Below are positions 1 to 64,000 of a stretch of DNA of 64,000 nt, piece by piece. Numbering within the stretch: the first letter of the stretch is position 1; each line of letters opens with the position of its first letter. The position numbers and the translations under genes are program-made. Source of the stretch: Pseudorhodobacter sp. PARRP1. GTDB lineage: Bacteria > Pseudomonadota > Alphaproteobacteria > Rhodobacterales > Rhodobacteraceae. The stretch spans positions 186,001-250,000 of the forward strand of contig NKIU01000005.1 of the NCBI GenBank assembly GCA_002256245.1. The letters are read 5' to 3'. The notes beneath the pieces were generated by a model. The model was not told the DNA's origin, did not search any database, and worked only from the letters and a program-made list of their open reading frames with translations.

Positions 1-1070
1 ATCAGACCGGGCAGCAGCTGCCGTATTTTGACCGCATCGTGCTGGATGTGGCGTCGGCAGATATCATTCCGGCCAAGACGGCGACCGGAGAAAGCGATTT
101 GCAGGCGGGGGGCATCAGCTTTCCGGACTATACGCTGATGAAACAGGCCGAAAAGCAGCACCCTTTGAAAGTGTCGTTGTGGCGACGCACGCAAGGGTCG
201 AGCGTGGCGTTGTTCCCCAACCTGAACTGCAAAGACCAGGTGTGGCGCACGCTGTTCCAAGATGTGCGGATGCGGCGGGCGCTTTCGGTGGCGATCAACC
301 GGCATGAGATCAACAAGGTTAACTTCTTCGGCCTTGGGCGCGAAAGTGCGGACACTGTGCTACCCGAAAGCCAGCTTTACCGCCCGGAATATGCGCAGGC
401 TTGGGCGCAGTATGATCCCGATCTGGCCAACCGTCTGCTCGACGAATTGGGACTGACCGAGCGCGGCGGCGGCGGTATCCGCATTCTGCCGGATGGCAGG
501 CAGGCGGGTATCGTGGTGGAAACCGCGGGCGAAAGCAGTCTGGAAGTGGATGTGCTGGAGTTGATTGTTGATCACATGCGTGATGTCGGCATCGCCATAT
601 ACATCCGTGCCAGCCAGCGCGACATCTTCCGCAGCCGGGCCATGGGGGGCGATGTGCAGATGTCGGTCTGGGCAGGCATCGACAATGGCGTGCCAACCGC
701 AGACATGGCCCCCGATCAACTGGCGCCGACGCACAGCGATCAGCTGCAATGGCCTGTCTGGGGCAGTTGGTATATGTCGGCAGAAACCGCAGGCGCGGCC
801 CCCGATCTGCCCGCGGCAATGCATCTGATTGACCTGCTGAAGCAATGGCGCAACACCACCACGACTGCCGCGCGCGCCGAAATCTGGGCGCAAATGCTAA
901 CGCTTTGGGCGGATCAGGTGTTTTCCATCGGCACGGTAAATTCGGCTCCGCAGCCCGTCGTGCGGGCGGCAAGGATGCGCAATGTGCCCGAAGACGCGCT
1001 GTATGGCTTTACGCCAACCAGCTTTCTGGGTGCCTACATGCCCGACACGTTCTTTTATGCAAGGGAGTAG
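1..1070 (+). CDS. ABC importer solute-binding protein, family 5 (5' partial)
   Basis: C-terminal part of a periplasmic solute-binding protein of the SBP_bac_5 type, the receptor of an ABC importer for peptides, nickel or similar solutes. The frame is already open at the window edge, so the true start and signal peptide lie upstream; the first in-frame ATG at 39 is internal. FQDVRMRRALSVAINR followed by YDPDLANRLLDELGL is a conserved stretch of this family. The stop lies three bases before the first permease gene, so receptor and permeases form one operon. The substrate cannot be read from the sequence. Confidence 0.85.
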   Translation, partial: QTGQQLPYFDRIVLDVASADIIPAKTATGESDLQAGGISFPDYTLMKQAEKQHPLKVSLWRRTQGSSVALFPNLNCKDQVWRTLFQDVRMRRALSVAINRHEINKVNFFGLGRESADTVLPESQLYRPEYAQAWAQYDPDLANRLLDELGLTERGGGGIRILPDGRQAGIVVETAGESSLEVDVLELIVDHMRDVGIAIYIRASQRDIFRSRAMGGDVQMSVWAGIDNGVPTADMAPDQLAPTHSDQLQWPVWGSWYMSAETAGAAPDLPAAMHLIDLLKQWRNTTTTAARAEIWAQMLTLWADQVFSIGTVNSAPQPVVRAARMRNVPEDALYGFTPTSFLGAYMPDTFFYARE

Positions 1071-1073
1071 GCC

Positions 1074-2072
1074 ATGATCCGCTATATCCTGCTGCGCTGC
1101 CTTGCGATGATCCCGACGCTGTTCCTGATCTCGGTTCTGGTGTTTTTCATCATCGAGTTGCCGCCGGGCGACTACTTTGAAAGCTATGTCTCCGAGTTGC
1201 GGTCGTTGGGCGAATCCGCCGATCTGGCCGAGATTGACATGCTGCGCGAACGTTACGGCTTCGATCAGCCGCAGGTGGTGCGCTACCTGTGGTGGGTTGG
1301 CGGGATGCTGCATGGCGATTTTGGCTATTCGTTCGAATACCGCCTGCCGGTCAGCGAGGTGGTGGGTGACAGGCTGTGGCTGACCGTGCTTTTGTCCACC
1401 GTCACCATCTTGTTCACATGGATCATAGCGTTTCCCATCGGCATCTACTCGGCAACGCACCAATACAGTTGGGGCGATTACGGGCTGACCTTTCTGGGCC
1501 TGTTGGGCATCGCTGTGCCGAATTTCATGCTTGCCTTGGTGATGATGTATTTCGCGAATGTCTGGTTCGGCGTGTCAATCGGCAACCTGATGGACCGCGA
1601 ATTTTTGAACGAGCCGATGAGTTGGGCAAAGTTTTCCTCGATCCTGTCGCATATCTGGATTCCGGTGGTGATCATCGGCACAGCCGGAACCGCCAGCATG
1701 GTGCGGCGCCTGCGCGCAAACCTGCTGGACGAATTGCACAAGCAGTACGTCACAACGGCGCGCGCAAAAGGCCTGCATCCGTTCAAGGTGCTGGTGAAAT
1801 ATCCCCTGCGGATGGCGCTGAACTTTTTCATATCAGACATCGGCTCTATCCTGCCTGCGATGATTTCAGGGGCGGAAGTTACCGCAATCGTGCTGTCGCT
1901 GGAAACCACAGGACCGATGCTGATCCGCGCGCTGCAAAGTCAGGATATGTATCTGGCGGGGTCGTTTCTGATGTTCCTGGCGTTTCTGACCGTGATCGGG
2001 GTGTTGATTTCGGATATCGCGCTGACGTTTCTTGATCCGCGTATTCGTTTGGGCAAAGGCAGCAGCAAATGA
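1074..2072 (+). CDS. ABC transporter permease, DppB/OppB type
   Basis: Inner-membrane permease of 332 residues, normal length for the BPD_transp_1 family. It opens with a hydrophobic segment (ILLRCLAMIPTLFLISVLVF) followed by a periplasmic stretch, as in DppB/OppB proteins, then further membrane segments. The cytoplasmic loop that contacts the ATPase is visible around residues 225-242 (ARAKGLHPFKVLVKYPLR). It starts three bases after the binding-protein gene and overlaps the next permease by four bases (ATGA), so the three are translated together. The ATPase subunits are not in the window and may lie upstream. Confidence 0.9.
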   Translation: MIRYILLRCLAMIPTLFLISVLVFFIIELPPGDYFESYVSELRSLGESADLAEIDMLRERYGFDQPQVVRYLWWVGGMLHGDFGYSFEYRLPVSEVVGDRLWLTVLLSTVTILFTWIIAFPIGIYSATHQYSWGDYGLTFLGLLGIAVPNFMLALVMMYFANVWFGVSIGNLMDREFLNEPMSWAKFSSILSHIWIPVVIIGTAGTASMVRRLRANLLDELHKQYVTTARAKGLHPFKVLVKYPLRMALNFFISDIGSILPAMISGAEVTAIVLSLETTGPMLIRALQSQDMYLAGSFLMFLAFLTVIGVLISDIALTFLDPRIRLGKGSSK

Positions 2073-3262
2073 CCGATCTGCCAACTCAAACCTCCTCTTT
2101 GCCCGCCCCCGGCGCGCCGATGACGCATTACGTCTCCGATGCGCCGTTCGATCCCTACGAGGCCGAAAATACGGCCTCGGCCAAGGGCAAGTTCGCCGAA
2201 GCCTCGCAACTGCAACTGATGTGGTGGAAGTTTCGCAAGCACAAGATTGCGTTGTATTGCGGCGTGTTTCTGATCCTGATGTATGCTTCCATCTTCATCA
2301 GCGAGTTTCTTGCGCCCTACAGCCAAAGTGCCCGCAACACCGATTTCATCTATGCGCCGCCGCAAGCCATCCACCTTTTTCACGAGGGCAAGTTCGTCGG
2401 CCCCTTTGTTTATGGCCGCACACAGGTGCTGGATATGGATACCTTGCAGCGCATCTACACGGATGACCCGACGGATGTGCAACGTTTGCGGTTTTTCTGC
2501 GCGGGCGATGACTACAAGTTCTGGGGTCTGATCCCCGGCAACACCCACCTTGTTTGCCCTGCAAAGGGCGGACAATTCTTCTGGCTGGGCACCGACCGTT
2601 TGGGACGCGATGTGCTGTCGCGCATCATCTATGGCGCGCGGATTTCGCTGACCATCGGCATCTTTGGCGTCACCATGAGCTTTATCCTGGGCATCGTGAT
2701 CGGTGGTCTTGCAGGCTATCATGGCGGCTGGTTCGATGCGCTGACCCAGCGGGTGATCGAGGTTTTGCAATCGATCCCGTCAATCCCGTTGTGGATGGCA
2801 TTGGCCGCGATCATTCCGGTAACGTGGAGCCCGATCCTCGTTTACATCGGCATCACTGTGATCCTCGGCCTGTTGGATTGGACAGGTCTTGCGCGCGGGG
2901 TGCGATCCAAACTGCTGGCTCTGCGCGAGGAAGACTACGTGCTTGCCGCCCGCCTGATGGGCGCTGGCAGCGCACGGATCATTGGCCGCCACATGATCCC
3001 CGGGTTCATGTCGCATCTGATCGCCTCGGCCACATTGACCATTCCGGGGATGATTTTGGGGGAAACCGCTCTCAGCTTTCTCGGCATCGGCCTGCGTGCG
3101 CCGATCTCAAGCTGGGGCATCCTGCTGACAGAAGCGCGTAGCGTGAACATCGTTGCGCTTTATCCATGGCTGATGTTGCCGGTTGTTCCGGTGATCTTGG
3201 TGATCCTTGCTTTCAATTTCCTTGGCGACGGGCTACGCGATGCCGCCGACCCCTACAAATGA
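2069..3262 (+). CDS. ABC transporter permease, DppC/OppC type
   Basis: Second permease of the importer, 397 residues, longer than the roughly 300 typical of DppC/OppC. The extra length is a polar N-terminal stretch of about 60 residues before the first membrane segment and an enlarged first periplasmic loop. The EAA-type coupling loop reads VLAARLMGAGSARIIGRHMIP near residue 290 and the C-terminus (FNFLGDGLRDAADP) is the family signature. ATGA overlap with the previous permease. It would form the heterodimeric channel with the product of 1074-2072. Confidence 0.9.
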   Translation: MTDLPTQTSSLPAPGAPMTHYVSDAPFDPYEAENTASAKGKFAEASQLQLMWWKFRKHKIALYCGVFLILMYASIFISEFLAPYSQSARNTDFIYAPPQAIHLFHEGKFVGPFVYGRTQVLDMDTLQRIYTDDPTDVQRLRFFCAGDDYKFWGLIPGNTHLVCPAKGGQFFWLGTDRLGRDVLSRIIYGARISLTIGIFGVTMSFILGIVIGGLAGYHGGWFDALTQRVIEVLQSIPSIPLWMALAAIIPVTWSPILVYIGITVILGLLDWTGLARGVRSKLLALREEDYVLAARLMGAGSARIIGRHMIPGFMSHLIASATLTIPGMILGETALSFLGIGLRAPISSWGILLTEARSVNIVALYPWLMLPVVPVILVILAFNFLGDGLRDAADPYK

Positions 3263-3303
3263 CGGCCCCTTTCCATGAACAGCCCGCGACCGAGGTAATG
3301 TAA

Positions 3304-4515
3304 ATGAAGCACCGGATGGAAAATGCGCGGATTTTGATGTATAGTCACGATACGTTCGGGCTGGGCCATCTGCGCCGCTGCCGCACCATCGCCCATGCCT
3401 TGGTGCAGGAATACAGCGGCCTTATGGTGCTGATCATGTCGGGCTCGCAGATTGCAGGGGCATTCGATTACCGCGCCCGCGTCGATTTTGTGAAAATCCC
3501 CAGTGTGATCAAGCTGCGCAATGGCGAGTATTCGTCGCTGTCCACCCATATCGACGTCGCTGACACGATCAAGATGCGCCGCTCGATCATCCGCCATACG
3601 GCGGAAAGCTTTGCGCCCGATATCTTCATCGTGGACAAAGAACCGATGGGCCTGCGTGGCGAGATCGAAGAAACGCTGGCTTACCTCAAATCCAAAGGCA
3701 CCACGCTGATCCTTGGTCTGCGTGAAGTCATGGATGCGCCGCGGCTGTTGGATGCCGAATGGAAGCGCAACGACGTGATGGGCAAGATAGAGCGCACCTA
3801 TGACCATATCTGGGTCTATGGCCCGCCCGACTTTTACGACCCGCTGACAGGGCTTGATGTGCCGCAATCCGTGCGTGATCGCATGGAGTTTGTGGGCTTT
3901 CTGCAACGCCGCTCGGCGCAGGAAAAGTTGTCTGACCAACGCCGCGACAGCGATTATCTGCTGGTGACAACCGGGGGTGGCGGCGACGGCGCGGACCTGA
4001 TTGACAACGTGCTGAATGCCTATCTGCACGATCCGGCCCTGACCCAAAAGGCGCTGGTGGTGCTTGGTCCCTACATGCCGGCCGAACAACGCGCGGAATT
4101 CCTGCGCAAAGGACAAGGCATTCCGCAGGTCGAGGTGATTGAGTTTGACACCCGGATGGAAGAGTTGATTGCAGGCTCTGCGGGTGTGGTGGCGATGGGG
4201 GGCTACAACACCTACTGTGAAATCCTGTCGTTTGACAAACCGGCGCTGATCGTTCCCCGCACCACCCCGCGCGAGGAACAACTGCTGCGCGCCACCCGTG
4301 CCGCCGAACTGGGCATGATCGAGATGCTGCTGCCCGAAGAAGCCGCCGACCCGATGCGCATGGCAGCCGCTCTGCGCGCCTTGCCCAAGCGGCCGCATCC
4401 GTCTGATGCAGTCCCGGGTTTGCAACTTGAGGGGCTGACCAACATCGCGCGCCTCGTCGGCGTGGATTTGAACGCGCGCGCCGAACAACCGGGCACGTTG
4501 CGGATCGCGAAGTGA
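3304..4515 (+). CDS. COG4671-type glycosyltransferase
   Basis: Predicted glycosyltransferase of 403 residues with GT-B architecture. The N-terminus (YSHDTFGLGHLRRC) carries the Gly-His substrate loop found in COG4671 and MurG/UGT-like enzymes. The C-terminal half has a TTGGGGDGADLID nucleotide-sugar-binding loop near residue 220 and an AGSAGVVAMGGYNTYCE motif near residue 290. No signal peptide or membrane segment is visible, so it probably acts at the cytoplasmic face. It follows the permease by 41 bases and overlaps the next glycosyltransferase by four bases. Donor and acceptor are unknown. It is a distant paralogue of 5756-6940. Confidence 0.75.
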   Translation: MKHRMENARILMYSHDTFGLGHLRRCRTIAHALVQEYSGLMVLIMSGSQIAGAFDYRARVDFVKIPSVIKLRNGEYSSLSTHIDVADTIKMRRSIIRHTAESFAPDIFIVDKEPMGLRGEIEETLAYLKSKGTTLILGLREVMDAPRLLDAEWKRNDVMGKIERTYDHIWVYGPPDFYDPLTGLDVPQSVRDRMEFVGFLQRRSAQEKLSDQRRDSDYLLVTTGGGGDGADLIDNVLNAYLHDPALTQKALVVLGPYMPAEQRAEFLRKGQGIPQVEVIEFDTRMEELIAGSAGVVAMGGYNTYCEILSFDKPALIVPRTTPREEQLLRATRAAELGMIEMLLPEEAADPMRMAAALRALPKRPHPSDAVPGLQLEGLTNIARLVGVDLNARAEQPGTLRIAK

Positions 4516-5759
4516 TCGCGACGCGTCCGCGACTTGTGGTGGTGGTAAAAGGCTACCCCCGACTGTCCGAGACCTTTATCGCGCAGGAATTGCGCGGGTT
4601 GGAGTTGGCGGGATTTGATCTGGTGATCGTCTCGCTGCGGCACCCGACTGACAAGAAGCGCCACGCGGTCCATGATGAAATCGCCGCCGATCTGCTGTAT
4701 CTGCCGGAATATCTGCACAAAGAACCTTTGCGGGTGCTGCGCGGATTGTGGGCTGCGTGGCGCAAGCCGGGCTTTGCCACGACCTTGCGCGGCTGGCTTT
4801 CCGATCTGTGGCGCGACCCCAGCCGCAACCGCGTGCGCCGTTTCGGCCAAGCGGCAGTGCTGGTTGCCGAATGGCCCACTGGGGGCACCTGGTTGCACGC
4901 ACATTTCATCCACACCCCCGCCTCGGTTGCGGATTATGCCGCGCGGATCATGGGCATGGGGTGGACAGTTTCAGCCCATGCCAAAGACATCTGGACCTCG
5001 CCAGACTGGGAGCTTTCTGGCAAACTCGATCGCGCCCGATGGGCGGTGACCTGCACCGAGATGGGGCACAAGCACCTGCAATCGCTGGCCGCCGATCCAG
5101 CGCGGGTGCATCTGAGTTATCACGGCCTGAACCTGGATCGCTTTCCGCCCTTCCCTGATCAGCGCCCCGCCCGCGATGGCACTGACCCTGCCAACCCGGT
5201 GCAAATCGTCAGTGTCGGCCGCGCGGTGCCTAAAAAGGGCTATGATACACTTTTGCAGGCACTCGCGTTGCTGCCACCCGATCTGCATTGGCGTTTCAGA
5301 CATCTTGGCGGCGGGGCCGAGCGTGACGCTTTGCAAGCGCTGGCGCTCAGCCTTGGCATCGCAGATCGCATCCATTGGCAAGGCTCGGTGGATCAGGCAG
5401 AGGTTTTGGCGGCCTACCGAACTTCGGATCTGTTTGCCTTGGCCTGCCGGATCACCGCAGACGGTGATCGCGATGGCTTGCCGAATGTGCTGGTCGAGGC
5501 TGCAAGTCAGGGCCTCGCCTGTATATCGACGAACATTTCTGGCATTCCAGAACTGTTTCGTGACGGCGAAAATGGCTGGTTGGTCCCGCCAGACGATGCC
5601 ATCGCCTTGGCCGCCGCACTGAAAGCAGCGATCACCTCACCTGATCTGCGGCAGCACTTTGGCCATGCCGCCGAAGCACAAGTGCGGGCAACCCTTGACT
5701 ATCATCGCAGCGTCGCGCAACTCGCGGCGCTTTTCGTGACAGAAGGTCCGCAGCCATGA
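4512..5759 (+). CDS. Glycosyltransferase family 4
   Basis: GT-B retaining glycosyltransferase of 415 residues. The N-terminus (KGYPRLSETFIAQELRGLE) matches enzymes annotated as colanic-acid/exopolysaccharide transferases. The C-terminal Glycos_transf_1 domain shows SVGRAVPKKGYDTLLQAL and the donor-binding DGLPNVLVEAASQGLACIST with its catalytic-type ExxxxxG pattern. The start is GTG at 4512, forming a GTGA overlap with the preceding stop; the end overlaps the next gene through ATGA. This tight coupling with two COG4671 enzymes suggests that the three sugars are added to one glycolipid or glycan. The product is unknown. Confidence 0.85.
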   Translation: MIATRPRLVVVVKGYPRLSETFIAQELRGLELAGFDLVIVSLRHPTDKKRHAVHDEIAADLLYLPEYLHKEPLRVLRGLWAAWRKPGFATTLRGWLSDLWRDPSRNRVRRFGQAAVLVAEWPTGGTWLHAHFIHTPASVADYAARIMGMGWTVSAHAKDIWTSPDWELSGKLDRARWAVTCTEMGHKHLQSLAADPARVHLSYHGLNLDRFPPFPDQRPARDGTDPANPVQIVSVGRAVPKKGYDTLLQALALLPPDLHWRFRHLGGGAERDALQALALSLGIADRIHWQGSVDQAEVLAAYRTSDLFALACRITADGDRDGLPNVLVEAASQGLACISTNISGIPELFRDGENGWLVPPDDAIALAAALKAAITSPDLRQHFGHAAEAQVRATLDYHRSVAQLAALFVTEGPQP

Positions 5760-6940
5760 CCGTTTCCACACCTTCTGTGCTGTTCTACGTTCAGCACCTG
5801 CTGGGAATCGGCCACTTGGCGCGCGCCAGCCGTGTGGCCCGGGCTTTGATCGCGCGCGGCTTCCGCGTCACGCTGGTCACCGGGGGCCTACCCGTTTCGG
5901 GCTTTCCCGGCCCCGACATTCCACACATCGCGCTGCCGCCGATTGCCGTCTCGGACGGCGCTTTTGCGGGCCTTGTGACTGCCAGCGGCGAAGCGGCGGA
6001 TGCTGGCTATCTTGACGCGCGCAAGAACCAACTGCTTGCCGCCTATCACAGTATCAAGCCCGATATTGTGGTGATCGAGGCTTTCCCGTTCGGCCGCAGG
6101 CAGGTGCGGTTCGAACTTTTGCCGCTGCTGGACGCGATTGATGCCACCCTGCCGCGCCCGCTTGTGGTCACGTCATTGCGCGACATCCTGCAACGGCGCA
6201 GCAAGCCAGGGCGCGACGAAGAAACCGTCGCCTTGATCCGCCGCGCGTTTGATCTGGTGCTGGTGCATGGCGATCCGTCCTTTGCGGCGCTGCACGACAG
6301 CTTTGCGCTTGCTGATCAAATTGCCGACCGGGTTGCCTACTCGGGGCTGGTCTGCCCGCCCGCGCCAGAAGGGTCTGCCGAACGGTTCGATGTGATCGTT
6401 TCTGCCGGCGGTGGCGCGGCGGGGCGGCAGTTGGTGACGGCAGCGGTGGGTGCAGCCTGCCTGCTGCAAGATTTGCCGCGTTGGTGCATCATCACAGGCC
6501 CCAATTTGCCGCAACCCGAGTATGAAACCCTTGCCAAGAACCTGCCCACCAATGTGCAGCTTGAACGCTTCCGCCCGGATCTGGCGCGCCTTATGACGGG
6601 CACCCGCCTGTCAGTCTCGCAAGCTGGCTACAACACCGTAGCCGACATTTTGATGGCTGGTTGTCATGCCCTGCTGGTGCCCTATGCCGCAGACGGCGAA
6701 ACCGAACAGACCGACCGGGCGACCCGACTGCAAGGCCTTGGGCGCGTGGGTGTGATCACCGAAGCCGGCCTGAATGCCGAGTCGATGGCCGCCGCGATCC
6801 TGCGCGAGATTACCCGGACCCTGCCTGCACAAGCCCTGCAAATCAACACCAATGGCGCAGCCCACAGCGCCGAGATTTTATGGAACCTTTTGCAGCGGCA
6901 CAGCGCAGACCATAGCACCCTGCTACCACATCAAAGCTGA
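5756..6940 (+). CDS. COG4671-type glycosyltransferase
   Basis: Third glycosyltransferase of the operon, 394 residues, same predicted family as 3304-4515. The N-terminal substrate loop is QHLLGIGHLARASRVARAL. The C-terminal half holds VIVSAGGGAAGRQLV (nucleotide loop) and SVSQAGYNTVADILMAG (donor-binding signature of the MurG-like domain). ATGA start overlap with 4512-5759. Having two COG4671 enzymes flank a GT4 enzyme argues for gene duplication inside the cluster. It is followed after 22 bases by a DedA gene. Confidence 0.75.
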   Translation: MTVSTPSVLFYVQHLLGIGHLARASRVARALIARGFRVTLVTGGLPVSGFPGPDIPHIALPPIAVSDGAFAGLVTASGEAADAGYLDARKNQLLAAYHSIKPDIVVIEAFPFGRRQVRFELLPLLDAIDATLPRPLVVTSLRDILQRRSKPGRDEETVALIRRAFDLVLVHGDPSFAALHDSFALADQIADRVAYSGLVCPPAPEGSAERFDVIVSAGGGAAGRQLVTAAVGAACLLQDLPRWCIITGPNLPQPEYETLAKNLPTNVQLERFRPDLARLMTGTRLSVSQAGYNTVADILMAGCHALLVPYAADGETEQTDRATRLQGLGRVGVITEAGLNAESMAAAILREITRTLPAQALQINTNGAAHSAEILWNLLQRHSADHSTLLPHQS

Positions 6941-6962
6941 CATCGGTGAAACGTGGGCGACT

Positions 6963-7574
6963 ATGAACTGGATTGAGGTCAATATCTCCGCGCTGATCCA
7001 TCACTACGGTGGCGTGGGCCTGTTCGTCTCTCTGACGTTAGAGACGTTGGGTCTGCCGCTTCCGGGCGAAAGCGCGTTGATCATTGCGGCAACACTGGCG
7101 GGTGCGGGAAAGATCAGCATTTGGGTGGTTGCGGTCTCGGCTTGGTGTGGCGCGGTGCTGGGCGACAACATCGCGTATTTCATCGGGCGCAGGTATGGGC
7201 GCTCGGTGGTGACAAGATACGGTGCACGCTTTGGCATCACAACAAGCCGGTATGCGCGCGTCGAGGCAGTCTTTGCGCGGTTCGGGCCCGCGATGGTCAT
7301 CGCAGCCCGGTTTGTGGTGCTGCTGCGGCAGATGAATGGCTTGGTGGCGGGCTCAGCTGGCATGCATTGGGCGGCTTTCGTGCTGTCAAACATGCTTGGC
7401 GCGGCGCTGTGGGTGGGGTTCTGGACAACACTTGCCTATCAGTTTGGCCATTCAGCAGATGTGTTGCCCTTCATCGGGCGGCACATCGGAATGGTAGCCT
7501 CGGCCCTTATGGCACTGGCATTGATGGGCCTGCTCGTCGGCTATTGGCGGATGCGCGCCGGACCCAAGCCATAA
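6963..7574 (+). CDS. DedA family membrane protein
   Basis: Inner-membrane protein of 203 residues of the DedA/SNARE-associated family (VTT domain). Some members are implicated in undecaprenyl-phosphate or phospholipid translocation and in membrane homeostasis. ETLGLPLPGES near residue 24 is the re-entrant-loop signature, followed by GDNIAYFIGRRYGR and ARFVVLLRQMNGLVAGSAGMHW with the conserved Arg/Gly pattern. An open frame extends upstream inside the previous gene, but the ATG at 6963 gives the normal family length. Its position after three glycosyltransferases fits recycling or flipping of a lipid carrier; this is an inference. Confidence 0.85.
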   Translation: MNWIEVNISALIHHYGGVGLFVSLTLETLGLPLPGESALIIAATLAGAGKISIWVVAVSAWCGAVLGDNIAYFIGRRYGRSVVTRYGARFGITTSRYARVEAVFARFGPAMVIAARFVVLLRQMNGLVAGSAGMHWAAFVLSNMLGAALWVGFWTTLAYQFGHSADVLPFIGRHIGMVASALMALALMGLLVGYWRMRAGPKP

Positions 7575-7597
7575 AGACCGGGGTCCGGAGCAGTCGG

Positions 7598-8392
7598 CTA
7601 CTCCATAAACCAGCCGTGGCTGACGACAAGCGACTGACCCGTCAGCGCATTGGTGGGGAAGGCTGCAAACATGTGGGCAACTTCGGCGACATCTTCGACC
7701 GTGGTGAATTCCTTATCCACTGTTCCGCCCAGCATGATCTTGTTCACGACATCTTCTTCAGAAATGCCCAGTGTCTTGGCCTGCTCGGGTATCTGCTTTT
7801 CCACAAGCGGTGTTTTTACAAAACCGGGGCAGATCACGTTTGAACGCACACCATGTTCGGCGCCTTCCTTGGCGATCACCTTGCTCAGGCCCAGCAGCCC
7901 GTGCTTGGCGGTGACATAGGCCGATTTCAGCGGCGACGCTTCTTTCGAATGCACCGATCCCATGAAGATAATCGCACCGGAACCCGCCTTATACATATGC
8001 GGCAGACAAGCCTTTGACGTCAAAAACGCGCCATCGAGATGGATCGACAGCAGCTTTTTCCAATCGTCATAGGGAAATTCTTCCAGTTTGTGCACGATCT
8101 GGATGCCCGCATTGGACACCAGCACGTCGATCTTGCCCCAATGGTCAACGACCGCCTGCACACCTGCATTGACGGCAGCCTCATCGGTGACGTTCATCTC
8201 GACGCCGATGGCTTCGCCCGGGCCTTTGGCCGTCAGTTCGGCTGCAGTCGCTTGGGCGGCGTCCAGCCGCAGGTCGGCGATAACAACCTTGGCACCGTCC
8301 GCGATGTAGCGTTCGGCGATAGCGCGACCGATGCCGCTGGCCGAACCCGTAACGATGCACACTTTGTCTTTCAGGCTGAGTGAAAAGGACAT
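7598..8392 (-). CDS. bdhA: 3-hydroxybutyrate dehydrogenase
   Basis: Short-chain dehydrogenase/reductase of 264 residues that interconverts (R)-3-hydroxybutyrate and acetoacetate with NAD, a step in polyhydroxybutyrate and ketone-body use. It has the NAD-binding TGSASGIG at residues 15-22, NAG in [10 protein letters not shown], the catalytic Ser in [10 protein letters not shown] and the YxxxK pair in SAYVTAKHG. The C-terminal SHGWFME is characteristic of this enzyme. A good ribosome-binding site (AGGAGA) lies six bases upstream of the ATG. It sits 212 bases downstream of a patatin gene on the same strand, and the gap may hold its own promoter. It converges with the DedA gene. Confidence 0.9.
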
Positions 8393-8604
8393 GTTCTGTC
8401 TCCTGCAGTTATGAAGTCATTGGGCTGTGGCGAAGTGGTTTTACACAGCACGGCCCGGTTCAAACGTTGTGTTGTGGCAGAAATCGCTGCGGCAGAGTCA
8501 TCACCATGAAGCAACGGGTAGCAGCCCTTCCGCGAGATTGTGCCGGGTATGGCATGGCGAAAGCAGGGGCGACGGCATCAAGAAGCCTTCCTTGCATGAA
8601 ATTG

Positions 8605-9735
8605 TCAGTGATTGGCCAGATCAAACACCTGCACACACTCGGACGAACGATGGCGGTTTCGCCAATCGGGGTGATTGACCGTGTGTTCGGCATCGGCCTT
8701 CCCGGCACGCCAATGGTCCAGCATTGATGTGCGGGAAAACTCGTAATCCTTTGATCCGCCTTCAAACTGGGTTGGCCGATAGATCAGATGCGCGATGGTG
8801 ATATGCGGGTCAGTTGCACCTTTCAGCAAAGCCTGCGCATCCGGGTCAGCCTTTAGCTCAGGCGGCAGTTTGTCATGCAAGCGGCGCGCGGCCGCGCTGG
8901 TGTCGTGCAGGCGGCGCATCATGTCGGTGTTAAAACGGGTGCGGCTGGAAAAGCGAATTTCCTTTTCGCGCGCCTCGCTTTGCCAGACCGAAGCGGGAAG
9001 GCTGCCGTGCGCGCTGAACAGATCAACCTGAAACACACAAAGATCCACGGGCGATTTCTGCTCATCCATGATGTATTGCAGTGGCGTGTTGGAAACCAGC
9101 CCACCATCCCAATAGAACGCCCCGTCAATCTCGACAGCCGGAAAACCCGGCGGCAATGCGCCCGAAGCCATGATGTGTTCGGGGGCTATGCGCTGGTTTG
9201 CTGTATCGAACCAAGTCAGATTTCCAGTTTCAACATTGACGGCCCCAAGGCTGAGGCGGACGTCGCCATTGTTCAACAGATCAAAATCAACCAACTTCTC
9301 CAGCGTGACACGAAGCGGCGCGGTGTCATAAAAGCTGCTGGCTCCAACAGTGCCGGGCGGCATGAATGCTGCGGGCGGAACGCGCAGATCGAAGAACCCT
9401 GGAACCCCGGTGAGGGTGGTCGCCGACGCACTGAACTGATTGAGGAAGGCGCGCGCCCAGATACCGTCAAAGACCGTTGCGGGCAGCGATTTGGAACTGG
9501 CCGTTTCCCAGAACGCACGCAACCTTTCCACCCGCAGTTCCGGCGCATTGCCGGCAATTATCGCAGCATTGATTGCCCCAATCGAGATACCCGCCACCCA
9601 GGACACGTGACGCGCCTGCGTCGAAAGCCCTTCATAGGCCCCGGCTTGATAGGCCCCCAATGCGCCGCCGCCTTGCAGCACAAAGGCAACCTTTTCGTCG
9701 TTCATCGCGGAATGTTTCACAGAGGTGCGGGCCAT
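8605..9735 (-). CDS. Patatin-like phospholipase
   Basis: Patatin-family serine lipid acyl hydrolase of 376 residues. The oxyanion-hole loop QGGGALGAYQ is at residues 21-30, the nucleophile elbow GISIG at 49-53 with Ser51, and the catalytic Asp in a DGGLVSN motif near residue 210. The C-terminal part resembles the DUF3734 extension common in alphaproteobacterial patatins. The ATG at 9735 begins two bases after the stop of the EEP gene; MNDEK at residue 11 is an alternative start. It lies in a minus-strand operon with a phospholipase D-like protein upstream and bdhA downstream, so a role in lipid or storage-polymer turnover is plausible. Confidence 0.85.
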   Translation of the reverse strand: MARTSVKHSAMNDEKVAFVLQGGGALGAYQAGAYEGLSTQARHVSWVAGISIGAINAAIIAGNAPELRVERLRAFWETASSKSLPATVFDGIWARAFLNQFSASATTLTGVPGFFDLRVPPAAFMPPGTVGASSFYDTAPLRVTLEKLVDFDLLNNGDVRLSLGAVNVETGNLTWFDTANQRIAPEHIMASGALPPGFPAVEIDGAFYWDGGLVSNTPLQYIMDEQKSPVDLCVFQVDLFSAHGSLPASVWQSEAREKEIRFSSRTRFNTDMMRRLHDTSAAARRLHDKLPPELKADPDAQALLKGATDPHITIAHLIYRPTQFEGGSKDYEFSRTSMLDHWRAGKADAEHTVNHPDWRNRHRSSECVQVFDLANH

Positions 9736-9737
9736 GG

Positions 9738-10442
9738 TCAGGCTCCCTTCAGGGTCAGATCGGCAACAAGTGGCAGATGGTCAGAGGCCCTGCGTGCCTC
9801 GGGCGTCAGAACAGCGCGTATGTCGCGCAAGGTAAATGCATCGCTCACCGCAATGCGGTCCAAAGCGGCCACGGGTTTGCGGGCGTGAAAGGTGGGCGGG
9901 CTGGGCAAAATGCGGTAGGCAGGCCCTAGTCCCGCCAAATGCGACGGGCCCGACCACTCATTGAAATCGCCCGCCAAGACTATGGCGTTGCCCTGCTCAT
10001 GATCAGCAAAGTCCCGCAGTGCTGCGAGTTGGCGGCGACGAGAAGCCCGCATCAAGCCCAGATGGGTGCCAATAACCCTGATTGCACGCCCATCCAACCG
10101 CAAGTCTGCCAGAACTGCGCCGCGCGGTTCCAGCCCCGGCAAATCAATGTGCAGGGCTGCCAAAACCTCGATGCCATGACGGATCAGAATGGCGTTGCCA
10201 TGCCAACCAAGGCTGTCTCGGCCATGAGCAAATGCGACGTGCCGCAGCGGCCCGCCATCAAACGAAGCAACCGGCAACGCGGGTGGCCGCTGCCCCAACC
10301 GCATGTCAGCCTCTTGCAGCAGCACAATGTCGGCATCCAATCCCTCGATCACGCGCAGGGTGCGCTCTGGATCGCGGCGGCGGTCATTACCAAGCGCTTT
10401 GCGGATGTTGTAAGTGGCGACACGTAAATGCAAATCACTCAT
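9738..10442 (-). CDS. Endonuclease/exonuclease/phosphatase family protein
   Basis: EEP-superfamily metal-dependent phosphodiesterase of 234 residues. Motifs in order are TYNIRKA, LLQEAD (catalytic Glu), GTHLGL, AGDFNEW (Asp/Asn), ALDRIAV and SDHLPL (catalytic His). A longer frame starts at 10481, but the ATG at 10442 forms an ATGA overlap with the stop of the upstream gene, so it is preferred. EEP proteins coupled to phospholipase D-like genes may act on phosphodiesters of lipids or nucleic acids; the substrate here is unknown. No signal peptide is evident. Confidence 0.85.
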   Translation of the reverse strand: MSDLHLRVATYNIRKALGNDRRRDPERTLRVIEGLDADIVLLQEADMRLGQRPPALPVASFDGGPLRHVAFAHGRDSLGWHGNAILIRHGIEVLAALHIDLPGLEPRGAVLADLRLDGRAIRVIGTHLGLMRASRRRQLAALRDFADHEQGNAIVLAGDFNEWSGPSHLAGLGPAYRILPSPPTFHARKPVAALDRIAVSDAFTLRDIRAVLTPEARRASDHLPLVADLTLKGA

Positions 10443-11785
10443 AAGATCGGCGCTCCCAGCCGGAAGACCCCTTCCGCACAACGACGGGGCAGGCTCGAAT
10501 GGATAATTCCTGCGTCACACAAAGGTTCCATTTCGCGAAACCAATCGCGCAATCGTGTAACGGTTTCAGGATCATAGACCATCAGCGCCGACTCGAAGTT
10601 CAGCAACATGGACCGCACGTCAAAATTCGCCGACCCAACCCACGCCAGATCGTCGATCATTCCGGTTTTGGCGTGCAACATACCCTGCCGCAGCCGCAGG
10701 ATCACGCAACCCGCCGCGTGCAACTCGCGCAGATAAGCGCCGCGGGCAAGGTCAGCGATCCACTGGTTCGATCTCTGCGGCAGCATGATCCGCACATCGA
10801 CACCACGCCGCGCCGCCGTGGCCAACGCCTGCAGCAGCGCTTCGGTGGGCAAGAAATATGGCGTGGTCAACCAGATCGAACGATCAGCCCGATGGATCGC
10901 GCAGACCAGCGCATCGTGCAGAGGATCGTCGGACGCATCCGGACCAGATGGGACCAGCTGCGCGCTGACTGTGCCCAAAGTCGTCACTTGCGCCAGCGAT
11001 GCAGTTGGCGCCGCGCCCACAACCTGCCAGTCAGCCGAGAACACGTCGATATAGGTCTGCACCGCAGGCCCTTGCAGACCAAAGCTCAGGTCGATCCAGT
11101 TCTGACCCTGCACAAGGTATTCGTCGCCGACATTGCGACCACCCGCCCAAACTTGGGTCAGGTCAGCAATGACCATCTTGCGATGATTTCGCAGGTTGAA
11201 ATGGCCCTTGCTGACACGATGCAGGAACGGCGAGAAATAACGCACCTCACCGCCAGCGGCAGTCAATCGTGCTAACGCCGCTTTTGGCCGCCGCAATGCA
11301 CCTAACCGATCGAGGATCAAGCGCACCACCACCCCGGCCCTCGCCTTTTCGACCAACGCTTCGACAAAGGCCCGGCCCGATGGATCGTCGGCCAAGAGAT
11401 AAAGCGTGATGTCTAGCCGCGTCTGCGCCTGTGCGAGGGTGCTATACAGGGCGGCGCGCGACTCGGTCGGCGACGCATGCAACACCAGTTCATTACCATC
11501 CGACGCGGCAGGAATCCCGAAAGCCTGCAAAGTTGTCGCCATCGGATGAGCCTTGCGTGCCGGATGGATGATCGGGCTGAACCGGATCGGAGCCATACGC
11601 TTGCTTTGTTTGCGAAACCCCAACCCCAGAAACAGCGGAATAGCCAGATACGGAAGCAGCAGCATGAACAACATCCAAGCCGCAGCCGATTGCGGCGAGC
11701 GACGTTGCTGCAACACGAAAAGCATCGCAAAGCCGACCAAAAAGACGCCAAAGACAACGACAAGATGCGACGCCAGCCATATCAT
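10439..11785 (-). CDS. Phospholipase D/cardiolipin synthase-like protein
   Basis: Membrane-anchored phospholipase D-superfamily protein of 448 residues. Two hydrophobic segments at the N-terminus (residues about 1-23 and 32-53) match the cardiolipin-synthase N-domain. Two HKD catalytic motifs follow: HRKMVIAD in the first half and HAKTGMID in the second. Such enzymes condense two phosphatidylglycerols into cardiolipin at the inner membrane. An ATG nine codons upstream (11812) is also possible, but the start at 11785 places the membrane segment at the N-terminus. First gene of the minus-strand lipid operon, overlapping the EEP gene by four bases. Confidence 0.85.
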   Translation of the reverse strand: MIWLASHLVVVFGVFLVGFAMLFVLQQRRSPQSAAAWMLFMLLLPYLAIPLFLGLGFRKQSKRMAPIRFSPIIHPARKAHPMATTLQAFGIPAASDGNELVLHASPTESRAALYSTLAQAQTRLDITLYLLADDPSGRAFVEALVEKARAGVVVRLILDRLGALRRPKAALARLTAAGGEVRYFSPFLHRVSKGHFNLRNHRKMVIADLTQVWAGGRNVGDEYLVQGQNWIDLSFGLQGPAVQTYIDVFSADWQVVGAAPTASLAQVTTLGTVSAQLVPSGPDASDDPLHDALVCAIHRADRSIWLTTPYFLPTEALLQALATAARRGVDVRIMLPQRSNQWIADLARGAYLRELHAAGCVILRLRQGMLHAKTGMIDDLAWVGSANFDVRSMLLNFESALMVYDPETVTRLRDWFREMEPLCDAGIIHSSLPRRCAEGVFRLGAPIL

Positions 11786-11967
11786 CGCGATGCCCCTCTT
11801 CGCAGTTGCCAAAGTTCCAACGTCGCAAACGACTTAAAGCCGTCACAACCCCCGATACCGTGCGTCGCTGCACCATGAACCTCTTAAGTTCAATCGCAAG
11901 CCCGCGTTTGTTATTTGCACGAAAGCGTGGTCGAGACGTTATCGGCGCCCGCAACGTGTCTTGCCGC

Positions 11968-11995
11968 TTGAATTCCCGACAGACAATGCTATCAG
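11968..11995 (+). promoter_or_regulatory. Possible promoter of tRNA-Ser
   Basis: TTGAAT and TATCAG are separated by 16 bases, about 53 bases before the tRNA-Ser. This resembles a sigma-70 type promoter. The evidence is spacing and position only. The rest of 11786-12048 is the divergent intergenic region shared with the cardiolipin synthase-like gene. Confidence 0.3.
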
Positions 11996-12048
11996 CCGCG
12001 TGTTGGAGATTTAATCGCGTTAACAACAATCGCATGCATCTCAAACGT

Positions 12049-12138
12049 GGAAGTGTGGCCGAGTGGTTTAAGGCTCTAGTCTTGAAAACTAGCGTGCGGG
12101 GAACCGTACCGTGGGTTCGAATCCCACCGCTTCCGCCA
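12049..12138 (+). tRNA. tRNA-Ser (anticodon UGA)
   Basis: Class II tRNA of 90 bases including an encoded CCA. The acceptor stem pairs GGAAGTG with CGCTTCC. The anticodon arm CTAGTCTTGAAAACTAG gives anticodon TGA. A long variable arm (GCGTGCGGGGAACCGTACC region) precedes the T arm GTGGGTTCGAATCCCAC. The variable arm identifies it as serine-type. Prophage remnants begin a few hundred bases downstream, so this tRNA is a plausible former integration site. Confidence 0.97.
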
Positions 12139-12509
12139 CCTGCCCTTGAGGAACGTTTCTCTCGACCCGGCTCCAGTCGGATTTTTCCGTTGTTTTCGGG
12201 GGTTATGCGGGTGGGGCTGTTAACCGGTGCCCGCGCCAATAGGCCTGAACGTGGTCTCTCCCGGTCGACATTCTCCCGACCTGTTGCCTTCGCCTGTTTA
12301 GTGAAGTGGCATAAATAGTTGAAAATACATGATAAATATCTTCGTCCGGTTCGAGTGGTTGGAAAATCCACTCGCTTTGCGGAGAGGACCGCAGTCGAAA
12401 GTCTGCCCGTCTCGAGCTTGCCCAAGGTCACAGCGCTCAGAGCTTACACAGTCTTGCGTCGCGCCGCATCCGTTCGGTCGGGGACAACCGGTTTCGGGCC
12501 GAATGCCCG
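12139..12509 (+). other. Non-coding stretch after tRNA-Ser
   Basis: No gene can be supported here. Short open frames are present in all frames with no recognisable protein. The stretch separates the tRNA from the decayed prophage and probably holds the scar of integration and deletion. Confidence 0.5.
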
Positions 12510-12798
12510 ATGGACCGGTGTCAGGATGTGGACCTGACCGAGGATGACCTGCGCGTCTATCGTGTCGGGGGCCCGGCACTTGCGTCCGCGATCAGCGCCG
12601 CGGCGAGGTTCAGTGAAAGCCCCCACCAGCTGGTCGATGGACTCTGGCAGTTGGGCACATTGCCATCCGGGCGGATCGTGTTTCTGGCGCTGGAACCTGC
12701 TGTCCTGACCGGCGAGACCATATCCGCGACGCTACGCCAGACCGCGCAGGGTCAAGACGTCACGATCCTGGCACCAGCCATTCCTCTCTGCGCCCGAC
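12510..12798 (+). pseudogene. Unidentified truncated gene at left edge of prophage remnant
   Basis: An open frame with protein-like composition (EDDLRVYRVGGPALASAISA, then QLVDGLWQLGTLPSGRIVFL) runs into the start of the next phage gene without its own stop, continuing out of frame into it. The sensible protein part ends around 12785. In the intact prophage the gene in this position is a head-tail connector with a different sequence, so this segment is not its counterpart. It is most simply the 5' or internal part of an unrelated gene cut at a deletion junction. The family is not recognised. Confidence 0.4.
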
Positions 12799-13422
12799 AT
12801 GAAGCTGAAGATCGACATCACGCCCGACATCGTCGCCATGATGCGGGAGGAAGTTCTCGCCGGTGAACGCGCTGTGTCCACCGCGATGCGGCAAGCAGGC
12901 ACCAATCTGAAATCCGCATGGCGTGTGCAAATAACAGGCGCGGGCTTGGGCCGCCGGCTTGCCAATTCGATCCGCGCTGCCAACTTCCCGAAGTCTGGGG
13001 AAAGCCTGAACGCTGCGACCCTCGTCTGGTCGAATGCGCCGGTCATTGGCGGCGCACATGACACCGGCCCACTGATCCGATCAAAAAACGGCTTCTGGCT
13101 GGCGATCCCCACACCAGCGGCTGGGAAATCCACGCGGGGCGGCAAGATCACCCCCGGCGAATGGGAACGCCGCACCGGATTGCGCCTGCGGTTCATCTAT
13201 CGCCGGAGAGGGCCGAGCCTGTTGGTGGCGGAGGGGCGGCTGAACACCAAGGGCCGGGCGGTGGCGTCACGGTCGAAAACCGGCCGGGGCGTCGTTACCG
13301 CGCCGATCTTCCTGCTGGTGCCCCAGGTCAAGCTGACGAAACGGCTGGATCTGGCACGGGATGCTGTGCGGGCGGCGGACGGTGTTCCGGGGCTGATCGT
13401 GGCGAACTGGGTGGATCGTTGA
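12799..13422 (+). CDS. DUF6441-family phage protein (remnant copy)
   Basis: Protein of 207 residues that aligns along its length with the product of 52597-53229 in the large prophage. Shared blocks include ITGAGLG, SNAPVI, AHDTGPLIRS, GFWLAIP and PIFLLV. The family (DUF6441) occurs in the head-tail junction region of Rhodobacterales phages; its exact role is unknown. In the large prophage the next gene overlaps its stop, whereas here the minus-strand toxin cassette follows and the tail gene resumes two kilobases later. The frame is intact, but its partners are decayed, so it is probably no longer used. Confidence 0.85.
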   Translation: MKLKIDITPDIVAMMREEVLAGERAVSTAMRQAGTNLKSAWRVQITGAGLGRRLANSIRAANFPKSGESLNAATLVWSNAPVIGGAHDTGPLIRSKNGFWLAIPTPAAGKSTRGGKITPGEWERRTGLRLRFIYRRRGPSLLVAEGRLNTKGRAVASRSKTGRGVVTAPIFLLVPQVKLTKRLDLARDAVRAADGVPGLIVANWVDR

Positions 13423-13438
13423 GTGCAGGCCACGAAAA

Positions 13439-13849
13439 TCATGCCATTACGCTATAGACCGGTTGCCCGTCGCTAGAGCTTTTCTCGACCGCACCGCAAA
13501 GAGCAAAGATCGTTGCTCCGTTGGCAGACACGAAAACGACCCCAAGCAGAACATCCGGGCTGGGATTTGTTGTCAAAGAAATCGTCGCCCCTTCACCGAC
13601 GGCAAGTTCGACAAAGGCATGATGCTCGGCGGCGACCAAACGCGCAATATCGAGGTAACTGACAACATTCTGTCTCGTGAAGTGACGGACATCAAATGCC
13701 GCAACATCTCGAAGGAGGATCGCTTCGCAGTTGTCTGCGGGATCGGACGTGACCAGCAGCGTTAGGACGCGCTCTGCGGATTCGTAGGTCATGCCAACAT
13801 ACTCCACGTCGGCAAACCGTTCATCCCCTTCAAAAGTGATCATCTCCAA
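13439..13849 (-). CDS. Hypothetical protein, candidate immunity protein
   Basis: Acidic protein of 136 residues (start MEMITFEGDERF) with no recognised family. It lies 95 bases downstream of the MuF-toxin gene on the same strand, the usual position of an immunity gene for a polymorphic toxin. Small size and high Asp/Glu content fit that role, but this is inference from context. No signal peptide or membrane segment is visible. It may instead be an unrelated cargo gene. Confidence 0.6.
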   Translation of the reverse strand: MEMITFEGDERFADVEYVGMTYESAERVLTLLVTSDPADNCEAILLRDVAAFDVRHFTRQNVVSYLDIARLVAAEHHAFVELAVGEGATISLTTNPSPDVLLGVVFVSANGATIFALCGAVEKSSSDGQPVYSVMA

Positions 13850-13944
13850 TCCTCCGGACGGATCAACCCGTCATCACCTCGCCCGTCACCTGAAAAGCCC
13901 TCTTCCTCGGTCGCTGGCCGACCAGGCTGGCGCTCGCCGTCGAT

Positions 13945-15357
13945 TCATTCGTGCGTATGGGGCTGACCTTGACCGTGATCGTGGCCCCAATCAACGTCTT
14001 TGATCGGCTTTCCGTCAGGGCCATACAATCTGTCTCCGCGAGGGCCGACAACCCAAGCTCCCGGACGCCCCTGTGCAGGCAAGCCCCGAACTTCCGGCGC
14101 AGGTTCCACGGGTCTGCCCTCTGCATCCGTCTCCGGGATACCTTCTGGAAGCGCTCTGGGTCCGCCCTCTGCGCGATTCTCAACAACATGCGGTGAGGAC
14201 GTGCCACCGAGCGCTTGATAGCCTTCGGTCGAAAAACCGGGCAGATCAAGGATATCACGACCGAACTCATCGAGTTGGGGAAAGACCTCGACCCAGCCGG
14301 ACGCAAATTCGCCGGGCCGCACTGTAAGTCGCCCTGCGTTCCATGCTCTCAATGCCTCATCGACAATGCCCTGAATTCTGGCCAAATCTTCCTGGCTACC
14401 TGCCAACGCCCTCCCCAATGCGCCTGGGTAAGAGAGTTCGTGCAGCGCAAGCGCTTGCCCCACGATTTCGGAGCTGGGCCCCGACCAGTCGGCACCCGAG
14501 AAGCGGCCAGAATTAAATTGGCCCCACGCGTGAGCTCGGGCAGCCAGCACACCTTCGACCGTAGCAAGGTCGAGACCGAGGCGTTCAGCAGAACTCTGAA
14601 CGGCTGCATCTTCGGCATATCGGCGAAATGCCTCAAGCCCAACAACCGCGACTGCAGCAAGGCCTCCCCTCGTCAACGCACGAAGTCCCGAGCCAAGCTC
14701 CGATGGAGATGGCAAGGCATCGGGCAATCCACCGATACTTGGCACATATTCAGCAGGCGTGATGATGGTTTCACCCGGTGCAATCGGCTCTGCATAGCAC
14801 CGACAGTTGTGCGCCTGACCCGGATGGCCGCCTGCAGGCGGCTCGTCCCAACGGAACATCCGATCATCGTACTCCGCGTGGCTGTCGCGTACCTTCGCGT
14901 CGTCTTGGGAGCGCCAGATGTAACGTTCGATCCCCAGGTACTGCTGCCGAAGCTGGTTGATCAGGCCCGAGAAGGCCCGCAGGAGGCGTTCTTCCATCGC
15001 TGCCCGCAACGGACGCAGGCGCTGCGGATGGGTCTCATATTCCTCGAAGATGGCCGTCAAACGCGCATCCCACTGGCGCAGCGCTTCCTCCTTTGCGTCC
15101 GAAACGTCGCGCAGGTCGGCTTCGGTCACCCACGGCACGGTGTCCGGGGGCGTCAGCGCATTCAGCAGCATCCGGGTGTTGTCTGCAATCAATCGGTCCA
15201 GTTGGTCGGTGAAATCGGCCTGCAACTCGGTACAGCCGGGGAAAAGCGATTTGATCGATATGGCTGCACGGTAGCCGTACACGGTGCCGTTGTGCTTTTT
15301 GACCACATACTGACCACTTCCGCCGTGGCGGAGGAATTCCCGTAGATTGTGCTGCAT
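13945..15357 (-). CDS. MuF-like phage minor head protein with C-terminal candidate toxin domain
   Basis: Protein of 470 residues. Residues about 1-210 look like the phage Mu F/SPP1 gp7 minor head family, ending in the signature YIWRSQDDAKVRDSHAEY, FRWDEPP and the Cys-containing NCRCYAEP. A middle region of about 170 residues (helical, Ala/Leu-rich) follows. The last about 30 residues (YGPDGKPIKDVDWGHDHG) are His/Asp-rich and resemble catalytic tails of polymorphic toxins. MuF proteins fused to toxins are a known phage cargo class. The frame extends to 15540, but the ATG at 15357 fits the MuF N-terminus. It is antisense to the surrounding tail genes. Confidence 0.7.
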   Translation of the reverse strand: MQHNLREFLRHGGSGQYVVKKHNGTVYGYRAAISIKSLFPGCTELQADFTDQLDRLIADNTRMLLNALTPPDTVPWVTEADLRDVSDAKEEALRQWDARLTAIFEEYETHPQRLRPLRAAMEERLLRAFSGLINQLRQQYLGIERYIWRSQDDAKVRDSHAEYDDRMFRWDEPPAGGHPGQAHNCRCYAEPIAPGETIITPAEYVPSIGGLPDALPSPSELGSGLRALTRGGLAAVAVVGLEAFRRYAEDAAVQSSAERLGLDLATVEGVLAARAHAWGQFNSGRFSGADWSGPSSEIVGQALALHELSYPGALGRALAGSQEDLARIQGIVDEALRAWNAGRLTVRPGEFASGWVEVFPQLDEFGRDILDLPGFSTEGYQALGGTSSPHVVENRAEGGPRALPEGIPETDAEGRPVEPAPEVRGLPAQGRPGAWVVGPRGDRLYGPDGKPIKDVDWGHDHGQGQPHTHE

Positions 15358-15475
15358 GGAACGTCCCGCCGACCTGCCGGATCGTCTGTAAGGACAGATG
15401 GTTAAAAAGCGTTCACCTAACCGTTCGCCGCTTCCGTCGCCGCAACGGTCCAAAGAAGCCGTAAGGTCTGTGTCA

Positions 15476-15895
15476 ATGCCCACCCCCCGCGAAACCAGCC
15501 TCACCGCGTTGCACGCGCGGCTTTCGGCGCTGCCCGTCACAGCCCTGCGCGGCGATGTGTTGCCCGAACGTGTGCCTGCTGCGGGTCTTATGATCTTGCG
15601 CGACGGCGAGCCGGGGGAGCCCGAGGTGACGCTCTCGCCGCTGCGCTACCATTACCAGCACCGCGCCGAGATCGAGGCGGTTGTGCAGGGCACCGCGCGC
15701 GACGCCGCCTTCGACACGCTCTGCGCCAGCATCGGCACCGCACTGGCCACCGACCGCACGCTGGGCGGACTTTGTGACTGGGTCGAGGCGGACGCACCGC
15801 GACCGGTTGACCTGCCCGTCGAGGGTGCAGCCAGCCTGAAGGCCGCCGTCATCACGGTGGTCCTGCATTATTCGCTGGCCGACCCGCTGGCGTGA
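15476..15895 (+). CDS. Phage minor tail protein (remnant copy)
   Basis: Protein of 139 residues matching the product of 53229-53651 in the large prophage almost end to end (shared LRGDVLPER, GLCDWVEA and DLPVEGAA). The role is probably tail completion at the head-tail interface, judged from position only. A longer frame begins at 15398, but the ATG at 15476 corresponds to the homologue's N-terminus. In the intact prophage this gene directly follows the DUF6441 gene; here 2.05 kb of antisense DNA separates them. Confidence 0.8.
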   Translation: MPTPRETSLTALHARLSALPVTALRGDVLPERVPAAGLMILRDGEPGEPEVTLSPLRYHYQHRAEIEAVVQGTARDAAFDTLCASIGTALATDRTLGGLCDWVEADAPRPVDLPVEGAASLKAAVITVVLHYSLADPLA

Positions 15896-15919
15896 ACCAT
15901 CCAACAAAAGGAGACCAAC

Positions 15920-16441
15920 ATGGCACGCGCACAAGGGGCGCGGGCGCAGATGGCGCTTGCGTTCGAGACAGTTTACGGCACCCCGCCGGGGTCCGGATTT
16001 GCCCAGATGCCCTTCATCACCTCATCGCTGGCGGCTGAACAGCCACTTCTGGCCTCGGAACTTCTGGGCTATGGCCGCGATCCCCGTGCGCCCTTGCTGG
16101 ACGCGATCACCACCGATTGCGATGTGGAAGTGCCGATCGATGCTTTGGGTTTCGGCTTCTGGTTGAAGGCGGCCTTCGGGGGCCCGACGACGGCTGGCAC
16201 AGTGGCGGCGACTGGCTCGATCACGTTTTCGGCCCAACCCGCCGTCAACTCCACGCTGACGATCAACGGCACTGCTTTCACCTTCGTGGCCTCGGGCGCT
16301 ACCGGCAACCAGGTGAACATCGGGGCCAACCTCGCCGCCACCATGACAGCGCTGGCCGTAGCGCTGAACGCCAGCGTCGTCGCCGGTGTGGCGCTTGCCA
16401 CATACACTGGTACCGCCACCGCGCTGACCATGGTGCACGAC
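15920..16441 (+). pseudogene. Phage tail tube protein, 3'-truncated
   Basis: The first about 174 codons match the tail tube gene at 53676-54947 very closely (start [20 protein letters not shown]). Homology stops abruptly near 16441, where the frame enters DNA that reads as a transporter on the other strand. The intact copy has 423 residues, so about 60 percent is lost. A good ribosome-binding site (AAAGGAG) still precedes the start. It is a deletion scar, not a working gene. Confidence 0.85.
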
Positions 16442-16931
16442 AGAGTAGCATCAGCCCAACCGCGATCAGCGGCCCGGCAAAGGCGCCAACTGTATCCAGC
16501 GACTGGCGCAGCCCAAACGCAGCACCTCGCAACTCGGGCGGAGCGATATCGGCGACGAGGGCATCGCGGGGCGCGCCGCGAATGCCCTTGCCCACGCGGT
16601 CCAAGAGCCGCGCGGTCAAAACGACACCCACACTTGGGGCAAGGGCGAAGAGCGGCTTTGTGACCGCACCAAGACCGTAACCGATCAACGCCAAGCCTTT
16701 GCGCCGCCCGAACCAATCACTCAGTACGCCCGAAAACACCTTGACGACCAAAGCGGTTGCCTCGGCCAGCCCCTCGATCAGCCCGATCATCAGGGCACTG
16801 GCGCCCAAGGAGGTGACCATGAAAAGCGGCAGCAGGCTGTGGATCATCTCGGACGAGACATCCATCAGGAGACTGACGAAGCCCAGAATCCAGATGCCGG
16901 TCGGAATCTGGCTGCGGTTGGATGCGAACAT
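16442..16931 (-). pseudogene. MFS transporter, C-terminally truncated
   Basis: N-terminal about 163 residues of a major facilitator superfamily transporter, starting MFASNRSQIPTGIWILGF. It shows several membrane segments and the MFS signature GVLSDWFGRRKG between segments 2 and 3, then [20 protein letters not shown]. The reading breaks off at the junction with the truncated tail tube gene at about 16441. It is a chromosomal gene cut when the right end of the old prophage and flanking DNA were deleted. The substrate is unknown. Confidence 0.85.
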
Positions 16932-17124
16932 TGTGCTGGCTCCGGGCAATGAACGGACTGGGCTGCAGCCGGACTGTGCGTCGGCATCCAGCGACGGCGC
17001 AACTTCGACGCCCTTCTGCAACCTTACAAATTTGTGACCTGGCGGAAAGGCTGGCGTGGATCTGGAGATTTAGTTGGGCGCATCGGTCCCGTCTTTTTGG
17101 CCGCCCCAAGTGGAACACCTCGAC

Positions 17125-17736
17125 ATGCACAGCAGCACTCCTGTCACCAACCTTCAAGCCCGACACAATCGCGCAACCCGCCTTTTGCACGCAGGTCTGG
17201 CCCTTGCCATCGTGACCCAGCTCTTGACCAGTCTGCAAATGCGCGGACCGGATGATGTGCAGGCCGGCGACATCCTGTTTCAGGTTCATCGATATTCGGG
17301 CCTTGCGGCCACGGTCTTGGCCTTTGGGCTATGGGTCACAATTCTGGTGCGGTCGCGCGGCACCGACCTTGGCGTGCTGATCCCGTGGTTTTCCGGGCGG
17401 CGTTTGGCAGCGCTAGGTCGGGATATCAAGGTGCATGCCGAGGCAGGGTTGAAGTTGCGGCTTCCCGAGCATGACCCGCAGGCGGCCTTGCCTTCAGCCA
17501 TTCATGGCCTTGGTCTTTTGCTGATCTCGGCGATGGCAGCCTCTGGCGCGGTCTATTTCGTGCAGGTCGCTCTTGGTCTGCATTCGGGCGAACCGGATCG
17601 GATGATCGCGATGACGGTTCACCTGGCGCTGGCCAATCTGGTCCGGGCCTGCCTGATCGCCCACGCTGGCCTGGCCCTGCTGCACCATCTGTTGCAATCG
17701 ATGCGCCTGTCGCCACAACGTTCGTGCGGAGGTTAG
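17125..17736 (+). CDS. Cytochrome b561-like membrane protein
   Basis: Membrane protein of 203 residues with four predicted hydrophobic segments and paired histidines in positions expected for b-type haem ligation (RLLHAGLAL, VHRYSGLAA, IHGLGLLL, VHLALANL with AHAGLALLHH). This fits the bacterial cytochrome b561 family, which moves electrons across the inner membrane. A start at 17074 is possible, but the ATG at 17125 removes an unlikely leader. It stands alone between the MFS fragment and the Fic gene. The partner redox protein is unknown. Confidence 0.75.
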   Translation: MHSSTPVTNLQARHNRATRLLHAGLALAIVTQLLTSLQMRGPDDVQAGDILFQVHRYSGLAATVLAFGLWVTILVRSRGTDLGVLIPWFSGRRLAALGRDIKVHAEAGLKLRLPEHDPQAALPSAIHGLGLLLISAMAASGAVYFVQVALGLHSGEPDRMIAMTVHLALANLVRACLIAHAGLALLHHLLQSMRLSPQRSCGG

Positions 17737-17947
17737 ATCAACCATTCTCCGCAGGTGGCGCAGAAAATGACAAGGGATCAGGCTTTGATGGCAGTTTTCT
17801 TGGCGTCTCTGTCGTCAACCCACCTTGATAGCAGACTGCTGGCGACAACGCGGCTTGATGTTAGAACGGGACCCAATTCTGTGGCCAAGCTATCTTGGTG
17901 TGGCTACGTTGGCGTCAAATCACGTTGATGACAGAATCGGCACGGAT

Positions 17948-19081
17948 ATGGTCACCAAGCCTTACGATCTTACAGATGCTGTTACCTATCATATCGGCTC
18001 CTTTCCTCCATCTGCCTTGGACTATGAGGTGCTGCTCGGGCCGCTAGAAGAGGCTGCGGCCTCCCTTGCGCGGTACGATACGAAGATGTCGGGCATGGTA
18101 AACAGTGAACTTTTCCTCGCCCCCCTGCGGCGCCAGGACGCGGTCACCTCTTCCCGGATGGAAGGGACGATCTCGACCATCGAGGAGCTGTACCGACTTG
18201 AAGCCGAAGAGGATGCAGGCAGCGCTGACCCTTACCGGGAGGCGCGCAACGACGACGTCGAGACCTACCTTTACTCCCGCGCGCTGCGCAATGCCCAGCA
18301 GGCGCTTGCGGAAGGCGCACCGCTTGGCGAGCATCTGATCCGCACCGCGCACCAGCAGCTGCTGTCCTTTGGCCGGGGAGCCCGCAAGCGCCCCGGCAGC
18401 TACAAGGTTGAGCAGAACTACATCGGAGACGAACGCCGAGGAAAGATCTATTGCGTTCCAATCGCCCCGGGGCAGCTTGGACCAGCGATGGCCGAACTGG
18501 TCCGCTACATCAACGAAAGCGCGATGCGGCCGCTGATCCGCACCGCCATCGCGCATGTCGAATTCGAGGCCCTGCACCCTTTCGAAGACGGCAATGGCCG
18601 GATCGGTCGCATGCTGATCACCCTGATGCTGTGGAAGCTTGGCGTCCTGCATCAACCAAACTTTTTCGTGTCGGGTTACTTCGAGGCGCACAAGGACGAG
18701 TACATCGAGCGGATGCGGGCCGTTTCCGACACAGGCGATTGGACTGGCTGGGTGGTGTTCTTCCTCCAGGCGATGCACGCCCAGGCGACGGTCAACATCC
18801 AGACTGCCGACGCGATCTTCCGCCTGCACGGCGAGATGCGGGAACGGTTCCGCGAGGTGCTGAATTCGCAATTCCACGACCAGGCACTCGACTATGTATT
18901 CGCGAGCCCAGTCTTCCGTAACGACCGCTTTGTAGATCGGTCAGGGATTCCACCATCATCCGCCCGCGCTCTCTCACGACGGCTTGTCGAGGCGGGCCTG
19001 CTGCGCACCATTGAAGCCGCATCCGGGCGCAGGGCCGCGATGTACGCCTTCGATCCCCTGCTTGATCTGCTAAAGGTCTGA
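17948..19081 (+). CDS. Fic family protein, class II
   Basis: Fic-domain enzyme of 377 residues, expected to transfer AMP (or another nucleotide phosphate) from a nucleotide onto a hydroxyl of a target protein. The active-site motif HPFEDGNGRIGR is at residues 210-221 with catalytic His210. An N-terminal inhibitory motif SSRMEG (Ser68 to Gly73, S-x3-E-G) marks autoinhibited class II Fic proteins, in which Glu72 would block ATP. A winged-helix-like C-terminus follows. An upstream start at 17825 exists, but MVTKPYDL at 17948 fits the family better. No antitoxin partner is needed or seen. A hairpin follows the stop. Confidence 0.85.
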   Translation: MVTKPYDLTDAVTYHIGSFPPSALDYEVLLGPLEEAAASLARYDTKMSGMVNSELFLAPLRRQDAVTSSRMEGTISTIEELYRLEAEEDAGSADPYREARNDDVETYLYSRALRNAQQALAEGAPLGEHLIRTAHQQLLSFGRGARKRPGSYKVEQNYIGDERRGKIYCVPIAPGQLGPAMAELVRYINESAMRPLIRTAIAHVEFEALHPFEDGNGRIGRMLITLMLWKLGVLHQPNFFVSGYFEAHKDEYIERMRAVSDTGDWTGWVVFFLQAMHAQATVNIQTADAIFRLHGEMRERFREVLNSQFHDQALDYVFASPVFRNDRFVDRSGIPPSSARALSRRLVEAGLLRTIEAASGRRAAMYAFDPLLDLLKV

Positions 19082-19090
19082 AACGCCAAA

Positions 19091-19114
19091 AGCCCCCGCT
19101 TTTCAGGGGGGGCT
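19091..19114 (+). terminator. Hairpin after the Fic gene
   Basis: AGCCCCC and GGGGGCT can pair across an 11-base loop ten bases after the Fic stop. There is no clear T run, so it may be a weak or Rho-assisted terminator. Confidence 0.5.
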
Positions 19115-19207
19115 CGTCAAACGTTGAGGTGGCGTTGAGGTAAAACGCTGGCGTCTATACACAAGTGTTTTTATCGGACTACAAGACTCTGTTATCCAAC
19201 AGTTTTT

Positions 19208-19254
19208 TGGTTGCGGGGGCAGGATTTGAACCTGCGGCCTTCAGGTTATGAGCC
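19208..19254 (-). other. 3' fragment of initiator tRNA-Met, probable attachment-site scar
   Basis: Read on the minus strand, these 47 bases are the anticodon loop (CTCATAA), anticodon 3' stem, variable loop, T arm (GCAGGTTCAAATCCTGC) and acceptor end CCCCGCAACCA of initiator tRNA-fMet, including the A before ACCA that gives the initiator C1-A72 mismatch. Upstream of the anticodon loop the sequence is unrelated, so the D arm and 5' acceptor strand are absent and no tRNA can form. Such 3' pieces are left where an integrase inserted an element into a tRNA gene. The intact tRNA-fMet is not in the window. Confidence 0.8.
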
Positions 19255-19692
19255 GTGACCTCGCGCTGAGCTCGAAGTAAACCCTTTCAAAGACTTGCGC
19301 GACAAGCCATTGATATCAAAAACCTCTCTTGCCTTCTCTGGTCGTGTTTCGCCGGATTTCGATGCTTCCAGAAGTGCAGAAAACCGCATCCATATGTTGA
19401 CCAGGCGTTGACAAGAACCTCTTTTCAACAGCGCATCTTGATCAGATGAGTTTGCGAATTCAGTGCGAGCCTACGTTGTCCGGGGCTACGCGAAGAGCCG
19501 AACGCGGCCTGACGGCGGCATGGCAGTCGCAGCATTTGCGATAAAGCATCCGACCATGCGCGCTACAGCGAGATCTTCGTAAACACAGCAGGAGCGGGCG
19601 AAGATCGGGCTTTTCGGAGTGCTGCAAAGCACTAGGGGCACCGCAGACGATTTGGGCATCGGCGGCGGATTGCACCGCCTTTGGCGTCGGCC
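19255..19692 (-). other. Intergenic region between att scar and DprA-like gene
   Basis: No supported gene. Two short minus-strand frames (60 and 71 codons) have no recognisable family. The region may hold remains of an integrase or of the integrated element; nothing specific can be assigned. Confidence 0.4.
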
Positions 19693-20985
19693 CTACGGCT
19701 GCTGAACCTTTTGCTCTTGGACAAGCGTGAACTCGAGCTCCCGAACCCGCCGCAACGATTCTTGCAGTTGATCGAAATCGCGCATCAGTTGTTGGTAGTG
19801 GTTGTTTTGGTCTATTTCTCGGCCATGCTCTACAAAGCCTCGATGATAGACCTCTAGCTGTTCTTCGACCATTTTGATGTGTTCGAGAAGGATCTGGTTA
19901 ACGCGATTGACCTTCGGAGGCGGCTGAACTGGAGGCAGAGTTGGAGCGGCAATGGGTGCCGACGTATAGGCGGCAGCGGGCGAAATCGAGAAAAGGTCTC
20001 CAATCGGTTCTTGGACAGGCGCCGGTTGGGGCTCTGCCGGATGCTGCGTGCCAAGCATCCGCGCGTAATCCGATTTGCTACGCAGAGTGATGATGCGTTC
20101 CAAATCGCGCTGCTCGCATTTTAACAAGGCCGCCTTTTCCTTCGGCGTACCATCCGCTAGCAGCAGGTTTGCTTGGATCTTCGGTTCCGATCGCGAGACA
20201 TCCAGATCGGTTGGGAACGGCACAGCCAGCCACCGACCATATCCGATCGATGCACGGGACGCATGCAAACTTCCCCCCACGAGATCCGACTGAACCATAA
20301 CGACGCCTTGGGCGAATCCCGCCTGAATTCGGTCGCGTTTCACAAAATTCGTCGGCAGCGGCTCTTGGCCGAATTTATACTCCGTCACCAAGGCGCCACC
20401 AGATTCCAGTATCCGGGCTGCTAGCTTCTTGTGTCGGCTAGGAGCGACCGTTTGAAGGCCGTGCGCAAGGACAGCGACGGTGTGGCCCCCGGCGTCTAAC
20501 GCTGCTTCGTGCGCCAGCGCATCGCAACCAAGCGCAAGGCCGCTGACCACACTCCAACCTTCTTCGACGAAGAACTTGGTCAAGCGATTTGCAATGATTT
20601 TCCCGTGCTCGGTTGGCTCGCGCGTTCCGATGATCGCAACCGACTTCTCGGGTGCTTCGGCCAGCTTTCCTTTGACGAAAAGGATCTGCGGATCGTCCTT
20701 CGTTCTCTTCAGCAGCGAGGGGTATTCGGGATCGGCGGTGGAAATAATCCTCGCACCCGCAGATTGCGCCATGTCGGACTGCCGACCGGCCTCTGCCACG
20801 GCGGCCGAAATGGCGGAAGCGTCAATGTTTGCTCCAGCATTGCGCGGCAACTGAGCAAGCAGCTCAAGTATGCCCTCCTCTTCGAAAAAAGGAATCTGCG
20901 CGACGTTTCGCAACGCAGCAGGCCCCACGCCCTTGAGCATGGAAAGTGTCAGCAGCACCGTCGTTTTTGTCGAAGTATCAGTCAA
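19693..20985 (-). CDS. DprA/Smf-family Rossmann protein with coiled-coil tail
   Basis: Protein of 430 residues built on the DprA/Smf Rossmann fold. A helix-hairpin-helix-like LKGVGPAAL lies near residue 17. VAIIGTREPTEHGK, VSGLALGCDALAHEAAL and a SGGALVTEYKFG-to-VGGSLHAS region match the nucleotide-binding face of the family. Residues about 290-430 are extra: a Pro-rich linker and a helical, probably coiled-coil tail (EHIKMVEEQLEVYHRGFVEH). True DprA loads RecA during transformation and is usually a stand-alone housekeeping gene. Here the gene overlaps a HAD-phosphoribosyltransferase gene by four bases, which points to a separate two-gene system, possibly defence. Confidence 0.8.
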   Translation of the reverse strand: MTDTSTKTTVLLTLSMLKGVGPAALRNVAQIPFFEEEGILELLAQLPRNAGANIDASAISAAVAEAGRQSDMAQSAGARIISTADPEYPSLLKRTKDDPQILFVKGKLAEAPEKSVAIIGTREPTEHGKIIANRLTKFFVEEGWSVVSGLALGCDALAHEAALDAGGHTVAVLAHGLQTVAPSRHKKLAARILESGGALVTEYKFGQEPLPTNFVKRDRIQAGFAQGVVMVQSDLVGGSLHASRASIGYGRWLAVPFPTDLDVSRSEPKIQANLLLADGTPKEKAALLKCEQRDLERIITLRSKSDYARMLGTQHPAEPQPAPVQEPIGDLFSISPAAAYTSAPIAAPTLPPVQPPPKVNRVNQILLEHIKMVEEQLEVYHRGFVEHGREIDQNNHYQQLMRDFDQLQESLRRVRELEFTLVQEQKVQQP

Positions 20986-22229
20986 AGCACGTTACCGATG
21001 TTCATTGAGATCGCCAGGCGCGTCACAGGTCCGGCACCAGCTTCTGTGAGCCTGATCCCTGCATATATCAAGCTGGAACCCGTTGTGCACACGTCGTCTA
21101 TCACGAGGACCCGATTGCGCTCAGCCACATCCTGCGGCGTTCTAACATGAAGATGGTCCCTCACGTTCGCGAACCGCTCCAGCGCATTCAGCTTGTCGTT
21201 GCTATTTGACTTGACACCCTCCCGATAGGCCAACAAGTCGGGTCTGTAGAGGATGCGCTGGGAGCCGTTGAACGGATTTTCCTGCATGTAACCTCTTAGT
21301 TGATTGAGCAGGCATTCCAGCCTCGGCTGACGCCCAGGACGGTGCGGCACGACAGAAATGATCAGCGGCGAACCCACGTTAAGCGATCCAATGTTATGCT
21401 TTATGAAACGATATATGCTCTCGACCCAATGCTCCGGAAAGACTTCCGAGTCTTTGTTATCATGGATACTCGCTGTGAGGGCGTGCCATTTCTTCCGCTC
21501 CGAAACAGAATCGTAATTTGCGAAAGACCTGCCGCACGTAAACACCTGATATGGTGTCTTGCCGCCGCCGATGGCCTTTGGAATGAATTTCCCGATTTTG
21601 TCAAAGCGTATATTATCTGGTGCCTTGCCATAACCAGAAAGCAAATATTCCAAATTAGGTTGAAACTTAGGTAAAGCATCAAGCGCCGAAATCACGTCAC
21701 CCGGTTCTTCAAAGGTCATATCTGGGATATGATTCAACGCATCCCAATTGTCATATGAATAGCTGTTTGACCACGATGATTTATCGAGAGCCACCGCCAC
21801 ACCAGCATTGTAGGCGGCGCGAACATCGGCATCCCCATCTCCGACCATAAGAACCTTGTTCAAATATTTTAGGCCGACTTTGTCCATCGCGGCCTGGATG
21901 CCTTCGCCGAAGGGCTTTGTTCGCTTAACATCCTCGTATCCAATTATCACGTCCCATCGGACAAGATCATAAGCTTCGCTCAACACCGTGCGAGCGTACG
22001 ACCTCGGCGACCTTGTAAATACACCAAACTTTGTATTTGGGAACTTTTTTTGAACAAGCTGAAGCAGGTCGTCACTATAAATGACCCGATCGTTCGTGGC
22101 GCGATATGCTTGGAGCAATTTTGATTTGTAGGCATCCGAGTTGTCGTTTTTCCCGGCCTCCCGGATATCCTTCAAGTCGTCAGTTCGGATCAGCGTATCA
22201 TCGAGGTCAAAAAGACATAGTTCAAACAT
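20982..22229 (-). CDS. HAD hydrolase-phosphoribosyltransferase fusion protein
   Basis: Protein of 415 residues with two catalytic modules. The N-terminal HAD phosphatase shows FDLDDTLI with Asp8 and Asp10, VFTRS (motif II), KRTKPFGEG (motif III Lys) and MVGDGDADVRAA (motif IV). The C-terminal type I phosphoribosyltransferase shows the PRPP loop VLVIDDVCTTGSS at residues 374-386. It would release phosphate from, and add or remove ribose-5-phosphate on, a nucleotide-like substrate. It is first in an operon with the DprA-like gene (ATGA overlap). The DNA is A/T-rich for the region (22 G/C in bases 21601-21660), suggesting recent transfer. No complete partner gene is seen upstream. Confidence 0.85.
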   Translation of the reverse strand: MFELCLFDLDDTLIRTDDLKDIREAGKNDNSDAYKSKLLQAYRATNDRVIYSDDLLQLVQKKFPNTKFGVFTRSPRSYARTVLSEAYDLVRWDVIIGYEDVKRTKPFGEGIQAAMDKVGLKYLNKVLMVGDGDADVRAAYNAGVAVALDKSSWSNSYSYDNWDALNHIPDMTFEEPGDVISALDALPKFQPNLEYLLSGYGKAPDNIRFDKIGKFIPKAIGGGKTPYQVFTCGRSFANYDSVSERKKWHALTASIHDNKDSEVFPEHWVESIYRFIKHNIGSLNVGSPLIISVVPHRPGRQPRLECLLNQLRGYMQENPFNGSQRILYRPDLLAYREGVKSNSNDKLNALERFANVRDHLHVRTPQDVAERNRVLVIDDVCTTGSSLIYAGIRLTEAGAGPVTRLAISMNIGNVL

Positions 22230-22359
22230 GTGTTATTCCCGTTCTTCTGCAATGTTCCGAACATACGGCTGGCGACCCTATCCATACATCAAAATGCTCG
22301 GATGCGTTGCTCTTCTTCTCAGATATCGACATAAAGCGGAGAAAATCTGGCAACCAAAA

Positions 22360-23731
22360 GATCGTGTCCCATGGCGTGGTGTAGCTGGCCATTGAGATCG
22401 CCGCCATGTTGGGCGCGGGCCTGCTTGATCAGCGTGCCACGACGGGCAGACTGATCATGGGATCATCGCTCAAAGGCGCCATGGTTTCCAGTGTCATGTA
22501 TCTGGCGCGCTGAACGGCCCATTCATCATTCTGTTCCAGCAGGAGGGCGCCGACGAGGCGGGTGATGGCGGCATCGTTGGGGAAGATACCGACCACTTCT
22601 GTGCGGCGTTTGATTTCGCCGTTCAGGCGCTCGATGGGGTTGGTCGAATGCAGCTTGGCGCGGTGTTCCTTGGGGAAGGTCATGTAGGCCAGCACGTCGG
22701 GTTCCGCCTCATCCATGATCACGGCCAGCTTCGGCACCTTTGGCCTGATCTGGTCGGCGACAGCGCGCCACTGGCTGCTTGCGGTCTCGGCGGTGTCCTG
22801 GGCAAAGGCAGTCGCGATGAAGGCCGAGACGACCCTGCGCCCGCTCTTTCCGGCATGGGCCAGCACGTTGCGCATGAAGTGGACGCGGCACCGCTGCCAA
22901 GTGGCGCAAAGCACCTTGGTGACGGCGGCCTTGATGCCCTCGTGCGCGTCGGAGATCACCAGTTTGACGCCGCGCAGGCCGCGCCGGGTCAGCTTGCGCA
23001 AGAACTCAGTCCAGATCGGCTCGGCCTCGGAAGTGCCTATTTCCATTCCCAAAACCTCGCGACGGCCATCGGTGTTGACGCCCACGGCGATGATGGTGGC
23101 GACGGACACGATGCGCCCACCGCGCCGGACCTTCAGGTAGGTCGCATCGATCCAGAGATAGGGCCAATCGCCTTCGATAGGCCGGTCGAGGAAGGCCTTC
23201 ACCTTGCCATCAATCTCTTCGCACAGGCGGCTGACCTGGCTCTTGGAGATACCAGACATCCCCATGGCTTTGACCAGATCATCGACCGAGCGGGTCGAAA
23301 TGCCCTGAACATAGGCCTCCTGGATCACCGCCGTCAGCGCCTTCTCGGCCATCCGGCGAGGCTCCAGAAAGCCCGGAAAATACGAGCCCGTTCGCAGCTT
23401 CGGGATGCGCAACTCGACCGTGCCCGCCCTCGTCTCCCAATCACGGTCCCGGTAACCGTTGCGCTGTGCCAGGCGCGACGGGTTCTTCTCGCCAAAGTCA
23501 GCGCCGGTCGCAGCGCCCACCTCAAGCTCCATCAGCCGTTCGGCGGCGAAACCGATCATCTCACGCAGAAGGTCAGCATCAGGCGTCTTTTCAACAAAGG
23601 CACGCAGGTTCATCATCTCGTCGGTCATCGGTGAAATCTCCGGTCAAGGTTGGTGTCAGCAACCAGACCCTACCCGGAAAACGCCGGTGACCACCTCAGC
23701 CAGAACCTACACCACGCCGTGGGACACGATC
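22360..23731 (-). mobile_element. IS256-family insertion sequence
   Basis: Complete element of 1372 bp. The terminal inverted repeats are 22360-22384 and 23707-23731, 25 bp with one mismatch, starting GATCGTGTCCC. An 8-bp direct target duplication AACCAAAA flanks it at 22352-22359 and 23732-23739. One transposase gene on the minus strand fills it. Intact ends and duplication indicate a recent, possibly still mobile, insertion. It landed about 130 bp upstream of the HAD-phosphoribosyltransferase start, in the same orientation. Confidence 0.95.
22429..23628 (-). CDS. IS256-family (mutator-type) transposase
   Basis: DDE transposase of 399 residues, full length for the family. Catalytic residues are expected in [14 protein letters not shown] (first Asp), [13 protein letters not shown] (second Asp) and [20 protein letters not shown] (Glu), with the C/HxxxxH-type CRVHFMRN between them. 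The start at 23628 has a GGAGA ribosome-binding site. The product mediates copy-out transposition of the surrounding element. Confidence 0.95.
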
Positions 23732-23739
23732 AACCAAAA

Positions 23740-24039
23740 GGCGAAGTGTGGCGATGGCGGTTCAATTGGGCCGCGCTGGCAACCGCCCTGAGTTCTTCCA
23801 AGGTCGCCGCGTATCGCCGCAACGGATAGTAGATTTCCATCCGTCCTTCAGTTTGCTGAGCGTCCATGCTGTCGGAAGCGAGACTGCCCGCATTGAGCAA
23901 TGCCTCGTCGCGCACTTGAAAAGGCTGAGCGACGGCCCAGCTCCGACTTTGACAGTTGCGCACGGGCGTGGCTGGACGATGTGCCCTTCCAGCGCACCCT
24001 ACCATCCTTGAGCTCCTGCTGATCGGCAGTTGTGGACAT
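23740..24039 (-). pseudogene. Decayed gene interrupted by the IS element
   Basis: A minus-strand frame starts MSTTADQQELKDGRVRWKG at 24039 and meets a stop after 63 codons. A neighbouring frame (MEIYYPLRRYAATLEELRAV) looks protein-like up to the IS. Joining the two IS flanks across the target duplication extends the frames to about 22278 or to the start of the HAD gene, so the insertion split an already frameshifted gene or its 3' end. The family is not recognised. Confidence 0.35.
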
Positions 24040-24083
24040 TTGCTTAACCCATTGATCTGACTATCCGGAATTGCCCACCCCAC

Positions 24084-24117
24084 TTCAATTCCGCTCTCTG
24101 CCTGTATTCCGCCCCTC
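24084..24117 (+). repeat. 34-bp direct repeat, copy 1, upstream of integrase
   Basis: Begins TTCAATTCCG and ends CGCCCCTC; 33 of 34 bases match 26591-26624. It lies about 70 bp before the integrase start. It may be a regulator-binding or recombination site at the edge of the integrase module. Confidence 0.7.
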
Positions 24118-24184
24118 TGCCTGTGCTCTGACTTGATAACCGCGCGGGTCTACGCCTGTGTCGGGGGGCAAGGAGTCCGGACAT

Positions 24185-25456
24185 ATGGCCAACCGACTGA
24201 AACTGAATGAGAAAGCCCTGCGGGACGCGGAGCCGAAGCCGGGCGTCAGCTATCAGATCTTTGACACCGAGGTGATCGGCTTCGCGGCCCGGATTCAGGC
24301 CTCAGGTGCACGAACCTTCACCATCGACTACCGCCATGCCGGGCGGCAACGGCGCATGACCATCGGGCGCTGGCCGGAGTGGAGCGTTACCGCCGCACGC
24401 GAACGGGCCAAGGAACTGCGCCGCGCCATCGACGAGGGACAGGATCCGCTGGCGACGCGGGAGGAGTTTCGCGGGGCTCCGCGCATCAAGGACATGATCG
24501 ACCGTTACATCGCCGAACACCTGCCAAAGTTGGCGAAGAACAACGCCGCCGACCAGACGTCGATGTTGAAAAAGATGGTCGAACCTAACTGGGGCAACAA
24601 ATTGGTGACTGAGATCACCAAGTCGGATGTCGCACGGTTCCTCGATTTCGTGGCTGAGGGTCGCCCACGCCCCAGCAAGGAAAAGCCTAACAACCGCGCG
24701 CGCAAACTGGAGGGACACAAGCCCACCCCGATCCGGGCCAACCGCACGGGCGAAGTGCTGCGGAAGATGTTCACGTTGGCCATCGAATGGGAATGGCGCG
24801 CCGACAACCCTGCGCAAGGTTTCCACCGCCGCATCGAAGAGGCCCGCGAACGTTTCCTCGGCCCGGAAGAACTGACCCGCATCGCTTTGGTCCTCGATAG
24901 TGCCGAAGATCAGCGCGCGGCTGCAATCATCCGGATGTGCATGTTGACCGGCGCCCGGGTGGGAGAGGTGCGGACGGCGCGGTTTGAACAGTTTAACCTC
25001 GACTATGTCATCTGGTCGAAACCCGCTGCCACCACCAAGCAGCGCAAAATCCACCGTGTGCCGATCTCGCAGGAGGTTGTCACCATCGTTCGCCAGCGCC
25101 AACTGGTCGTCCCTCGCGGCAATCCTTGGCTGTTTCCCGGTGAGACTATCGGCCAGCCGGTGCGGGAAATCCGCCGGTTCTGGATGAAAGTTCAGAAGGA
25201 TGCCAAGCTGCCCGATCTGCGCATCCACGACCTGCGCCACACCTTCGCTTCCCTGCTGGTCAGCGGTGGTGCCTCGCTGGAAATGATCGGCAAGCTTCTG
25301 GGCCACAGCCAGATGCAGACCACGCAGCGCTACGCCCACCTGATGGATTCGCCTTTGCGGGCGGGGGTCGACACGGTGGCCAACCTCCTGCGCCCACGGC
25401 CGCGCCTTGTGCATGACGCGGCGCAGGATAGCGCCGACTTGCCAAAATCGGCCTGA
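24185..25456 (+). CDS. int: Tyrosine recombinase (prophage integrase)
   Basis: Phage integrase of 423 residues with an N-terminal DUF4102-type arm-binding domain (KLNEKALRDAEPKPG), a central core-binding domain, and a C-terminal catalytic domain with TGARVGEVR (Arg), HDLRHTFASLL (His-x-x-Arg), LLGHSQMQTTQRYAHL (His and the nucleophilic Tyr). The ATG at 24185 is preferred over an open frame beginning at 24158. It catalyses insertion and excision of the prophage running rightward. It converges with the next gene; the two stops are adjacent. Confidence 0.92.
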   Translation: MANRLKLNEKALRDAEPKPGVSYQIFDTEVIGFAARIQASGARTFTIDYRHAGRQRRMTIGRWPEWSVTAARERAKELRRAIDEGQDPLATREEFRGAPRIKDMIDRYIAEHLPKLAKNNAADQTSMLKKMVEPNWGNKLVTEITKSDVARFLDFVAEGRPRPSKEKPNNRARKLEGHKPTPIRANRTGEVLRKMFTLAIEWEWRADNPAQGFHRRIEEARERFLGPEELTRIALVLDSAEDQRAAAIIRMCMLTGARVGEVRTARFEQFNLDYVIWSKPAATTKQRKIHRVPISQEVVTIVRQRQLVVPRGNPWLFPGETIGQPVREIRRFWMKVQKDAKLPDLRIHDLRHTFASLLVSGGASLEMIGKLLGHSQMQTTQRYAHLMDSPLRAGVDTVANLLRPRPRLVHDAAQDSADLPKSA

Positions 25457-26083
25457 TCATCCGACTGGTTCCTCGCCCTTCAGTTTGCGCCAAAGGCCGG
25501 TGAGCCGTTTGCGGATCGTACTTTCATCCGGCACTTCCCCCGACCGCGAGTTCTGAACGAACCACTCCTGCACCAAGGCGATCATCGCCGTTTGGGAATC
25601 GGGCACTCCCTTGTCAAAGATGTACTTGGTCAACCAGGCATACATTGCATCCCAATCATAACGCGGGTTCGCACCCGTGTTCGACGCTGGTCGGCGTAAA
25701 AGGTCGCGGTCTTCTTCGAACTGCTGCAAGGGACCTGCCGCCAGCAACAGATCAGATGATCGGATCGGCAGGCCATCGGGCGGGTCGGTCACTTTCAGCC
25801 AGGTTTTGCTTCCGGGCGGCTTGACCCGTTTCAACCGGCATTGTTCATCGCTCGGCCCATACCTGCGGAACATCGGCATCAGTTCCGCAATCGGAACCTC
25901 GACCAATCCCGCGACGGTCTCGTCGCCGCAGCTGACCGGCGCAATCCCCGCCACCACCTGGAGATGCCCCTCCACAGCCCAGCCAGCGACGTCGGCCGGG
26001 TGGCAGCCCCATCGCGCAGAAATCTCGTAAATCGAATAGAAGGCGATAGGCGGCAAAGGCATCAACGAACTCCAATCTGACAT
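25457..26083 (-). CDS. Hypothetical prophage protein next to integrase
   Basis: Protein of 208 residues (start MSDWSSLMPLPPIAFYSIYE) with no family I can name. The N-terminal segment YSIYEISARWGCHPADVAGW looks like a helix-turn-helix or excisionase-like DNA-binding element, and the C-terminal part (ESTIRKRLTGLWRKL) could be a second one. An upstream start at 26167 adds a low-complexity Arg-rich leader and is less likely. Position beside the integrase suggests control of integration or lysogeny; this is inference. Confidence 0.6.
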   Translation of the reverse strand: MSDWSSLMPLPPIAFYSIYEISARWGCHPADVAGWAVEGHLQVVAGIAPVSCGDETVAGLVEVPIAELMPMFRRYGPSDEQCRLKRVKPPGSKTWLKVTDPPDGLPIRSSDLLLAAGPLQQFEEDRDLLRRPASNTGANPRYDWDAMYAWLTKYIFDKGVPDSQTAMIALVQEWFVQNSRSGEVPDESTIRKRLTGLWRKLKGEEPVG

Positions 26084-26682
26084 GCGGAATCTCACGGCCA
26101 AAGCCGTCAGACGCGGGTTAAAAAACCCGCGGTGCCATGCACGCGGGCGCGACTCAGTACAGAGCATGTCGTCGAGCTAAACTGCCTGTAAGCCAGCGCT
26201 CCACCTCGTTGGGTGAAGACAGCTGGCGCCTCTTCGTTTTTTTGATTCTTGTTGACTGCTCACGGCAAGTTTACGCAGCCGCAGGGCGAGTCTGCAACAC
26301 CAATCCCGTGAGGTTCGGCCTCCACAAGCGGGGTTCCGGCGAGCACAGTCGAACCTCGCCGAAACACGACCGGAACCGCCTTTTCCGACAATTCCGCCCG
26401 ACTCAAAACCGGCGAAACACCCCCGAACGCCGGTCAATGCGACCTGCCGGGTAGGATCGCACATTGCCGCCCGGTGACCCACGCCTTCGAACGCGATTAC
26501 GAGGCTACCGATGGCGGCGGGCGTGGCCTCTCCTGTGGCGCCGCTTGCCAGAAACATCAATGAAACAAGGGGTGGAATTGAGTTGTGGGTTTCAATTCCG
26601 GTCTCTGCCTGTATTCCGCCCCTCGCGATCTGCTTCCCTGACCCTGCCCCAGCAAGAGGGCGGGAAGAAATCGGAGCAGCCC
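26084..26682 (+). promoter_or_regulatory. Divergent control region between integrase module and early genes
   Basis: About 600 bp without a supported gene, lying between a minus-strand and a plus-strand gene, so it should carry the early promoters. It contains an 8-bp inverted repeat GAGGTTCG (26310-26317) and CGAACCTC (26350-26357), several scattered CCGGAAC/GCCGAAAC blocks, and copy 2 of the 34-bp repeat. Operator function is inferred from position. Confidence 0.4.
26591..26624 (+). repeat. 34-bp direct repeat, copy 2, upstream of early operon
   Basis: Matches 24084-24117 with one difference (G for C after TTCAATTCCG). It lies about 60 bp before the first early gene, the same relative position as copy 1 has to the integrase. 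Confidence 0.7.
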
Positions 26683-26931
26683 ATGACACAAGCCCACCCC
26701 GAGGCGGCAATTGAGCCGCTGAACCTTTTGGCTGACTGGATCAGCCGGGAACAGCTGGCAGGCGAGCTGGGCATCACGTCCGACACGCTCGCCAGGTGGG
26801 AGGCACGGCGGGTCGGGCCGCCGTGCACACGCATAGGGCGAAAGGCCCTGTACCGGCGCGCAGCGGTGCAGGATTGGATCAGGGCGCAGGAACAGGTGCA
26901 TCCCGTGCGCAAAGTGCGGGGGCGGCCATGA
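26683..26931 (+). CDS. Helix-turn-helix protein, excisionase-like
   Basis: Small DNA-binding protein of 82 residues with a MerR/excisionase-type helix-turn-helix (ISREQLAGELGITSDTLARW, then RRVGPPCTRIGRKALYRRA with the wing Arg/Tyr). It is the first gene of the early operon and overlaps the next by ATGA. Possible roles are excisionase or early regulator. A longer upstream frame is rejected because the ATG at 26683 gives the compact domain. Confidence 0.75.
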   Translation: MTQAHPEAAIEPLNLLADWISREQLAGELGITSDTLARWEARRVGPPCTRIGRKALYRRAAVQDWIRAQEQVHPVRKVRGRP

Positions 26932-27170
26932 TCGCCCAGTGCCGCATTTCCACCTGGCCTGCTGACCGGCTTGCCGAGGCCCGCGCCGTCGTCGCCGATG
27001 TCGCCCAGCATAGCGATCACCTGGTCGGACTGGCCTGCGATGTGCTCGTCGCCCATGGCGAAACCGAAGTCGAGCGCAAGGACGCCCGGGTGTTGCTGTT
27101 GGTGATCGACGCACGGCGGCCGGTGCGCCGCGCTCAGCGCGAGGATACCAACCGGAGGGTCACGTCATGA
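26928..27170 (+). CDS. Hypothetical early phage protein
   Basis: Protein of 80 residues starting MIAQCRISTWPADRLAEARA. It has no recognised family. It is supported by ATGA overlaps at both ends, with the excisionase-like gene before and the VRR-NUC gene after. Confidence 0.65.
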   Translation: MIAQCRISTWPADRLAEARAVVADVAQHSDHLVGLACDVLVAHGETEVERKDARVLLLVIDARRPVRRAQREDTNRRVTS

Positions 27171-27559
27171 CCCGGCGCAACACCCCCGAGGCTGATCTGC
27201 AACGCGCCGTGGTGCAGGCGCTGCGTTTCGCCCTGCCCCACACGGCCATCATCCACCATTGCGCCAACGAGGTGACAGAACCCGGGCCCCGCGGTGCCAA
27301 GCGTCAGGCGATCCTGGTCGGCATGGGCGTGCATGCAGGCTTCGCCGATCTGATCGTGCTCAGCGAAGGACGAGTCCTCTTTCTCGAACTGAAAGCCCCG
27401 AAGGGCCGTCTGCGGCTTGACCAGGAGGCGTTTCGCGATGCGGTGCTGGCGCAGGGTTTCGGCTGGGCGCTAGTTCGCAGTCTCGACGATGCGCTGGGCG
27501 CACTGGCGGATCACGGCTTCACCAGCCGTGTCCGCTCAGCGCGGAGGGTGGCACCATGA
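27167..27559 (+). CDS. VRR-NUC domain nuclease
   Basis: Stand-alone VRR-NUC (PD-(D/E)xK superfamily) nuclease of 130 residues. The core is GFADLIVLSEGRVLFLELKAP, in which the Asp and the ExK of LELK are the metal-binding/catalytic set; an N-terminal EADLQRAVVQAL helix contains the family's Glu. Phage-encoded members probably process branched or replicating DNA. ATGA overlaps on both sides tie it to the replication gene. Confidence 0.85.
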   Translation: MTRRNTPEADLQRAVVQALRFALPHTAIIHHCANEVTEPGPRGAKRQAILVGMGVHAGFADLIVLSEGRVLFLELKAPKGRLRLDQEAFRDAVLAQGFGWALVRSLDDALGALADHGFTSRVRSARRVAP

Positions 27560-28524
27560 GCCACAAGGCAACCGTCTGGGCCATCCAGCAGCGCGGGCTG
27601 AAGCCTGCCACCAAGATCGTGCTGTGGTTTCTGTGCGACCGGCACAACCCGGACTTCGGCTGTTTCCCGACACAGGCTCGGCTGGCGGACGACGCGGAAA
27701 TGTCGATCTCGGCCTTGAACGAACATCTTGCCAAGTTGCAGGACCTGCGCCTGATCCACCGGGTTCGGGCGCAGGATCCCCACACCCACAAGCGCTTGGC
27801 GACACGCTACATCCTGGGGTTTGAGGATGGCTTTCCACCAGAGCCAACTCCGGAAACCGGAGACGGCTTTGCCGGAACGGAGAGCGAACAGGACAGCGAC
27901 CCATCTCCGGAATCCGGACACGGAGCCATCTCCGGATTTTCGGCAAAGCCATCTCCGGATTTTGCCCAAAGCCATCTCCGGAATCCGGAGATTAACCTTG
28001 TAAGAGAACCCCTAAGTAAACCTGTAAAGGAGGAGGAGGATGCGCAAGCGCGCGATTCCGATTTTGATCGGTTTTTCGCAGAGCTGCTGACTGCGCTGGG
28101 CTTCGCCGCCAATGCCGCCCTCCCCGCCTGGTGGCAAGGATCGCCAGCCCGCTTGCACGTTCGGCGCTGGATCAAGGATCTCGGGTTGACCGAGGATCGG
28201 ATCATCGAGACGGCAACCGAAACTCGCGGTGATCACCCCAATCCGCCCGATGGGCCCAAAGCCCTCGACCGGTTCATGGAGCGCGCCGCCCAGCGCGATG
28301 CACTGGCGGCCACAACAATTGCCAACGGCAAGAAGGCCAAGCGGCAGCGCACCGGCGAAGTGAAGCTTCCGCTCAGCGATGACGAAAAGGCGGCGTTCTA
28401 CGCCAGGATGGTCAACGCCGATGGCTATCTGCCCCAGAGCGTGATCAGCAATACGATCCGTGATGCCATGCTGGTGCGAGGCCTCGTCACTCCCGAACGT
28501 CTTCGTCAGCGGGGAGTGCGGTGA
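27556..28524 (+). CDS. Phage replication initiator-like protein (HTH_36 type)
   Basis: Protein of 322 residues. The N-terminus (about 1-95) is a winged helix-turn-helix with the HTH_36 pattern: KIVLWFLCDRHNPDFGCFPT followed by LADDAEMSISALNEHLAKL. The middle (about 95-150) is a Pro/Ser-rich linker whose coding DNA contains four iterons. The C-terminal about 170 residues are helical and end in HTH-like VISNTIRDAMLVRGLVTPERL. This layout, initiator with the origin inside its own gene, parallels lambda O. The stop overlaps the methyltransferase GTG start. Confidence 0.7.
   Translation: MSHKATVWAIQQRGLKPATKIVLWFLCDRHNPDFGCFPTQARLADDAEMSISALNEHLAKLQDLRLIHRVRAQDPHTHKRLATRYILGFEDGFPPEPTPETGDGFAGTESEQDSDPSPESGHGAISGFSAKPSPDFAQSHLRNPEINLVREPLSKPVKEEEDAQARDSDFDRFFAELLTALGFAANAALPAWWQGSPARLHVRRWIKDLGLTEDRIIETATETRGDHPNPPDGPKALDRFMERAAQRDALAATTIANGKKAKRQRTGEVKLPLSDDEKAAFYARMVNADGYLPQSVISNTIRDAMLVRGLVTPERLRQRGVR
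27901..27982 (+). repeat. Iteron array inside the replication gene, candidate origin
   Basis: Four copies of CCATCTCCGGA begin at 27901, 27926, 27949 and 27972, spaced 25, 23 and 23 bases. A related CTCCGGAAACCGGAG lies at about 27849. The two outer copies are followed by ATCCGGA and the two inner ones by TTTT. A/T-rich sequence (27991-28030) follows. Spacing near two helix turns fits cooperative binding by the encoded protein. Confidence 0.6.
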
Positions 28525-29771
28525 ATGGCATGGTGTCACGTCCCCGGCACGGATTGTCCCTCTGCGCAGGCGGCGGAGGCTTGGATCTGGGCCTCATGCT
28601 CGCTGAGCCCAGATTTCACACCCGCGCCTTCGTCGAATGGGAGGAATGGCCCCGAAGGGTTCTCGTCGCCGCCCAGCGTGCGGGATACTTCGCCCCGTCC
28701 CCGATCTGGGACGATCTGCGCAGTTTCGATGCCCGGCCTTTTCGCGGCGCTTTCGACATCGTCCTCGCCGGATATCCTTGCCAGCCCTTCAGCGCCGCCG
28801 GAAAGCGCGGGGGTGCCGACGATCCGCGCCACCTCTGGCCTGACGTCGCCCGGGTCGTCGGCGAATGCAGACCCGAATGGGTCTTTCTCGAAAACGTCGC
28901 CGGTCACGTCACTCTCGGCCTTGAAGCCGTCCTGCGAGAGCTTTGGCGCATGGGCTACACGCCTGCGGCGGGTCTGTTCTCTGCGGCAGAAGTCGGCGCG
29001 CCGCACCAGCGGCTGCGCATCTTCATCCTGGCCCACGCCAATGAGCCTGCATCCCGGCACGGATCGCTACAACCCGGCTGGCAACAGCGATTTTACCCGC
29101 AAGGCCGAGGCGCTGGCGCTGGGCATCACCAACTGGTCGACGCCGAAGGGATCGGATGGCGCGAAGGGTGGGCCGGGCCAGAGCTATGGCTCGGGCGGGA
29201 TGCCTCCCCTGCCCGCGCAGGCGGCGCAATGGCAAACGCCAGTGGCCGACGACCAAATGGATCGGGTCCGGGGCAAGATCAACAGCCGGGGCGAGCCGAA
29301 GCTGAGCGCGCAGGCGATCCAGTGGCCGACCCCGGCGGCGCAGAACTGGAAGGGCAGCAGCCCGGCCAGCGTGATCCGCGCCGATGGCAAGAGCCGGATG
29401 GATATCCTGCACTATCGGGCGGAACAGGGCTTCATCCACCCGAGCCAAGCGATCACGCCGCCTGGGCTGCAACCCTCGCATCACGCCCCGATCTCGCGCC
29501 CGCTGTGGGCTTTGATGATTGCATCGCATGGGCGTGTCGTGTCGCGGCGGATCTTGAAAGCCCGAGCGCGGCGGCGGCTGAACCCTCTGTTCGTCGGCTG
29601 GCTGATGGGTTGGCCCATCGGTCACGCGCTCTGCGCCTGCTCGGCAACGGAGTTCACCCTCTGGCAGCAGCACATGCGTGGCGCGCTCTCGCGGCTGCCC
29701 ATGGCCTCGGGCCCGTGGATCTGGCGACCGGCGGATGGGACGGAGGGTCCAGCGCAGATGAACCTCTTTGA
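28521..29771 (+). CDS. C5-cytosine DNA methyltransferase
   Basis: DNA (cytosine-5) methyltransferase of 416 residues with motifs in canonical order: SAM-binding LSLCAGGGGLDLG (12-24), catalytic GYPCQPFSAAG with Cys87, ENV at 124-126, QRLRI at 163-167, and the C-terminal motif LLGNGVHPLAAAHAWRAL near residue 380. The target-recognition region (about 170-340) is coded by DNA that is also open in the +1 frame. The GTG start at 28521 forms a GTGA overlap with the replication gene. No cognate endonuclease is adjacent, so it is probably an orphan phage methylase protecting against host restriction. Confidence 0.85.
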   Translation: MNGMVSRPRHGLSLCAGGGGLDLGLMLAEPRFHTRAFVEWEEWPRRVLVAAQRAGYFAPSPIWDDLRSFDARPFRGAFDIVLAGYPCQPFSAAGKRGGADDPRHLWPDVARVVGECRPEWVFLENVAGHVTLGLEAVLRELWRMGYTPAAGLFSAAEVGAPHQRLRIFILAHANEPASRHGSLQPGWQQRFYPQGRGAGAGHHQLVDAEGIGWREGWAGPELWLGRDASPARAGGAMANASGRRPNGSGPGQDQQPGRAEAERAGDPVADPGGAELEGQQPGQRDPRRWQEPDGYPALSGGTGLHPPEPSDHAAWAATLASRPDLAPAVGFDDCIAWACRVAADLESPSAAAAEPSVRRLADGLAHRSRALRLLGNGVHPLAAAHAWRALAAAHGLGPVDLATGGWDGGSSADEPL

Positions 29772-29787
29772 AGGAATGCTGCCATGA
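29041..29787 (+). CDS. Open frame overlapping the C5 methyltransferase in +1 phase
   Basis: A frame of 248 codons from ATG 29041, embedded in the second half of the methyltransferase gene in a different phase. Its translation is protein-like and resembles C-terminal regions of other phage methylases (IQWPTPAAQNWKGS, MDILHYRAEQGF, LNPLFVGWLMGWPIG, ending QMNLFEGMLP). Its stop overlaps the next gene by ATGA, the coupling used throughout this operon, whereas the methyltransferase frame ends 13 bases earlier without coupling. It is either a true overlapping gene or the product of a frameshift from the methylase. Confidence 0.5.
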   Translation: MSLHPGTDRYNPAGNSDFTRKAEALALGITNWSTPKGSDGAKGGPGQSYGSGGMPPLPAQAAQWQTPVADDQMDRVRGKINSRGEPKLSAQAIQWPTPAAQNWKGSSPASVIRADGKSRMDILHYRAEQGFIHPSQAITPPGLQPSHHAPISRPLWALMIASHGRVVSRRILKARARRRLNPLFVGWLMGWPIGHALCACSATEFTLWQQHMRGALSRLPMASGPWIWRPADGTEGPAQMNLFEGMLP

Positions 29788-30449
29788 GCATGCAGGGACG
29801 GATCGGGCGCGCTGGCGGCACGAAGGTGAAACGCGCGCTGGGCGTGCAGGCGATCCTGGAATGGGCCTTCCGGGTGGAAAAGGCGCAGCTGGAGTTGCCG
29901 CAACGGCGAGATATCGACGAGGAAGGCTTCGGGTTTGGCATGGAATACGTGCTGATCCAGCGCGCGCGACTTGGGTGCAAAGTGGATGGCGGCGGCCATA
30001 AATCGCAGTCCTACACCCATGAGGATGCGGAAATCGTGGCCGCGACATTGGCCGGAATGCCCGACAGCTTGGGCGGCAAGCGCATGGCGATCTACGTGGC
30101 CGAACTGGCCCGCGCCGGGATGACGCCAGATTGGCTGCCAAAGGTCGTGCCACGCTGCGTGCCGATCGAGACCAAGAGCAACCAGCATGGCGAGCGATCC
30201 ACCACGGTCGTTGTGGGCATTGAACGCGTGCTGCATCGCGGGCGCTGGCGCTGTGTCGAGGTGCTGGCCTGCCCGGTAACCTGGCGACCGCATCCAGAAC
30301 AAATCGCATCCGCCCGGTGTGGCTATGACGATTGGTGGCAGGCGCTGGACTGGGTGCGAGACGGGTTGCTGGCGGGTGGGATGATGCGGGAGGTCGAGGT
30401 GACGACTGCGATGCCAAGGCCGAAGCCTTGGCTCAAACGGACCGATTGA
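29784..30449 (+). CDS. Hypothetical phage protein
   Basis: Protein of 221 residues, start MSMQGRIGRAGGTKVKRALG. No recognised domain. The Trp/His-rich C-terminal part (CGYDDWWQALDWVRDGLL) and central AEIVAATLAGMP are its main features. It is the last gene of the early operon and overlaps the +1 frame above by four bases. The next genes point the other way. Confidence 0.65.
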   Translation: MSMQGRIGRAGGTKVKRALGVQAILEWAFRVEKAQLELPQRRDIDEEGFGFGMEYVLIQRARLGCKVDGGGHKSQSYTHEDAEIVAATLAGMPDSLGGKRMAIYVAELARAGMTPDWLPKVVPRCVPIETKSNQHGERSTTVVVGIERVLHRGRWRCVEVLACPVTWRPHPEQIASARCGYDDWWQALDWVRDGLLAGGMMREVEVTTAMPRPKPWLKRTD

Positions 30450-30518
30450 GGGAAGCCCTGCAATTAGCCCGCTCCAGTATATAATCGTGGAGTGACCGTC
30501 ACTTCAGATCACGAGCCA

Positions 30519-31718
30519 CTACCGTTTTACAAATGGTAAAACCTCACCAAAACCTTCTGTCGCAGGTTGATTCAAAGGGTCAGATTTCAGACTCAGTTGG
30601 ATCACGCTTGCTTGCCGCTTGTTGAACCAGCCGGTAGGCAATCCCGCCAGGTTCTCGATATCGCCCGGATGCATCGTAAACTCGACCGAAAGCAAATCAG
30701 CTCGGGTCCTCGTACCCGAGTCGACGATCAGATTCAGCGCATCGCGCAAGTGGCACGGCTCAGGAATTGGCCATTCTCGATCCATAGGTTCTTCCTTGTT
30801 CCACCCGTTGGCCGAGTAACTTTTGTAGAGTTGTGTGCCGTGGTGATCGGGGATCACATCCAAATCCCTCAGCCGCCTGATCTGCGCCTTCACAGATACC
30901 CGCCAGCGCTCTTTCACTGCCAAAAGTCCAGCGAGCGAATAATGTGGCACCTCATGCACATAGGTAGTTTCGGGCATCAAAAAAGCGCTGGCGAAACGAA
31001 ACGCCTGCCGTTCGATCTCCTTCAGGTCAACCTTCAGTTGCTCATGCGTGACCTGTTTGTGAAGAACTGCGTGGCCCAATTCATGCGCCGCATCCATCTG
31101 ACGACGCGGTAGTGACATCTTGTCCGACGCGAGAAGAATATGGGGCCGCTCTTCCTCCCGCGACCAACTGCAAAGCCCGTCCAGTTTCGTCGTACCCATC
31201 TCGATGGAGCCAACCACGCAACCAATTCGCTCAAGCAGCGCAACCACATCCGTGCACGGGCCTTGGCCCAACTTCCAATGTGATCGAAGGTCCTGTGTAA
31301 TCCCCTCGATATCTTCGTCGCGAAGTTGCTTGTAGGTCAGGCCATTCATCACATCCGGAATGTCGATCTCTGGCAGATCGACATAGTGCTGCACGATCGC
31401 AGAAATCTCCTGAAGCCACTGCATTTGGGAATCTTGATAGGATGTGTCCCGCTTCAGGGCACTGGCCAACGACCGTGAAAACATAGGGTGCGCGCTGCCA
31501 TGCACGGGCCGCAAAAAATACTCCCGCCGAACACGAAGCTCGCGGGCCAGATCAGTCAATGCTTCCGAATCCGGGGCATGGGTGCCGCTTTCCCAGCGAG
31601 ATACAGCGCTTGGGTTGACCCCAAGCATCCGAGCAAGTTCAGTCATGCTCAGAATCCGTCTTGCCGCCCTAGCTTCCGCAAGGCGTTCCGGCACAAAGCC
31701 GGGCGTTCCTACGCGCAT
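30519..31718 (-). CDS. XRE regulator fused to ImmA/IrrE metallopeptidase
   Basis: Protein of 399 residues. An XRE-type helix-turn-helix occupies about residues 18-72 (SMTELARMLGVNPSAVSRWE). A zincin domain follows with the HExxH motif in AAHELGHAVLH near residue 215 and a downstream Glu in QAFRFASAFLMP. The C-terminal about 100 residues are of unknown function. Such fusions sense a signal and cleave a repressor, or act in toxin-antitoxin-like and lysogeny circuits (compare ImmR/ImmA). It follows its hypothetical partner gene by 31 bases. It could be the lysogeny regulator of this prophage or the regulator of the restriction block. Confidence 0.85.
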   Translation of the reverse strand: MRVGTPGFVPERLAEARAARRILSMTELARMLGVNPSAVSRWESGTHAPDSEALTDLARELRVRREYFLRPVHGSAHPMFSRSLASALKRDTSYQDSQMQWLQEISAIVQHYVDLPEIDIPDVMNGLTYKQLRDEDIEGITQDLRSHWKLGQGPCTDVVALLERIGCVVGSIEMGTTKLDGLCSWSREEERPHILLASDKMSLPRRQMDAAHELGHAVLHKQVTHEQLKVDLKEIERQAFRFASAFLMPETTYVHEVPHYSLAGLLAVKERWRVSVKAQIRRLRDLDVIPDHHGTQLYKSYSANGWNKEEPMDREWPIPEPCHLRDALNLIVDSGTRTRADLLSVEFTMHPGDIENLAGLPTGWFNKRQASVIQLSLKSDPLNQPATEGFGEVLPFVKR

Positions 31719-31749
31719 TTTGTCCTCCCCACGGTATCATCGATACCGG

Positions 31750-32451
31750 TCATGCTGTGCCGTCTTCATCCTCCACCTGCGGCGGTGTCTCAGGAGGAAT
31801 GAAGGGCTTAACCTTCTTCTTCAAACGCACCACGCCAACTTCACCCGACGAGGGTGGAGCCGACAGAGCAGTTTCGGGCGCATCGGCATCTTCAGCGAGG
31901 AACTTGTCAAGAGGCTCGTAAAACAGAAACTGTTCGTAGGTGGAATCGATGATGCCGATCGCGATCTCTTCAAGTTTTCCCGACCGTTCGCGGTCGCGAG
32001 CGACCAGAAAAAGCACGAAAATGTCACCAGCCTTTGGGCCCTTGCCGTCGAAATCGAGGTGCGGTGTCAGTTCAAAGTTGAGCGTAACGCCCGCAAGCCG
32101 CGACCGGTTCTTGACGGGCATCTTGTTGCGTTCGGGCATAGCAGCAAGGCCAAGAATGACGCCAGGTCCTGTCCCGCCGAACCGGGCAAATGGCTGAAAC
32201 ACTTTCAGATCGGTGTTCGGGATGACGCCACCGCCAAGTTGCTGGCCGCCATAAAGATCACACACCTCCTCAAAAGCATGCTCCATGATGCGGAACCGTG
32301 CCTGACCCTCCAGCTCACGACCGCGCTTCTTATCCAGACCAGCGTGATCCCGAACGATCTGGAAAGCCTTGATCGTCGCCGCCCCCATGCGATCCTCGAG
32401 ATCGAGGATCAGTCCCCGCGGCAGAAACCGCTTCCACGTAAATGTTGCCAT
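31750..32451 (-). CDS. Hypothetical protein partnered with XRE-ImmA
   Basis: Protein of 233 residues starting MATFTWKRFLPRGLILDLED. The N-terminal 180 residues look globular (QLGGGVIPNTDLKVFQPFAR, GDIFVLFLVARDRE); the C-terminal 45 are low-complexity with a basic RLKKKVKPF patch and an acidic end. No family is recognised. First gene of a two-gene operon with the HTH-metallopeptidase, behind a good promoter. As a pair they resemble toxin/antitoxin or sensor/effector modules; which role this one plays is unknown. Confidence 0.6.
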   Translation of the reverse strand: MATFTWKRFLPRGLILDLEDRMGAATIKAFQIVRDHAGLDKKRGRELEGQARFRIMEHAFEEVCDLYGGQQLGGGVIPNTDLKVFQPFARFGGTGPGVILGLAAMPERNKMPVKNRSRLAGVTLNFELTPHLDFDGKGPKAGDIFVLFLVARDRERSGKLEEIAIGIIDSTYEQFLFYEPLDKFLAEDADAPETALSAPPSSGEVGVVRLKKKVKPFIPPETPPQVEDEDGTA

Positions 32452-32837
32452 GACTGCCCCTCAATGTAGCAGATTCGCCTGATTGCGTTATGAAGGAAAT
32501 ATACCGTAATTTTTTGCGTAAAGCAATGGGGCACATTAGAGTGCGTGCATGCTGGTCGACATACGCTAGCCAATCAGCCACAACATGTAACCCTTCGACC
32601 TTGGTGTCCTCCTATGGGTTGAGAAGACATCGGGATTCGTAGGCTCGTTGATCGGGAAGGCAGTGATAATCCAGTTCGGCAGCTAGCCTACGGCGTTGTG
32701 GGAACTATCCAGGCTTTTCTCCCTGCAACTGTGAGCAAGGCTGGTCTGTCACGATGAGCGAGAACGCAGGGTAAAATAGCTGTCGCAGGGCATGCAGTTC
32801 GCCGCTAAGTTGACGAAAAATATTGTCAGGGGTGCTT
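32452..32837 (+). other. Divergent intergenic region before the restriction-modification genes
   Basis: About 390 bp with no supported gene. The left edge carries the minus-strand promoter described separately. Toward the right, GGGG lies seven to ten bases before the ATG at 32838 and serves as the ribosome-binding site of the restriction enzyme. No clear plus-strand promoter could be chosen. Confidence 0.5.
32498..32526 (-). promoter_or_regulatory. Promoter with overlapping repeat operator for the XRE-ImmA operon
   Basis: On the minus strand, TTGCTT (32521-32526) and TATATT (32498-32503) are separated by exactly 17 bases. The spacer contains TTACG twice, 12 bases apart (32517-32521 and 32505-32509), in A/T-rich sequence. 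The repeat within the promoter is a natural target for the encoded XRE regulator, implying autoregulation. The start codon is 47 bases downstream of the -10 box. Confidence 0.55.
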
Positions 32838-35800
32838 ATGACGGCCATCGATCGAATCCTTAAATCCTACCGCGATGCTGCTGTCACCGAACGCGAAAAG
32901 GGCACCTACTTTGAACGCCTCGGGCTGGCTTTCTTCCTGAACGACCCGGTTCAGGCTGAGGAGTACGAAGCGGTCTGGACATGGTCGGAATGGGCCAAAT
33001 CCAATGGTCGCGACGGCAAGGATGTCGGCATCGATCTGGTCGCAAAGTTGCGCAATGAGGATGGTTTTGCTGCGATCCAGGCCAAGTTCTACGCGGCCGA
33101 CACGCGAATCCAAAAGGCGAATATCGACAGTTTCATCTCCGCCTCGGGCAAAGAGCCTTTCCGCAGACGCGTCGTTCTCGACACGACCGAAAAGGAATGG
33201 GGCACCAACGCAGAGGAAATGATCCGGGATCAGGCGATCCCGGTTGTGCGCATCGGCCTGACAGATCTGCGCGAGAGCCGGATCAACTGGACCATTTTTG
33301 AGGCGCGTGGCGAGATCGTCCTCAGCGCCAAGAAAACCTTAATGGCGCACCAGCGGGATGCGCTGGCGGACGTAAGCAAGGGCCTCGCAGCGGCTGATCG
33401 CGGCAAGATGATCATGGCTTGCGGCACGGGCAAAACCTTCACCTCGCTGAAGATCGCCGAAGCCATCGCAGGCAAGGGCAAGCGCGTTCTGTTCATGGTG
33501 CCGTCGCTGGCGTTGATGTCCCAGACCGTGCGCGAATGGACCAATGACACCGAAACGCCAATCCGGGCCTTCGCTGTTTGCTCTGACGCCCATGTCGGTA
33601 AGCGCCGCAAAAGCACGGAAGACATCGCGGAAATCGAAATCCACGATCTGGCGTTTCCGGCCACCACCGACCCGGTCAAGGTTGCCGAAAAGGCGGGCGA
33701 GGACGATCTGGAACGGATGACGGTGATCTTCTCGACCTATCAGTCCATTGTCACTCTGACCCGCGCGCAGGAAGCAGGACTGCCCGACTTCGATCTGATT
33801 ATTTGCGATGAAGCACACCGCACCACCGGTGCCACCCTCGAAGGCGATGAAGAGTCGAATTTCGTCAAGATCCACAGCAACGACAATGTGAAGGCACGAA
33901 AACGCCTCTATATGACGGCGACGCCCCGGATCTTCGGCGATAATGTTCGCACCAAGGCGGATGAGGTTGGTGCGGAACTGGCGTCGATGGACAACCCCGC
34001 CCTGTTTGGCGAAACCCTGTTCTACCGCGGCTTTGGCTGGGCCGTGCAGAATGGTCTGCTCACCGACTACAAGGTCATCGTGCTGGCGATGGACGAGGGC
34101 TTGGTCAGCGCGGCCGTGCAAAAACGTCTCGGCGACGCGGGCAGCGAGCTGGTTTTGGATGACGCGACCAAGATCATCGGTTGCTACAAGGCGCTGACCA
34201 AGATCGACCTGAAGGCCGATGTCACCACCGATCCTCACCCGATGCGCCGCGCGCTGGCCTTCGCCAAGGACATCCGCAGTTCCAAACTTATCCGCGACGA
34301 ATTCACCGCCGTGGTGGATGAGTATCTCGGCCAGGACAGCTTGATCGAGAGCGACGAACCTACCAGCCACCTCCGGTGCGAAATCGAACATGTCGACGGC
34401 ACCTTCAATGCCAAAACGCGCGGGGCCTTGCTGGATTGGTTGAAGGCCGATGCGGGCGAAAACACCTGCCGCATCCTGACCAACGCCCGCTGCCTTTCCG
34501 AGGGCGTCGACGTTCCTGCCCTTGATGCGATCATGTTCCTGCATCCGCGCAAAAGCCAGATCGACGTGGTGCAATCGGTCGGGCGCGTCATGCGCAAAAC
34601 CGACACCAAGAAGATGGGCTATGTCATCCTGCCGGTCGGCGTCCCCGCCGGTGTTCCGCCCGAACAGGCGCTTGCGGACAATGAACGCTACCGTGTCGTC
34701 TGGCAGATCCTGAACGCCCTGCGCGCCCATGACGAACGCTTTGACAGCACCATCAACAAGATGTCTCTCGGCCAGGACATAAGCGACACCATCGAGATAG
34801 TTGGCATCAACGCAGAATCCGAAGAGCTGAAATCTGTCACCGCAGTCGTCCAGAAGCTGCCGAACAAAACCAAGGCCGCCGGTTCCGGTATCGGCTCGGG
34901 CGGTGGCGGCAATGGCGATGACGTGATCGAAGGCCCCGAACCCCAACAGACGGAAATAGCCTTCTCTATTGACGAGTTCTCCCGCGCCATCATGGCCAAG
35001 ATCGTCAAGAAATGCGGCACCCGCGATTATTGGGAGGATTGGTCCGCCTCCATCGCCGAAATCGCTAAGAACCACATCACCCGCCTGACCGCCCTGCTGA
35101 AAGACCCGGACACCGAAGCCCGCAAAGCCTTCGATGCTTTCCTTGGCGAACTGCGCGACGATCTGAACGATACCATATCCGAAGGCGACGCCATCGAGAT
35201 GCTCGCCCAGCACATTATCACCCTACCCGTGTTCGAGACTCTGTTCGAGGGCCACAAGTTCACCGCCGAAAACCCGGTCTCCCGCGCCATGCAGCGCGTG
35301 CTGGATGTGCTGGACGAGGCCAACCTCGACAAGGAATCCAAAGACCTCGAAAAGTTCTACGCCAGCGTCAAAATCCGCTCGCAAGGCATCACCGATCCCC
35401 AGGCCAAGCAAAAGCTGATCGTTGAGCTGTACGATAAGTTCTTCCGCCGTGCCTTTCCCCGCACCACCGAAAAGCTGGGCATCGTCTACACCCCGGTCGA
35501 GATCGTGGATTTCATCATTCACTCGGTGAACGAGGTGCTGCAATCCGAATTCGGCCAGACCCTTGGCTCCCCCGGCGTCCACATCATCGACCCCTTCACC
35601 GGCACCGGCACCTTCATCACCCGCCTGCTGCAATCCGGCCTGATCGCGCCCGAAGAGATGGAGCACAAGTTCCGCCACGAAATCCACGCCAACGAGATCG
35701 TGCTGCTGGCTTATTACATCGCCGCGATCAACATCGAGGCGGTCTATCACGGCCTGCAGGGCGGCGATTATGTACCTTTCGAGGGCATCTGCCTGACCGA

Positions 35801-37745
35801 CACCTTTCAGATGTATGAAAGCGACGACCTGATCTCGCATTACATGCCCGATAACTCGGAGCGGCGGAAGCGGCAGAAGGCGACGGATATCCGCGTGATC
35901 GTCGGGAACCCACCCTACTCGGCGGGGCAAGGCAGCGCGAATGACAACAACGCCAACGTGGCCTATCCCACCTTAGATGGTCGCATCCGCGACACCTACG
36001 TTGCCCATTCAAAGCAAACCTCGATCAAGAATCTATATGACAGCTACATTCGGGCAATTCGCTGGGGCAGCGATCGGTTGGGCAAGTCCGGCGGCGTAAT
36101 GGCATTTGTGTCGGGAAGCGCGTGGTGCGAAAGGCAGTTCGCAGATGGAATGCGGAAATGTCTTGCAGAAGAATACTCTGACCTCTTTGTCTTTCACTTG
36201 AGGGGCGATATTCGAAAAAATATGCTGAGCAAGGGCAAGGCGGGCGAAGGCGGAAACGTTTTCGGTTCTGGGAGCATGACCGGAATCGCCATCTCTATTT
36301 TTGTAAAGAATCCGAATGCGACGCATTATGGAAATATCCATTTCCACGATATCGGTGACAATATATCGGAGCGGGAAAAACTTAGCATCATAAAGAATTT
36401 CCGAAGCATGAAGGGCATAACAGACTCTGCCAACTGGCAGGTGGTTACTCCGGATGAGCACCATGACTGGTTGAATCAGCGTGACTCTAGCTTTGAAGCA
36501 TTCATCCGAATTGGCGACAAGAAAACAAAATCACAAGATGTTCTTTTTGAAACTTATACGCTTGGTATAAACTCAAATCGCGACGCATGGTGCTACAACG
36601 CATCACAGGAAAATTTGCTCCAGAGCATGGAGGCCATGATTGCGACATACAACCAAGAGGTTGTTAAGTTTTCCTCAATGCCTCAGGGCACCAAGGCGAC
36701 CGATGTAATAAACACAGACCCAAGACAGATAAGTTGGTCGAGCAGCCTCATACCCGCACTCGAAAGGGGCAAAACAGGAGAGTTTCGTCAAGAAGCTGCG
36801 ACGGTTGCCGCTTACCGACCATTCCAGAAATCCTGGCTTTACTATGATCGAATGTTCAACCATCGAACCGGGCAGCTCCCCCGCATTTTCCCAACGGGTG
36901 CCGAAGAGAACCGTGTGATCTGCGTCAGCGGCTTGGGCGCTCGTGCTGGCTTCGCTGCATTGATGACTGACAAGATTCCCAACCTTCACACGATTGACTC
37001 TGGTCAGTGTTTTCCACTGAAGCTTTTCGGCGCAAATGTTGAGGCCGACGACGCCGACTTGTTTGCAGCAGACTCCGAGGATTCTGCCTACAGTGTCCGC
37101 GACGGCATCACCGATGCTGGCCTGCAGCATTTCCAGGAAGCCTATCCTGGCGACACGATTACCAAGGAAGACCTGTTCTATTACGTCTACGGCCTGCTGC
37201 ATTCCGAGGATTACCGCGCGAAATACGCGGACAACCTGTCCAAGGAACTGCCCCGTATCCCCCGCGTGAAAACCGCCGCCGACTTCTGGGTCTTCAGCCG
37301 CGCGGGCCGCGAACTCGGCGACCTGCATGTGAATTACGAAAACGTCGAACCCTACCCAGTCACGATCAAGCAAGGCGACCTGCGCCTGGCCGACATCAAG
37401 AACCCCGAGGCCTTCTACCGCGTCACCAAATGGGCCTTTGGTAAGACCGGCAAGGACAAGGACAAGACCACCGTCATCTACAACGCCAACATCACCATGC
37501 AGGACATCCCGCTGGAGGCTTACGACTACGTCGTGAACGGCAAGCCCGCCCTTGAATGGGTGATGGAGCGCCAGGTGGTGAAAGTCGACAAGGACAGCGG
37601 CATCGAAAACGACGCCAACCGCTACGCCAGCGAAACCGTCGGAAACCCTGCCTACCCGCTGGAACTGTTCCAACGCGTCATCACCGTCAGCCTGCGAACC
37701 ATGGAAATCGTCCGCAGCCTGCCGAAGCTGGAGGTGATGGCATGA
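32838..37745 (+). CDS. Type ISP restriction-modification enzyme (single polypeptide)
   Basis: Protein of 1635 residues combining restriction, translocation, methylation and recognition, like LlaGI/LlaBIII. An Mrr-like nuclease is near residues 60-85 (DVGIDLVAKL with IQAKFY, the D...QxK set). A superfamily 2 helicase follows: Walker A ACGTGKT near 194, CDEAHR near 324, YMTATPRIF, and QSVGRVMRK near 579. The adenine methylase has DPFTGTGTF near 918 and NPPYSAGQ near 1024. A target-recognition region and C-terminal domain complete it. It methylates one strand of an asymmetric site and cuts unmethylated DNA after ATP-driven translocation. ATG 32838 with GGGG upstream is preferred over TTG 32823. 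It overlaps the next gene by ATGA. Confidence 0.92.
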   Translation: MTAIDRILKSYRDAAVTEREKGTYFERLGLAFFLNDPVQAEEYEAVWTWSEWAKSNGRDGKDVGIDLVAKLRNEDGFAAIQAKFYAADTRIQKANIDSFISASGKEPFRRRVVLDTTEKEWGTNAEEMIRDQAIPVVRIGLTDLRESRINWTIFEARGEIVLSAKKTLMAHQRDALADVSKGLAAADRGKMIMACGTGKTFTSLKIAEAIAGKGKRVLFMVPSLALMSQTVREWTNDTETPIRAFAVCSDAHVGKRRKSTEDIAEIEIHDLAFPATTDPVKVAEKAGEDDLERMTVIFSTYQSIVTLTRAQEAGLPDFDLIICDEAHRTTGATLEGDEESNFVKIHSNDNVKARKRLYMTATPRIFGDNVRTKADEVGAELASMDNPALFGETLFYRGFGWAVQNGLLTDYKVIVLAMDEGLVSAAVQKRLGDAGSELVLDDATKIIGCYKALTKIDLKADVTTDPHPMRRALAFAKDIRSSKLIRDEFTAVVDEYLGQDSLIESDEPTSHLRCEIEHVDGTFNAKTRGALLDWLKADAGENTCRILTNARCLSEGVDVPALDAIMFLHPRKSQIDVVQSVGRVMRKTDTKKMGYVILPVGVPAGVPPEQALADNERYRVVWQILNALRAHDERFDSTINKMSLGQDISDTIEIVGINAESEELKSVTAVVQKLPNKTKAAGSGIGSGGGGNGDDVIEGPEPQQTEIAFSIDEFSRAIMAKIVKKCGTRDYWEDWSASIAEIAKNHITRLTALLKDPDTEARKAFDAFLGELRDDLNDTISEGDAIEMLAQHIITLPVFETLFEGHKFTAENPVSRAMQRVLDVLDEANLDKESKDLEKFYASVKIRSQGITDPQAKQKLIVELYDKFFRRAFPRTTEKLGIVYTPVEIVDFIIHSVNEVLQSEFGQTLGSPGVHIIDPFTGTGTFITRLLQSGLIAPEEMEHKFRHEIHANEIVLLAYYIAAINIEAVYHGLQGGDYVPFEGICLTDTFQMYESDDLISHYMPDNSERRKRQKATDIRVIVGNPPYSAGQGSANDNNANVAYPTLDGRIRDTYVAHSKQTSIKNLYDSYIRAIRWGSDRLGKSGGVMAFVSGSAWCERQFADGMRKCLAEEYSDLFVFHLRGDIRKNMLSKGKAGEGGNVFGSGSMTGIAISIFVKNPNATHYGNIHFHDIGDNISEREKLSIIKNFRSMKGITDSANWQVVTPDEHHDWLNQRDSSFEAFIRIGDKKTKSQDVLFETYTLGINSNRDAWCYNASQENLLQSMEAMIATYNQEVVKFSSMPQGTKATDVINTDPRQISWSSSLIPALERGKTGEFRQEAATVAAYRPFQKSWLYYDRMFNHRTGQLPRIFPTGAEENRVICVSGLGARAGFAALMTDKIPNLHTIDSGQCFPLKLFGANVEADDADLFAADSEDSAYSVRDGITDAGLQHFQEAYPGDTITKEDLFYYVYGLLHSEDYRAKYADNLSKELPRIPRVKTAADFWVFSRAGRELGDLHVNYENVEPYPVTIKQGDLRLADIKNPEAFYRVTKWAFGKTGKDKDKTTVIYNANITMQDIPLEAYDYVVNGKPALEWVMERQVVKVDKDSGIENDANRYASETVGNPAYPLELFQRVITVSLRTMEIVRSLPKLEVMA

Positions 37746-40036
37746 CTCTGGAACGGTTTGTTCTACTCCGCAACGTTGGGCAGTTCGATAGCGCCGCCCC
37801 AAATGCTCAGTTGGGCCTCACACCTTTTTCGTTGATTTACGCAGAAAATGGTCGGGGAAAGACAACGCTCGCGTCGATTTTGCGATCACTCGCAACCGGA
37901 GACCCCTCTCTGATCACCGAACGTCAGCGGCTTGGTACCCAGGCTGCGCCACATGTCGTCGTTAGTTTCCAAGGTAACCAGTTGATTTTCCAGAATGGGA
38001 ACTGGAACGCAGCAGGACCAGACATCGCGATCTTTGACGATACGTTTGTTTCGGCAAACGTATGCTCCGGCATCGAGGTCGAAACATCGCATCGGCAGAA
38101 TCTTCACGAACTAATCCTTGGGGCGCAGGGCGTTACGCTTAACGCGGACCTTCAGCGACATATTTCTCGAGTTGAACAGCATAACTTGGATTTGCGTATG
38201 AAAGGTGATGCAATACCTGCGGAATCGCGCGGCGATCTGACGCCAAACGCCTTCTGTGCGCTTCGCGCTGATCCGGCCATTGACGTCAAGCTGCAGGAGG
38301 CAGAACGGAGAATGTCTGCGGCCAAGGCGGCAGATGCTATTCGGCAGCGTGACGGCTTCTTGCCATTTGGCCTTCCCAACTTCGACATTGTCTCGATCAA
38401 TCGCGTCCTCGGCCGAAACCTTGCCAACCTTGAAGCGGAGGCAGCCGCGGAAGTTCGTAGCCATCTGACTAGGATCGGAGCAGGTGGGGAAAAATGGGTG
38501 GCTGACGGCATCTTGCGCATACCGGGCGCTTCAGAAGGGGCCGATAGAGAAAACTGTCCATTTTGCGCACAGGACCTCAGCGGCTCTGCGTTGATACGCC
38601 ACTACCAAGCCTATTTCAGCCAAGCTTACATTGATCTGCAACAAGCAATTCGGGACGAGGGTGTGGGCGTAAAAGCCGCCCACAGTGGCGACATCCCTGC
38701 TGCGTTCGAACGGTCAGTTCGCACGGCCGCACAGACTCGCGACTTCTGGAAAAACTTCCTGACCGCCCCAGAAATCGAGGTGGATACAGCAGCGATTTCT
38801 CGGGACTGGACGGCAGCGAGGGAGGCCGTTCTCGACGTGCTTCGCGCAAAGGCTAAATCCCCACTTGATGCTATGGTCCTTCCTCATGAGCCGCTCGAGG
38901 CGATAGCGCGGTTCGAAACCCGTGTTGCAGAAATTGCAGAACTTTCTGGGCACCTCATCGCATGCAATGATCAGATCGATATCGTGAAGGAGCAAGCCGC
39001 AGCAGCTGATCTTGCAGCTCTCACAACGGACTTGAAGCGATTGAAAGCCGTGCATCAGCGCTTCCTTCCGGTGATCGCCGCGCTTTGCACCGAATATGTG
39101 CGGGAAAAAGAAGCTAAGTCGGCAACTGAGTTGCTGCGCGACCAAGCGCGCGGCGCCCTAGACAACTATAGACAGAACATTTTTCCCGCATACGAAAACG
39201 CGATTAACGATTACTTGGCTCGGTTCAATGCGGGTTTTCGACTGGGCGCTGTCGCATCTGTAAACACGCGTGCGGGTTCTTCGGCGGTGTATAACATCGT
39301 GATTAATCAACAGCCTGTAGGCTTGACCACCGAAAACGGGCCGTCCTTCCGAAATACTCTTAGCGCGGGCGACCGAAATACTCTTGCCCTTGCCTTCTTC
39401 TTCGCCTCACTTGATCAGGATCCGAACCTAGCACAGAAGATCGCAGTCATTGATGATCCAATGACTAGCTTGGACGAACACCGTTCGTTGACGACCGTTC
39501 AGGAAATGCGCAGGCTACATGCCCGCATTCAGCAAATGATCGTTCTGTCGCACTCGAAATCGTTTCTTTGCGCCCTTTGGGAAGGCGCAGACCGCAACGC
39601 CCGAACAGCAATGCGCATTGTTCGGGCTGCGGCAGGTTCCGACATCGTCACTTGGGACGTAACGGCTGATTGCATTACCGAGCATGACCGCCGACACGCA
39701 CTGGTTAGCGGTTACATCCAAGCAGCCGATCCTGCAATCGAACGCCAAGTTGCTGCTGCACTGCGGCAAATCCTTGAGGCGTTCGTGCGCGTAGCATACC
39801 CAGGCGATTTTCCACCTGGAAGTATGCTTGGGCATATCATTACGAAGAGCAGACAGCGCATTGGGGCGAACAATGAAATCCTTAATCAGCAAAATACTGA
39901 TGAACTGAGGGCCTTGCTCGACTATGCCAACCGTTTTCACCACGATACAAACCCTGCATGGCAGACTGCAGTAATTAACGACAATGAGCTTTTGGGTTTC
40001 TCGGTTAGGACGCTTCGCTTTGCGTCACGGCAGTGA
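37742..40036 (+). CDS. AAA_13 ATPase, RloC/PrrC-like candidate anticodon nuclease
   Basis: ABC/SMC-like ATPase of 764 residues. Walker A AENGRGKTT is near residues 34-42, the zinc-hook-like CPFC at 272-275 between long helical stretches, ABC signature LSAGDRNTLAL near 540, Walker B AVIDDPMTSLDE near 566, and the switch His in LSHSKSF. The C-terminal region carries R675-x3-E679 (RQILE) and His733/His734, an arrangement like the Arg-Glu-His triad of PrrC/RloC anticodon nucleases; assignment as a tRNA nuclease is inference. It overlaps the type ISP enzyme by four bases, suggesting a guard that triggers when restriction is blocked. It might instead be a DNA-end-sensing ATPase without RNase activity. 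Confidence 0.75.
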   Translation: MTLERFVLLRNVGQFDSAAPNAQLGLTPFSLIYAENGRGKTTLASILRSLATGDPSLITERQRLGTQAAPHVVVSFQGNQLIFQNGNWNAAGPDIAIFDDTFVSANVCSGIEVETSHRQNLHELILGAQGVTLNADLQRHISRVEQHNLDLRMKGDAIPAESRGDLTPNAFCALRADPAIDVKLQEAERRMSAAKAADAIRQRDGFLPFGLPNFDIVSINRVLGRNLANLEAEAAAEVRSHLTRIGAGGEKWVADGILRIPGASEGADRENCPFCAQDLSGSALIRHYQAYFSQAYIDLQQAIRDEGVGVKAAHSGDIPAAFERSVRTAAQTRDFWKNFLTAPEIEVDTAAISRDWTAAREAVLDVLRAKAKSPLDAMVLPHEPLEAIARFETRVAEIAELSGHLIACNDQIDIVKEQAAAADLAALTTDLKRLKAVHQRFLPVIAALCTEYVREKEAKSATELLRDQARGALDNYRQNIFPAYENAINDYLARFNAGFRLGAVASVNTRAGSSAVYNIVINQQPVGLTTENGPSFRNTLSAGDRNTLALAFFFASLDQDPNLAQKIAVIDDPMTSLDEHRSLTTVQEMRRLHARIQQMIVLSHSKSFLCALWEGADRNARTAMRIVRAAAGSDIVTWDVTADCITEHDRRHALVSGYIQAADPAIERQVAAALRQILEAFVRVAYPGDFPPGSMLGHIITKSRQRIGANNEILNQQNTDELRALLDYANRFHHDTNPAWQTAVINDNELLGFSVRTLRFASRQ

Positions 40037-40503
40037 AGCTTGCCTCGACGGGTGCCCCCCTGGCATGGTTCCTCCCCGGCCCCGAACGTATGCGGGGGGG
40101 CGCAGCGCGGCATTTCGCTAGCGACAGGCACTTTCACCGGGGAATCCAGGCGGAAGCCACCTGCCTGGTGGTCCTAGAAAAAGCGACTCATTATCAAAGG
40201 CTTGCGGAATCACGATCTTGGCGCGCTGGATTCTTTTGTGGAATCCAGGGAATCCACTTGGCGGAAGCCACCCCGCCGGAGGCCAGCCAGCGGAAGCCAC
40301 CTGCGAAGAAGCCATTGAATCCGCGTGCATTTTTCGTTTGACAGACCTGCCCCCCTTGACTTACCCCTTGATCATCGAAGAATTGCGCCCGGAGTATAAC
40401 CCTCGCGGGCGCTTTCGTTTTCACCCACATCGCGGATCCCAATTCTGACGCTGGCATCGCCCAGCGCGCTTCGGCACGTCCGCCTGCCTGAGAGAGCCAC
40501 CCC
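40037..40503 (+). repeat. Repeat-rich non-coding region after the defence genes
   Basis: No gene is supported. GCGGAAGCCACC occurs three times (40150-40161, 40261-40272, 40290-40301), each within longer, partly shared context; GGAATCCAGG occurs at 40141 and about 40240. CCAGGC (40146-40151) and GCCTGG (40163-40168) can form a hairpin around the first copy. Copy spacing is irregular. The region may be a boundary or recombination scar of the inserted cargo, or hold the promoter of the following methyltransferases. Confidence 0.5.
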
Positions 40504-41763
40504 ATGGACCTGGTCTTTGCGCCGAGCCAGATCGAGACTTGGCCTCTCGATCGGCTGCGCCCCTATGCCCGCAATGCCAAGATCCACGGCACCGATCAGG
40601 TGGCCAAAATCGCGGCCAGCATGGCGAAGTTCGGTTGGACCGTGCCGTGCCTTGTGGCCGACGATGGTGAACTGATCGCCGGGCACGGCCGGGTGTTGGC
40701 CGCCATCATGCTGGGGCTGAAGGACGTACCGGTGATCCGGCTCGGCCACCTCGACGAGGCCGAGCGCCGGGCTTACCGCATCGCTGACAACAAGCTGACC
40801 GAGTTGGGCGAATGGGACGAGGCCATGCTGCGCGACGAGATCGCGGGCCTGCTGGCCGAGGATTTCGACCTATCGCTGCTGGGGATCACCGACAAGGATC
40901 TGGACGCCCTGCTGCGGGATCCGGATCAGACAGAAGGCGGTGCCGTCGAGGGCGAGGATGATGTCCCCGAACCGCCGGTCACGCCGGTGTCGGTTGCGGG
41001 CGACCTCTGGCAACTCGGATCGCACCGGCTGATCTGCGGCGACAGCACGTCCGCCGATGTGGTCGGGCAGTTGCTGGGCGATGTGAAGCCACTACTGATG
41101 GTGACGGACCCGCCCTACGGCGTGGAATATGACCCCTCCTGGCGCAACCAGGCGGGCGCGGCCAAGACTAAGCGCACCGGCAAAGTGCTGAACGACGACC
41201 GGGCGGATTGGCGCGAAGCGTGGGCGCTGTTCCCCGGCGACGTGGCCTATGTCTGGCATGGCGCCCTGCATGCCACGACTGTCGCCGAGAGCCTGGTGGC
41301 GGCAGGTTTCGCCGTCAGGTCGCAGATCATCTGGGCCAAGGACCGCCTCGTCCTCAGCCGCGGCGATTATCACTGGCAGCACGAACCCTGCTGGTATGCC
41401 GTCAAGAAGACCGGCAAAGGTCACTGGGCAGGCGACCGCAAGCAAACCACCCTGTGGCACATTTCCGGCAAGGATCAGGACGCCGCCACCGTCCACGGCA
41501 CGCAAAAACCTGTCGAATGCATGCGGCGCCCCATGCTGAACAACTCCAGCCCGGGCCAAGCGGTGTATGAACCCTTCATGGGATCCGGCACCACGCTGAT
41601 CGCAGCGGAAACCACGGGGCGTGTCTGCTTCGGGATCGAATTGAACCCGGCATATGTCGATGTGGCCATCGAGCGCTGGCAGCAGTTCACCGGCGCCAAC
41701 GCTGTCCTTGCAGACACCGGCGAGACCTTTGCCGACCTGAAGGCCAAGAGGCTCGCCGCATGA
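40504..41763 (+). CDS. ParB-domain DNA methyltransferase (DPPY type)
   Basis: Protein of 419 residues. Residues about 1-120 form a ParB/Spo0J nuclease-like domain (GELIAGHGRVLAAIMLG, YRIADNKLTELGEWD). The rest is a beta-class methyltransferase in which the catalytic DPPYG comes before the SAM-binding EPFMGSGTT. DPPY favours N6-adenine methylation. This fused architecture is common in alphaproteobacterial phages and usually lacks a cognate endonuclease. It overlaps by ATGA a paralogue with a different catalytic motif. Likely roles are protection against host restriction or epigenetic control. Confidence 0.88.
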   Translation: MDLVFAPSQIETWPLDRLRPYARNAKIHGTDQVAKIAASMAKFGWTVPCLVADDGELIAGHGRVLAAIMLGLKDVPVIRLGHLDEAERRAYRIADNKLTELGEWDEAMLRDEIAGLLAEDFDLSLLGITDKDLDALLRDPDQTEGGAVEGEDDVPEPPVTPVSVAGDLWQLGSHRLICGDSTSADVVGQLLGDVKPLLMVTDPPYGVEYDPSWRNQAGAAKTKRTGKVLNDDRADWREAWALFPGDVAYVWHGALHATTVAESLVAAGFAVRSQIIWAKDRLVLSRGDYHWQHEPCWYAVKKTGKGHWAGDRKQTTLWHISGKDQDAATVHGTQKPVECMRRPMLNNSSPGQAVYEPFMGSGTTLIAAETTGRVCFGIELNPAYVDVAIERWQQFTGANAVLADTGETFADLKAKRLAA

Positions 41764-43088
41764 ACGCGCCCCTTGTGCCCAAGCAGATCGAATACTGGCC
41801 GCTGGCCCAGCTGAAGCCCTATGCCCGCAATGCCAAAACCCACGACGCCAACCAGGTCGCGAAGATCGCCGCCAGCATGGCCGAGTTTGGCTGGACGGTG
41901 CCGGTGCTGGTGGCCGACGATGGCGAGTTGATCGCTGGCCACGGTCGCATCCTGGCGGCGGCGCACCTCGGGCTGGCCGAAGTTCCGGTCATCGTGCTGG
42001 GCCATCTGACCGGAGCCCAGCGCCGGGCTTATCGCATCGCCGACAACAAGTTGACCGAGCTGGGCGGGTGGGACGAGGCGCTTCTGCTGCAGGAACTGCA
42101 GGCACTGCTGGCCGAGGATTTCGACCTCGGACTGATCGGAATCCCCGAGGATGAGCTGGACGCCCTCTTGGCAGATGCAGACGACCGCCAGAAGATTTCT
42201 GACGACGCTGCCGATGCCATCCCCGAACCGCCCGCCGAACCAATCACCCGTTCCGGCGATATCTGGGCGCTGGGCAAGCATCGCCTCTGCTGCGGTGATG
42301 CCACCGATCCATCCGCCGTGGCCAAACTGATGCAGGGCGAGCAGGCCACGCTGATGTTCACCTCGCCGCCCTATGCCCAGCAGCGCGACTACGGCGCGGC
42401 CAAGGAAAAGGTTGGCGATTGGGATGCGCTAATGCAGGGCGTGTTCGCCACGGCACCGGTCACAAAGGACGCGCAGCTGCTGGTCAATCTCGGCCTCGTG
42501 CACCGTGACAGCGAATGGCAGCCCTATTGGGAAGGATGGGTGGAATGGATGCGCACATCTGGTTGGCGGCGCTTTGGCTGGTATGTCTGGGATCAGGGCC
42601 CGGGTCTGCCAGGCGACTGGAACGGACGATTAGCCCCGTCGCACGAGTTCATTTTCCACTTCAACCGCAGCCCGCGCAAACCGCACAAGACCGTGCCGTC
42701 CAAGCACGCGGGCGAAACCCTTGGCGGCGGTGGGCTGCGCGGGGCAGACGGCACCGTGCATGCCAAGACCGGATCGGGCAACGCGATCCAGAGCCACCGC
42801 ATTCCCGACACCGTCTTCCGGATCATGCGCCACAAGGGCGGGCTGGGTGCAGCCGGATCGCATCCGGCCGTGTTCCCGGTTGCGCTGGTCGAGGCGGTGC
42901 TGACCGCGTTTTCGGATCCGAGCGATCTGATCTATGAGCCGTTTTGCGGCTCCGGCACCCAGCTAGTCGCGGCGGAACGCGCTGGGCGGCGGTGCTGCGC
43001 GATGGAACTGGACCCGGCCTATTGCGACGTCGCCGTTCGGCGGTGGGAGATTGCAACTGGCAAGATGGCCGAGCGGATGATCGCTTGA
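41760..43088 (+). CDS. ParB-domain DNA methyltransferase (SPPY type)
   Basis: Protein of 442 residues, paralogue of 40504-41763. The ParB-like N-domain is nearly the same (PYARNAKTHDANQVAKIAAS, AGHGRILAAAHLG), but the catalytic half is different: TSPPYAQQRDYG replaces DPPYG, and the SAM motif is EPFCGSGTQ. SPPY is typical of N4-cytosine methylases. The tandem arrangement suggests duplication of the ParB-like half followed by acquisition of a second methylase specificity. Its end converges with the next, minus-strand gene. Confidence 0.88.
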   Translation: MNAPLVPKQIEYWPLAQLKPYARNAKTHDANQVAKIAASMAEFGWTVPVLVADDGELIAGHGRILAAAHLGLAEVPVIVLGHLTGAQRRAYRIADNKLTELGGWDEALLLQELQALLAEDFDLGLIGIPEDELDALLADADDRQKISDDAADAIPEPPAEPITRSGDIWALGKHRLCCGDATDPSAVAKLMQGEQATLMFTSPPYAQQRDYGAAKEKVGDWDALMQGVFATAPVTKDAQLLVNLGLVHRDSEWQPYWEGWVEWMRTSGWRRFGWYVWDQGPGLPGDWNGRLAPSHEFIFHFNRSPRKPHKTVPSKHAGETLGGGGLRGADGTVHAKTGSGNAIQSHRIPDTVFRIMRHKGGLGAAGSHPAVFPVALVEAVLTAFSDPSDLIYEPFCGSGTQLVAAERAGRRCCAMELDPAYCDVAVRRWEIATGKMAERMIA

Positions 43089-43134
43089 ACGGATAGCAGG
43101 CAACTCGCAATGCCTGCGCTGCGGGTCATCGCAC

Positions 43135-43635
43135 TTATTTTCGCTCGCCCGAATTGGACAAGTTCTCAGCATCTCGAACCTCCGCTTCCGCGTCGGGGGC
43201 GTATAGCCAGAACTGCCCTGCACCTTGGTCAAGGTAGAAGTGGCAATCCTTCAACACGTCACGGCCGATAAGAACGCCGTAGGGTTCCAAGTGCTCCAAA
43301 AGCGAGAAATCACGCGTGAACTCAACACCCGGCATCCACGACACTGTGGCGCGGATGGTCTTCTCATTAGCAACTTCTCCAAAGACATGCGCGATGTTGC
43401 GAGTGAGCTCCACACCACCACTCAGCTTCTTGAACATCGTCGGCGAGACGCAACACGATTCCGCCCCGGTATCGATTATTGCCCCGTCTTCTTGTGGGTC
43501 CAGCTGTGTGCCGTCCGCAGTAACAGCGGCAATCGACACTTTCATGTTGGGGCCGTGCTGTTCCATCGCACGAGGATCTTTGCTTTGAACGTGCAGACGG
43601 CACCAGCCTTCACCGAGACTGAGGATATCGCTCAT
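43135..43635 (-). CDS. Retropepsin-like aspartic protease domain protein
   Basis: Protein of 166 residues with the retroviral-type aspartic protease pattern. Active-site IIDTGAESCCVS is near residues 52-63; the downstream hydrophobic-Gly-Arg/Asp motif GVLIGRDVLKDCHF matches the strand-helix that closes the retropepsin fold. It would work as a dimer on an unknown protein. The ATG at 43635 has an excellent AAAGGAG ribosome-binding site, so the longer frame to 43668 is rejected. It stands alone, 78 bases downstream of any other feature, and could process phage or host proteins. Confidence 0.65.
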   Translation of the reverse strand: MSDILSLGEGWCRLHVQSKDPRAMEQHGPNMKVSIAAVTADGTQLDPQEDGAIIDTGAESCCVSPTMFKKLSGGVELTRNIAHVFGEVANEKTIRATVSWMPGVEFTRDFSLLEHLEPYGVLIGRDVLKDCHFYLDQGAGQFWLYAPDAEAEVRDAENLSNSGERK

Positions 43636-43746
43636 AGCCAAATCTCCTTTCGCGCATCGTTCTTTCAATCGGACCTATGTCTTGTTCACGCAAGTGAGTA
43701 CGCATATCGTGGTCTCACTCAAGCGATTTAGCGATTTCCCGTCGGA

Positions 43747-44280
43747 TCAACTGATCCGATAGACCCGGCCCCGGTCATCTTCCTTCACCGATGTCACAAC
43801 CAGCCCCAGCTTCTTGCCCAAGGCCCCGGACATGGCACCCCTCGCTGTGTGTGCCAACCATCCCGTTGCAGCGACGATCTCGTCCATCGTGGCACCGTCA
43901 GGCGCCTGAAGCAGGGCGATCAGCATCGCCTGCTTGGTCCCGGCGCGCGGCGTGGGCTGTTTGGGCGCTGGCGCTTCGGCGTCGTGTCTGTGGATCGTGA
44001 CCACTGCTTTGGCCACCACTGGCTCGATCCCGATGGCCAGCAGGCCCGCGTCTGTGACCACCAGCGTTGTGCCGTGTCCGTCGCCGGTTTCGCGCCAAAG
44101 CGGTTCGCCCCGGCGCAAGTTGGCGTCGACCTCTTGCAGCCAGCCGCGTTCGATCATCTTGGCCACGGCCATTTTTGCCGCCGCACCCGCCAGACCATTC
44201 GGCAGCGGCAGGGCGATGTTGTCGGGGCGCTGGGCACCGGCGGTCAGGATGATGGTCTGGGTTTCGGTGAGTTTGGTCAT
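43747..44280 (-). CDS. DUF3489 domain protein
   Basis: Protein of 177 residues. The C-terminal half matches DUF3489 (GTKQAMLIALLQAPDGATMD, IVAATGWLAHTARGAMSGAL), a helix-turn-helix-like domain common in alphaproteobacterial phages and plasmids. The N-terminal half (LTETQTIILTAGAQRPDNIA) is the usual companion segment. A DNA-binding regulatory role is plausible, unproven. First member, reading leftward, of a group of four small minus-strand genes. Confidence 0.8.
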   Translation of the reverse strand: MTKLTETQTIILTAGAQRPDNIALPLPNGLAGAAAKMAVAKMIERGWLQEVDANLRRGEPLWRETGDGHGTTLVVTDAGLLAIGIEPVVAKAVVTIHRHDAEAPAPKQPTPRAGTKQAMLIALLQAPDGATMDEIVAATGWLAHTARGAMSGALGKKLGLVVTSVKEDDRGRVYRIS

Positions 44281-44289
44281 GGCGTTTCC

Positions 44290-44514
44290 CTATTGGTCGT
44301 GTGTGGCAAGGAAGCTGGCGATGCGGGACAGAAGGTCGTTGTGGCCATTGGCATCTGCGCCAAGGATCACGTCGCCGTCGACGTCGCGCTCCAGATCCGC
44401 GATTTCGCGCAGCAGAACGATGGCGTCGTCGCAGGCGGCGATGCGTTCGGCCTCCCATGCAGCGGTGATGGCGTCCTGTTCGATCTGGTGGCGCTGGGCC
44501 GGATCAATCGGCAT
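44290..44514 (-). CDS. Small hypothetical protein
   Basis: Protein of 74 residues, start MPIDPAQRHQIEQDAITAAW, predicted helical and acidic. No known family. Overlaps the next upstream gene by 11 bases and precedes the DUF3489 gene by nine, so it is part of the same transcript. Confidence 0.55.
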   Translation of the reverse strand: MPIDPAQRHQIEQDAITAAWEAERIAACDDAIVLLREIADLERDVDGDVILGADANGHNDLLSRIASFLATHDQ

Positions 44515-44740
44515 GGCTGGCCTCCCATCTGGCGAAGTCGTCGGCCATGCCCATGCTTTCGGCGATCTTGCGCAGGATGCCGGGCGACTGGCCCTCCAGA
44601 TCGGCAGCGAGTTTGGCTTCGGCCGCGAAGGTTTCGCGCGGCAGGTGGTTCAATGTGCCGTAGTGCAGACGCATCGACGCCTCGATCCCGGCAGGGTTCA
44701 AGTCGGGCGCCAGTTCATGAAGCAATGTCTGGTAGGACAT
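44504..44740 (-). CDS. Small hypothetical protein
   Basis: Protein of 78 residues, start MSYQTLLHELAPDLNPAGIE, containing RLHYGTLNHLPRETFAAEAK. It shares the GTLNH element with the product of 44832-45062, which hints at a related fold. The ATG at 44740 is preferred over the frame opening at 44803, which runs into the upstream hairpin. Confidence 0.6.
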   Translation of the reverse strand: MSYQTLLHELAPDLNPAGIEASMRLHYGTLNHLPRETFAAEAKLAADLEGQSPGILRKIAESMGMADDFARWEASHAD

Positions 44741-44791
44741 TCGTGTCTCCGTTCTTTCGGGTGCGCGGGTTGCGCCCCCTTCTACGCAAGC

Positions 44792-44813
44792 AAGCCCCGC
44801 CATCGCGGGGCTT
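44792..44813 (-). terminator. Hairpin between small minus-strand genes
   Basis: AAGCCCCGC and GCGGGGCTT form a perfect nine-pair stem with a four-base loop (CATC); outer arms GCAAGCA (44786-44792) and TGCTTGC (44824-44830) can extend it. It lies between the stop of 44832-45062 and the next gene, so it may attenuate downstream transcription. No T run is visible. Confidence 0.5.
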
Positions 44814-44831
44814 GGCCGGGGCGTGCTTGCA

Positions 44832-45062
44832 TCACTTGGCGAATTCGCCCTCGCTAAAGGCGCTGTCGGTGATCTGGCGCAGCAGGCTGGAATAGTGGTT
44901 CAGCGTGCCAACATCGCCCCAATGGATCGCGTCCGGGTCAGTGTTGAAATGGTTAGCGCTGAGGCTCTGGATGCGCGCCAGCATGTCGTCGATCCGGCGT
45001 TTGGTGGCGAGGAAGGACTCGAGGGCTTTGTCGTTCGGGGCGGTGGCGCGGCGGGTGGTCAT
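44832..45062 (-). CDS. Small hypothetical protein
   Basis: Protein of 76 residues, start MTTRRATAPNDKALESFLAT, with HFNTDPDAIHWGDVGTLNHY. No named family; contains the same GTLNH element as its neighbour. First gene of the minus-strand group, divergent from the terminase genes across a 116-base control region. Confidence 0.6.
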   Translation of the reverse strand: MTTRRATAPNDKALESFLATKRRIDDMLARIQSLSANHFNTDPDAIHWGDVGTLNHYSSLLRQITDSAFSEGEFAK

Positions 45063-45142
45063 GGCGTGTTCTCCGGGGGTAAGTTGCATCGTTTTCCTGA
45101 AACCAGAATCGCTCTTGTCCGGAGTGTAATCAACTGAATAAC

Positions 45143-45159
45143 AAGCAATAACATTGCTT
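45143..45159. promoter_or_regulatory. Perfect palindrome upstream of terminase
   Basis: AAGCAAT and ATTGCTT flank AAC. The 17-base site sits 19 bases before the small terminase start, in the divergent region between the small-gene group and the structural genes. It is suitable as a dimeric regulator's operator; the regulator is unknown. Confidence 0.4.
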
Positions 45160-45178
45160 TAGGTGAGATAGCGCCGCG

Positions 45179-45718
45179 ATGGACGGGATGAGTGAGCGAG
45201 AATATTCCGGCCATTCTGGCCTGTCTCGCGGGGCCATTCAGAAAGCCCGCAAGGCGGGTCGACTGGTGGTTTTTGGCGATGGGTCGATCAATGCGGCCGC
45301 GTCAGATGCGCGCCGGTCAGAGATGACGGACCCGGACCAGCAGCGGCGCAGCACGGGTGGCGGCGACAGTAGCTTTTCGGGGCCCGCCGACAGTTCGTCC
45401 TATCTGAAAGCGCGCACGGCACTGACGGTCTACCAGGCGCAGGAACGCCAGCTGGCGATCCAGAAGAAGAAGGGCACGCTGGTCGACCGCGCGCGGGCAG
45501 AGGCGTTGGTGTTCCGCCTGGCGCGGCAGGAACGAGATGTCTGGGTGACATGGCCCAGCAGAGTGGCGGCGCTGATGGCGGCCGAAGTGGCAGCGGAGGT
45601 GGAGAAACAGACCAACAAACCGGTGATGATCGAGGCCGCGATCCTGCAAAGGGTGCTGGAAACCCATGTCAGAGAACAGCTCGCAGCCCTCGCCGACCTC
45701 CGAGTCTCCCTGGGGTAA
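45179..45718 (+). CDS. Phage terminase small subunit
   Basis: Protein of 179 residues with an N-terminal helix-turn-helix (SEREYSGHSGLSRGAIQKAR) of the kind that binds packaging sites, a variable linker, and a helical C-terminal part with LTVYQAQERQLAIQKKKGTL and a likely large-subunit-binding end. It recognises phage DNA and delivers it to the packaging motor. The last 53 bases overlap the large subunit gene. Confidence 0.8.
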   Translation: MDGMSEREYSGHSGLSRGAIQKARKAGRLVVFGDGSINAAASDARRSEMTDPDQQRRSTGGGDSSFSGPADSSSYLKARTALTVYQAQERQLAIQKKKGTLVDRARAEALVFRLARQERDVWVTWPSRVAALMAAEVAAEVEKQTNKPVMIEAAILQRVLETHVREQLAALADLRVSLG

Positions 45719-47693
45719 TGAAGATGATCTGACCGCCGATCTCGACCTCGGGTTTGACGGGGCCGAGGATATCCTGCGCACCTGGCGTCGGGGCATGCGG
45801 CCCGACCCGGACCTGACGGTGTCGGAATGGGCCGATCAACATCGCTGGCTGTCGTCGCGCGCCAGCGCCGAGCCGGGGCGTTACCGGACGGCGCGCACGC
45901 CCTATCTGCGCGAGATCATGGATGCGCTGTCGCCGCGCCACCCGGCCCAGCGCATCTCATTCATGAAGGCAGCGCAGGTTGGGGCGACCGAGGCGGGCAA
46001 CAACTGGATCGGCTTCGTGATCCATCATGCGCCCGGGCCGATGCTGGCCGTGTTGCCGACAGTCGAAATGGCCAAGCGCACTTCGCGCGGGCGATTGGAC
46101 CCGCTGATCGCAGACAGCCCGGCTTTGCGCGAACGTGTCAATCCGGCCCGCTCGCGGGATGCGGGCAATTCGATGCTGTCCAAGGAATTCCCTGGCGGCA
46201 TCCTGGTGCTGACCGGTGCGAATTCCGCCACCGGCCTGCGGTCGATGCCCGCGCGATATATCTTTCTGGACGAGGTCGATGCCTATCCGGCTTCGGCCGA
46301 AGAAGAAGGCGATCCGGTCACGCTGGCCGAAGCCCGCACGACGACCTTCTCGCACCGGCGCAAGGTGTTCATGGTTTCGACGCCCACGATCCGGGGCCTG
46401 AGCCGGATCGAGCGTGAGTTTGAAGCCAGCGATCAACGCCGTTACTTCGTGCCTTGCCCGCATTGCGGGGCAATGCAATGGCTGCAGTTTGAGCGGTTGC
46501 GCTGGGCGAAGGGTCAACCGGAAACCGCCGCCTATCATTGCGAGGCCTGCGAAAAGCCCATCGCCGAGCATCACAAGACGGCGATGTTGGAGCATGGCGA
46601 GTGGCGGCCGACTGCTGTTTCTAACGATCCGCATTCGATTGGCTTCCATATCTCTGCGCTCTATTCGCCGATGGGCTGGAAAAGCTGGCAGCAGATCGCG
46701 CGGGACTGGCTGGCGGCCCAAGGCTCCGACGAGATGTTGCGCGCCGCGCGCAACACACTGTTGGGCGAGACGTGGGTGGAATCGGGCGATGCGCCGGAAT
46801 GGCAACGTCTGGCGGATCGGCGCGAGATGTTCGCGGCCACGGTGCCGCATCTCGGGTTGTTCCTGACCGCCGGGGCCGACGTGCAGAAGGACCGGATCGA
46901 GGTCGACGTCTGGGCCTGGGGACGCGGCCTCGAAAGTTGGCTGGTCGAGCACATCGTCATTTCAGGCGGGCCAGAAGATCCCGCTGCATGGGATAAACTG
47001 ACAGCCCTCCTCGGGCGGACATGGGCGCATGAAAGCGGTGCCGTCATGCAGCTGTCCAAACTGGCCATCGACACCGGTTATGAGGCCCCGGCAGTTTACG
47101 CCTGGTCGCGGGCAGCGGGTTACGCCCAAGTGACACCGATCAAGGGCGTGGAAAGCTTCAACCGTTCCACGCCGGTGTCGGGGCCGACCTTTGTCGACGC
47201 CACCATCGGCGGCAAACGGCTGCGCAGGGGCGCGCGGCTTTGGACCATCGCCGTCTCGACATTCAAGGCGGAAACCTATCGCTTTCTGCGGTTGGAGCGG
47301 CCGAGCGATGAAGATCGGGCGCTGGGCGTCTGCGATCCAGCGGGCACGATGCACTTGCCTGCTTGGGCGGACACCGAATGGCTGAAGCAGCTGGTGGCCG
47401 AACAGATGGTCACGGTGCGCAACAAGCGCGGCTTCGGCCATCAGGAATGGCAGAAGATGCGTGAACGAAACGAGGCGCTGGACTGCCGGGTCTACGCCCG
47501 GGCGGCAGCATGGATCCTCGGCGCCGACCGCTGGGACGAGGCGACCTGGCGGTCGCTGGAAGCCCAAGCAGGCGTCGAGACCAAAGAACAGGTTGTGGCC
47601 GTGACGGTAGAGCAGACCGCCCCGACCGCAGGAACCGTGCTGACACCGCGCCGCCGCCGCTCGGGCGCGGTGACTCCCAAATACATGAGGTAG
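45666..47693 (+). CDS. Phage terminase large subunit (GpA type)
   Basis: Lambda gpA-like packaging ATPase/nuclease of 675 residues, usual length. A degenerate Walker A is in MKAAQVGATEAGN, Walker B in YIFLDEVDAYP, and a zinc-ribbon-like CPHCG...CEACEK in the middle. The C-terminal nuclease region includes LAIDTGYEAPAVYAW. It cuts concatemers and pumps DNA into the procapsid. Together with the gpW, portal, protease, decoration and capsid genes it defines a lambda-type head module. Confidence 0.92.
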   Translation: MSENSSQPSPTSESPWGNEDDLTADLDLGFDGAEDILRTWRRGMRPDPDLTVSEWADQHRWLSSRASAEPGRYRTARTPYLREIMDALSPRHPAQRISFMKAAQVGATEAGNNWIGFVIHHAPGPMLAVLPTVEMAKRTSRGRLDPLIADSPALRERVNPARSRDAGNSMLSKEFPGGILVLTGANSATGLRSMPARYIFLDEVDAYPASAEEEGDPVTLAEARTTTFSHRRKVFMVSTPTIRGLSRIEREFEASDQRRYFVPCPHCGAMQWLQFERLRWAKGQPETAAYHCEACEKPIAEHHKTAMLEHGEWRPTAVSNDPHSIGFHISALYSPMGWKSWQQIARDWLAAQGSDEMLRAARNTLLGETWVESGDAPEWQRLADRREMFAATVPHLGLFLTAGADVQKDRIEVDVWAWGRGLESWLVEHIVISGGPEDPAAWDKLTALLGRTWAHESGAVMQLSKLAIDTGYEAPAVYAWSRAAGYAQVTPIKGVESFNRSTPVSGPTFVDATIGGKRLRRGARLWTIAVSTFKAETYRFLRLERPSDEDRALGVCDPAGTMHLPAWADTEWLKQLVAEQMVTVRNKRGFGHQEWQKMRERNEALDCRVYARAAAWILGADRWDEATWRSLEAQAGVETKEQVVAVTVEQTAPTAGTVLTPRRRRSGAVTPKYMR

Positions 47694-47698
47694 CGACA

Positions 47699-47914
47699 AT
47701 GACTCTGGCGGAAATGCAGGCGCTGCTCAGCGCCCTCCTTGGCATGCGCTTTGGCGGCGTCCGGTCGATCACCTATGACGGTCGGCAGATCAACTATGGC
47801 TCGGACGCTGAACTGACGACCGCGATCTTCGATCTGGAACGTCGGATCGCGGCGGCAGACACCACAGTCACGCGGTCGCGGGTGTCGCGACCCTTTGCCA
47901 GCAAGGATCTGTAA
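47699..47914 (+). CDS. gpW-like head-tail joining protein
   Basis: Protein of 71 residues (start MTLAEMQALLSALLGMRFGG, then TYDGRQINYGSDAEL). Size, position between terminase and portal, and the YDG-type hairpin match the gpW family, which plugs the portal after packaging. It starts five bases after the terminase stop. Confidence 0.75.
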   Translation: MTLAEMQALLSALLGMRFGGVRSITYDGRQINYGSDAELTTAIFDLERRIAAADTTVTRSRVSRPFASKDL

Positions 47915-47916
47915 TC

Positions 47917-49431
47917 GTGGCCAATTTGAACTGGCGTACCCGGCTTGGTGCATGGGTCGGCGGCTTTGGCGTACCGGGCGGTTTTGACGCCACCTCAGGC
48001 CAACGCCGGTTGAAGGGGTTCACGACATCGCGCGCCCATGTGAACGCGCTGATCGCTGCCTCCGGGCCGGAGATGAACGCCCGGGCGCGCTGGCTGGTCC
48101 GCAACAACGGCTATGCCGCGAACGCCATCGAAAGCTGGGCGGCGAACACTGTCGGCGATGGCATCAGTCCCAATTCCAGCATCGCTCAAGCCTCGCGAAA
48201 GGATGCGGTGCAGCGGCTTTGGTTGGCCTGGACTGACGATGCGGACGCCGAGGGCTTGACCGATTTCTACGGGCTACAGCGCCGTGCCGCCCGCGAGGTG
48301 TTCATGACCGGCGAGGTATTCTTGCGATTCCGCCCCCGACGCTTAGAGGATGGTCTGGTGGTGCCGCTGCAGGTGCAGATGCTGCCGTCGGAAATGCTGC
48401 CACTCAACCACAACGCCGTCGACGCCAGCGGCAATATCATCAGACAGGGCATCGAGTTTGACCGGGTCGGGCGGCGGGTGGCATTTCACTTTTTGCGCCG
48501 CCATCCGGGCGATAGCAGCGATCCGGGGTTGGCAGGCGAAACCGTCCGTGTCCCAGCCACAGAGGTTTTGCACATCATTGACCCTGTGGAGGCTGGGCAG
48601 CTGCGCGGCGTGTCGCGTTTCGCCCCGGCCATCGTGAAGCTGTTCCTGCTCGATCAATATGACGACGCCGAGTTGGACCGAAAAAAGGTCGCAGCGATGT
48701 ACGCGATGTTCGTGACCTCGCCCGCCCCGGACAATCCTCTCGCCCCGCCAGACGAAGAATATGAAGTGGCGCCGGGTCAGGTGGTCCGGCTCGATCCCGG
48801 TGAAGATGTGACCGTCAGCGCACCGGCTGATTCCGGCTCGACCTATGAGCCATTCCAGTATCGCACCCTGCTGCAAATCTCAGCCGCGCTGGGCATTCCC
48901 TATGGCTACCTGTCCAACGACGGCGCCAAGGGCAACTTCTCGAACTCGCGACTGTCGCTGATTGAATTCCGCCGCAGGGTGTCCGCTTGGCAGCATTCAG
49001 TGATGGTGTTTCAGATGTGCCGCCCTGTCTGGGCGCGGTTCATGGACACCGCAGTGCTGGCCGGGGCTTTGAAACTGCCGGGCTATGATCGACGACGCGC
49101 CGAATATCTCGCCTGCAACTGGCTGCCGACGAAATGGGATTGGGTCGATCCCCTGAAGGACGCCAATGCCGAGATTGCCCAGATCGAAGCTGGCCTGAAA
49201 TCCCGCACCCAAGCCATCGCCGAACGAGGCTATGACGCCGAGCAGGTAGACGCCGAAATCGCCCGTGAACGCGACCGCGAACGCAGGCTCGGCCTCGATT
49301 TCCGCCGTCCGGGATCCCCGGCGCAGGCCCCTGGCGGTGGTGAACCGAATTCCGGTGATCCAGACGCGCAGGACCAGACTGCGCAGGATCCCAACCAGAA
49401 CCAGACCCAAGATGTCGCCCCGCAGGAGTGA
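47917..49431 (+). CDS. Phage portal protein (lambda family)
   Basis: Portal protein of 504 residues (lambda gpB type), the dodecameric ring for DNA entry at the capsid vertex. Family features: ARWLVRNNGYAANAIESWA near the start, MTGEVFLRFRPR, HIIDPVEAGQLRGVSRFAPA, LGIPYGYLSNDGAKGNFSNS. The start is GTG at 47917. The C-terminal tail is low-complexity, Gln/Asp/Pro-rich. The stop forms a GTGA overlap with a possible upstream start of the protease gene. Confidence 0.92.
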   Translation: MANLNWRTRLGAWVGGFGVPGGFDATSGQRRLKGFTTSRAHVNALIAASGPEMNARARWLVRNNGYAANAIESWAANTVGDGISPNSSIAQASRKDAVQRLWLAWTDDADAEGLTDFYGLQRRAAREVFMTGEVFLRFRPRRLEDGLVVPLQVQMLPSEMLPLNHNAVDASGNIIRQGIEFDRVGRRVAFHFLRRHPGDSSDPGLAGETVRVPATEVLHIIDPVEAGQLRGVSRFAPAIVKLFLLDQYDDAELDRKKVAAMYAMFVTSPAPDNPLAPPDEEYEVAPGQVVRLDPGEDVTVSAPADSGSTYEPFQYRTLLQISAALGIPYGYLSNDGAKGNFSNSRLSLIEFRRRVSAWQHSVMVFQMCRPVWARFMDTAVLAGALKLPGYDRRRAEYLACNWLPTKWDWVDPLKDANAEIAQIEAGLKSRTQAIAERGYDAEQVDAEIARERDRERRLGLDFRRPGSPAQAPGGGEPNSGDPDAQDQTAQDPNQNQTQDVAPQE

Positions 49432-49436
49432 TCCGG

Positions 49437-50810
49437 ATGTTCCATGCCCAAATCGCCCAGCGGGCATTCAACACGCCGCTGTTGGTGGAACCGTCCAAGG
49501 CCATTGCGTTTCTGTCCGGTCTTGGACCACGCATCACCGGGCGGCAGTTGCGGTTGGCCGGAAGCGAGGTGTCGCCGGAAGATACGGCCCATGCCGCTCT
49601 GCCCGCTCGGGCCGGGATCCTGAGCAACGGCCTGGCCACGCAATATCAGCGCGATGGTCAGACACCTTTCGGGGTGGTCGACGGAATTGCGGTGATCGAA
49701 GTCTCCGGCGTGCTGGTGCATCGCGGGGCGTGGATCGGGCAGTCGTCCGGACAGACCTCCTATGAGGGGATCGCCGCGCAGCTTTCGGCCGCCGCCTCGG
49801 ACCCTGCCGTGCTTGGCGTCGCGCTGGAGATCGACAGCTTCGGCGGCGAGGTCGCGGGCGTGTTCGATCTGGCCGATGCCATCCGCGCCGCGCGCGCTGC
49901 AAAGCCGGTTTGGGCCTTCGTTGCCGAACATGCTTTCTCGGCAGGCTACGCGCTGGCGTCCCAGGCCGACCGGATCATACTGCCGCGCACCGGCGCTGTC
50001 GGTAGCATCGGCGTCGTCGTGATGCATGCCGACCTGAGTGGCCAGTTGTCGGACGCAGGCGTGACCGTGACGCTGATCCATTCCGGGGCGCACAAGGTGG
50101 ATGGTAATCCCTACGCGCCGCTGCCCGATCCCGTGCGCGCCCGCATTCAGGGCGAGATCGACAGCATCCGCAGCCTGTTCGCGCAGACCATCGCGGCGGG
50201 ACGGGGTCGCCGCCTGACGGCAGAAGCGGCGCTGGCCACTGAGGCTGAATGCTTCCGTGGCGCGGAGGCCGTCGCGGCCGGGCTGGCCGATGAAGTTTCC
50301 GACCCGGCATCGGCTTTTGCCGCCTTTGCCGCTGCCGTGAACGGGCGAGGCACAATCCGAAGCGCTGGACCTGCCCGCCCAGTGCAAACGCAATTTCCAA
50401 AGGAGTCGACCATGAAACCCAACGCAACGACCACGATCGAAGACCCCGCGACCGATCAAACCGAGGATCAAGTCGTGACAGCGCCAGTCGAACCATCCCC
50501 CGCTCCCGCGGTTCCGACTGCTCCCGCCCCAACTGAGGCCGCGACTGCCGTGGCCCTCGTGCGCGCCGAGGCGGCGGAACTGGCCACCGTCGGCGCGCAG
50601 GCGGCGCGGTTGGGTGTGACCATTGATGTGGCCGAGGCCGTCCAGAAGGGCATCCGACCGGACGCGCTGCGCGCCTCTGTCCTTAACCAGTTGGCCGCGC
50701 GCAGCGATGCCGCTGCCATTGCCGTGGTGCCGCCGCCCAAGTCAGCCGCGCCGGAAAGCCAGCTCCTGGCCGCCGCAAAACGCGTCGCCAGCGCTGGCAA
50801 ATCCACCTGA
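49437..50810 (+). CDS. S49-family head maturation protease with fused scaffold
   Basis: Protein of 457 residues, like lambda gpC. The N-terminal protease domain is SppA-type: EIDSFGGEVAG, EHAFSAGYALAS with the nucleophilic Ser, and GAHKVDGNPYAP with the catalytic Lys. From about residue 326 a low-complexity Pro/Ala segment and helical tail form a scaffold domain that can also be translated separately (50412-50810). AGGAG nine bases before ATG 49437 favours this start over GTG 49428. It cleaves scaffold and portal during capsid assembly. Confidence 0.88.
   Translation: MFHAQIAQRAFNTPLLVEPSKAIAFLSGLGPRITGRQLRLAGSEVSPEDTAHAALPARAGILSNGLATQYQRDGQTPFGVVDGIAVIEVSGVLVHRGAWIGQSSGQTSYEGIAAQLSAAASDPAVLGVALEIDSFGGEVAGVFDLADAIRAARAAKPVWAFVAEHAFSAGYALASQADRIILPRTGAVGSIGVVVMHADLSGQLSDAGVTVTLIHSGAHKVDGNPYAPLPDPVRARIQGEIDSIRSLFAQTIAAGRGRRLTAEAALATEAECFRGAEAVAAGLADEVSDPASAFAAFAAAVNGRGTIRSAGPARPVQTQFPKESTMKPNATTTIEDPATDQTEDQVVTAPVEPSPAPAVPTAPAPTEAATAVALVRAEAAELATVGAQAARLGVTIDVAEAVQKGIRPDALRASVLNQLAARSDAAAIAVVPPPKSAAPESQLLAAAKRVASAGKST
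50412..50810 (+). CDS. Nested in-frame scaffold protein (lambda Nu3-like)
   Basis: Internal in-frame ATG at 50412, preceded by AAAGGAG with a six-base gap, inside the protease gene. The product would be 132 residues, the C-terminal scaffold domain alone. Lambda makes Nu3 from an internal start in gene C in the same way. The strong ribosome-binding site within a coding region is the evidence. Confidence 0.65.
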   Translation: MKPNATTTIEDPATDQTEDQVVTAPVEPSPAPAVPTAPAPTEAATAVALVRAEAAELATVGAQAARLGVTIDVAEAVQKGIRPDALRASVLNQLAARSDAAAIAVVPPPKSAAPESQLLAAAKRVASAGKST

Positions 50811-50839
50811 ACCTTCCAACCCATAAAGGGATATGAACC

Positions 50840-51220
50840 ATGCCCACGCTCACGCAGGCACCGTCGCAAGGCGATGTCGTCAAATTCCAGATCGACCCGA
50901 ATTACACCAACGAGGCGATCACCCTGCTGCTCGGCACGAATTACAAATCCGGATCCGTGCTGGGCAAAATCACCGCCAGTGGCAAATACAAACTGGCCAT
51001 CGTCGGTGCTGTCGACGGCTCAGCCGTGGCGGTAGCGGTGCTGCTGAACCCGGCCGATGCCACGACTGCAGATGCCACTGGCCTCATCCTCGCGCGCGGC
51101 CCCGCAATCGTCTCCAAGGCCGCACTGGTTTTTGACGTCTCGGTCAACACCGTGCCCCTGACCGCCACCAAATATGCCGAGCTGACCACCGTCGGCATCG
51201 TGCCGCGCACCAGCGCTTGA
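50840..51220 (+). CDS. Head decoration protein (gpD-like)
   Basis: Protein of 126 residues of the HDPD/lambda gpD type, which trimerises on the capsid and stabilises it. ITLLLGTNYKSGSVLGKIT and VLLNPADATTADATG are typical. Placed between protease/scaffold and major capsid as in lambda. Confidence 0.85.
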   Translation: MPTLTQAPSQGDVVKFQIDPNYTNEAITLLLGTNYKSGSVLGKITASGKYKLAIVGAVDGSAVAVAVLLNPADATTADATGLILARGPAIVSKAALVFDVSVNTVPLTATKYAELTTVGIVPRTSA

Positions 51221-51248
51221 TTTTAACCCCAAACTTCCGGAGACATCC

Positions 51249-52271
51249 ATGAACGCCATCATTCGCAACCCGTTTGACGCGGGCGGCTATTCGCTTGCCG
51301 AAATGACCCAAGCCATCAACATTCTGCCCAATCTCTACACAAGGCTGGGCGAGATCGGCCTGTTCAGCTTCGAGGGCATCACCCAACGCTCGGTCATCAT
51401 CGAGCAGTTCGAAGGCAACCTGAACGTCCTGCCCTCGGTGCCGCTGGGTGCGCCCGCCACCGTCGCAACCCGTCAGGGCCGCTCGATGCGCTCCTTCGGG
51501 CTGCCGTGGATCCCGCATGACGATGTGATCCTCGCCTCCGACATTCAGGGCGTGCCCGCCTTCGGCGGCAGCGAAAACGAGCAACTGGCCACCGTGATGA
51601 TGCGCAAGCTGACCCTGATGCGGCGCAAACACGCCCAGACCCGCGAATATATGGAGATGAACGCGCTCCGCGGCATCGTGAAAGACGGCGCTGGCACCAC
51701 GCTTTACAACTACTTCACCGAATTTGGCCTGGCACAAATCTCGGTGGATTTTCTGCTCGGCACCGCCACCACCCTCGTACAGGCCAAGGTCCGCGAAGCG
51801 ATCCGGGCGGTGGAGGACAACCTCTTGGGCGAGTCGATGATCAGCGTCTACGCGCTGGTCAGTCCGGAATTCTTCGATAAGCTGATCGGCCATGCTCTGA
51901 CGCAGGAGGCCTACAAGTTCTACTCGGCCACCGGTGCGCAACCCTTGCGTCAGGATGTGCGGCGGTCCTTCCCCTTCGCGGGCATTATGTTCGAGGAATA
52001 CCGGGGCACGGTGACGCTTTCCACCGGCGTCGCGGAACGCCTGATCCCGGCTGGCGAAGGCATCGCCTTCCCGATCGGCACCATCGACACGTTCACGACC
52101 TTTGGCGGCCCGGCCAACCAGATCAGCCTCGCCAACACCATCGGCCTGCCGCTCTATGCCCGCCAGTTGATGGACGACAAGGATCGCTGGATCAACATCC
52201 TGACCGAAGCCTCCATCCTGCCGGTCAACAAGCGGCCGCGCACCGCCATCCGCCTGTTCAGTTCCAACTGA
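51249..52271 (+). CDS. Major capsid protein (gpE-like)
   Basis: Major head protein of 340 residues, lambda gpE family (HK97 fold). It starts MNAIIRNPFDAGGYSLAEMT and includes RRKHAQTREYMEMNALRGIV and, near the end, LPLYARQLMDDKDRWINILT. Length and position match. A CGGAG ribosome-binding site precedes the ATG. Confidence 0.92.
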   Translation: MNAIIRNPFDAGGYSLAEMTQAINILPNLYTRLGEIGLFSFEGITQRSVIIEQFEGNLNVLPSVPLGAPATVATRQGRSMRSFGLPWIPHDDVILASDIQGVPAFGGSENEQLATVMMRKLTLMRRKHAQTREYMEMNALRGIVKDGAGTTLYNYFTEFGLAQISVDFLLGTATTLVQAKVREAIRAVEDNLLGESMISVYALVSPEFFDKLIGHALTQEAYKFYSATGAQPLRQDVRRSFPFAGIMFEEYRGTVTLSTGVAERLIPAGEGIAFPIGTIDTFTTFGGPANQISLANTIGLPLYARQLMDDKDRWINILTEASILPVNKRPRTAIRLFSSN

Positions 52272-52285
52272 TCTGAGGCAGTGTG

Positions 52286-52600
52286 ATGAACGCCTTCGCC
52301 ACCGCCATGAATGTGATCTTCGCGGACCCCAACATGGCGGCGGATGCCATCTGGTTTGCGGGTGCAACCGGCCCTGGAGTTGCCATCCGGGTCATCCGGA
52401 AATCGCCCGACGAGATTACGCCCTTCAGCGCTGGGCGGATATTGTCGGAAACCACGCAGTTGGATGTGCGCGTCGCCGACATGCCCACCCCAGCGCCGGG
52501 TGATCTGATCCGGATCGGCGCAGAGGATTTTCTGGTTCAGGGCGAACCCAAAGCCGACCGCGAACGCCTGATCTGGACGCTGAACACGAGGAAGCCATGA
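52286..52600 (+). CDS. Head-tail connector protein
   Basis: Protein of 104 residues, start MNAFATAMNVIFADPNMAAD, with TPAPGDLIRIGAEDFLVQGE (a beta-rich element of head-tail joining proteins). The ATG at 52286 directly follows a GTG at 52283. ATGA overlap with the DUF6441 gene. It probably sits between portal and tail. Confidence 0.7.
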   Translation: MNAFATAMNVIFADPNMAADAIWFAGATGPGVAIRVIRKSPDEITPFSAGRILSETTQLDVRVADMPTPAPGDLIRIGAEDFLVQGEPKADRERLIWTLNTRKP

Positions 52601-53229
52601 AACTGAACATCAGCTTCACCCCAGACCTCGTGGCCCTGATGCGCGCCGAAGTGGCGGCGGGGCAAAAGGCGGTCTCCATCACTATGGCACAAGCTGGTGC
52701 CGGTCTGAAATCTGCCTGGCGAGGGCAGATCACCGGCGCAGGCCTCGGCCAGCGCCTTGCCAACACCATTCGGTCGCAAACCTATCCCAAGGGTCGCAAC
52801 AGTCTGGATGCCGCAGCCCTGGTCTGGTCCAACGCCCCGGTCATCATCGGCGCGCACGACACCGGGCCATTGATCCGTTCAGGCAGCGGCTTCTGGCTGG
52901 CCATCCCGCTGCCCGCCGCAGGCAAGGCGCAGGGCGGCAGACGGATCACGCCGGGCATGTGGGAGCAGAAGACCGGCCTGCGCCTGCGCTTTGTCTATCG
53001 CAGCAGAGGTCCAAGTCTGCTGGTCGCCGACGCCGTACGGCTGAATACGCGCGGCCAGGCGGCCGTTTCCAAGTCAAAAACCGGGAAGGGTCAGGTGACC
53101 GCGCCGATCTTCCTGCTGGTGCGGCAGGTCAAACTGCCCAAACGACTGGATCTGATGCGAGATGCCGAACGGGCACAGGCGGCCATTCCGGGCAGCATCG
53201 TGCGCAATTGGGTCGAGGATCATCTCTGA
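52597..53229 (+). CDS. DUF6441-family phage protein
   Basis: Protein of 210 residues, intact counterpart of the remnant 12799-13422. Conserved TGAGLGQRLANTIRSQTYPK, WSNAPVIIGAHDTGPLIRSG and PIFLLVRQVKLPKRLDL. Found at the head-tail junction of Rhodobacterales phages; possibly a tail-completion or minor tail protein. Overlaps the next gene by one base. Confidence 0.8.
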   Translation: MKLNISFTPDLVALMRAEVAAGQKAVSITMAQAGAGLKSAWRGQITGAGLGQRLANTIRSQTYPKGRNSLDAAALVWSNAPVIIGAHDTGPLIRSGSGFWLAIPLPAAGKAQGGRRITPGMWEQKTGLRLRFVYRSRGPSLLVADAVRLNTRGQAAVSKSKTGKGQVTAPIFLLVRQVKLPKRLDLMRDAERAQAAIPGSIVRNWVEDHL

Positions 53230-53651
53230 TGTCCAGCAAACGCGAACTGGTTCTGTCTGCCCTGCACACCCGGCTGCAGACCCTTGCCGCCCCGGTGCTG
53301 CGCGGTGACGTGCTGCCAGAGCGGATCCCCGCAACGGGCCTGATCATCCTGCGCGATGGCAAGCCGGGTGATCCGGAGGTGACCCTGTCGCCTGTGACCT
53401 ATTTCTACGAGCATCGGGCCGAGCTGGAAGTGGTGATCCAAGCCGGGACCGGGCGTGATGCCCTGTTTGATGCGCTGGCCGCGTCTATCGGCGCAGCACT
53501 CGCGACTGATCGCACGCTGGGCGGTCTTTGCGATTGGGTCGAGGCGGAAGCGCCTGAGCCGGTCGATCTGCCGGTTGAAGGGGCCGCAGCCCTGAAAGCC
53601 GCCGTGATCACTGTCGTGCTGCACTACGCCACCTCCGACCCACTGATCTGA
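53229..53651 (+). CDS. Phage minor tail/tail terminator-like protein
   Basis: Protein of 140 residues, start MSSKRELVLSALHTRLQTLA, counterpart of 15476-15895. Position before the tail tube gene and the mixed alpha/beta pattern (LEVVIQAGTGRDALFDALAA) fit a tail terminator such as gpU. The role is inferred from position. Confidence 0.65.
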   Translation: MSSKRELVLSALHTRLQTLAAPVLRGDVLPERIPATGLIILRDGKPGDPEVTLSPVTYFYEHRAELEVVIQAGTGRDALFDALAASIGAALATDRTLGGLCDWVEAEAPEPVDLPVEGAAALKAAVITVVLHYATSDPLI

Positions 53652-53675
53652 TTTCCCTCACAAAAGGACACTGAC

Positions 53676-54947
53676 ATGGCACGCGCACAAGGAGCGCGGG
53701 CGCAGATGGCGCTTGCGTTCGAGACAGTCTACGGCACCCCACCCGGGGCCGGATTTACCCAAATGCCCTTCATCACTTCCTCGCTGGCAGCGGAGCAGCC
53801 ACTGCTGGCCTCCGAACTGCTAGGCTATGGCCGCGATCCCCGCGCGCCCTTGCTGGATGCCATCACCACGGATGGCGATGTGGAAGTGCCAATCGATGCG
53901 GTTGGCTTCGGCTTCTGGCTGAAGGCGGCGTTCGGGGCACCGACCACGGCTGGCACGGTGGCCGCGAGCGGGGCGATCACGTTTTCGGTCCAGCCCGCCG
54001 TTAACTCGACGCTGACGATCAACGGGACCCTGTTCACCTTCGTGGCCTCAGGGGCTGTCGGCAACCAGGTCAACATCGGGGCCAACCTGGCCGCGACCAT
54101 GACGGCGCTGGCCGTGGTTCTGAACGCCAGTGTTGTCGCCGGAGTGCTGTTGGCGACCTACACCGGAACCGCCACCGCGTTGACAATTGTGTTCGACGTC
54201 CTCGGCAGCACCGGAAACACCTTCACGCTGGCGTCGTCGATTGCGCCAGCCTCCAACGGTACGGTGTCGGCGGCAACCCTGACTGGCGGTTTGAACGCCC
54301 ACACCTTCCTGTCGGGAAACTGGACTCTGCCCAGCATATCAATCGAAGTCGCAATGCCCGAAGTCCCGCGATTTGCCATGTATTCCGGCTGCGTCCTGGA
54401 CTCCCTGTCGTGGCAAATGGAGCGATCCGGTCTTCTCGGGGCAAAAGCCATGCTGGTCGCACAGGGCGAGACCATCGCCGGGGCTACAGCCGCTGGTACA
54501 CCCGCCGCCATCACCTTGAAGCGGTTTGGCCATTTCAACGGGGCGATCAAGCGCGACGGGGTGGCGCTGGGCAACATCGTCTCGGCCGATGTGACCTATG
54601 CCAACAATCTGGACCGGATCGAGACCATCCGCTCGGATGCCAAGATCGACGGGGCCGATCCGACCATCGCGGCGCTGACCGGCAAGATCGACGTGCGCTT
54701 TGCAGACACCACACTCTTGACCCAAGCCATCAATGGCACGGCGGCGGCGCTGGAGTTCAGCTACCTGCTGGGTAGCGGCGAGAGCCTGACCCTCACGGCC
54801 CATGCGGTTTATCTGCCGCGCCCGCGCATCGAGATCAAAGGCCCGAAAGGCGTGCAAGCGTCCTTCGATTGGCAAGCCGCACTGGCCACCAGCCCGGCGC
54901 GGATGTGCACCGTGGTGCTGGTCAACACGTTGGCAGGTTACCCATGA
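53676..54947 (+). CDS. Phage tail tube protein
   Basis: Protein of 423 residues. N-terminal [20 protein letters not shown] and [20 protein letters not shown] are shared with the truncated copy at 15920. Repeated Ala/Thr-rich beta segments and the middle RFGHFNGAIKRDGVALGNIV match tail tube proteins of siphophages. It polymerises round the tape measure. AAAAGGA precedes the start; the stop overlaps the chaperone gene. Confidence 0.88.
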   Translation: MARAQGARAQMALAFETVYGTPPGAGFTQMPFITSSLAAEQPLLASELLGYGRDPRAPLLDAITTDGDVEVPIDAVGFGFWLKAAFGAPTTAGTVAASGAITFSVQPAVNSTLTINGTLFTFVASGAVGNQVNIGANLAATMTALAVVLNASVVAGVLLATYTGTATALTIVFDVLGSTGNTFTLASSIAPASNGTVSAATLTGGLNAHTFLSGNWTLPSISIEVAMPEVPRFAMYSGCVLDSLSWQMERSGLLGAKAMLVAQGETIAGATAAGTPAAITLKRFGHFNGAIKRDGVALGNIVSADVTYANNLDRIETIRSDAKIDGADPTIAALTGKIDVRFADTTLLTQAINGTAAALEFSYLLGSGESLTLTAHAVYLPRPRIEIKGPKGVQASFDWQAALATSPARMCTVVLVNTLAGYP

Positions 54948-55381
54948 TCCGGATCAATCTTTCCCCCGAACCGCAATGGCTCGATCTTGGCCACGGGGTA
55001 CGACTACAACTCTCACCGCTTACAACTGCGCTGATGGTGGCAACCCGGTCTGACCCTGCCGTACAGGATCTGGCCGCCGATTCCAGCAATGACACTCGGG
55101 CGGCAGTGTTTGCCGCGGCCCTTGCCCGGCGTGCAATCGTCGGCTGGGAAGGTGTGGGCGACGAAGACGACAATGTGCTGCCAGCGACACCTGAAAACAT
55201 CGACGCCCTCCTGTCGCTCTGGCCGATCTTCGAAGCGTTCAACCTACTCTACGTCAGCCGCGGCATGCTGCTGGACGCGGAAAAAAACGGCTCTGCGCCC
55301 TCGCCGACTGGCACTTCAGTGGGGGCGACAACTACTGCAAGGCCTGCCAGACGCAGTGCCACGACTGCCCAGCGCGGCTGA
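54944..55381 (+). CDS. Tail assembly chaperone G (zero-frame product)
   Basis: Protein of 145 residues made when ribosomes do not slip. Start MIRINLSPEPQWLDLGHGVR; the acidic, helical middle (ENIDALLSLWPIFEAFNLLY) fits a tail chaperone. ATGA overlap with the tail tube gene. After the slippery site the zero frame continues as a low-complexity Thr/Ala/Arg tail, as expected for unselected sequence. It would bind the tape measure during tail assembly. Confidence 0.8.
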   Translation: MIRINLSPEPQWLDLGHGVRLQLSPLTTALMVATRSDPAVQDLAADSSNDTRAAVFAAALARRAIVGWEGVGDEDDNVLPATPENIDALLSLWPIFEAFNLLYVSRGMLLDAEKNGSAPSPTGTSVGATTTARPARRSATTAQRG

Positions 55382-55605
55382 ACCAGCCACTCAGCCATGA
55401 CGGCTGGCAGGTCTGGGACCTGGTCGGCCGTCTTGGTGGCCAGATGCGGGTGGCGGGAAAAGCCGTGCTGGGCTGGGACATGGGCGCAGCTTTTGCCCTC
55501 GCCAACGCGCTGGACTTGAACCCCATGGTGGTGGCGGAACTGCTGCCCGAACTGGAGGCGGTGATGGTCCGCCGCATCAATGAAAAGATCGAAGCATCCG
55601 ATTGA
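54944..55605 (+). CDS. Tail assembly chaperone GT (product of -1 frameshift)
   Basis: Slipping back one base at 55282-55288 joins the first about 115 residues of G to a second domain read in the -1 frame: ADWHFSGGDNYCKACQTQCH, DCPARL, then GWQVWDLVGRLGG and LDLNPMVVAELLPELEAVM, ending at 55605. The second domain has a CxxC...CxxC cluster that could bind metal. A G plus GT pair from one gene by frameshift is standard in lambda-like tails. The combined product has about 220 residues. Confidence 0.8.
55282..55288 (+). other. Programmed -1 ribosomal frameshift site
   Basis: The heptamer A AAA AAC is in the correct phase of the chaperone frame (GAA AAA AAC encoding Glu-Lys-Asn). This is one of the strongest known bacterial/viral -1 slip sequences. 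The -1 frame is open for 105 further codons with clear protein character. Confidence 0.85.
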
Positions 55606-55628
55606 TCGAATTTTAACCGGACGCTTCA

Positions 55629-55841
55629 TCAAAAGCGATCCGACCGGTCCCGTGGGTCTTGGATGGATGCGCCATCGGCCAGACTCTTCAAAGCCCCGTG
55701 CCGCGGTACCGGAATCAAAAGGACACCTGTGCCCTTGGGGATGAAAGCGAAAGTCTGCCCGGCCTTCCACTTTCGCGTCTCTCGGATCGCTTGGGGGATC
55801 GTGATCTGAAACGTCGAGGACAGGGTGGCGATCGCCGACAT
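55629..55841 (-). CDS. AbrB/MazE-like transcription factor, antisense orphan
   Basis: Protein of 70 residues with an AbrB/SpoVT-type swapped-hairpin domain (STFQITIPQAIRETRKWKAG, then FAFIPKGTGVLLIPV). Such proteins are antitoxins or regulators that bind DNA as dimers. The MSAI start at 55841 gives the compact domain; longer frames exist. It is antisense between the tail chaperone and tape measure genes and has no toxin gene next to it. It is probably a moron gene expressed from the prophage. Confidence 0.7.
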   Translation of the reverse strand: MSAIATLSSTFQITIPQAIRETRKWKAGQTFAFIPKGTGVLLIPVPRHGALKSLADGASIQDPRDRSDRF

Positions 55842-55911
55842 GATCATAGGCCTCCTTGAGCGAAGACAAAACCGTAAGAAGACCACCCCGGAAATTCAAG
55901 GGATCTGATCC

Positions 55912-58368
55912 ATGGCTGAGAAACGCGTTTCCGTGCGGCTGGCTGCCGTCGGCGGCAAACAGGTGCGTGCCGAGTTGGAGGGCGTCGGCGATGCCGGTGT
56001 CAAAGGCTTCGGGCGGATGTCGAAGGAAGCGGAGATCGCCAATGCAAGACTTGCCGCATTTTCCACCCGGGTGAAGATCGCGGCGGCGGTGGCCGTTGCA
56101 GCCGCTGCTGCAGCTGGCATCGCCATGATCCGGTCGGGCTTAGAGACCATCGACGCGCAGGCCAATCTGGCACAATCGCTTGGCACCACCACCCGCAGCA
56201 TTCAGGTGCTGACTTTCGCCGGGGACTTAGCCGGGGTCTCGATGGAGGAGATCACGGCGGCGACCAAGAAACTGACCCTGAAGCTGTCGGATGCGGCAGG
56301 TGGCACTGGTACGGCGGTCGATGCGCTTCAGCGCCTGCACCTGACGGCGACGGATTTGCAGGCGCTGCCCCTCGATGAACGCATCGTCGCCATTCAGGAC
56401 GCACTCGCGAAGTTCGTCCCGCCTGCCGAGCGGGCGGCTGTGGCATCGGCGCTCTTTGGTGACAAGGCGGCCCTCGCTTTTAGCCGGATCGATTCTGCCA
56501 CCCTGCGCCAAGCATCTCAGGACATCACCGACTTCGGGGTGGCGGTGTCGGATCAAGATGCCGATCAGATCCGGACCGCTGGCGATGCCATCGACCGGCT
56601 TGGCCTGGTCTGGCTCGGCCTGACCAACCAGTTGACGGTTGCGGTCGCCCCGGCGCTGGAGGTCGTGGCCAATGCGCTGGCCGATGCCACGCGGGTCGGT
56701 GGGGTGTTTCAGACCAGCATCAGCTTTCTGGGCAACCACATTGGCGAGATTGCCAGCATCGCCGGGGCCTTCGCCACTTTCTTTGCAGGGCGTTTTGTCA
56801 TTGCGCTGGGCGCAGCAGCGTTGGGTGTCAGCGGGTTTTCCTTGTCCCTCACCGTTTTGAAAGGGGTCTTGATCCGCACCGGCATCGGCGCTTTGATCGT
56901 CGGCGCCGGGGAATTGGCCTATCAGTTCTCCAAGCTGGTCGAGGGCGCTGGCGGCTTTGGCGCGGCGCTGGGCCTTTTGTCCGATTTTGCCAGCGAAGTC
57001 TGGGACCGGATCGGCCTTGGCGTCGACGCGGTCGTGGCCAGCCTGCAAGCCAGCTGGTCTGGCATCACCGCCACCGTGGCGGACGCAATGCAGGGCGCGC
57101 TGGTGGCCGTGGTGGGTCTTGGCAATTCGTCGGCTGGAGTGTTCCAAGGGGCGTTCGATGCCGTGAAAGCTATCTGGTCGGCCTTGCCGTCCGCTATCGG
57201 CGACTTCGCCTTCCAGGCGGCGAACGGGCTGATTGGTGGCGTCGAGGCGATGCTGAACGGTGTCGTCACTCGGATCAACACCTTCATCTCCGGTTTGAAT
57301 GCGGCGCTCGACATGTTGCCTGATTGGGCCACCGGTGAGGGCGGCATTCAGATTGGCACCCTCGATCCGGTCGCGCTGGGCCGTGTCGGCAATCCGTTTG
57401 AAGGCGCGGCAACCGCAGCAGGAGCTGCCGCAGCCGATGCGTTCAAGTCGGCAATGGGCAAAACTTATCTCGAGACGCCCGACCTCGGATTTGGCACAAT
57501 GGCCAGTGATGCCCGCGACCGGGCCGCCGCCTATACCGAAGCCTCCGGCATGCTGACCGACGCCGCCACCCGTCCTCTCGCCAGTTGGCAAGCGCTGCAG
57601 GCGACGATGACCACGGCCGGAACGGACGGCACAACGGCGCTCGATGCCGCCACGGTTGCAGCAGACGGAACCACCGACGCCCTCAACGATGCGGGCACTG
57701 CCGCAGGCGACGCAGGTGCGGCGGGCAAAGCCGCCGGGGAAGCCGCCGCCTCCGGGGCGAACACGGCGGCCACCGGTTGGGCTGCCGTCACAGCGGCTCT
57801 GGCGGACTACGCCTCCAAGGCCCGCGACATCGGCGCCGATGTTGGCCAGACGCTGGTCGGGGCGTTCCAGAGCGCCGAGGACGCCGTGGGCAACTTCGTC
57901 AAAACCGGCAAGCTGAGTTTCGGCGATCTTGTCACCTCGATCTTGGCCGACCTGGCTAAGCTCGCCGCACGAAAGTTCATCCTCGGTCCGATTGCCTCTG
58001 CACTTGACGGCGTGTTGGGTTCGTTCGGTGGTGGCGGGTTGTTTGCCGGTATGACAGGGGCCGCAGTGCATCACGCGGGTGGCGTCGTTGGCGGCACAGC
58101 TCCCACGCGCGCGGTTTCGGTCATGGCCTTCGCCGGGGCACCCCGCATGCATTCTGGCGGTTTTGCCGGACTGCGCCCCGATGAAGTCCCCGCCATCTTG
58201 CAGAAAGGCGAGCGGGTGCTCTCGCGGCGGGAAACGGCGGGCTACGGCGCAGGTGGTAACGTCAGCATCACGATTCAGACCCGCGACGCCGAAAGCTTCC
58301 GCCAGTCGCGCACGCAAGTGGCATCGGACATCGCCCGGGCGGTTTCGCTGGGCCGAAGAGGTATGTAA
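55912..58368 (+). CDS. Phage tail tape measure protein
   Basis: Protein of 818 residues that sets tail length and passes through the tube during DNA entry. The N-terminus (RVSVRLAAVGGKQVRAELEG) and GLETIDAQANLAQSLGTTTR match lambda-like tape measures. Central hydrophobic segments (FFAGRFVIALGAAALGVSGF) and Ala/Thr-rich stretches (about 555-620) follow. The C-terminus has EVPAILQKGERVLSRRE, a conserved tape measure ending. Overlaps the next gene by one base. Confidence 0.9.
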   Translation: MAEKRVSVRLAAVGGKQVRAELEGVGDAGVKGFGRMSKEAEIANARLAAFSTRVKIAAAVAVAAAAAAGIAMIRSGLETIDAQANLAQSLGTTTRSIQVLTFAGDLAGVSMEEITAATKKLTLKLSDAAGGTGTAVDALQRLHLTATDLQALPLDERIVAIQDALAKFVPPAERAAVASALFGDKAALAFSRIDSATLRQASQDITDFGVAVSDQDADQIRTAGDAIDRLGLVWLGLTNQLTVAVAPALEVVANALADATRVGGVFQTSISFLGNHIGEIASIAGAFATFFAGRFVIALGAAALGVSGFSLSLTVLKGVLIRTGIGALIVGAGELAYQFSKLVEGAGGFGAALGLLSDFASEVWDRIGLGVDAVVASLQASWSGITATVADAMQGALVAVVGLGNSSAGVFQGAFDAVKAIWSALPSAIGDFAFQAANGLIGGVEAMLNGVVTRINTFISGLNAALDMLPDWATGEGGIQIGTLDPVALGRVGNPFEGAATAAGAAAADAFKSAMGKTYLETPDLGFGTMASDARDRAAAYTEASGMLTDAATRPLASWQALQATMTTAGTDGTTALDAATVAADGTTDALNDAGTAAGDAGAAGKAAGEAAASGANTAATGWAAVTAALADYASKARDIGADVGQTLVGAFQSAEDAVGNFVKTGKLSFGDLVTSILADLAKLAARKFILGPIASALDGVLGSFGGGGLFAGMTGAAVHHAGGVVGGTAPTRAVSVMAFAGAPRMHSGGFAGLRPDEVPAILQKGERVLSRRETAGYGAGGNVSITIQTRDAESFRQSRTQVASDIARAVSLGRRGM

Positions 58369-58994
58369 TGGCGTTTCACGAGATCAGGTTTCCCGACAAC
58401 ATCAGCCGAGGGGCGCGCGGCGGGCCGGAACGACGCACGCAAGTCGTCGAGCTGGCAAGCGGTGATGAGGAGCGCAATGCCAGCTGGGCCAACTCGCGGC
58501 GGCGCTATGATGTGGCTTACGGCATCCGCCGCGCTGATGATCTGGCGTCCGTTGTCGCGTTTTTCGAGGCCCGCAACGGGCGGCTCTTTGGCTTTCGCTA
58601 TAAGGATTGGGCGGATTATAAATCCGGCCTGCCCTCGACGCCTACAGGCGCAACGGATCTGCAGATCGGCACGGGCACCGGCAGCCTGAAGACCTTCCAG
58701 ATGGCCAAAAGCTACACCTCCGGCGCGCAAACATGGACCCGGACAATCGCCAAACCGGTGACCGGCACCGTTCGTATCGCGCTGGGCGTGGTGGAACAGA
58801 TGTCGGGCTGGACGCTGGATACAACCACTGGCGTCATCACTTTCACCACCGCGCCAGGCAATGGCGTCATCGTCCGCGCCGGGTTCGAGTTCGATGTGCC
58901 GGTGCGCTTCGATACCGATATGCTCGACGTCACCCTCGATATCGAACGGCTGGGGTCGATCACATCCATCCCCTTGATTGAGGTCCGGTCATGA
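58368..58994 (+). CDS. DUF2460 distal tail protein (GTA gp12-like)
   Basis: Protein of 208 residues of the DUF2460 family (start MAFHEIRFPDNISRGARGGP, then RRRYDVAYGIRRADDLASVV and FFEARNGRLFGFRYKDWADY). In gene transfer agents this is the distal tail component at the tip of the tube. ATGA overlap with the next gene. First of four genes in the order seen in GTA-like baseplates. Confidence 0.9.
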   Translation: MAFHEIRFPDNISRGARGGPERRTQVVELASGDEERNASWANSRRRYDVAYGIRRADDLASVVAFFEARNGRLFGFRYKDWADYKSGLPSTPTGATDLQIGTGTGSLKTFQMAKSYTSGAQTWTRTIAKPVTGTVRIALGVVEQMSGWTLDTTTGVITFTTAPGNGVIVRAGFEFDVPVRFDTDMLDVTLDIERLGSITSIPLIEVRS

Positions 58995-59875
58995 AATCGC
59001 TGTCATCTGAATTGCAGGCCCACTTGGACGGCGGCACCACCACCCTGTCCTGGTGCTGGCGGATTTCCCGCGCGGATGGGGTGACGCTGGGCTTCACAGA
59101 TCACGACGTGATGCTGGCCTTCGAAGGCACGGATTTCGAACCTGAAAGCGGGTTTGCCGCATCCGAAGTGCGCTCAGGTTCCGACCTCTCTGTCGATGCG
59201 CAGGATGCAGAGGGCGTACTGACCTCGGATCGCATCACAGAAACCGACATCCTCGACGGGCGCTGGGACAACGCGGCGGTCGAGTTGTGGCGGGTAAACT
59301 GGGCAGACACCAGCCAGCGCGTCTTGCTGCGCCGGGGTGCGGTGGGTCAAATCCGGCGCGGTCGCATGGCCTTTGTGGCCGAAGTGCGCAGCCTCGCCCA
59401 TGCGCTGGGCCAGACCGTGGGGCGGACGTTTCAGGCGAGTTGCGACGCGGCGCTGGGCGATACTCGCTGCGGCATCGATCTGGAAAACGCCGCCTACAAG
59501 GGCAGTGGCGTGGTGACCGACCTGCTGCGCGACCGAGCGTTCCTGGCCACGGGCCTGTCCGGGTTCGCGGCGGGCTGGTTCACTTCCGGCACGCTGACCT
59601 GGACCAGCGGTGCCAATGTCGGGCGGATCACTGAAGTGCTGAGCCACGGATTGACCGACGCCATCGCGTCCCTGACCCTGCTGGAAGCGCCGGTGCGCGG
59701 CATTGCAAATGGCGACGCCTTCATCGCCCGCGCTGGCTGTGACAAGCGCATCGCGACCTGCAGTGCGAAGTTCGCCAACACCGCCAATTTCAGGGGCTTC
59801 CCCAATATTCCGGGCCAGGATGCCGTGCTGCGCTATGCCAGCCGGGACGGCAGCAATGATGGGACGGTGCTGTGA
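58991..59875 (+). CDS. DUF2163 baseplate hub protein (GTA gp13-like)
   Basis: Protein of 294 residues of the DUF2163 family. N-terminal SRADGVTLGFTDHDV is the signature, then EVRSLAHALGQTVGRTF, and the C-terminal Cys-containing AGCDKRIATCSAKFANTANF. It is a hub protein at the tail tip. Both ends overlap or touch neighbours. Confidence 0.9.
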   Translation: MKSLSSELQAHLDGGTTTLSWCWRISRADGVTLGFTDHDVMLAFEGTDFEPESGFAASEVRSGSDLSVDAQDAEGVLTSDRITETDILDGRWDNAAVELWRVNWADTSQRVLLRRGAVGQIRRGRMAFVAEVRSLAHALGQTVGRTFQASCDAALGDTRCGIDLENAAYKGSGVVTDLLRDRAFLATGLSGFAAGWFTSGTLTWTSGANVGRITEVLSHGLTDAIASLTLLEAPVRGIANGDAFIARAGCDKRIATCSAKFANTANFRGFPNIPGQDAVLRYASRDGSNDGTVL

Positions 59876-60306
59876 TGACCGCCGATCCCGACCTTGTTGT
59901 CGCAGTTGCGCGTTCCTGGCTCGGCACCCCTTACCATGATCAGGCCAGCCTGCGCGGGGTTGGTTGCGACTGCCTTGGGCTTGCGCGTGGGGTCTGGCGA
60001 GAGGTTGTCGGAGACGAACCCTTCCCGATCCCGTCCTACAGCCGGGGTTGGGGCGAGACGGGGCCGCGTGAAGTGCTGGCGGATGGCGCGCGGCGCATGA
60101 TGCCCGAGATCGCACTGGATGGTGTCGGGCCTGGTGTCCTGATCTTGTTTCGCATGACGCCACGCGCCATCGCCAAGCATGTCGGGATCCTGACTGGCCC
60201 AGACAGCTTCATCCATGCCTACGAACGCCTCGGGGTGATCGAGGAAGTTCTGACACCGATCTGGCGGCGGCGCATCGCCTTCGCCTTTCTGTTCCTCCAA
60301 AGCTGA
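59875..60306 (+). CDS. NlpC/P60 tail-tip peptidase (GTA gp14-like)
   Basis: Cysteine peptidase of 143 residues. Catalytic Cys lies in LRGVGCDCLGLARGVW and His in KHVGILTGPDSFIHAY. The enzyme probably cleaves peptidoglycan peptides to let the tail through the cell wall. It can start at GTG 59872 or ATG 59875. No signal peptide, as expected for a tail component. Confidence 0.88.
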   Translation: MTADPDLVVAVARSWLGTPYHDQASLRGVGCDCLGLARGVWREVVGDEPFPIPSYSRGWGETGPREVLADGARRMMPEIALDGVGPGVLILFRMTPRAIAKHVGILTGPDSFIHAYERLGVIEEVLTPIWRRRIAFAFLFLQS

Positions 60307-60316
60307 GGCCCCACAC

Positions 60317-63300
60317 ATGGCAACTCTTGTTCTCGGGGCCGTCGGCTCCGCGATTGGCGCTGGCTTCGGCGGCACCATCCTTGGCTTCTCGGGCGCGGCC
60401 ATCGGCGGCTTCATCGGATCAACTATCGGATCGGCCGTCGACAGCTGGATTGTGTCTTCCCTGGCCCCGGCCCAGCGCATCGAGGGTGCGCGGCTCGACA
60501 GTCTGCGCATTACCTCCTCGACCGAAGGGGCGGTGATCCCCCGCCTCTATGGCCGGATGCGTCTGGGTGGCAATATCATCTGGGCCACCGATTTCCGCGA
60601 AGAAACCCGCACCAACAGCCAGGGCGGTGGCAAAGGCGGTGGCGGCCCGAAGGTCACCACGACCGAATACCTTTACTTCGCCTCTTTCGCAGTCGCCTTG
60701 TGTGAAGGGCCGATCACCGGGATTGGCCGTGTCTTGGCCGATGGCAAGGCCATGGACATGACGAGCGTCACCTGGCGCTGGTATCCGGGCGACGAGCTTC
60801 AGACCCCGGACCCGTTCATTTCCGCCAAGATGGGCCTGTCAGGGACCCCGGCCTATCGGGGAACGGCCTATGTGGTTCTGGAAGAGTTAGACCTCACCCC
60901 CTTCGGTAACCGCCTGCCGCAGATCAGCTTCGAAGTGTTTCGCCCCTTGGCGGATCCCGACACCGCCGAAGGCCTAGTGCGCGCCGTCACGATGATCCCG
61001 GCCTCGGGCGAATTCGCCTATGCCACTGTGCCGGTCAAGAAATCCAGCGGCTCCGGCAGTGCCACCGTGGCCGAAAACCTGAACGCCATCCCCGAGACGC
61101 CCGACATTGTCGTGGCTCTGGACCGGCTGCAATCCATGGCACCGGCGGTCGAGAGCCTGTCCCTTGTTGTGGCGTGGTTCGGCGATGACCTGCGGGCGGG
61201 CAGTTGCAAGGTTCGCCCCGGCGTCGAGGTGGCGGCCAAGACCACGACGCCCTCCGCATGGGTGGTGAATGGCGTTTCCCGCGCCAGCGCCGTTTTGGTC
61301 AGCCGAGATGCCGGGGACCGCCCGGTCTATGGCGGCACACCGGCAGATTTCGCGGTGGTGCAGGCCATTAAAGAGATTAAAGCACGCGGGTTGCGCGTCA
61401 CCTTTTATCCATTCCTGCTGCTGGATGTGCCGCCCGGCAATACCAAGCCGAACCCCTATTCGGACAATGCCGCCACCGCTGGCCAACCGACTTTCCCCTG
61501 GCGGGGCCGGATCACCTGTTCTCCGGCAGCGGGCTATGTCGGAACGGTGGACAAGACCGGCACCGCCGCCACGCAGGTCGCAGCCCTGTTTGGCACCGCG
61601 ATGCCCGGCAATTTCAGTGTTGCAGGCGAGGCCGTCAGCTGGACCGGCCCGGTCGGGGAATGGGGTCTTCGCCGGATGATCCTGCATTATGCCCACCTCT
61701 GCGCAGCGGCCGGTGGCGTCGATGCTTTCCTCATCGGCTCGGAACTGCCCGGCCTGACCACGATCCGAAGCGGGGCCGCGACCTATCCCACCGTGACCGC
61801 CCTGAAATCCCTCTCGGCAGACGTGCGTGCCATCCTCGGCGCTGGGACCAAGATCGGCTATGCGGGCGATTGGTCGGAATATTTCGGTCACCACCCGAGC
61901 GATGGCAGCGGTGACGTCTATTTCCACCTCGATCCGCTCTGGTCGGACGCGAACATCGATTTCATCGGCATCGATAACTACATGCCGCTGTCGGATTGGC
62001 GCGACGGGTTCGACCATGCTGATGCAGCGCTGGCCCCGGCCATCTATGACCGCTCCTATTTGCAATCCAACATCACGGGTAGCGAGGGGTTTGACTGGTT
62101 CTATGCCAGCCCATCGGATCGGACGACGCAGACCCGGACGGCGATCACGGATGGCGCTGCCGCCAAGCCGTGGGTCTTCCGTTTCAAGGATCTGCGCGCC
62201 TGGTGGCAATACCCGCATTTCAACCGGCCGGGCGGCATCGAGAGCGGGATCCCGACAGCTTGGGTGCCGCAGTCCAAACCGATCTGGTTCACCGAACTGG
62301 GTTGCCCGGCCATTGATCGCGGCACAAACCAACCGAACGTGTTCTTCGACCCGAAGTCATCGGAAAGCTTCACACCCTACTTTTCACGCGGGTGGCGCGA
62401 CGACGCAATCCAGCGCGCTTATCTGGAAGCGACCTATCTGTTCTGGGGCGCTGCGGCGAATAATCCGACCTCGGTGATCTACGGAGACAGAATGGTGCAT
62501 GTCCCCGAATGCGCCGCCTGGACCTGGGATGCGCGGCCCTATCCGTTCTTTCCGGAACTGACCACTGTCTGGACAGATGGGCCGAACTGGCGGCTCGGCC
62601 ATTGGCTGACCGGACGGCTGGGGGCGGTGTCTCTCGCGGCCCTCGTGCGCCATCTCTGCCTGCGATCTGGCATGGCCGAAGCTCTGATCGACGTGTCGGG
62701 GCTGTGGGGAGCCGTCGAGGGCTATGTGATTTCGGCGCTGGAGGCTCCACGCGCCTCGATTTCCACGCTGGCCCGGCATTTCGGGTTCGATGCTGTGGAA
62801 AGCGAGGGGCACATTCGGTTCCTGATGCGCGGCCGCATCGCTACCGCCACGACCAGGCCTGACGCGATGGTCGCCGCCTCCTCCGCCAAGGGCGATGTGA
62901 TGGAACTGACTCGGGCGCAGGAGTCTGAGTTGCCACAGGCGTTGAAATGGCAGGTGGCTCGTGCCGACGAGGATTATGACGCGGCGCAAGTCGAGGCGCG
63001 GCGCATCACCGTCGACACCAGCCGCATTGCTTCGGAGGCCTTTCCGATGGCAGTGCCGCCCGAGGAGGCTGAACGCCGCTGCCGCCGCGCGTTGATGGAA
63101 GCCTGGGTCGGCCGCGAAAGTGCCGTGTTCAAACTGCCACCCTCGCAGCTGGCGCTGGATCCCTGCGATGTGGTGCTTTTGGATCACGATGGCCGCCTGA
63201 CCGAACTGCGGTTGGTGTCGATTGCCGATTCCGATGTGCGCGGCATCGAGGCCGTGCGCCAGGACCGTGCAGTCTATGATCTGCCGCCCGGCGATGCCCG

Positions 63301-64000
63301 CCCGGCCTCGCTGTCCTCGCCCGTGGTATTTGGCGCACCTGATGTGCTGTTCCTCGATCTGCCGCAACTGTCCGAGGATCAGCCTGCGCATCGCCCCTTT
63401 GTTGCAGCTTATGCTGCACCATGGCCCGGCGTCATGGCGGTGTTCCGCAGCGCGACCTCAGATGGTTTCGCCGTGCTGACCACCTTCGGCACCCGCGCCC
63501 GGATGGGTGTGCTGGCTGCCGACTTCTTTTCCGGGCCGGTGTCGCGCTTCGATCTTGGCAATGCGCTTGTGGTCGATCTGTTCTCCGGCACCTTGGAAAG
63601 CGTCACAGATATCAACCTCTTGGGCGGGGCCAATGCGCTGGCCGTGGAAACCGGTCCCGGCCAATGGGAGATCGTTCAGGCGGGATCGGCCGAGTTGATC
63701 GCAACGGGGCGCTACCGGATGACGCGCCTTCTGCGCGGGCAGCGCGGCACCGAAAATGCGGTCACAAGCCTTGTGCCGACCGGCGCGCGCGTCGTGGTTC
63801 TGGACACGTCCGTGGCATCCTTGCCGATCAGCGAAGCCGATCTGGGACTGCCATGGAACTGGCGCATCGGCCCGGCATCGCGACCGGTCAGCGATGAAAC
63901 CTATGTTGCCGCCAGCTTCACGCCCGAAGGCGCTGGGCTGCGGCCGTTTTCGGTCGCGCATGTCGAACAGCCGTGGCGCACGGGCCGCAGCCCCGGCGAC
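60317..64000 (+). CDS. GTA-TIM-barrel baseplate/host-specificity protein (3' partial)
   Basis: Start MATLVLGAVGSAIGAGFGGT at 60317; the frame stays open to the window edge (1228 codons). A Gly-rich hydrophobic N-terminus is followed by SLRITSSTEGAVIPRLYGRM (baseplate hub). The glycoside-hydrolase-like TIM-barrel domain (about residues 430-740) includes DFIGIDNYMPLSDWRDG and WFTELGCPAID with the likely catalytic Glu. A phage-tail_3-type domain follows. In GTAs this large protein binds the host surface. The C-terminus, which usually decides specificity, is outside the window. Confidence 0.9.
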   Translation, partial: MATLVLGAVGSAIGAGFGGTILGFSGAAIGGFIGSTIGSAVDSWIVSSLAPAQRIEGARLDSLRITSSTEGAVIPRLYGRMRLGGNIIWATDFREETRTNSQGGGKGGGGPKVTTTEYLYFASFAVALCEGPITGIGRVLADGKAMDMTSVTWRWYPGDELQTPDPFISAKMGLSGTPAYRGTAYVVLEELDLTPFGNRLPQISFEVFRPLADPDTAEGLVRAVTMIPASGEFAYATVPVKKSSGSGSATVAENLNAIPETPDIVVALDRLQSMAPAVESLSLVVAWFGDDLRAGSCKVRPGVEVAAKTTTPSAWVVNGVSRASAVLVSRDAGDRPVYGGTPADFAVVQAIKEIKARGLRVTFYPFLLLDVPPGNTKPNPYSDNAATAGQPTFPWRGRITCSPAAGYVGTVDKTGTAATQVAALFGTAMPGNFSVAGEAVSWTGPVGEWGLRRMILHYAHLCAAAGGVDAFLIGSELPGLTTIRSGAATYPTVTALKSLSADVRAILGAGTKIGYAGDWSEYFGHHPSDGSGDVYFHLDPLWSDANIDFIGIDNYMPLSDWRDGFDHADAALAPAIYDRSYLQSNITGSEGFDWFYASPSDRTTQTRTAITDGAAAKPWVFRFKDLRAWWQYPHFNRPGGIESGIPTAWVPQSKPIWFTELGCPAIDRGTNQPNVFFDPKSSESFTPYFSRGWRDDAIQRAYLEATYLFWGAAANNPTSVIYGDRMVHVPECAAWTWDARPYPFFPELTTVWTDGPNWRLGHWLTGRLGAVSLAALVRHLCLRSGMAEALIDVSGLWGAVEGYVISALEAPRASISTLARHFGFDAVESEGHIRFLMRGRIATATTRPDAMVAASSAKGDVMELTRAQESELPQALKWQVARADEDYDAAQVEARRITVDTSRIASEAFPMAVPPEEAERRCRRALMEAWVGRESAVFKLPPSQLALDPCDVVLLDHDGRLTELRLVSIADSDVRGIEAVRQDRAVYDLPPGDARPASLSSPVVFGAPDVLFLDLPQLSEDQPAHRPFVAAYAAPWPGVMAVFRSATSDGFAVLTTFGTRARMGVLAADFFSGPVSRFDLGNALVVDLFSGTLESVTDINLLGGANALAVETGPGQWEIVQAGSAELIATGRYRMTRLLRGQRGTENAVTSLVPTGARVVVLDTSVASLPISEADLGLPWNWRIGPASRPVSDETYVAASFTPEGAGLRPFSVAHVEQPWRTGRSPGD

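Follow-up and report, generated by a model that had tools for sequence, protein, structure and literature searches.

We describe here a prophage-borne locus in a 64,000-nucleotide stretch of Pseudorhodobacter sp. PARRP1 DNA (hereafter the window) in which the gene for a type ISP restriction-modification enzyme overlaps the gene for an RloC-like ABC ATPase of the AAA_13 type, and we consider it about even odds (roughly 0.5) that the two form a two-line anti-phage module in which a self-gated RNase backs up the restriction enzyme. The first line would be the intact type ISP enzyme, cutting incoming unmodified DNA. The second would be the latent ATPase, likely translated from the ISP message through coupling at the ATGA overlap, with a HEPN-like C-terminal domain (R675, E679, H734) as a predicted RNase. 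Its most likely substrate would be tRNA anticodons, and it would stop translation when restriction fails to clear the infection. The likeliest trigger would be a general signal sensed by the protein's own ABC/CxxC region, for instance linear DNA ends during infection, a suggestion borrowed from RloC. The features of the locus are collected in Table 1.

Table 1. Features of the locus, with positions counted from the first letter of the window
Feature	Positions	Strand	Evidence
Phage integrase (prophage backbone)	24158..25456	+	PHROGs, 230 bits
O-like replication initiation protein (backbone)	27556..28524	+	PHROGs
RmrA-like antitoxin, HTH and Peptidase_M78, 399 aa	30519..31718	-	PADLOC RmrA, 686 bits; Pfam
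RmrT-like toxin of RosmerTA pair, 233 aa	31750..32451	-	PADLOC RmrT, 343 bits
Type ISP restriction-modification enzyme, 1635 aa	32838..37745	+	ORF, Pfam, PADLOC, PDB, motifs
ISP residues 1091-1420, part differing between related phages	36108..37097	+	Comparison with four close relatives
ATGA, overlap of ISP stop and AAA_13 start	37742..37745	+	ORF coordinates
RloC-like ABC ATPase (AAA_13), 764 aa, predicted ABC-HEPN RNase	37742..40036	+	Pfam, PADLOC, alignment, models
Presumed Walker A, residues 34-42 (AENGRGKTT)	37841..37867	+	Translation, alignment
CPFC (C272-C275), zinc-hook-type CxxC	38555..38566	+	Both Cys in 52/52
C-terminal helical bundle, residues 640-764, HEPN-like	39659..40033	+	AF2 model, Foldseek
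R675-x3-E679	39764..39778	+	52/52; aligned with distant AAA_13 proteins
H733-H734	39938..39943	+	52/52; H734 aligned with the His of Ser-His in L226, L227 and L229
Two genes, L144 relatives annotated as site-specific DNA methyltransferases (backbone)	40504..43088	+	Homology
Terminase large subunit (backbone)	45666..47693	+	PHROGs phrog_15, 893 bits

Type ISP enzymes combine ATP-driven translocation with two-site cleavage. The initial annotation had proposed a single-polypeptide enzyme of this type overlapping the next gene by ATGA, and both points were borne out: the reading frame and its motifs are intact, and the active-site letters stand where expected, with DLVA at 66 and QAK at 81 in the nuclease, GTGKT at 196 and DEAH at 324 in the helicase, and DPFTGTG at 918 and NPPY at 1024 in the methyltransferase, the functions of the last four being presumed. 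Pfam places Mrr_cat_2 (35-156), ResIII (166-364), ISP_coupler (731-855), N6_Mtase (860-1033) and Type_ISP_C (1236-1609, 353 bits); the closest solved sequences in a PDB sequence search are LlaBIII (4xqk) and LlaGI (5ffj). Domain order, PDB matches and motif letters agree with the definition of the type as a single chain with an Mrr-like nuclease, a translocase, a gamma-MTase and a C-terminal TRD, for which a PD-QxK nuclease motif is also described (PMC3874165, in the text available). By its sequence, then, the protein is a type ISP enzyme, with the complete domain order and motifs of LlaGI and LlaBIII, and it differs from these in being prophage-borne and in having its gene overlapped by that of the ATPase.

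The downstream protein matches Pfam AAA_13 with 102 bits (cut-off 36), best over residues 205-737, and its best PADLOC profile is PDC-S06, which we take to be a single-gene defence candidate. The structure model has an SMC/Rad50-type head and long helices, and the matches with E < 0.05 in a PDB profile search are Rad50-type heads. We aligned 52 sequences of the family (P0002 and 51 loci hand-picked from the 80 family loci described below), in which N36, R38, G39, K40 and T41 of the presumed Walker A are invariant. The CPFC motif and the R675-x3-E679 and H733/H734 set were correctly numbered in the initial annotation; C272, C275, R675, E679, H733 and H734 are identical in 52/52 sequences, and hence not there by chance, and the gap from E679 to H733 is 53 in 51 of them. 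The R-x3-E aligns with the R-x3-E of five more distant AAA_13 proteins, with D for E in L226. Comparison with such proteins makes H734 the likelier catalytic His, rather than the H733 that had been proposed: the His of a Ser-His in L226, L227 and L229 aligns with H734, and L229, which matches the family profile with 469 bits, carries this Ser-His at the His-His position. The Ser-His of L228, another of the five distant proteins, falls outside the columns of H733-H734.

RloC is a wobble-nucleotide-excising tRNase activated by DNA ends. As far as the accessible text of PMC2610378 goes, RloC proteins are 658-897 aa long and have an ABC ATPase with a CxxC zinc hook and a C-terminal Arg-x3-Glu-x36-52-His, often with Ser before the His, and are sometimes linked to restriction-modification (R-M) systems. 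Judged by this published description, the window protein is an RloC-like ABC ATPase: it shares the ABC/Rad50-like ATPase with CxxC in a presumed coiled-coil insert, a length (764 aa) inside the range, the residues of the C-terminal R-x3-E...H and, for some members of its family, R-M linkage. It differs in its spacing of E679-x54-H734 (a gap of 53 or 54), just outside the published 36-52, in having His-His where RloC usually has Ser-His, in its best PADLOC profile and in the overlap with an ISP gene. The initial annotation had likened the protein to PrrC as well as to RloC; size, zinc hook and a local-only ATPase match (the PADLOC PrrC profile covers only residues 540-625, with 26.5 bits) rule out membership of PrrC. 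An R-M system with a suicide RNase as backup is best known from EcoprrI/PrrC, with which the window protein shares its place as companion of an R-M enzyme and which its relatives inside type I operons also recall. PrrC proteins, however, are described as having 341-416 aa and no zinc hook and as linked without exception to a type Ic system (PMC2610378, PMC3874168), with prrC inside the type I operon (PMC3874165; all three as available in part), whereas the window protein is larger, has a conserved CxxC and is linked to an ISP gene rather than to a type Ic hsd operon.

A C-terminal nuclease fold had also been expected, and here the models point in that direction at a level below significance. 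The AF2 model of residues 618-764 has a pLDDT of 90.8, and Foldseek ranks the HEPN structure 2hsb first with a probability of 0.97 but an E of 0.098, with more HEPN structures in the top 50 and no match with E below 0.001; the bundle thus most closely resembles HEPN RNases, though below significance. A search of viral fold models with this domain gave no clear match, and in hhalign the C-terminal profile matched the C-termini of two other AAA_13 proteins weakly, with a probability of 1.6 and an E of 0.032 over only 19 columns. The HEPN motif Rx4-6H is absent from the window protein, which has no R so spaced before H733/H734; R731 is present in 27 of the 52 aligned sequences. PrrC and RloC are counted as HEPN proteins in the available text of PMC3710099. 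No account of RNase activity in the family of the window protein turned up in our literature search.

We note that the locus, with phage genes on either side of it, is cargo in a prophage. The slot upstream of the ISP gene is occupied by a divergent RosmerTA pair, and RosmerTA is a phage defence system in which RmrA neutralises toxicity. The pair (RmrA and RmrT matches, with Peptidase_M78 and HTH_3 in Pfam) agrees with the published arrangement of an ImmA-type protease antitoxin, RmrA, beside the RmrT toxin (PMC10440598, in part). Four near relatives retain the ISP gene; on either side of it, the genes have been replaced or are absent. The enzyme's recognition domain also differs between the window and these relatives: identity is 31-36% over residues 1236-1420 and 48-52% over 1091-1235, as compared to 76-97% in all other regions. 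Past the AAA_13 gene, similarity to related phages picks up again at 40046-40056, and in them the slot after ISP holds other, unrelated genes; that of L152, for instance, is not empty, as a 138-aa ORF separates ISP from the methylase there. A backbone place where anti-phage genes are exchangeable recalls the phage-borne defence hotspots of P2 and P4, as far as these are covered in the part of PMC9122126 available to us, but the phage family is another one and here the ISP gene stays while the genes on both sides change.

The initial annotation had cast the ATPase as a guard dedicated to the ISP enzyme, which would bind and silence the ABC-HEPN protein until released by an antirestriction protein of the phage, in the manner of EcoprrI/PrrC. 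The overlapping genes fit such an arrangement, as do the start of the window's AAA_13 gene at the end of an ISP gene that encodes the recognition domain in its C-terminal half, the start of the AAA_13 gene inside the end of hsdS at four loci, and the pairing of two distant family members with ISP, apparently independently. The genomic distribution, in contrast, speaks against it. An ISP neighbour was present at only one of 80 family loci (L097, with reversed gene order; the 80 were kept from 165 relatives reported), and an AAA_13 gene lay within 5 kb at 0/67 other ISP loci, a census that includes ten loci with <80% of ISP (for instance L140 and L142, without the nuclease-helicase half) and leaves out, from one set of 70 loci, L194-L222 (29, mainly helicase-part matches) and four repeats. 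Two ORFs with weak AAA_13 signals were disregarded, one of 509 aa next to the ISP of L146 (14 bits, annotated as a sugar ABC transporter ATPase) and one of 301 aa at a distance of 7 kb from the ISP of L190 (30 bits). The conserved linkage to LlaGI-like genes that had been anticipated thus came close to no recurrence, and both censuses rule out a conserved ISP-AAA_13 operon. In addition, the close phages retain ISP with other genes in the AAA_13 slot, and some partners of the family are simple type II enzymes, for which a common surface is not apparent; we regard a true guard as unlikely. The idea that the ISP pairing arose only once was likewise rejected, the two ISP-linked members requiring two label changes in a quick and rough 98-row tree with no bootstrap and several long branches (L003, of 343 aa, left out).

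An association with R-M genes at large, not specific to ISP, is by comparison supported. R-M genes make up 26 of the 350 ORFs at 0-3 kb from the AAA_13 genes, 5/294 at 3-6.5 kb and 2/251 at 6.5-10 kb (p = 0.0025 in a Fisher test of 0-6.5 versus 6.5-10 kb). Type I genes surround the AAA_13 gene at L072, L078, L080 and L094, its start overlaps hsdS by 4 nt in L064, L072, L078 and L094, and relatives at 62-66% identity have several R-M types as partners. With the limited profiles used, 64/80 family loci have no R-M gene within 6.5 kb, and the sequence extends for 5 kb in both directions at only 49/80; a general coupling to R-M systems does not follow from these counts. The strict count of 16/80 positive loci was preferred to the 27/80 obtained with ParB-fused methylases, since these also occur in phage backbones; a methyltransferase-motif regex was discarded as too strict, having missed annotated methylases (e.g., that of L005).

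Alternatively, the ATPase might be an independent passenger, a stand-alone defence gene that landed after the ISP stop, the overlap reflecting shared expression only. The many loci where no R-M gene was detected would suit this reading, and among their neighbours, one or a few proteins each match the profiles of Hma (HamC), Qat, Iet, AbiU and PARIS (103 proteins, among the matches listed; in all 179/233 ORFs were scanned, 103 with PADLOC and 76 with Pfam, with the 25 commonest families listed for each). So would the PDC-S06 profile and the unrelated genes that occupy the slot in related phages. R-M genes are nevertheless concentrated within 3 kb of the family and some members sit in type I operons, which is more than chance landing would easily account for, and the 4-nt overlap with hsdS recurs at four loci; we view an independent passenger as somewhat unlikely. 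The hsdS overlaps also bring to mind a plug-in guard, which would dock on the recognition part (HsdS, or the ISP recognition domain) of whichever R-M enzyme is translated before it and sense when a bound, functional restriction complex has been lost. We find this improbable, but if true, one guard family would serve unrelated enzymes, and the phage would swap guards like cartridges and keep its ISP.

We return, then, to a self-gated backup. Anatomy, conservation, genomic distribution and cassette exchange are observed directly, and RNase activity, the tRNA target, the trigger, co-expression and a functional link with the ISP are inferences. As the family adjoins type I, several type II or ISP enzymes, or none that was found, the likeliest trigger would be a general one and not release from the grip of ISP, and as its relatives often adjoin other restriction enzymes, the window protein resembles an exchangeable backup more than a guard reserved for ISP. 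DNA-break inducers activate RloC even in R-M-deficient mutants (PMC3874168, in its available part). An R-M first line with a HEPN suicide RNase behind it has already been published, for ABC-HEPN and GHKL-HEPN proteins, of which the ABC-HEPN ones occur in R-M operons and prophages, but the accessible text describes no type ISP partner (PMC3710099). Nor did our literature search find the pairing of type ISP with RloC described; the single review in which both appear treats them apart in the passages available.

That a single RloC-like family occurs next to type I, type II or ISP enzymes, or none, opens the way to a sharp test: is it the partner enzyme that the backup senses, or DNA damage common to all partners? 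Phages that keep the ISP gene while its recognition domain and the flanking defence genes differ are also a place to seek further backup effectors.

We note that the two-gene anatomy of the initial annotation, a type ISP restriction-modification (R-M) gene followed by an AAA_13 gene, held when both ORFs were re-translated and their domains matched; the end of the first gene and the start of the second share ATGA. The closest solved relatives of the ISP enzyme are LlaBIII and LlaGI, and the motif letters expected of type ISP are present. Judging from the phage genes named by PHROGs, integrase to tape measure, the pair is in a tailed prophage. G+C is 53-60% across window 30-40 kb as against 62-65% across 40-64 kb.

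Prophage features in the window
Feature	Position	Strand	Remark
Integrase	24158		PHROGs
O-like replication protein	27556		PHROGs
DNA methyltransferase gene	28521-29771		
RmrA	30519-31718	-	RosmerTA antitoxin, PADLOC; divergent from ISP gene
RmrT	31750-32451	-	RosmerTA toxin, PADLOC; divergent from ISP gene
ISP gene	32838-37745	+	1635 aa, complete type ISP domain order (Pfam)
Divergent ISP recognition part	36108-37097		differs sharply among close phages
AAA_13 gene	37742-40036	+	764 aa; AAA_13 match 102 bits, cut-off 36
Further DNA methyltransferase genes	40504-43088		two genes, ParB-like fusions by our reading
Terminase	45666		PHROGs
Head maturation protease	49428		PHROGs
Major head protein	51249		PHROGs
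Tape measure protein	55912		PHROGs

The AlphaFold model of the AAA_13 protein (pLDDT 85.8, pTM 0.52) resembles SMC/Rad50 heads and a Lamassu LmuACB chain in a structure search, and its top defence profile is PADLOC PDC-S06 (199 bits). Identity as PrrC was rejected; the PADLOC PrrC profile gives 26.5 bits, over residues 540-625 alone, and PDC-S06 is the better match. When only the C-terminal domain was modelled (pLDDT 90.8, pTM 0.79), the first PDB match was the HEPN protein 2hsb (probability 0.97, E 0.098), with more HEPN proteins within the top 50 and no PDB match with an E below 0.001; profile-profile comparison of C-terminal domains gave a weak match. The residues initially proposed as a nuclease set, R675, E679 and H733/H734, are invariant with C272 and C275 in 52/52 aligned sequences, the E679-H733 spacing being 53 residues in 51 of them. 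Five more distant AAA_13 proteins keep the R column in 5/5 and the E column in 4/5 (D in L226), and the H733-H734 columns hold Ser-His in L226, L227 and L229 (the last scoring 469 bits against the profile of the window's family) and His-His in L230, the Ser-His of L228 aligning outside them. In PMC2610378 the defining features of RloC are the motif Arg-x3-Glu-x36-52-His, often with Ser just before the His, a CxxC and a length of 658-897 aa, and RloC likeness was judged by this published definition. Together with the Ser-His alignment it points to R675-E679-H734 as most likely the catalytic set, H734 being a likelier histidine than H733.

The backbone of the window is common to four relatives: the viral contigs L148, L149 and L150, and L144, which is a Roseicitreum antarcticum plasmid record that includes a terminase gene. 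Their homology to the window stops upstream at 30.42-30.43 kb and restarts at 32.78-32.84 kb, the ISP start; downstream it breaks off at the ISP stop (37732-37745) and restarts at 40046-40056, just past the AAA_13 stop (40036), the block beyond 40056 measuring only ~216 nt in L149. The AAA_13 protein, RmrA and RmrT have no match in the stretches compared of these four (tblastn, E 1e-3). Their upstream slot holds a DUF262 gene (L144), a 685-aa ORF in the same place as that gene (L150), a 425-aa ORF with no PADLOC match (L148) or only ~80 nt (L149). Downstream are a 127-aa ORF with no Pfam match and then an RNase_T/BRCT protein (L144), two ORFs of the same lengths as that pair (L150), an RNase_T protein with a defence reverse transcriptase of UG9 type (793 bits) and the PolA-like protein that partners it (577 bits; L148:14309-18527), or an AlbA_2/HATPase protein (L149); in L152, with an ISP end 91% identical at the DNA level, the slot holds a 138-aa ORF. 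Within the ISP enzyme, identity to the same four relatives is 31-36% at residues 1236-1420 and 48-52% at residues 1091-1235 versus 76-97% in all remaining regions, from which the recognition domain has apparently been swapped as well, and its divergence likely reflects specificity switching.

In RosmerTA systems the antitoxin is an ImmA protease and the toxins vary; a phage-borne member has been assayed as a defence system (both PMC10440598). A plasmid of Rhodobacter xanthinilyticus carries, beside an XRE regulator, an RmrT 78% identical to that of the window, and the part of the plasmid inspected has no ISP annotation. We read the further methyltransferases of the prophage as one m5C enzyme and two ParB-like fusions; the genes of the two fusions match annotated methyltransferases of L144. 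These enzymes perhaps protect the prophage against host restriction.

Companions of other ISP genes are varied. In 23 of 67 other ISP loci an ORF on the ISP strand, 100 aa or longer and in some cases possibly a chance frame, begins between -33 and +40 nt relative to the stop codon of ISP. These ORFs include a GHKL ATPase in L146 (4-nt overlap with ISP) and L143, a PIF1 helicase in L132 and L138, an AlbA_2/HATPase protein in L149, Fic in L189 and a PD-(D/E)XK nuclease in L181, and those of L145, L155, L173 and L178 have no Pfam match. Given this variety of families, exchangeable companions after ISP genes are common, and AAA_13 is one among many. On the Phaeobacter plasmid L146 (12914-16050) the GHKL ATPase gene is followed by that of a 374-aa protein with no Pfam match, the two being possibly a GHKL analogue of ABC-HEPN. 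The Peteryoungia plasmid L147 (6141-14473) carries an ATP-binding protein and RloB before ISP and an AAA_15 ATPase after it. In the viral contig L189 (12806-13861) the Fic/DOC gene starts 3 nt past the ISP gene; R-M and DOC combinations are mentioned in PMC3710099.

It had been proposed that the ISP enzyme is guarded by a PrrC/RloC-like anticodon nuclease freed by an antirestriction protein, with conserved linkage of the two genes as a check; such linkage was not observed in the loci surveyed. When a collection of 84,980 species genomes was scanned, 165 AAA_13 relatives were reported, and 80 loci of these were analysed, 49 of them with 5 kb on each side. A single one of the 80, L097, has an ISP neighbour, 12 nt downstream of AAA_13 in an order reversed relative to the window, its AAA_13 protein being 46% identical to the window's. 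ISP is absent from the stretches compared of 4/4 viral AAA_13-family loci, and AAA_13 lies within 5 kb in 0/67 other ISP loci of genomes, plasmids and viral contigs (55 flanked by 1 kb or more on each side, 57 with at least 80% of ISP). The genome itself encodes a single ISP and a single close AAA_13-family member. The family is sparse: of 195 related genomes searched, the remaining 194 gave one more match, a partial one. In a quick 98-member tree the window groups with alphaproteobacterial rows and the type I-linked L004, and L097 branches outside the main group's other 88 rows. On these censuses and separate tree positions, the pairing is rare and seems to have arisen twice. It is also undescribed so far in the literature searched, subscription papers and preprints lying mostly outside its coverage, and the available sections of a review covering both type ISP and RloC treat each separately. 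The idea of R-M and ABC-HEPN as two defence lines is itself known, and ABC-HEPN genes in prophages are likewise published (both PMC3710099).

Alternatively, AAA_13 might be an uncoupled passenger, independent of ISP, which we consider doubtful. A profile search places R-M genes within 6.5 kb in 16/80 AAA_13 genome loci, and these genes cluster near AAA_13, their share of ORFs being 26/350 at 0-3 kb, 5/294 at 3-6.5 kb and 2/251 at 6.5-10 kb. Comparing 0-6.5 with 6.5-10 kb, Fisher's test gives p 0.0025, loci treated as unrelated. On plasmids in the 62-64% AAA_13 identity range the gene is adjoined by a type I operon (L004), a BsuBI/PstI-type system (L005) or an Eco57I-methylase/PaeR7I system (L006), and the possibly incomplete gene table of plasmid L007 has no R-M gene. 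Loci with no R-M match have neighbours matching HamC, Qat, Iet, AbiU and AriAB, each 1-3 of 103 proteins. The gene order is hsdM, hsdS, AAA, hsdR in L072, L078 and L094 (extra ORFs between some) and hsdM, hsdS, AAA in L080; Pfam confirmed Methylase_S in these four and L064, as well as both HsdM and parts of HsdR in L078, HsdM in L080 and parts of HsdR in L072. In L064, L072, L078 and L094 the first 4 nt of the AAA ORF overlap the end of hsdS, the same overlap as with ISP in the window. The prrC gene likewise lies between hsdS and hsdR. PMC3874165 describes it as "embedded in this operon".

As AAA_13 is repeatedly placed directly after a gene carrying DNA recognition, we retain the reading of an ISP-bound, PrrC-like guard, although it is unlikely, for the partner of a PrrC-type guard is fixed whereas the window's family has several or none. 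According to PMC3710099 and PMC3874168, PrrC is kept silent by its own type I enzyme until T4 Stp releases it, and RloC has an internal switch and responds to agents that induce DNA breaks, in R-M-deficient mutants too. Based on the same difference in partners we prefer, with a probability of about 0.5, to see the AAA_13 protein as a self-gated backup, which would be co-expressed with whichever R-M gene precedes it.
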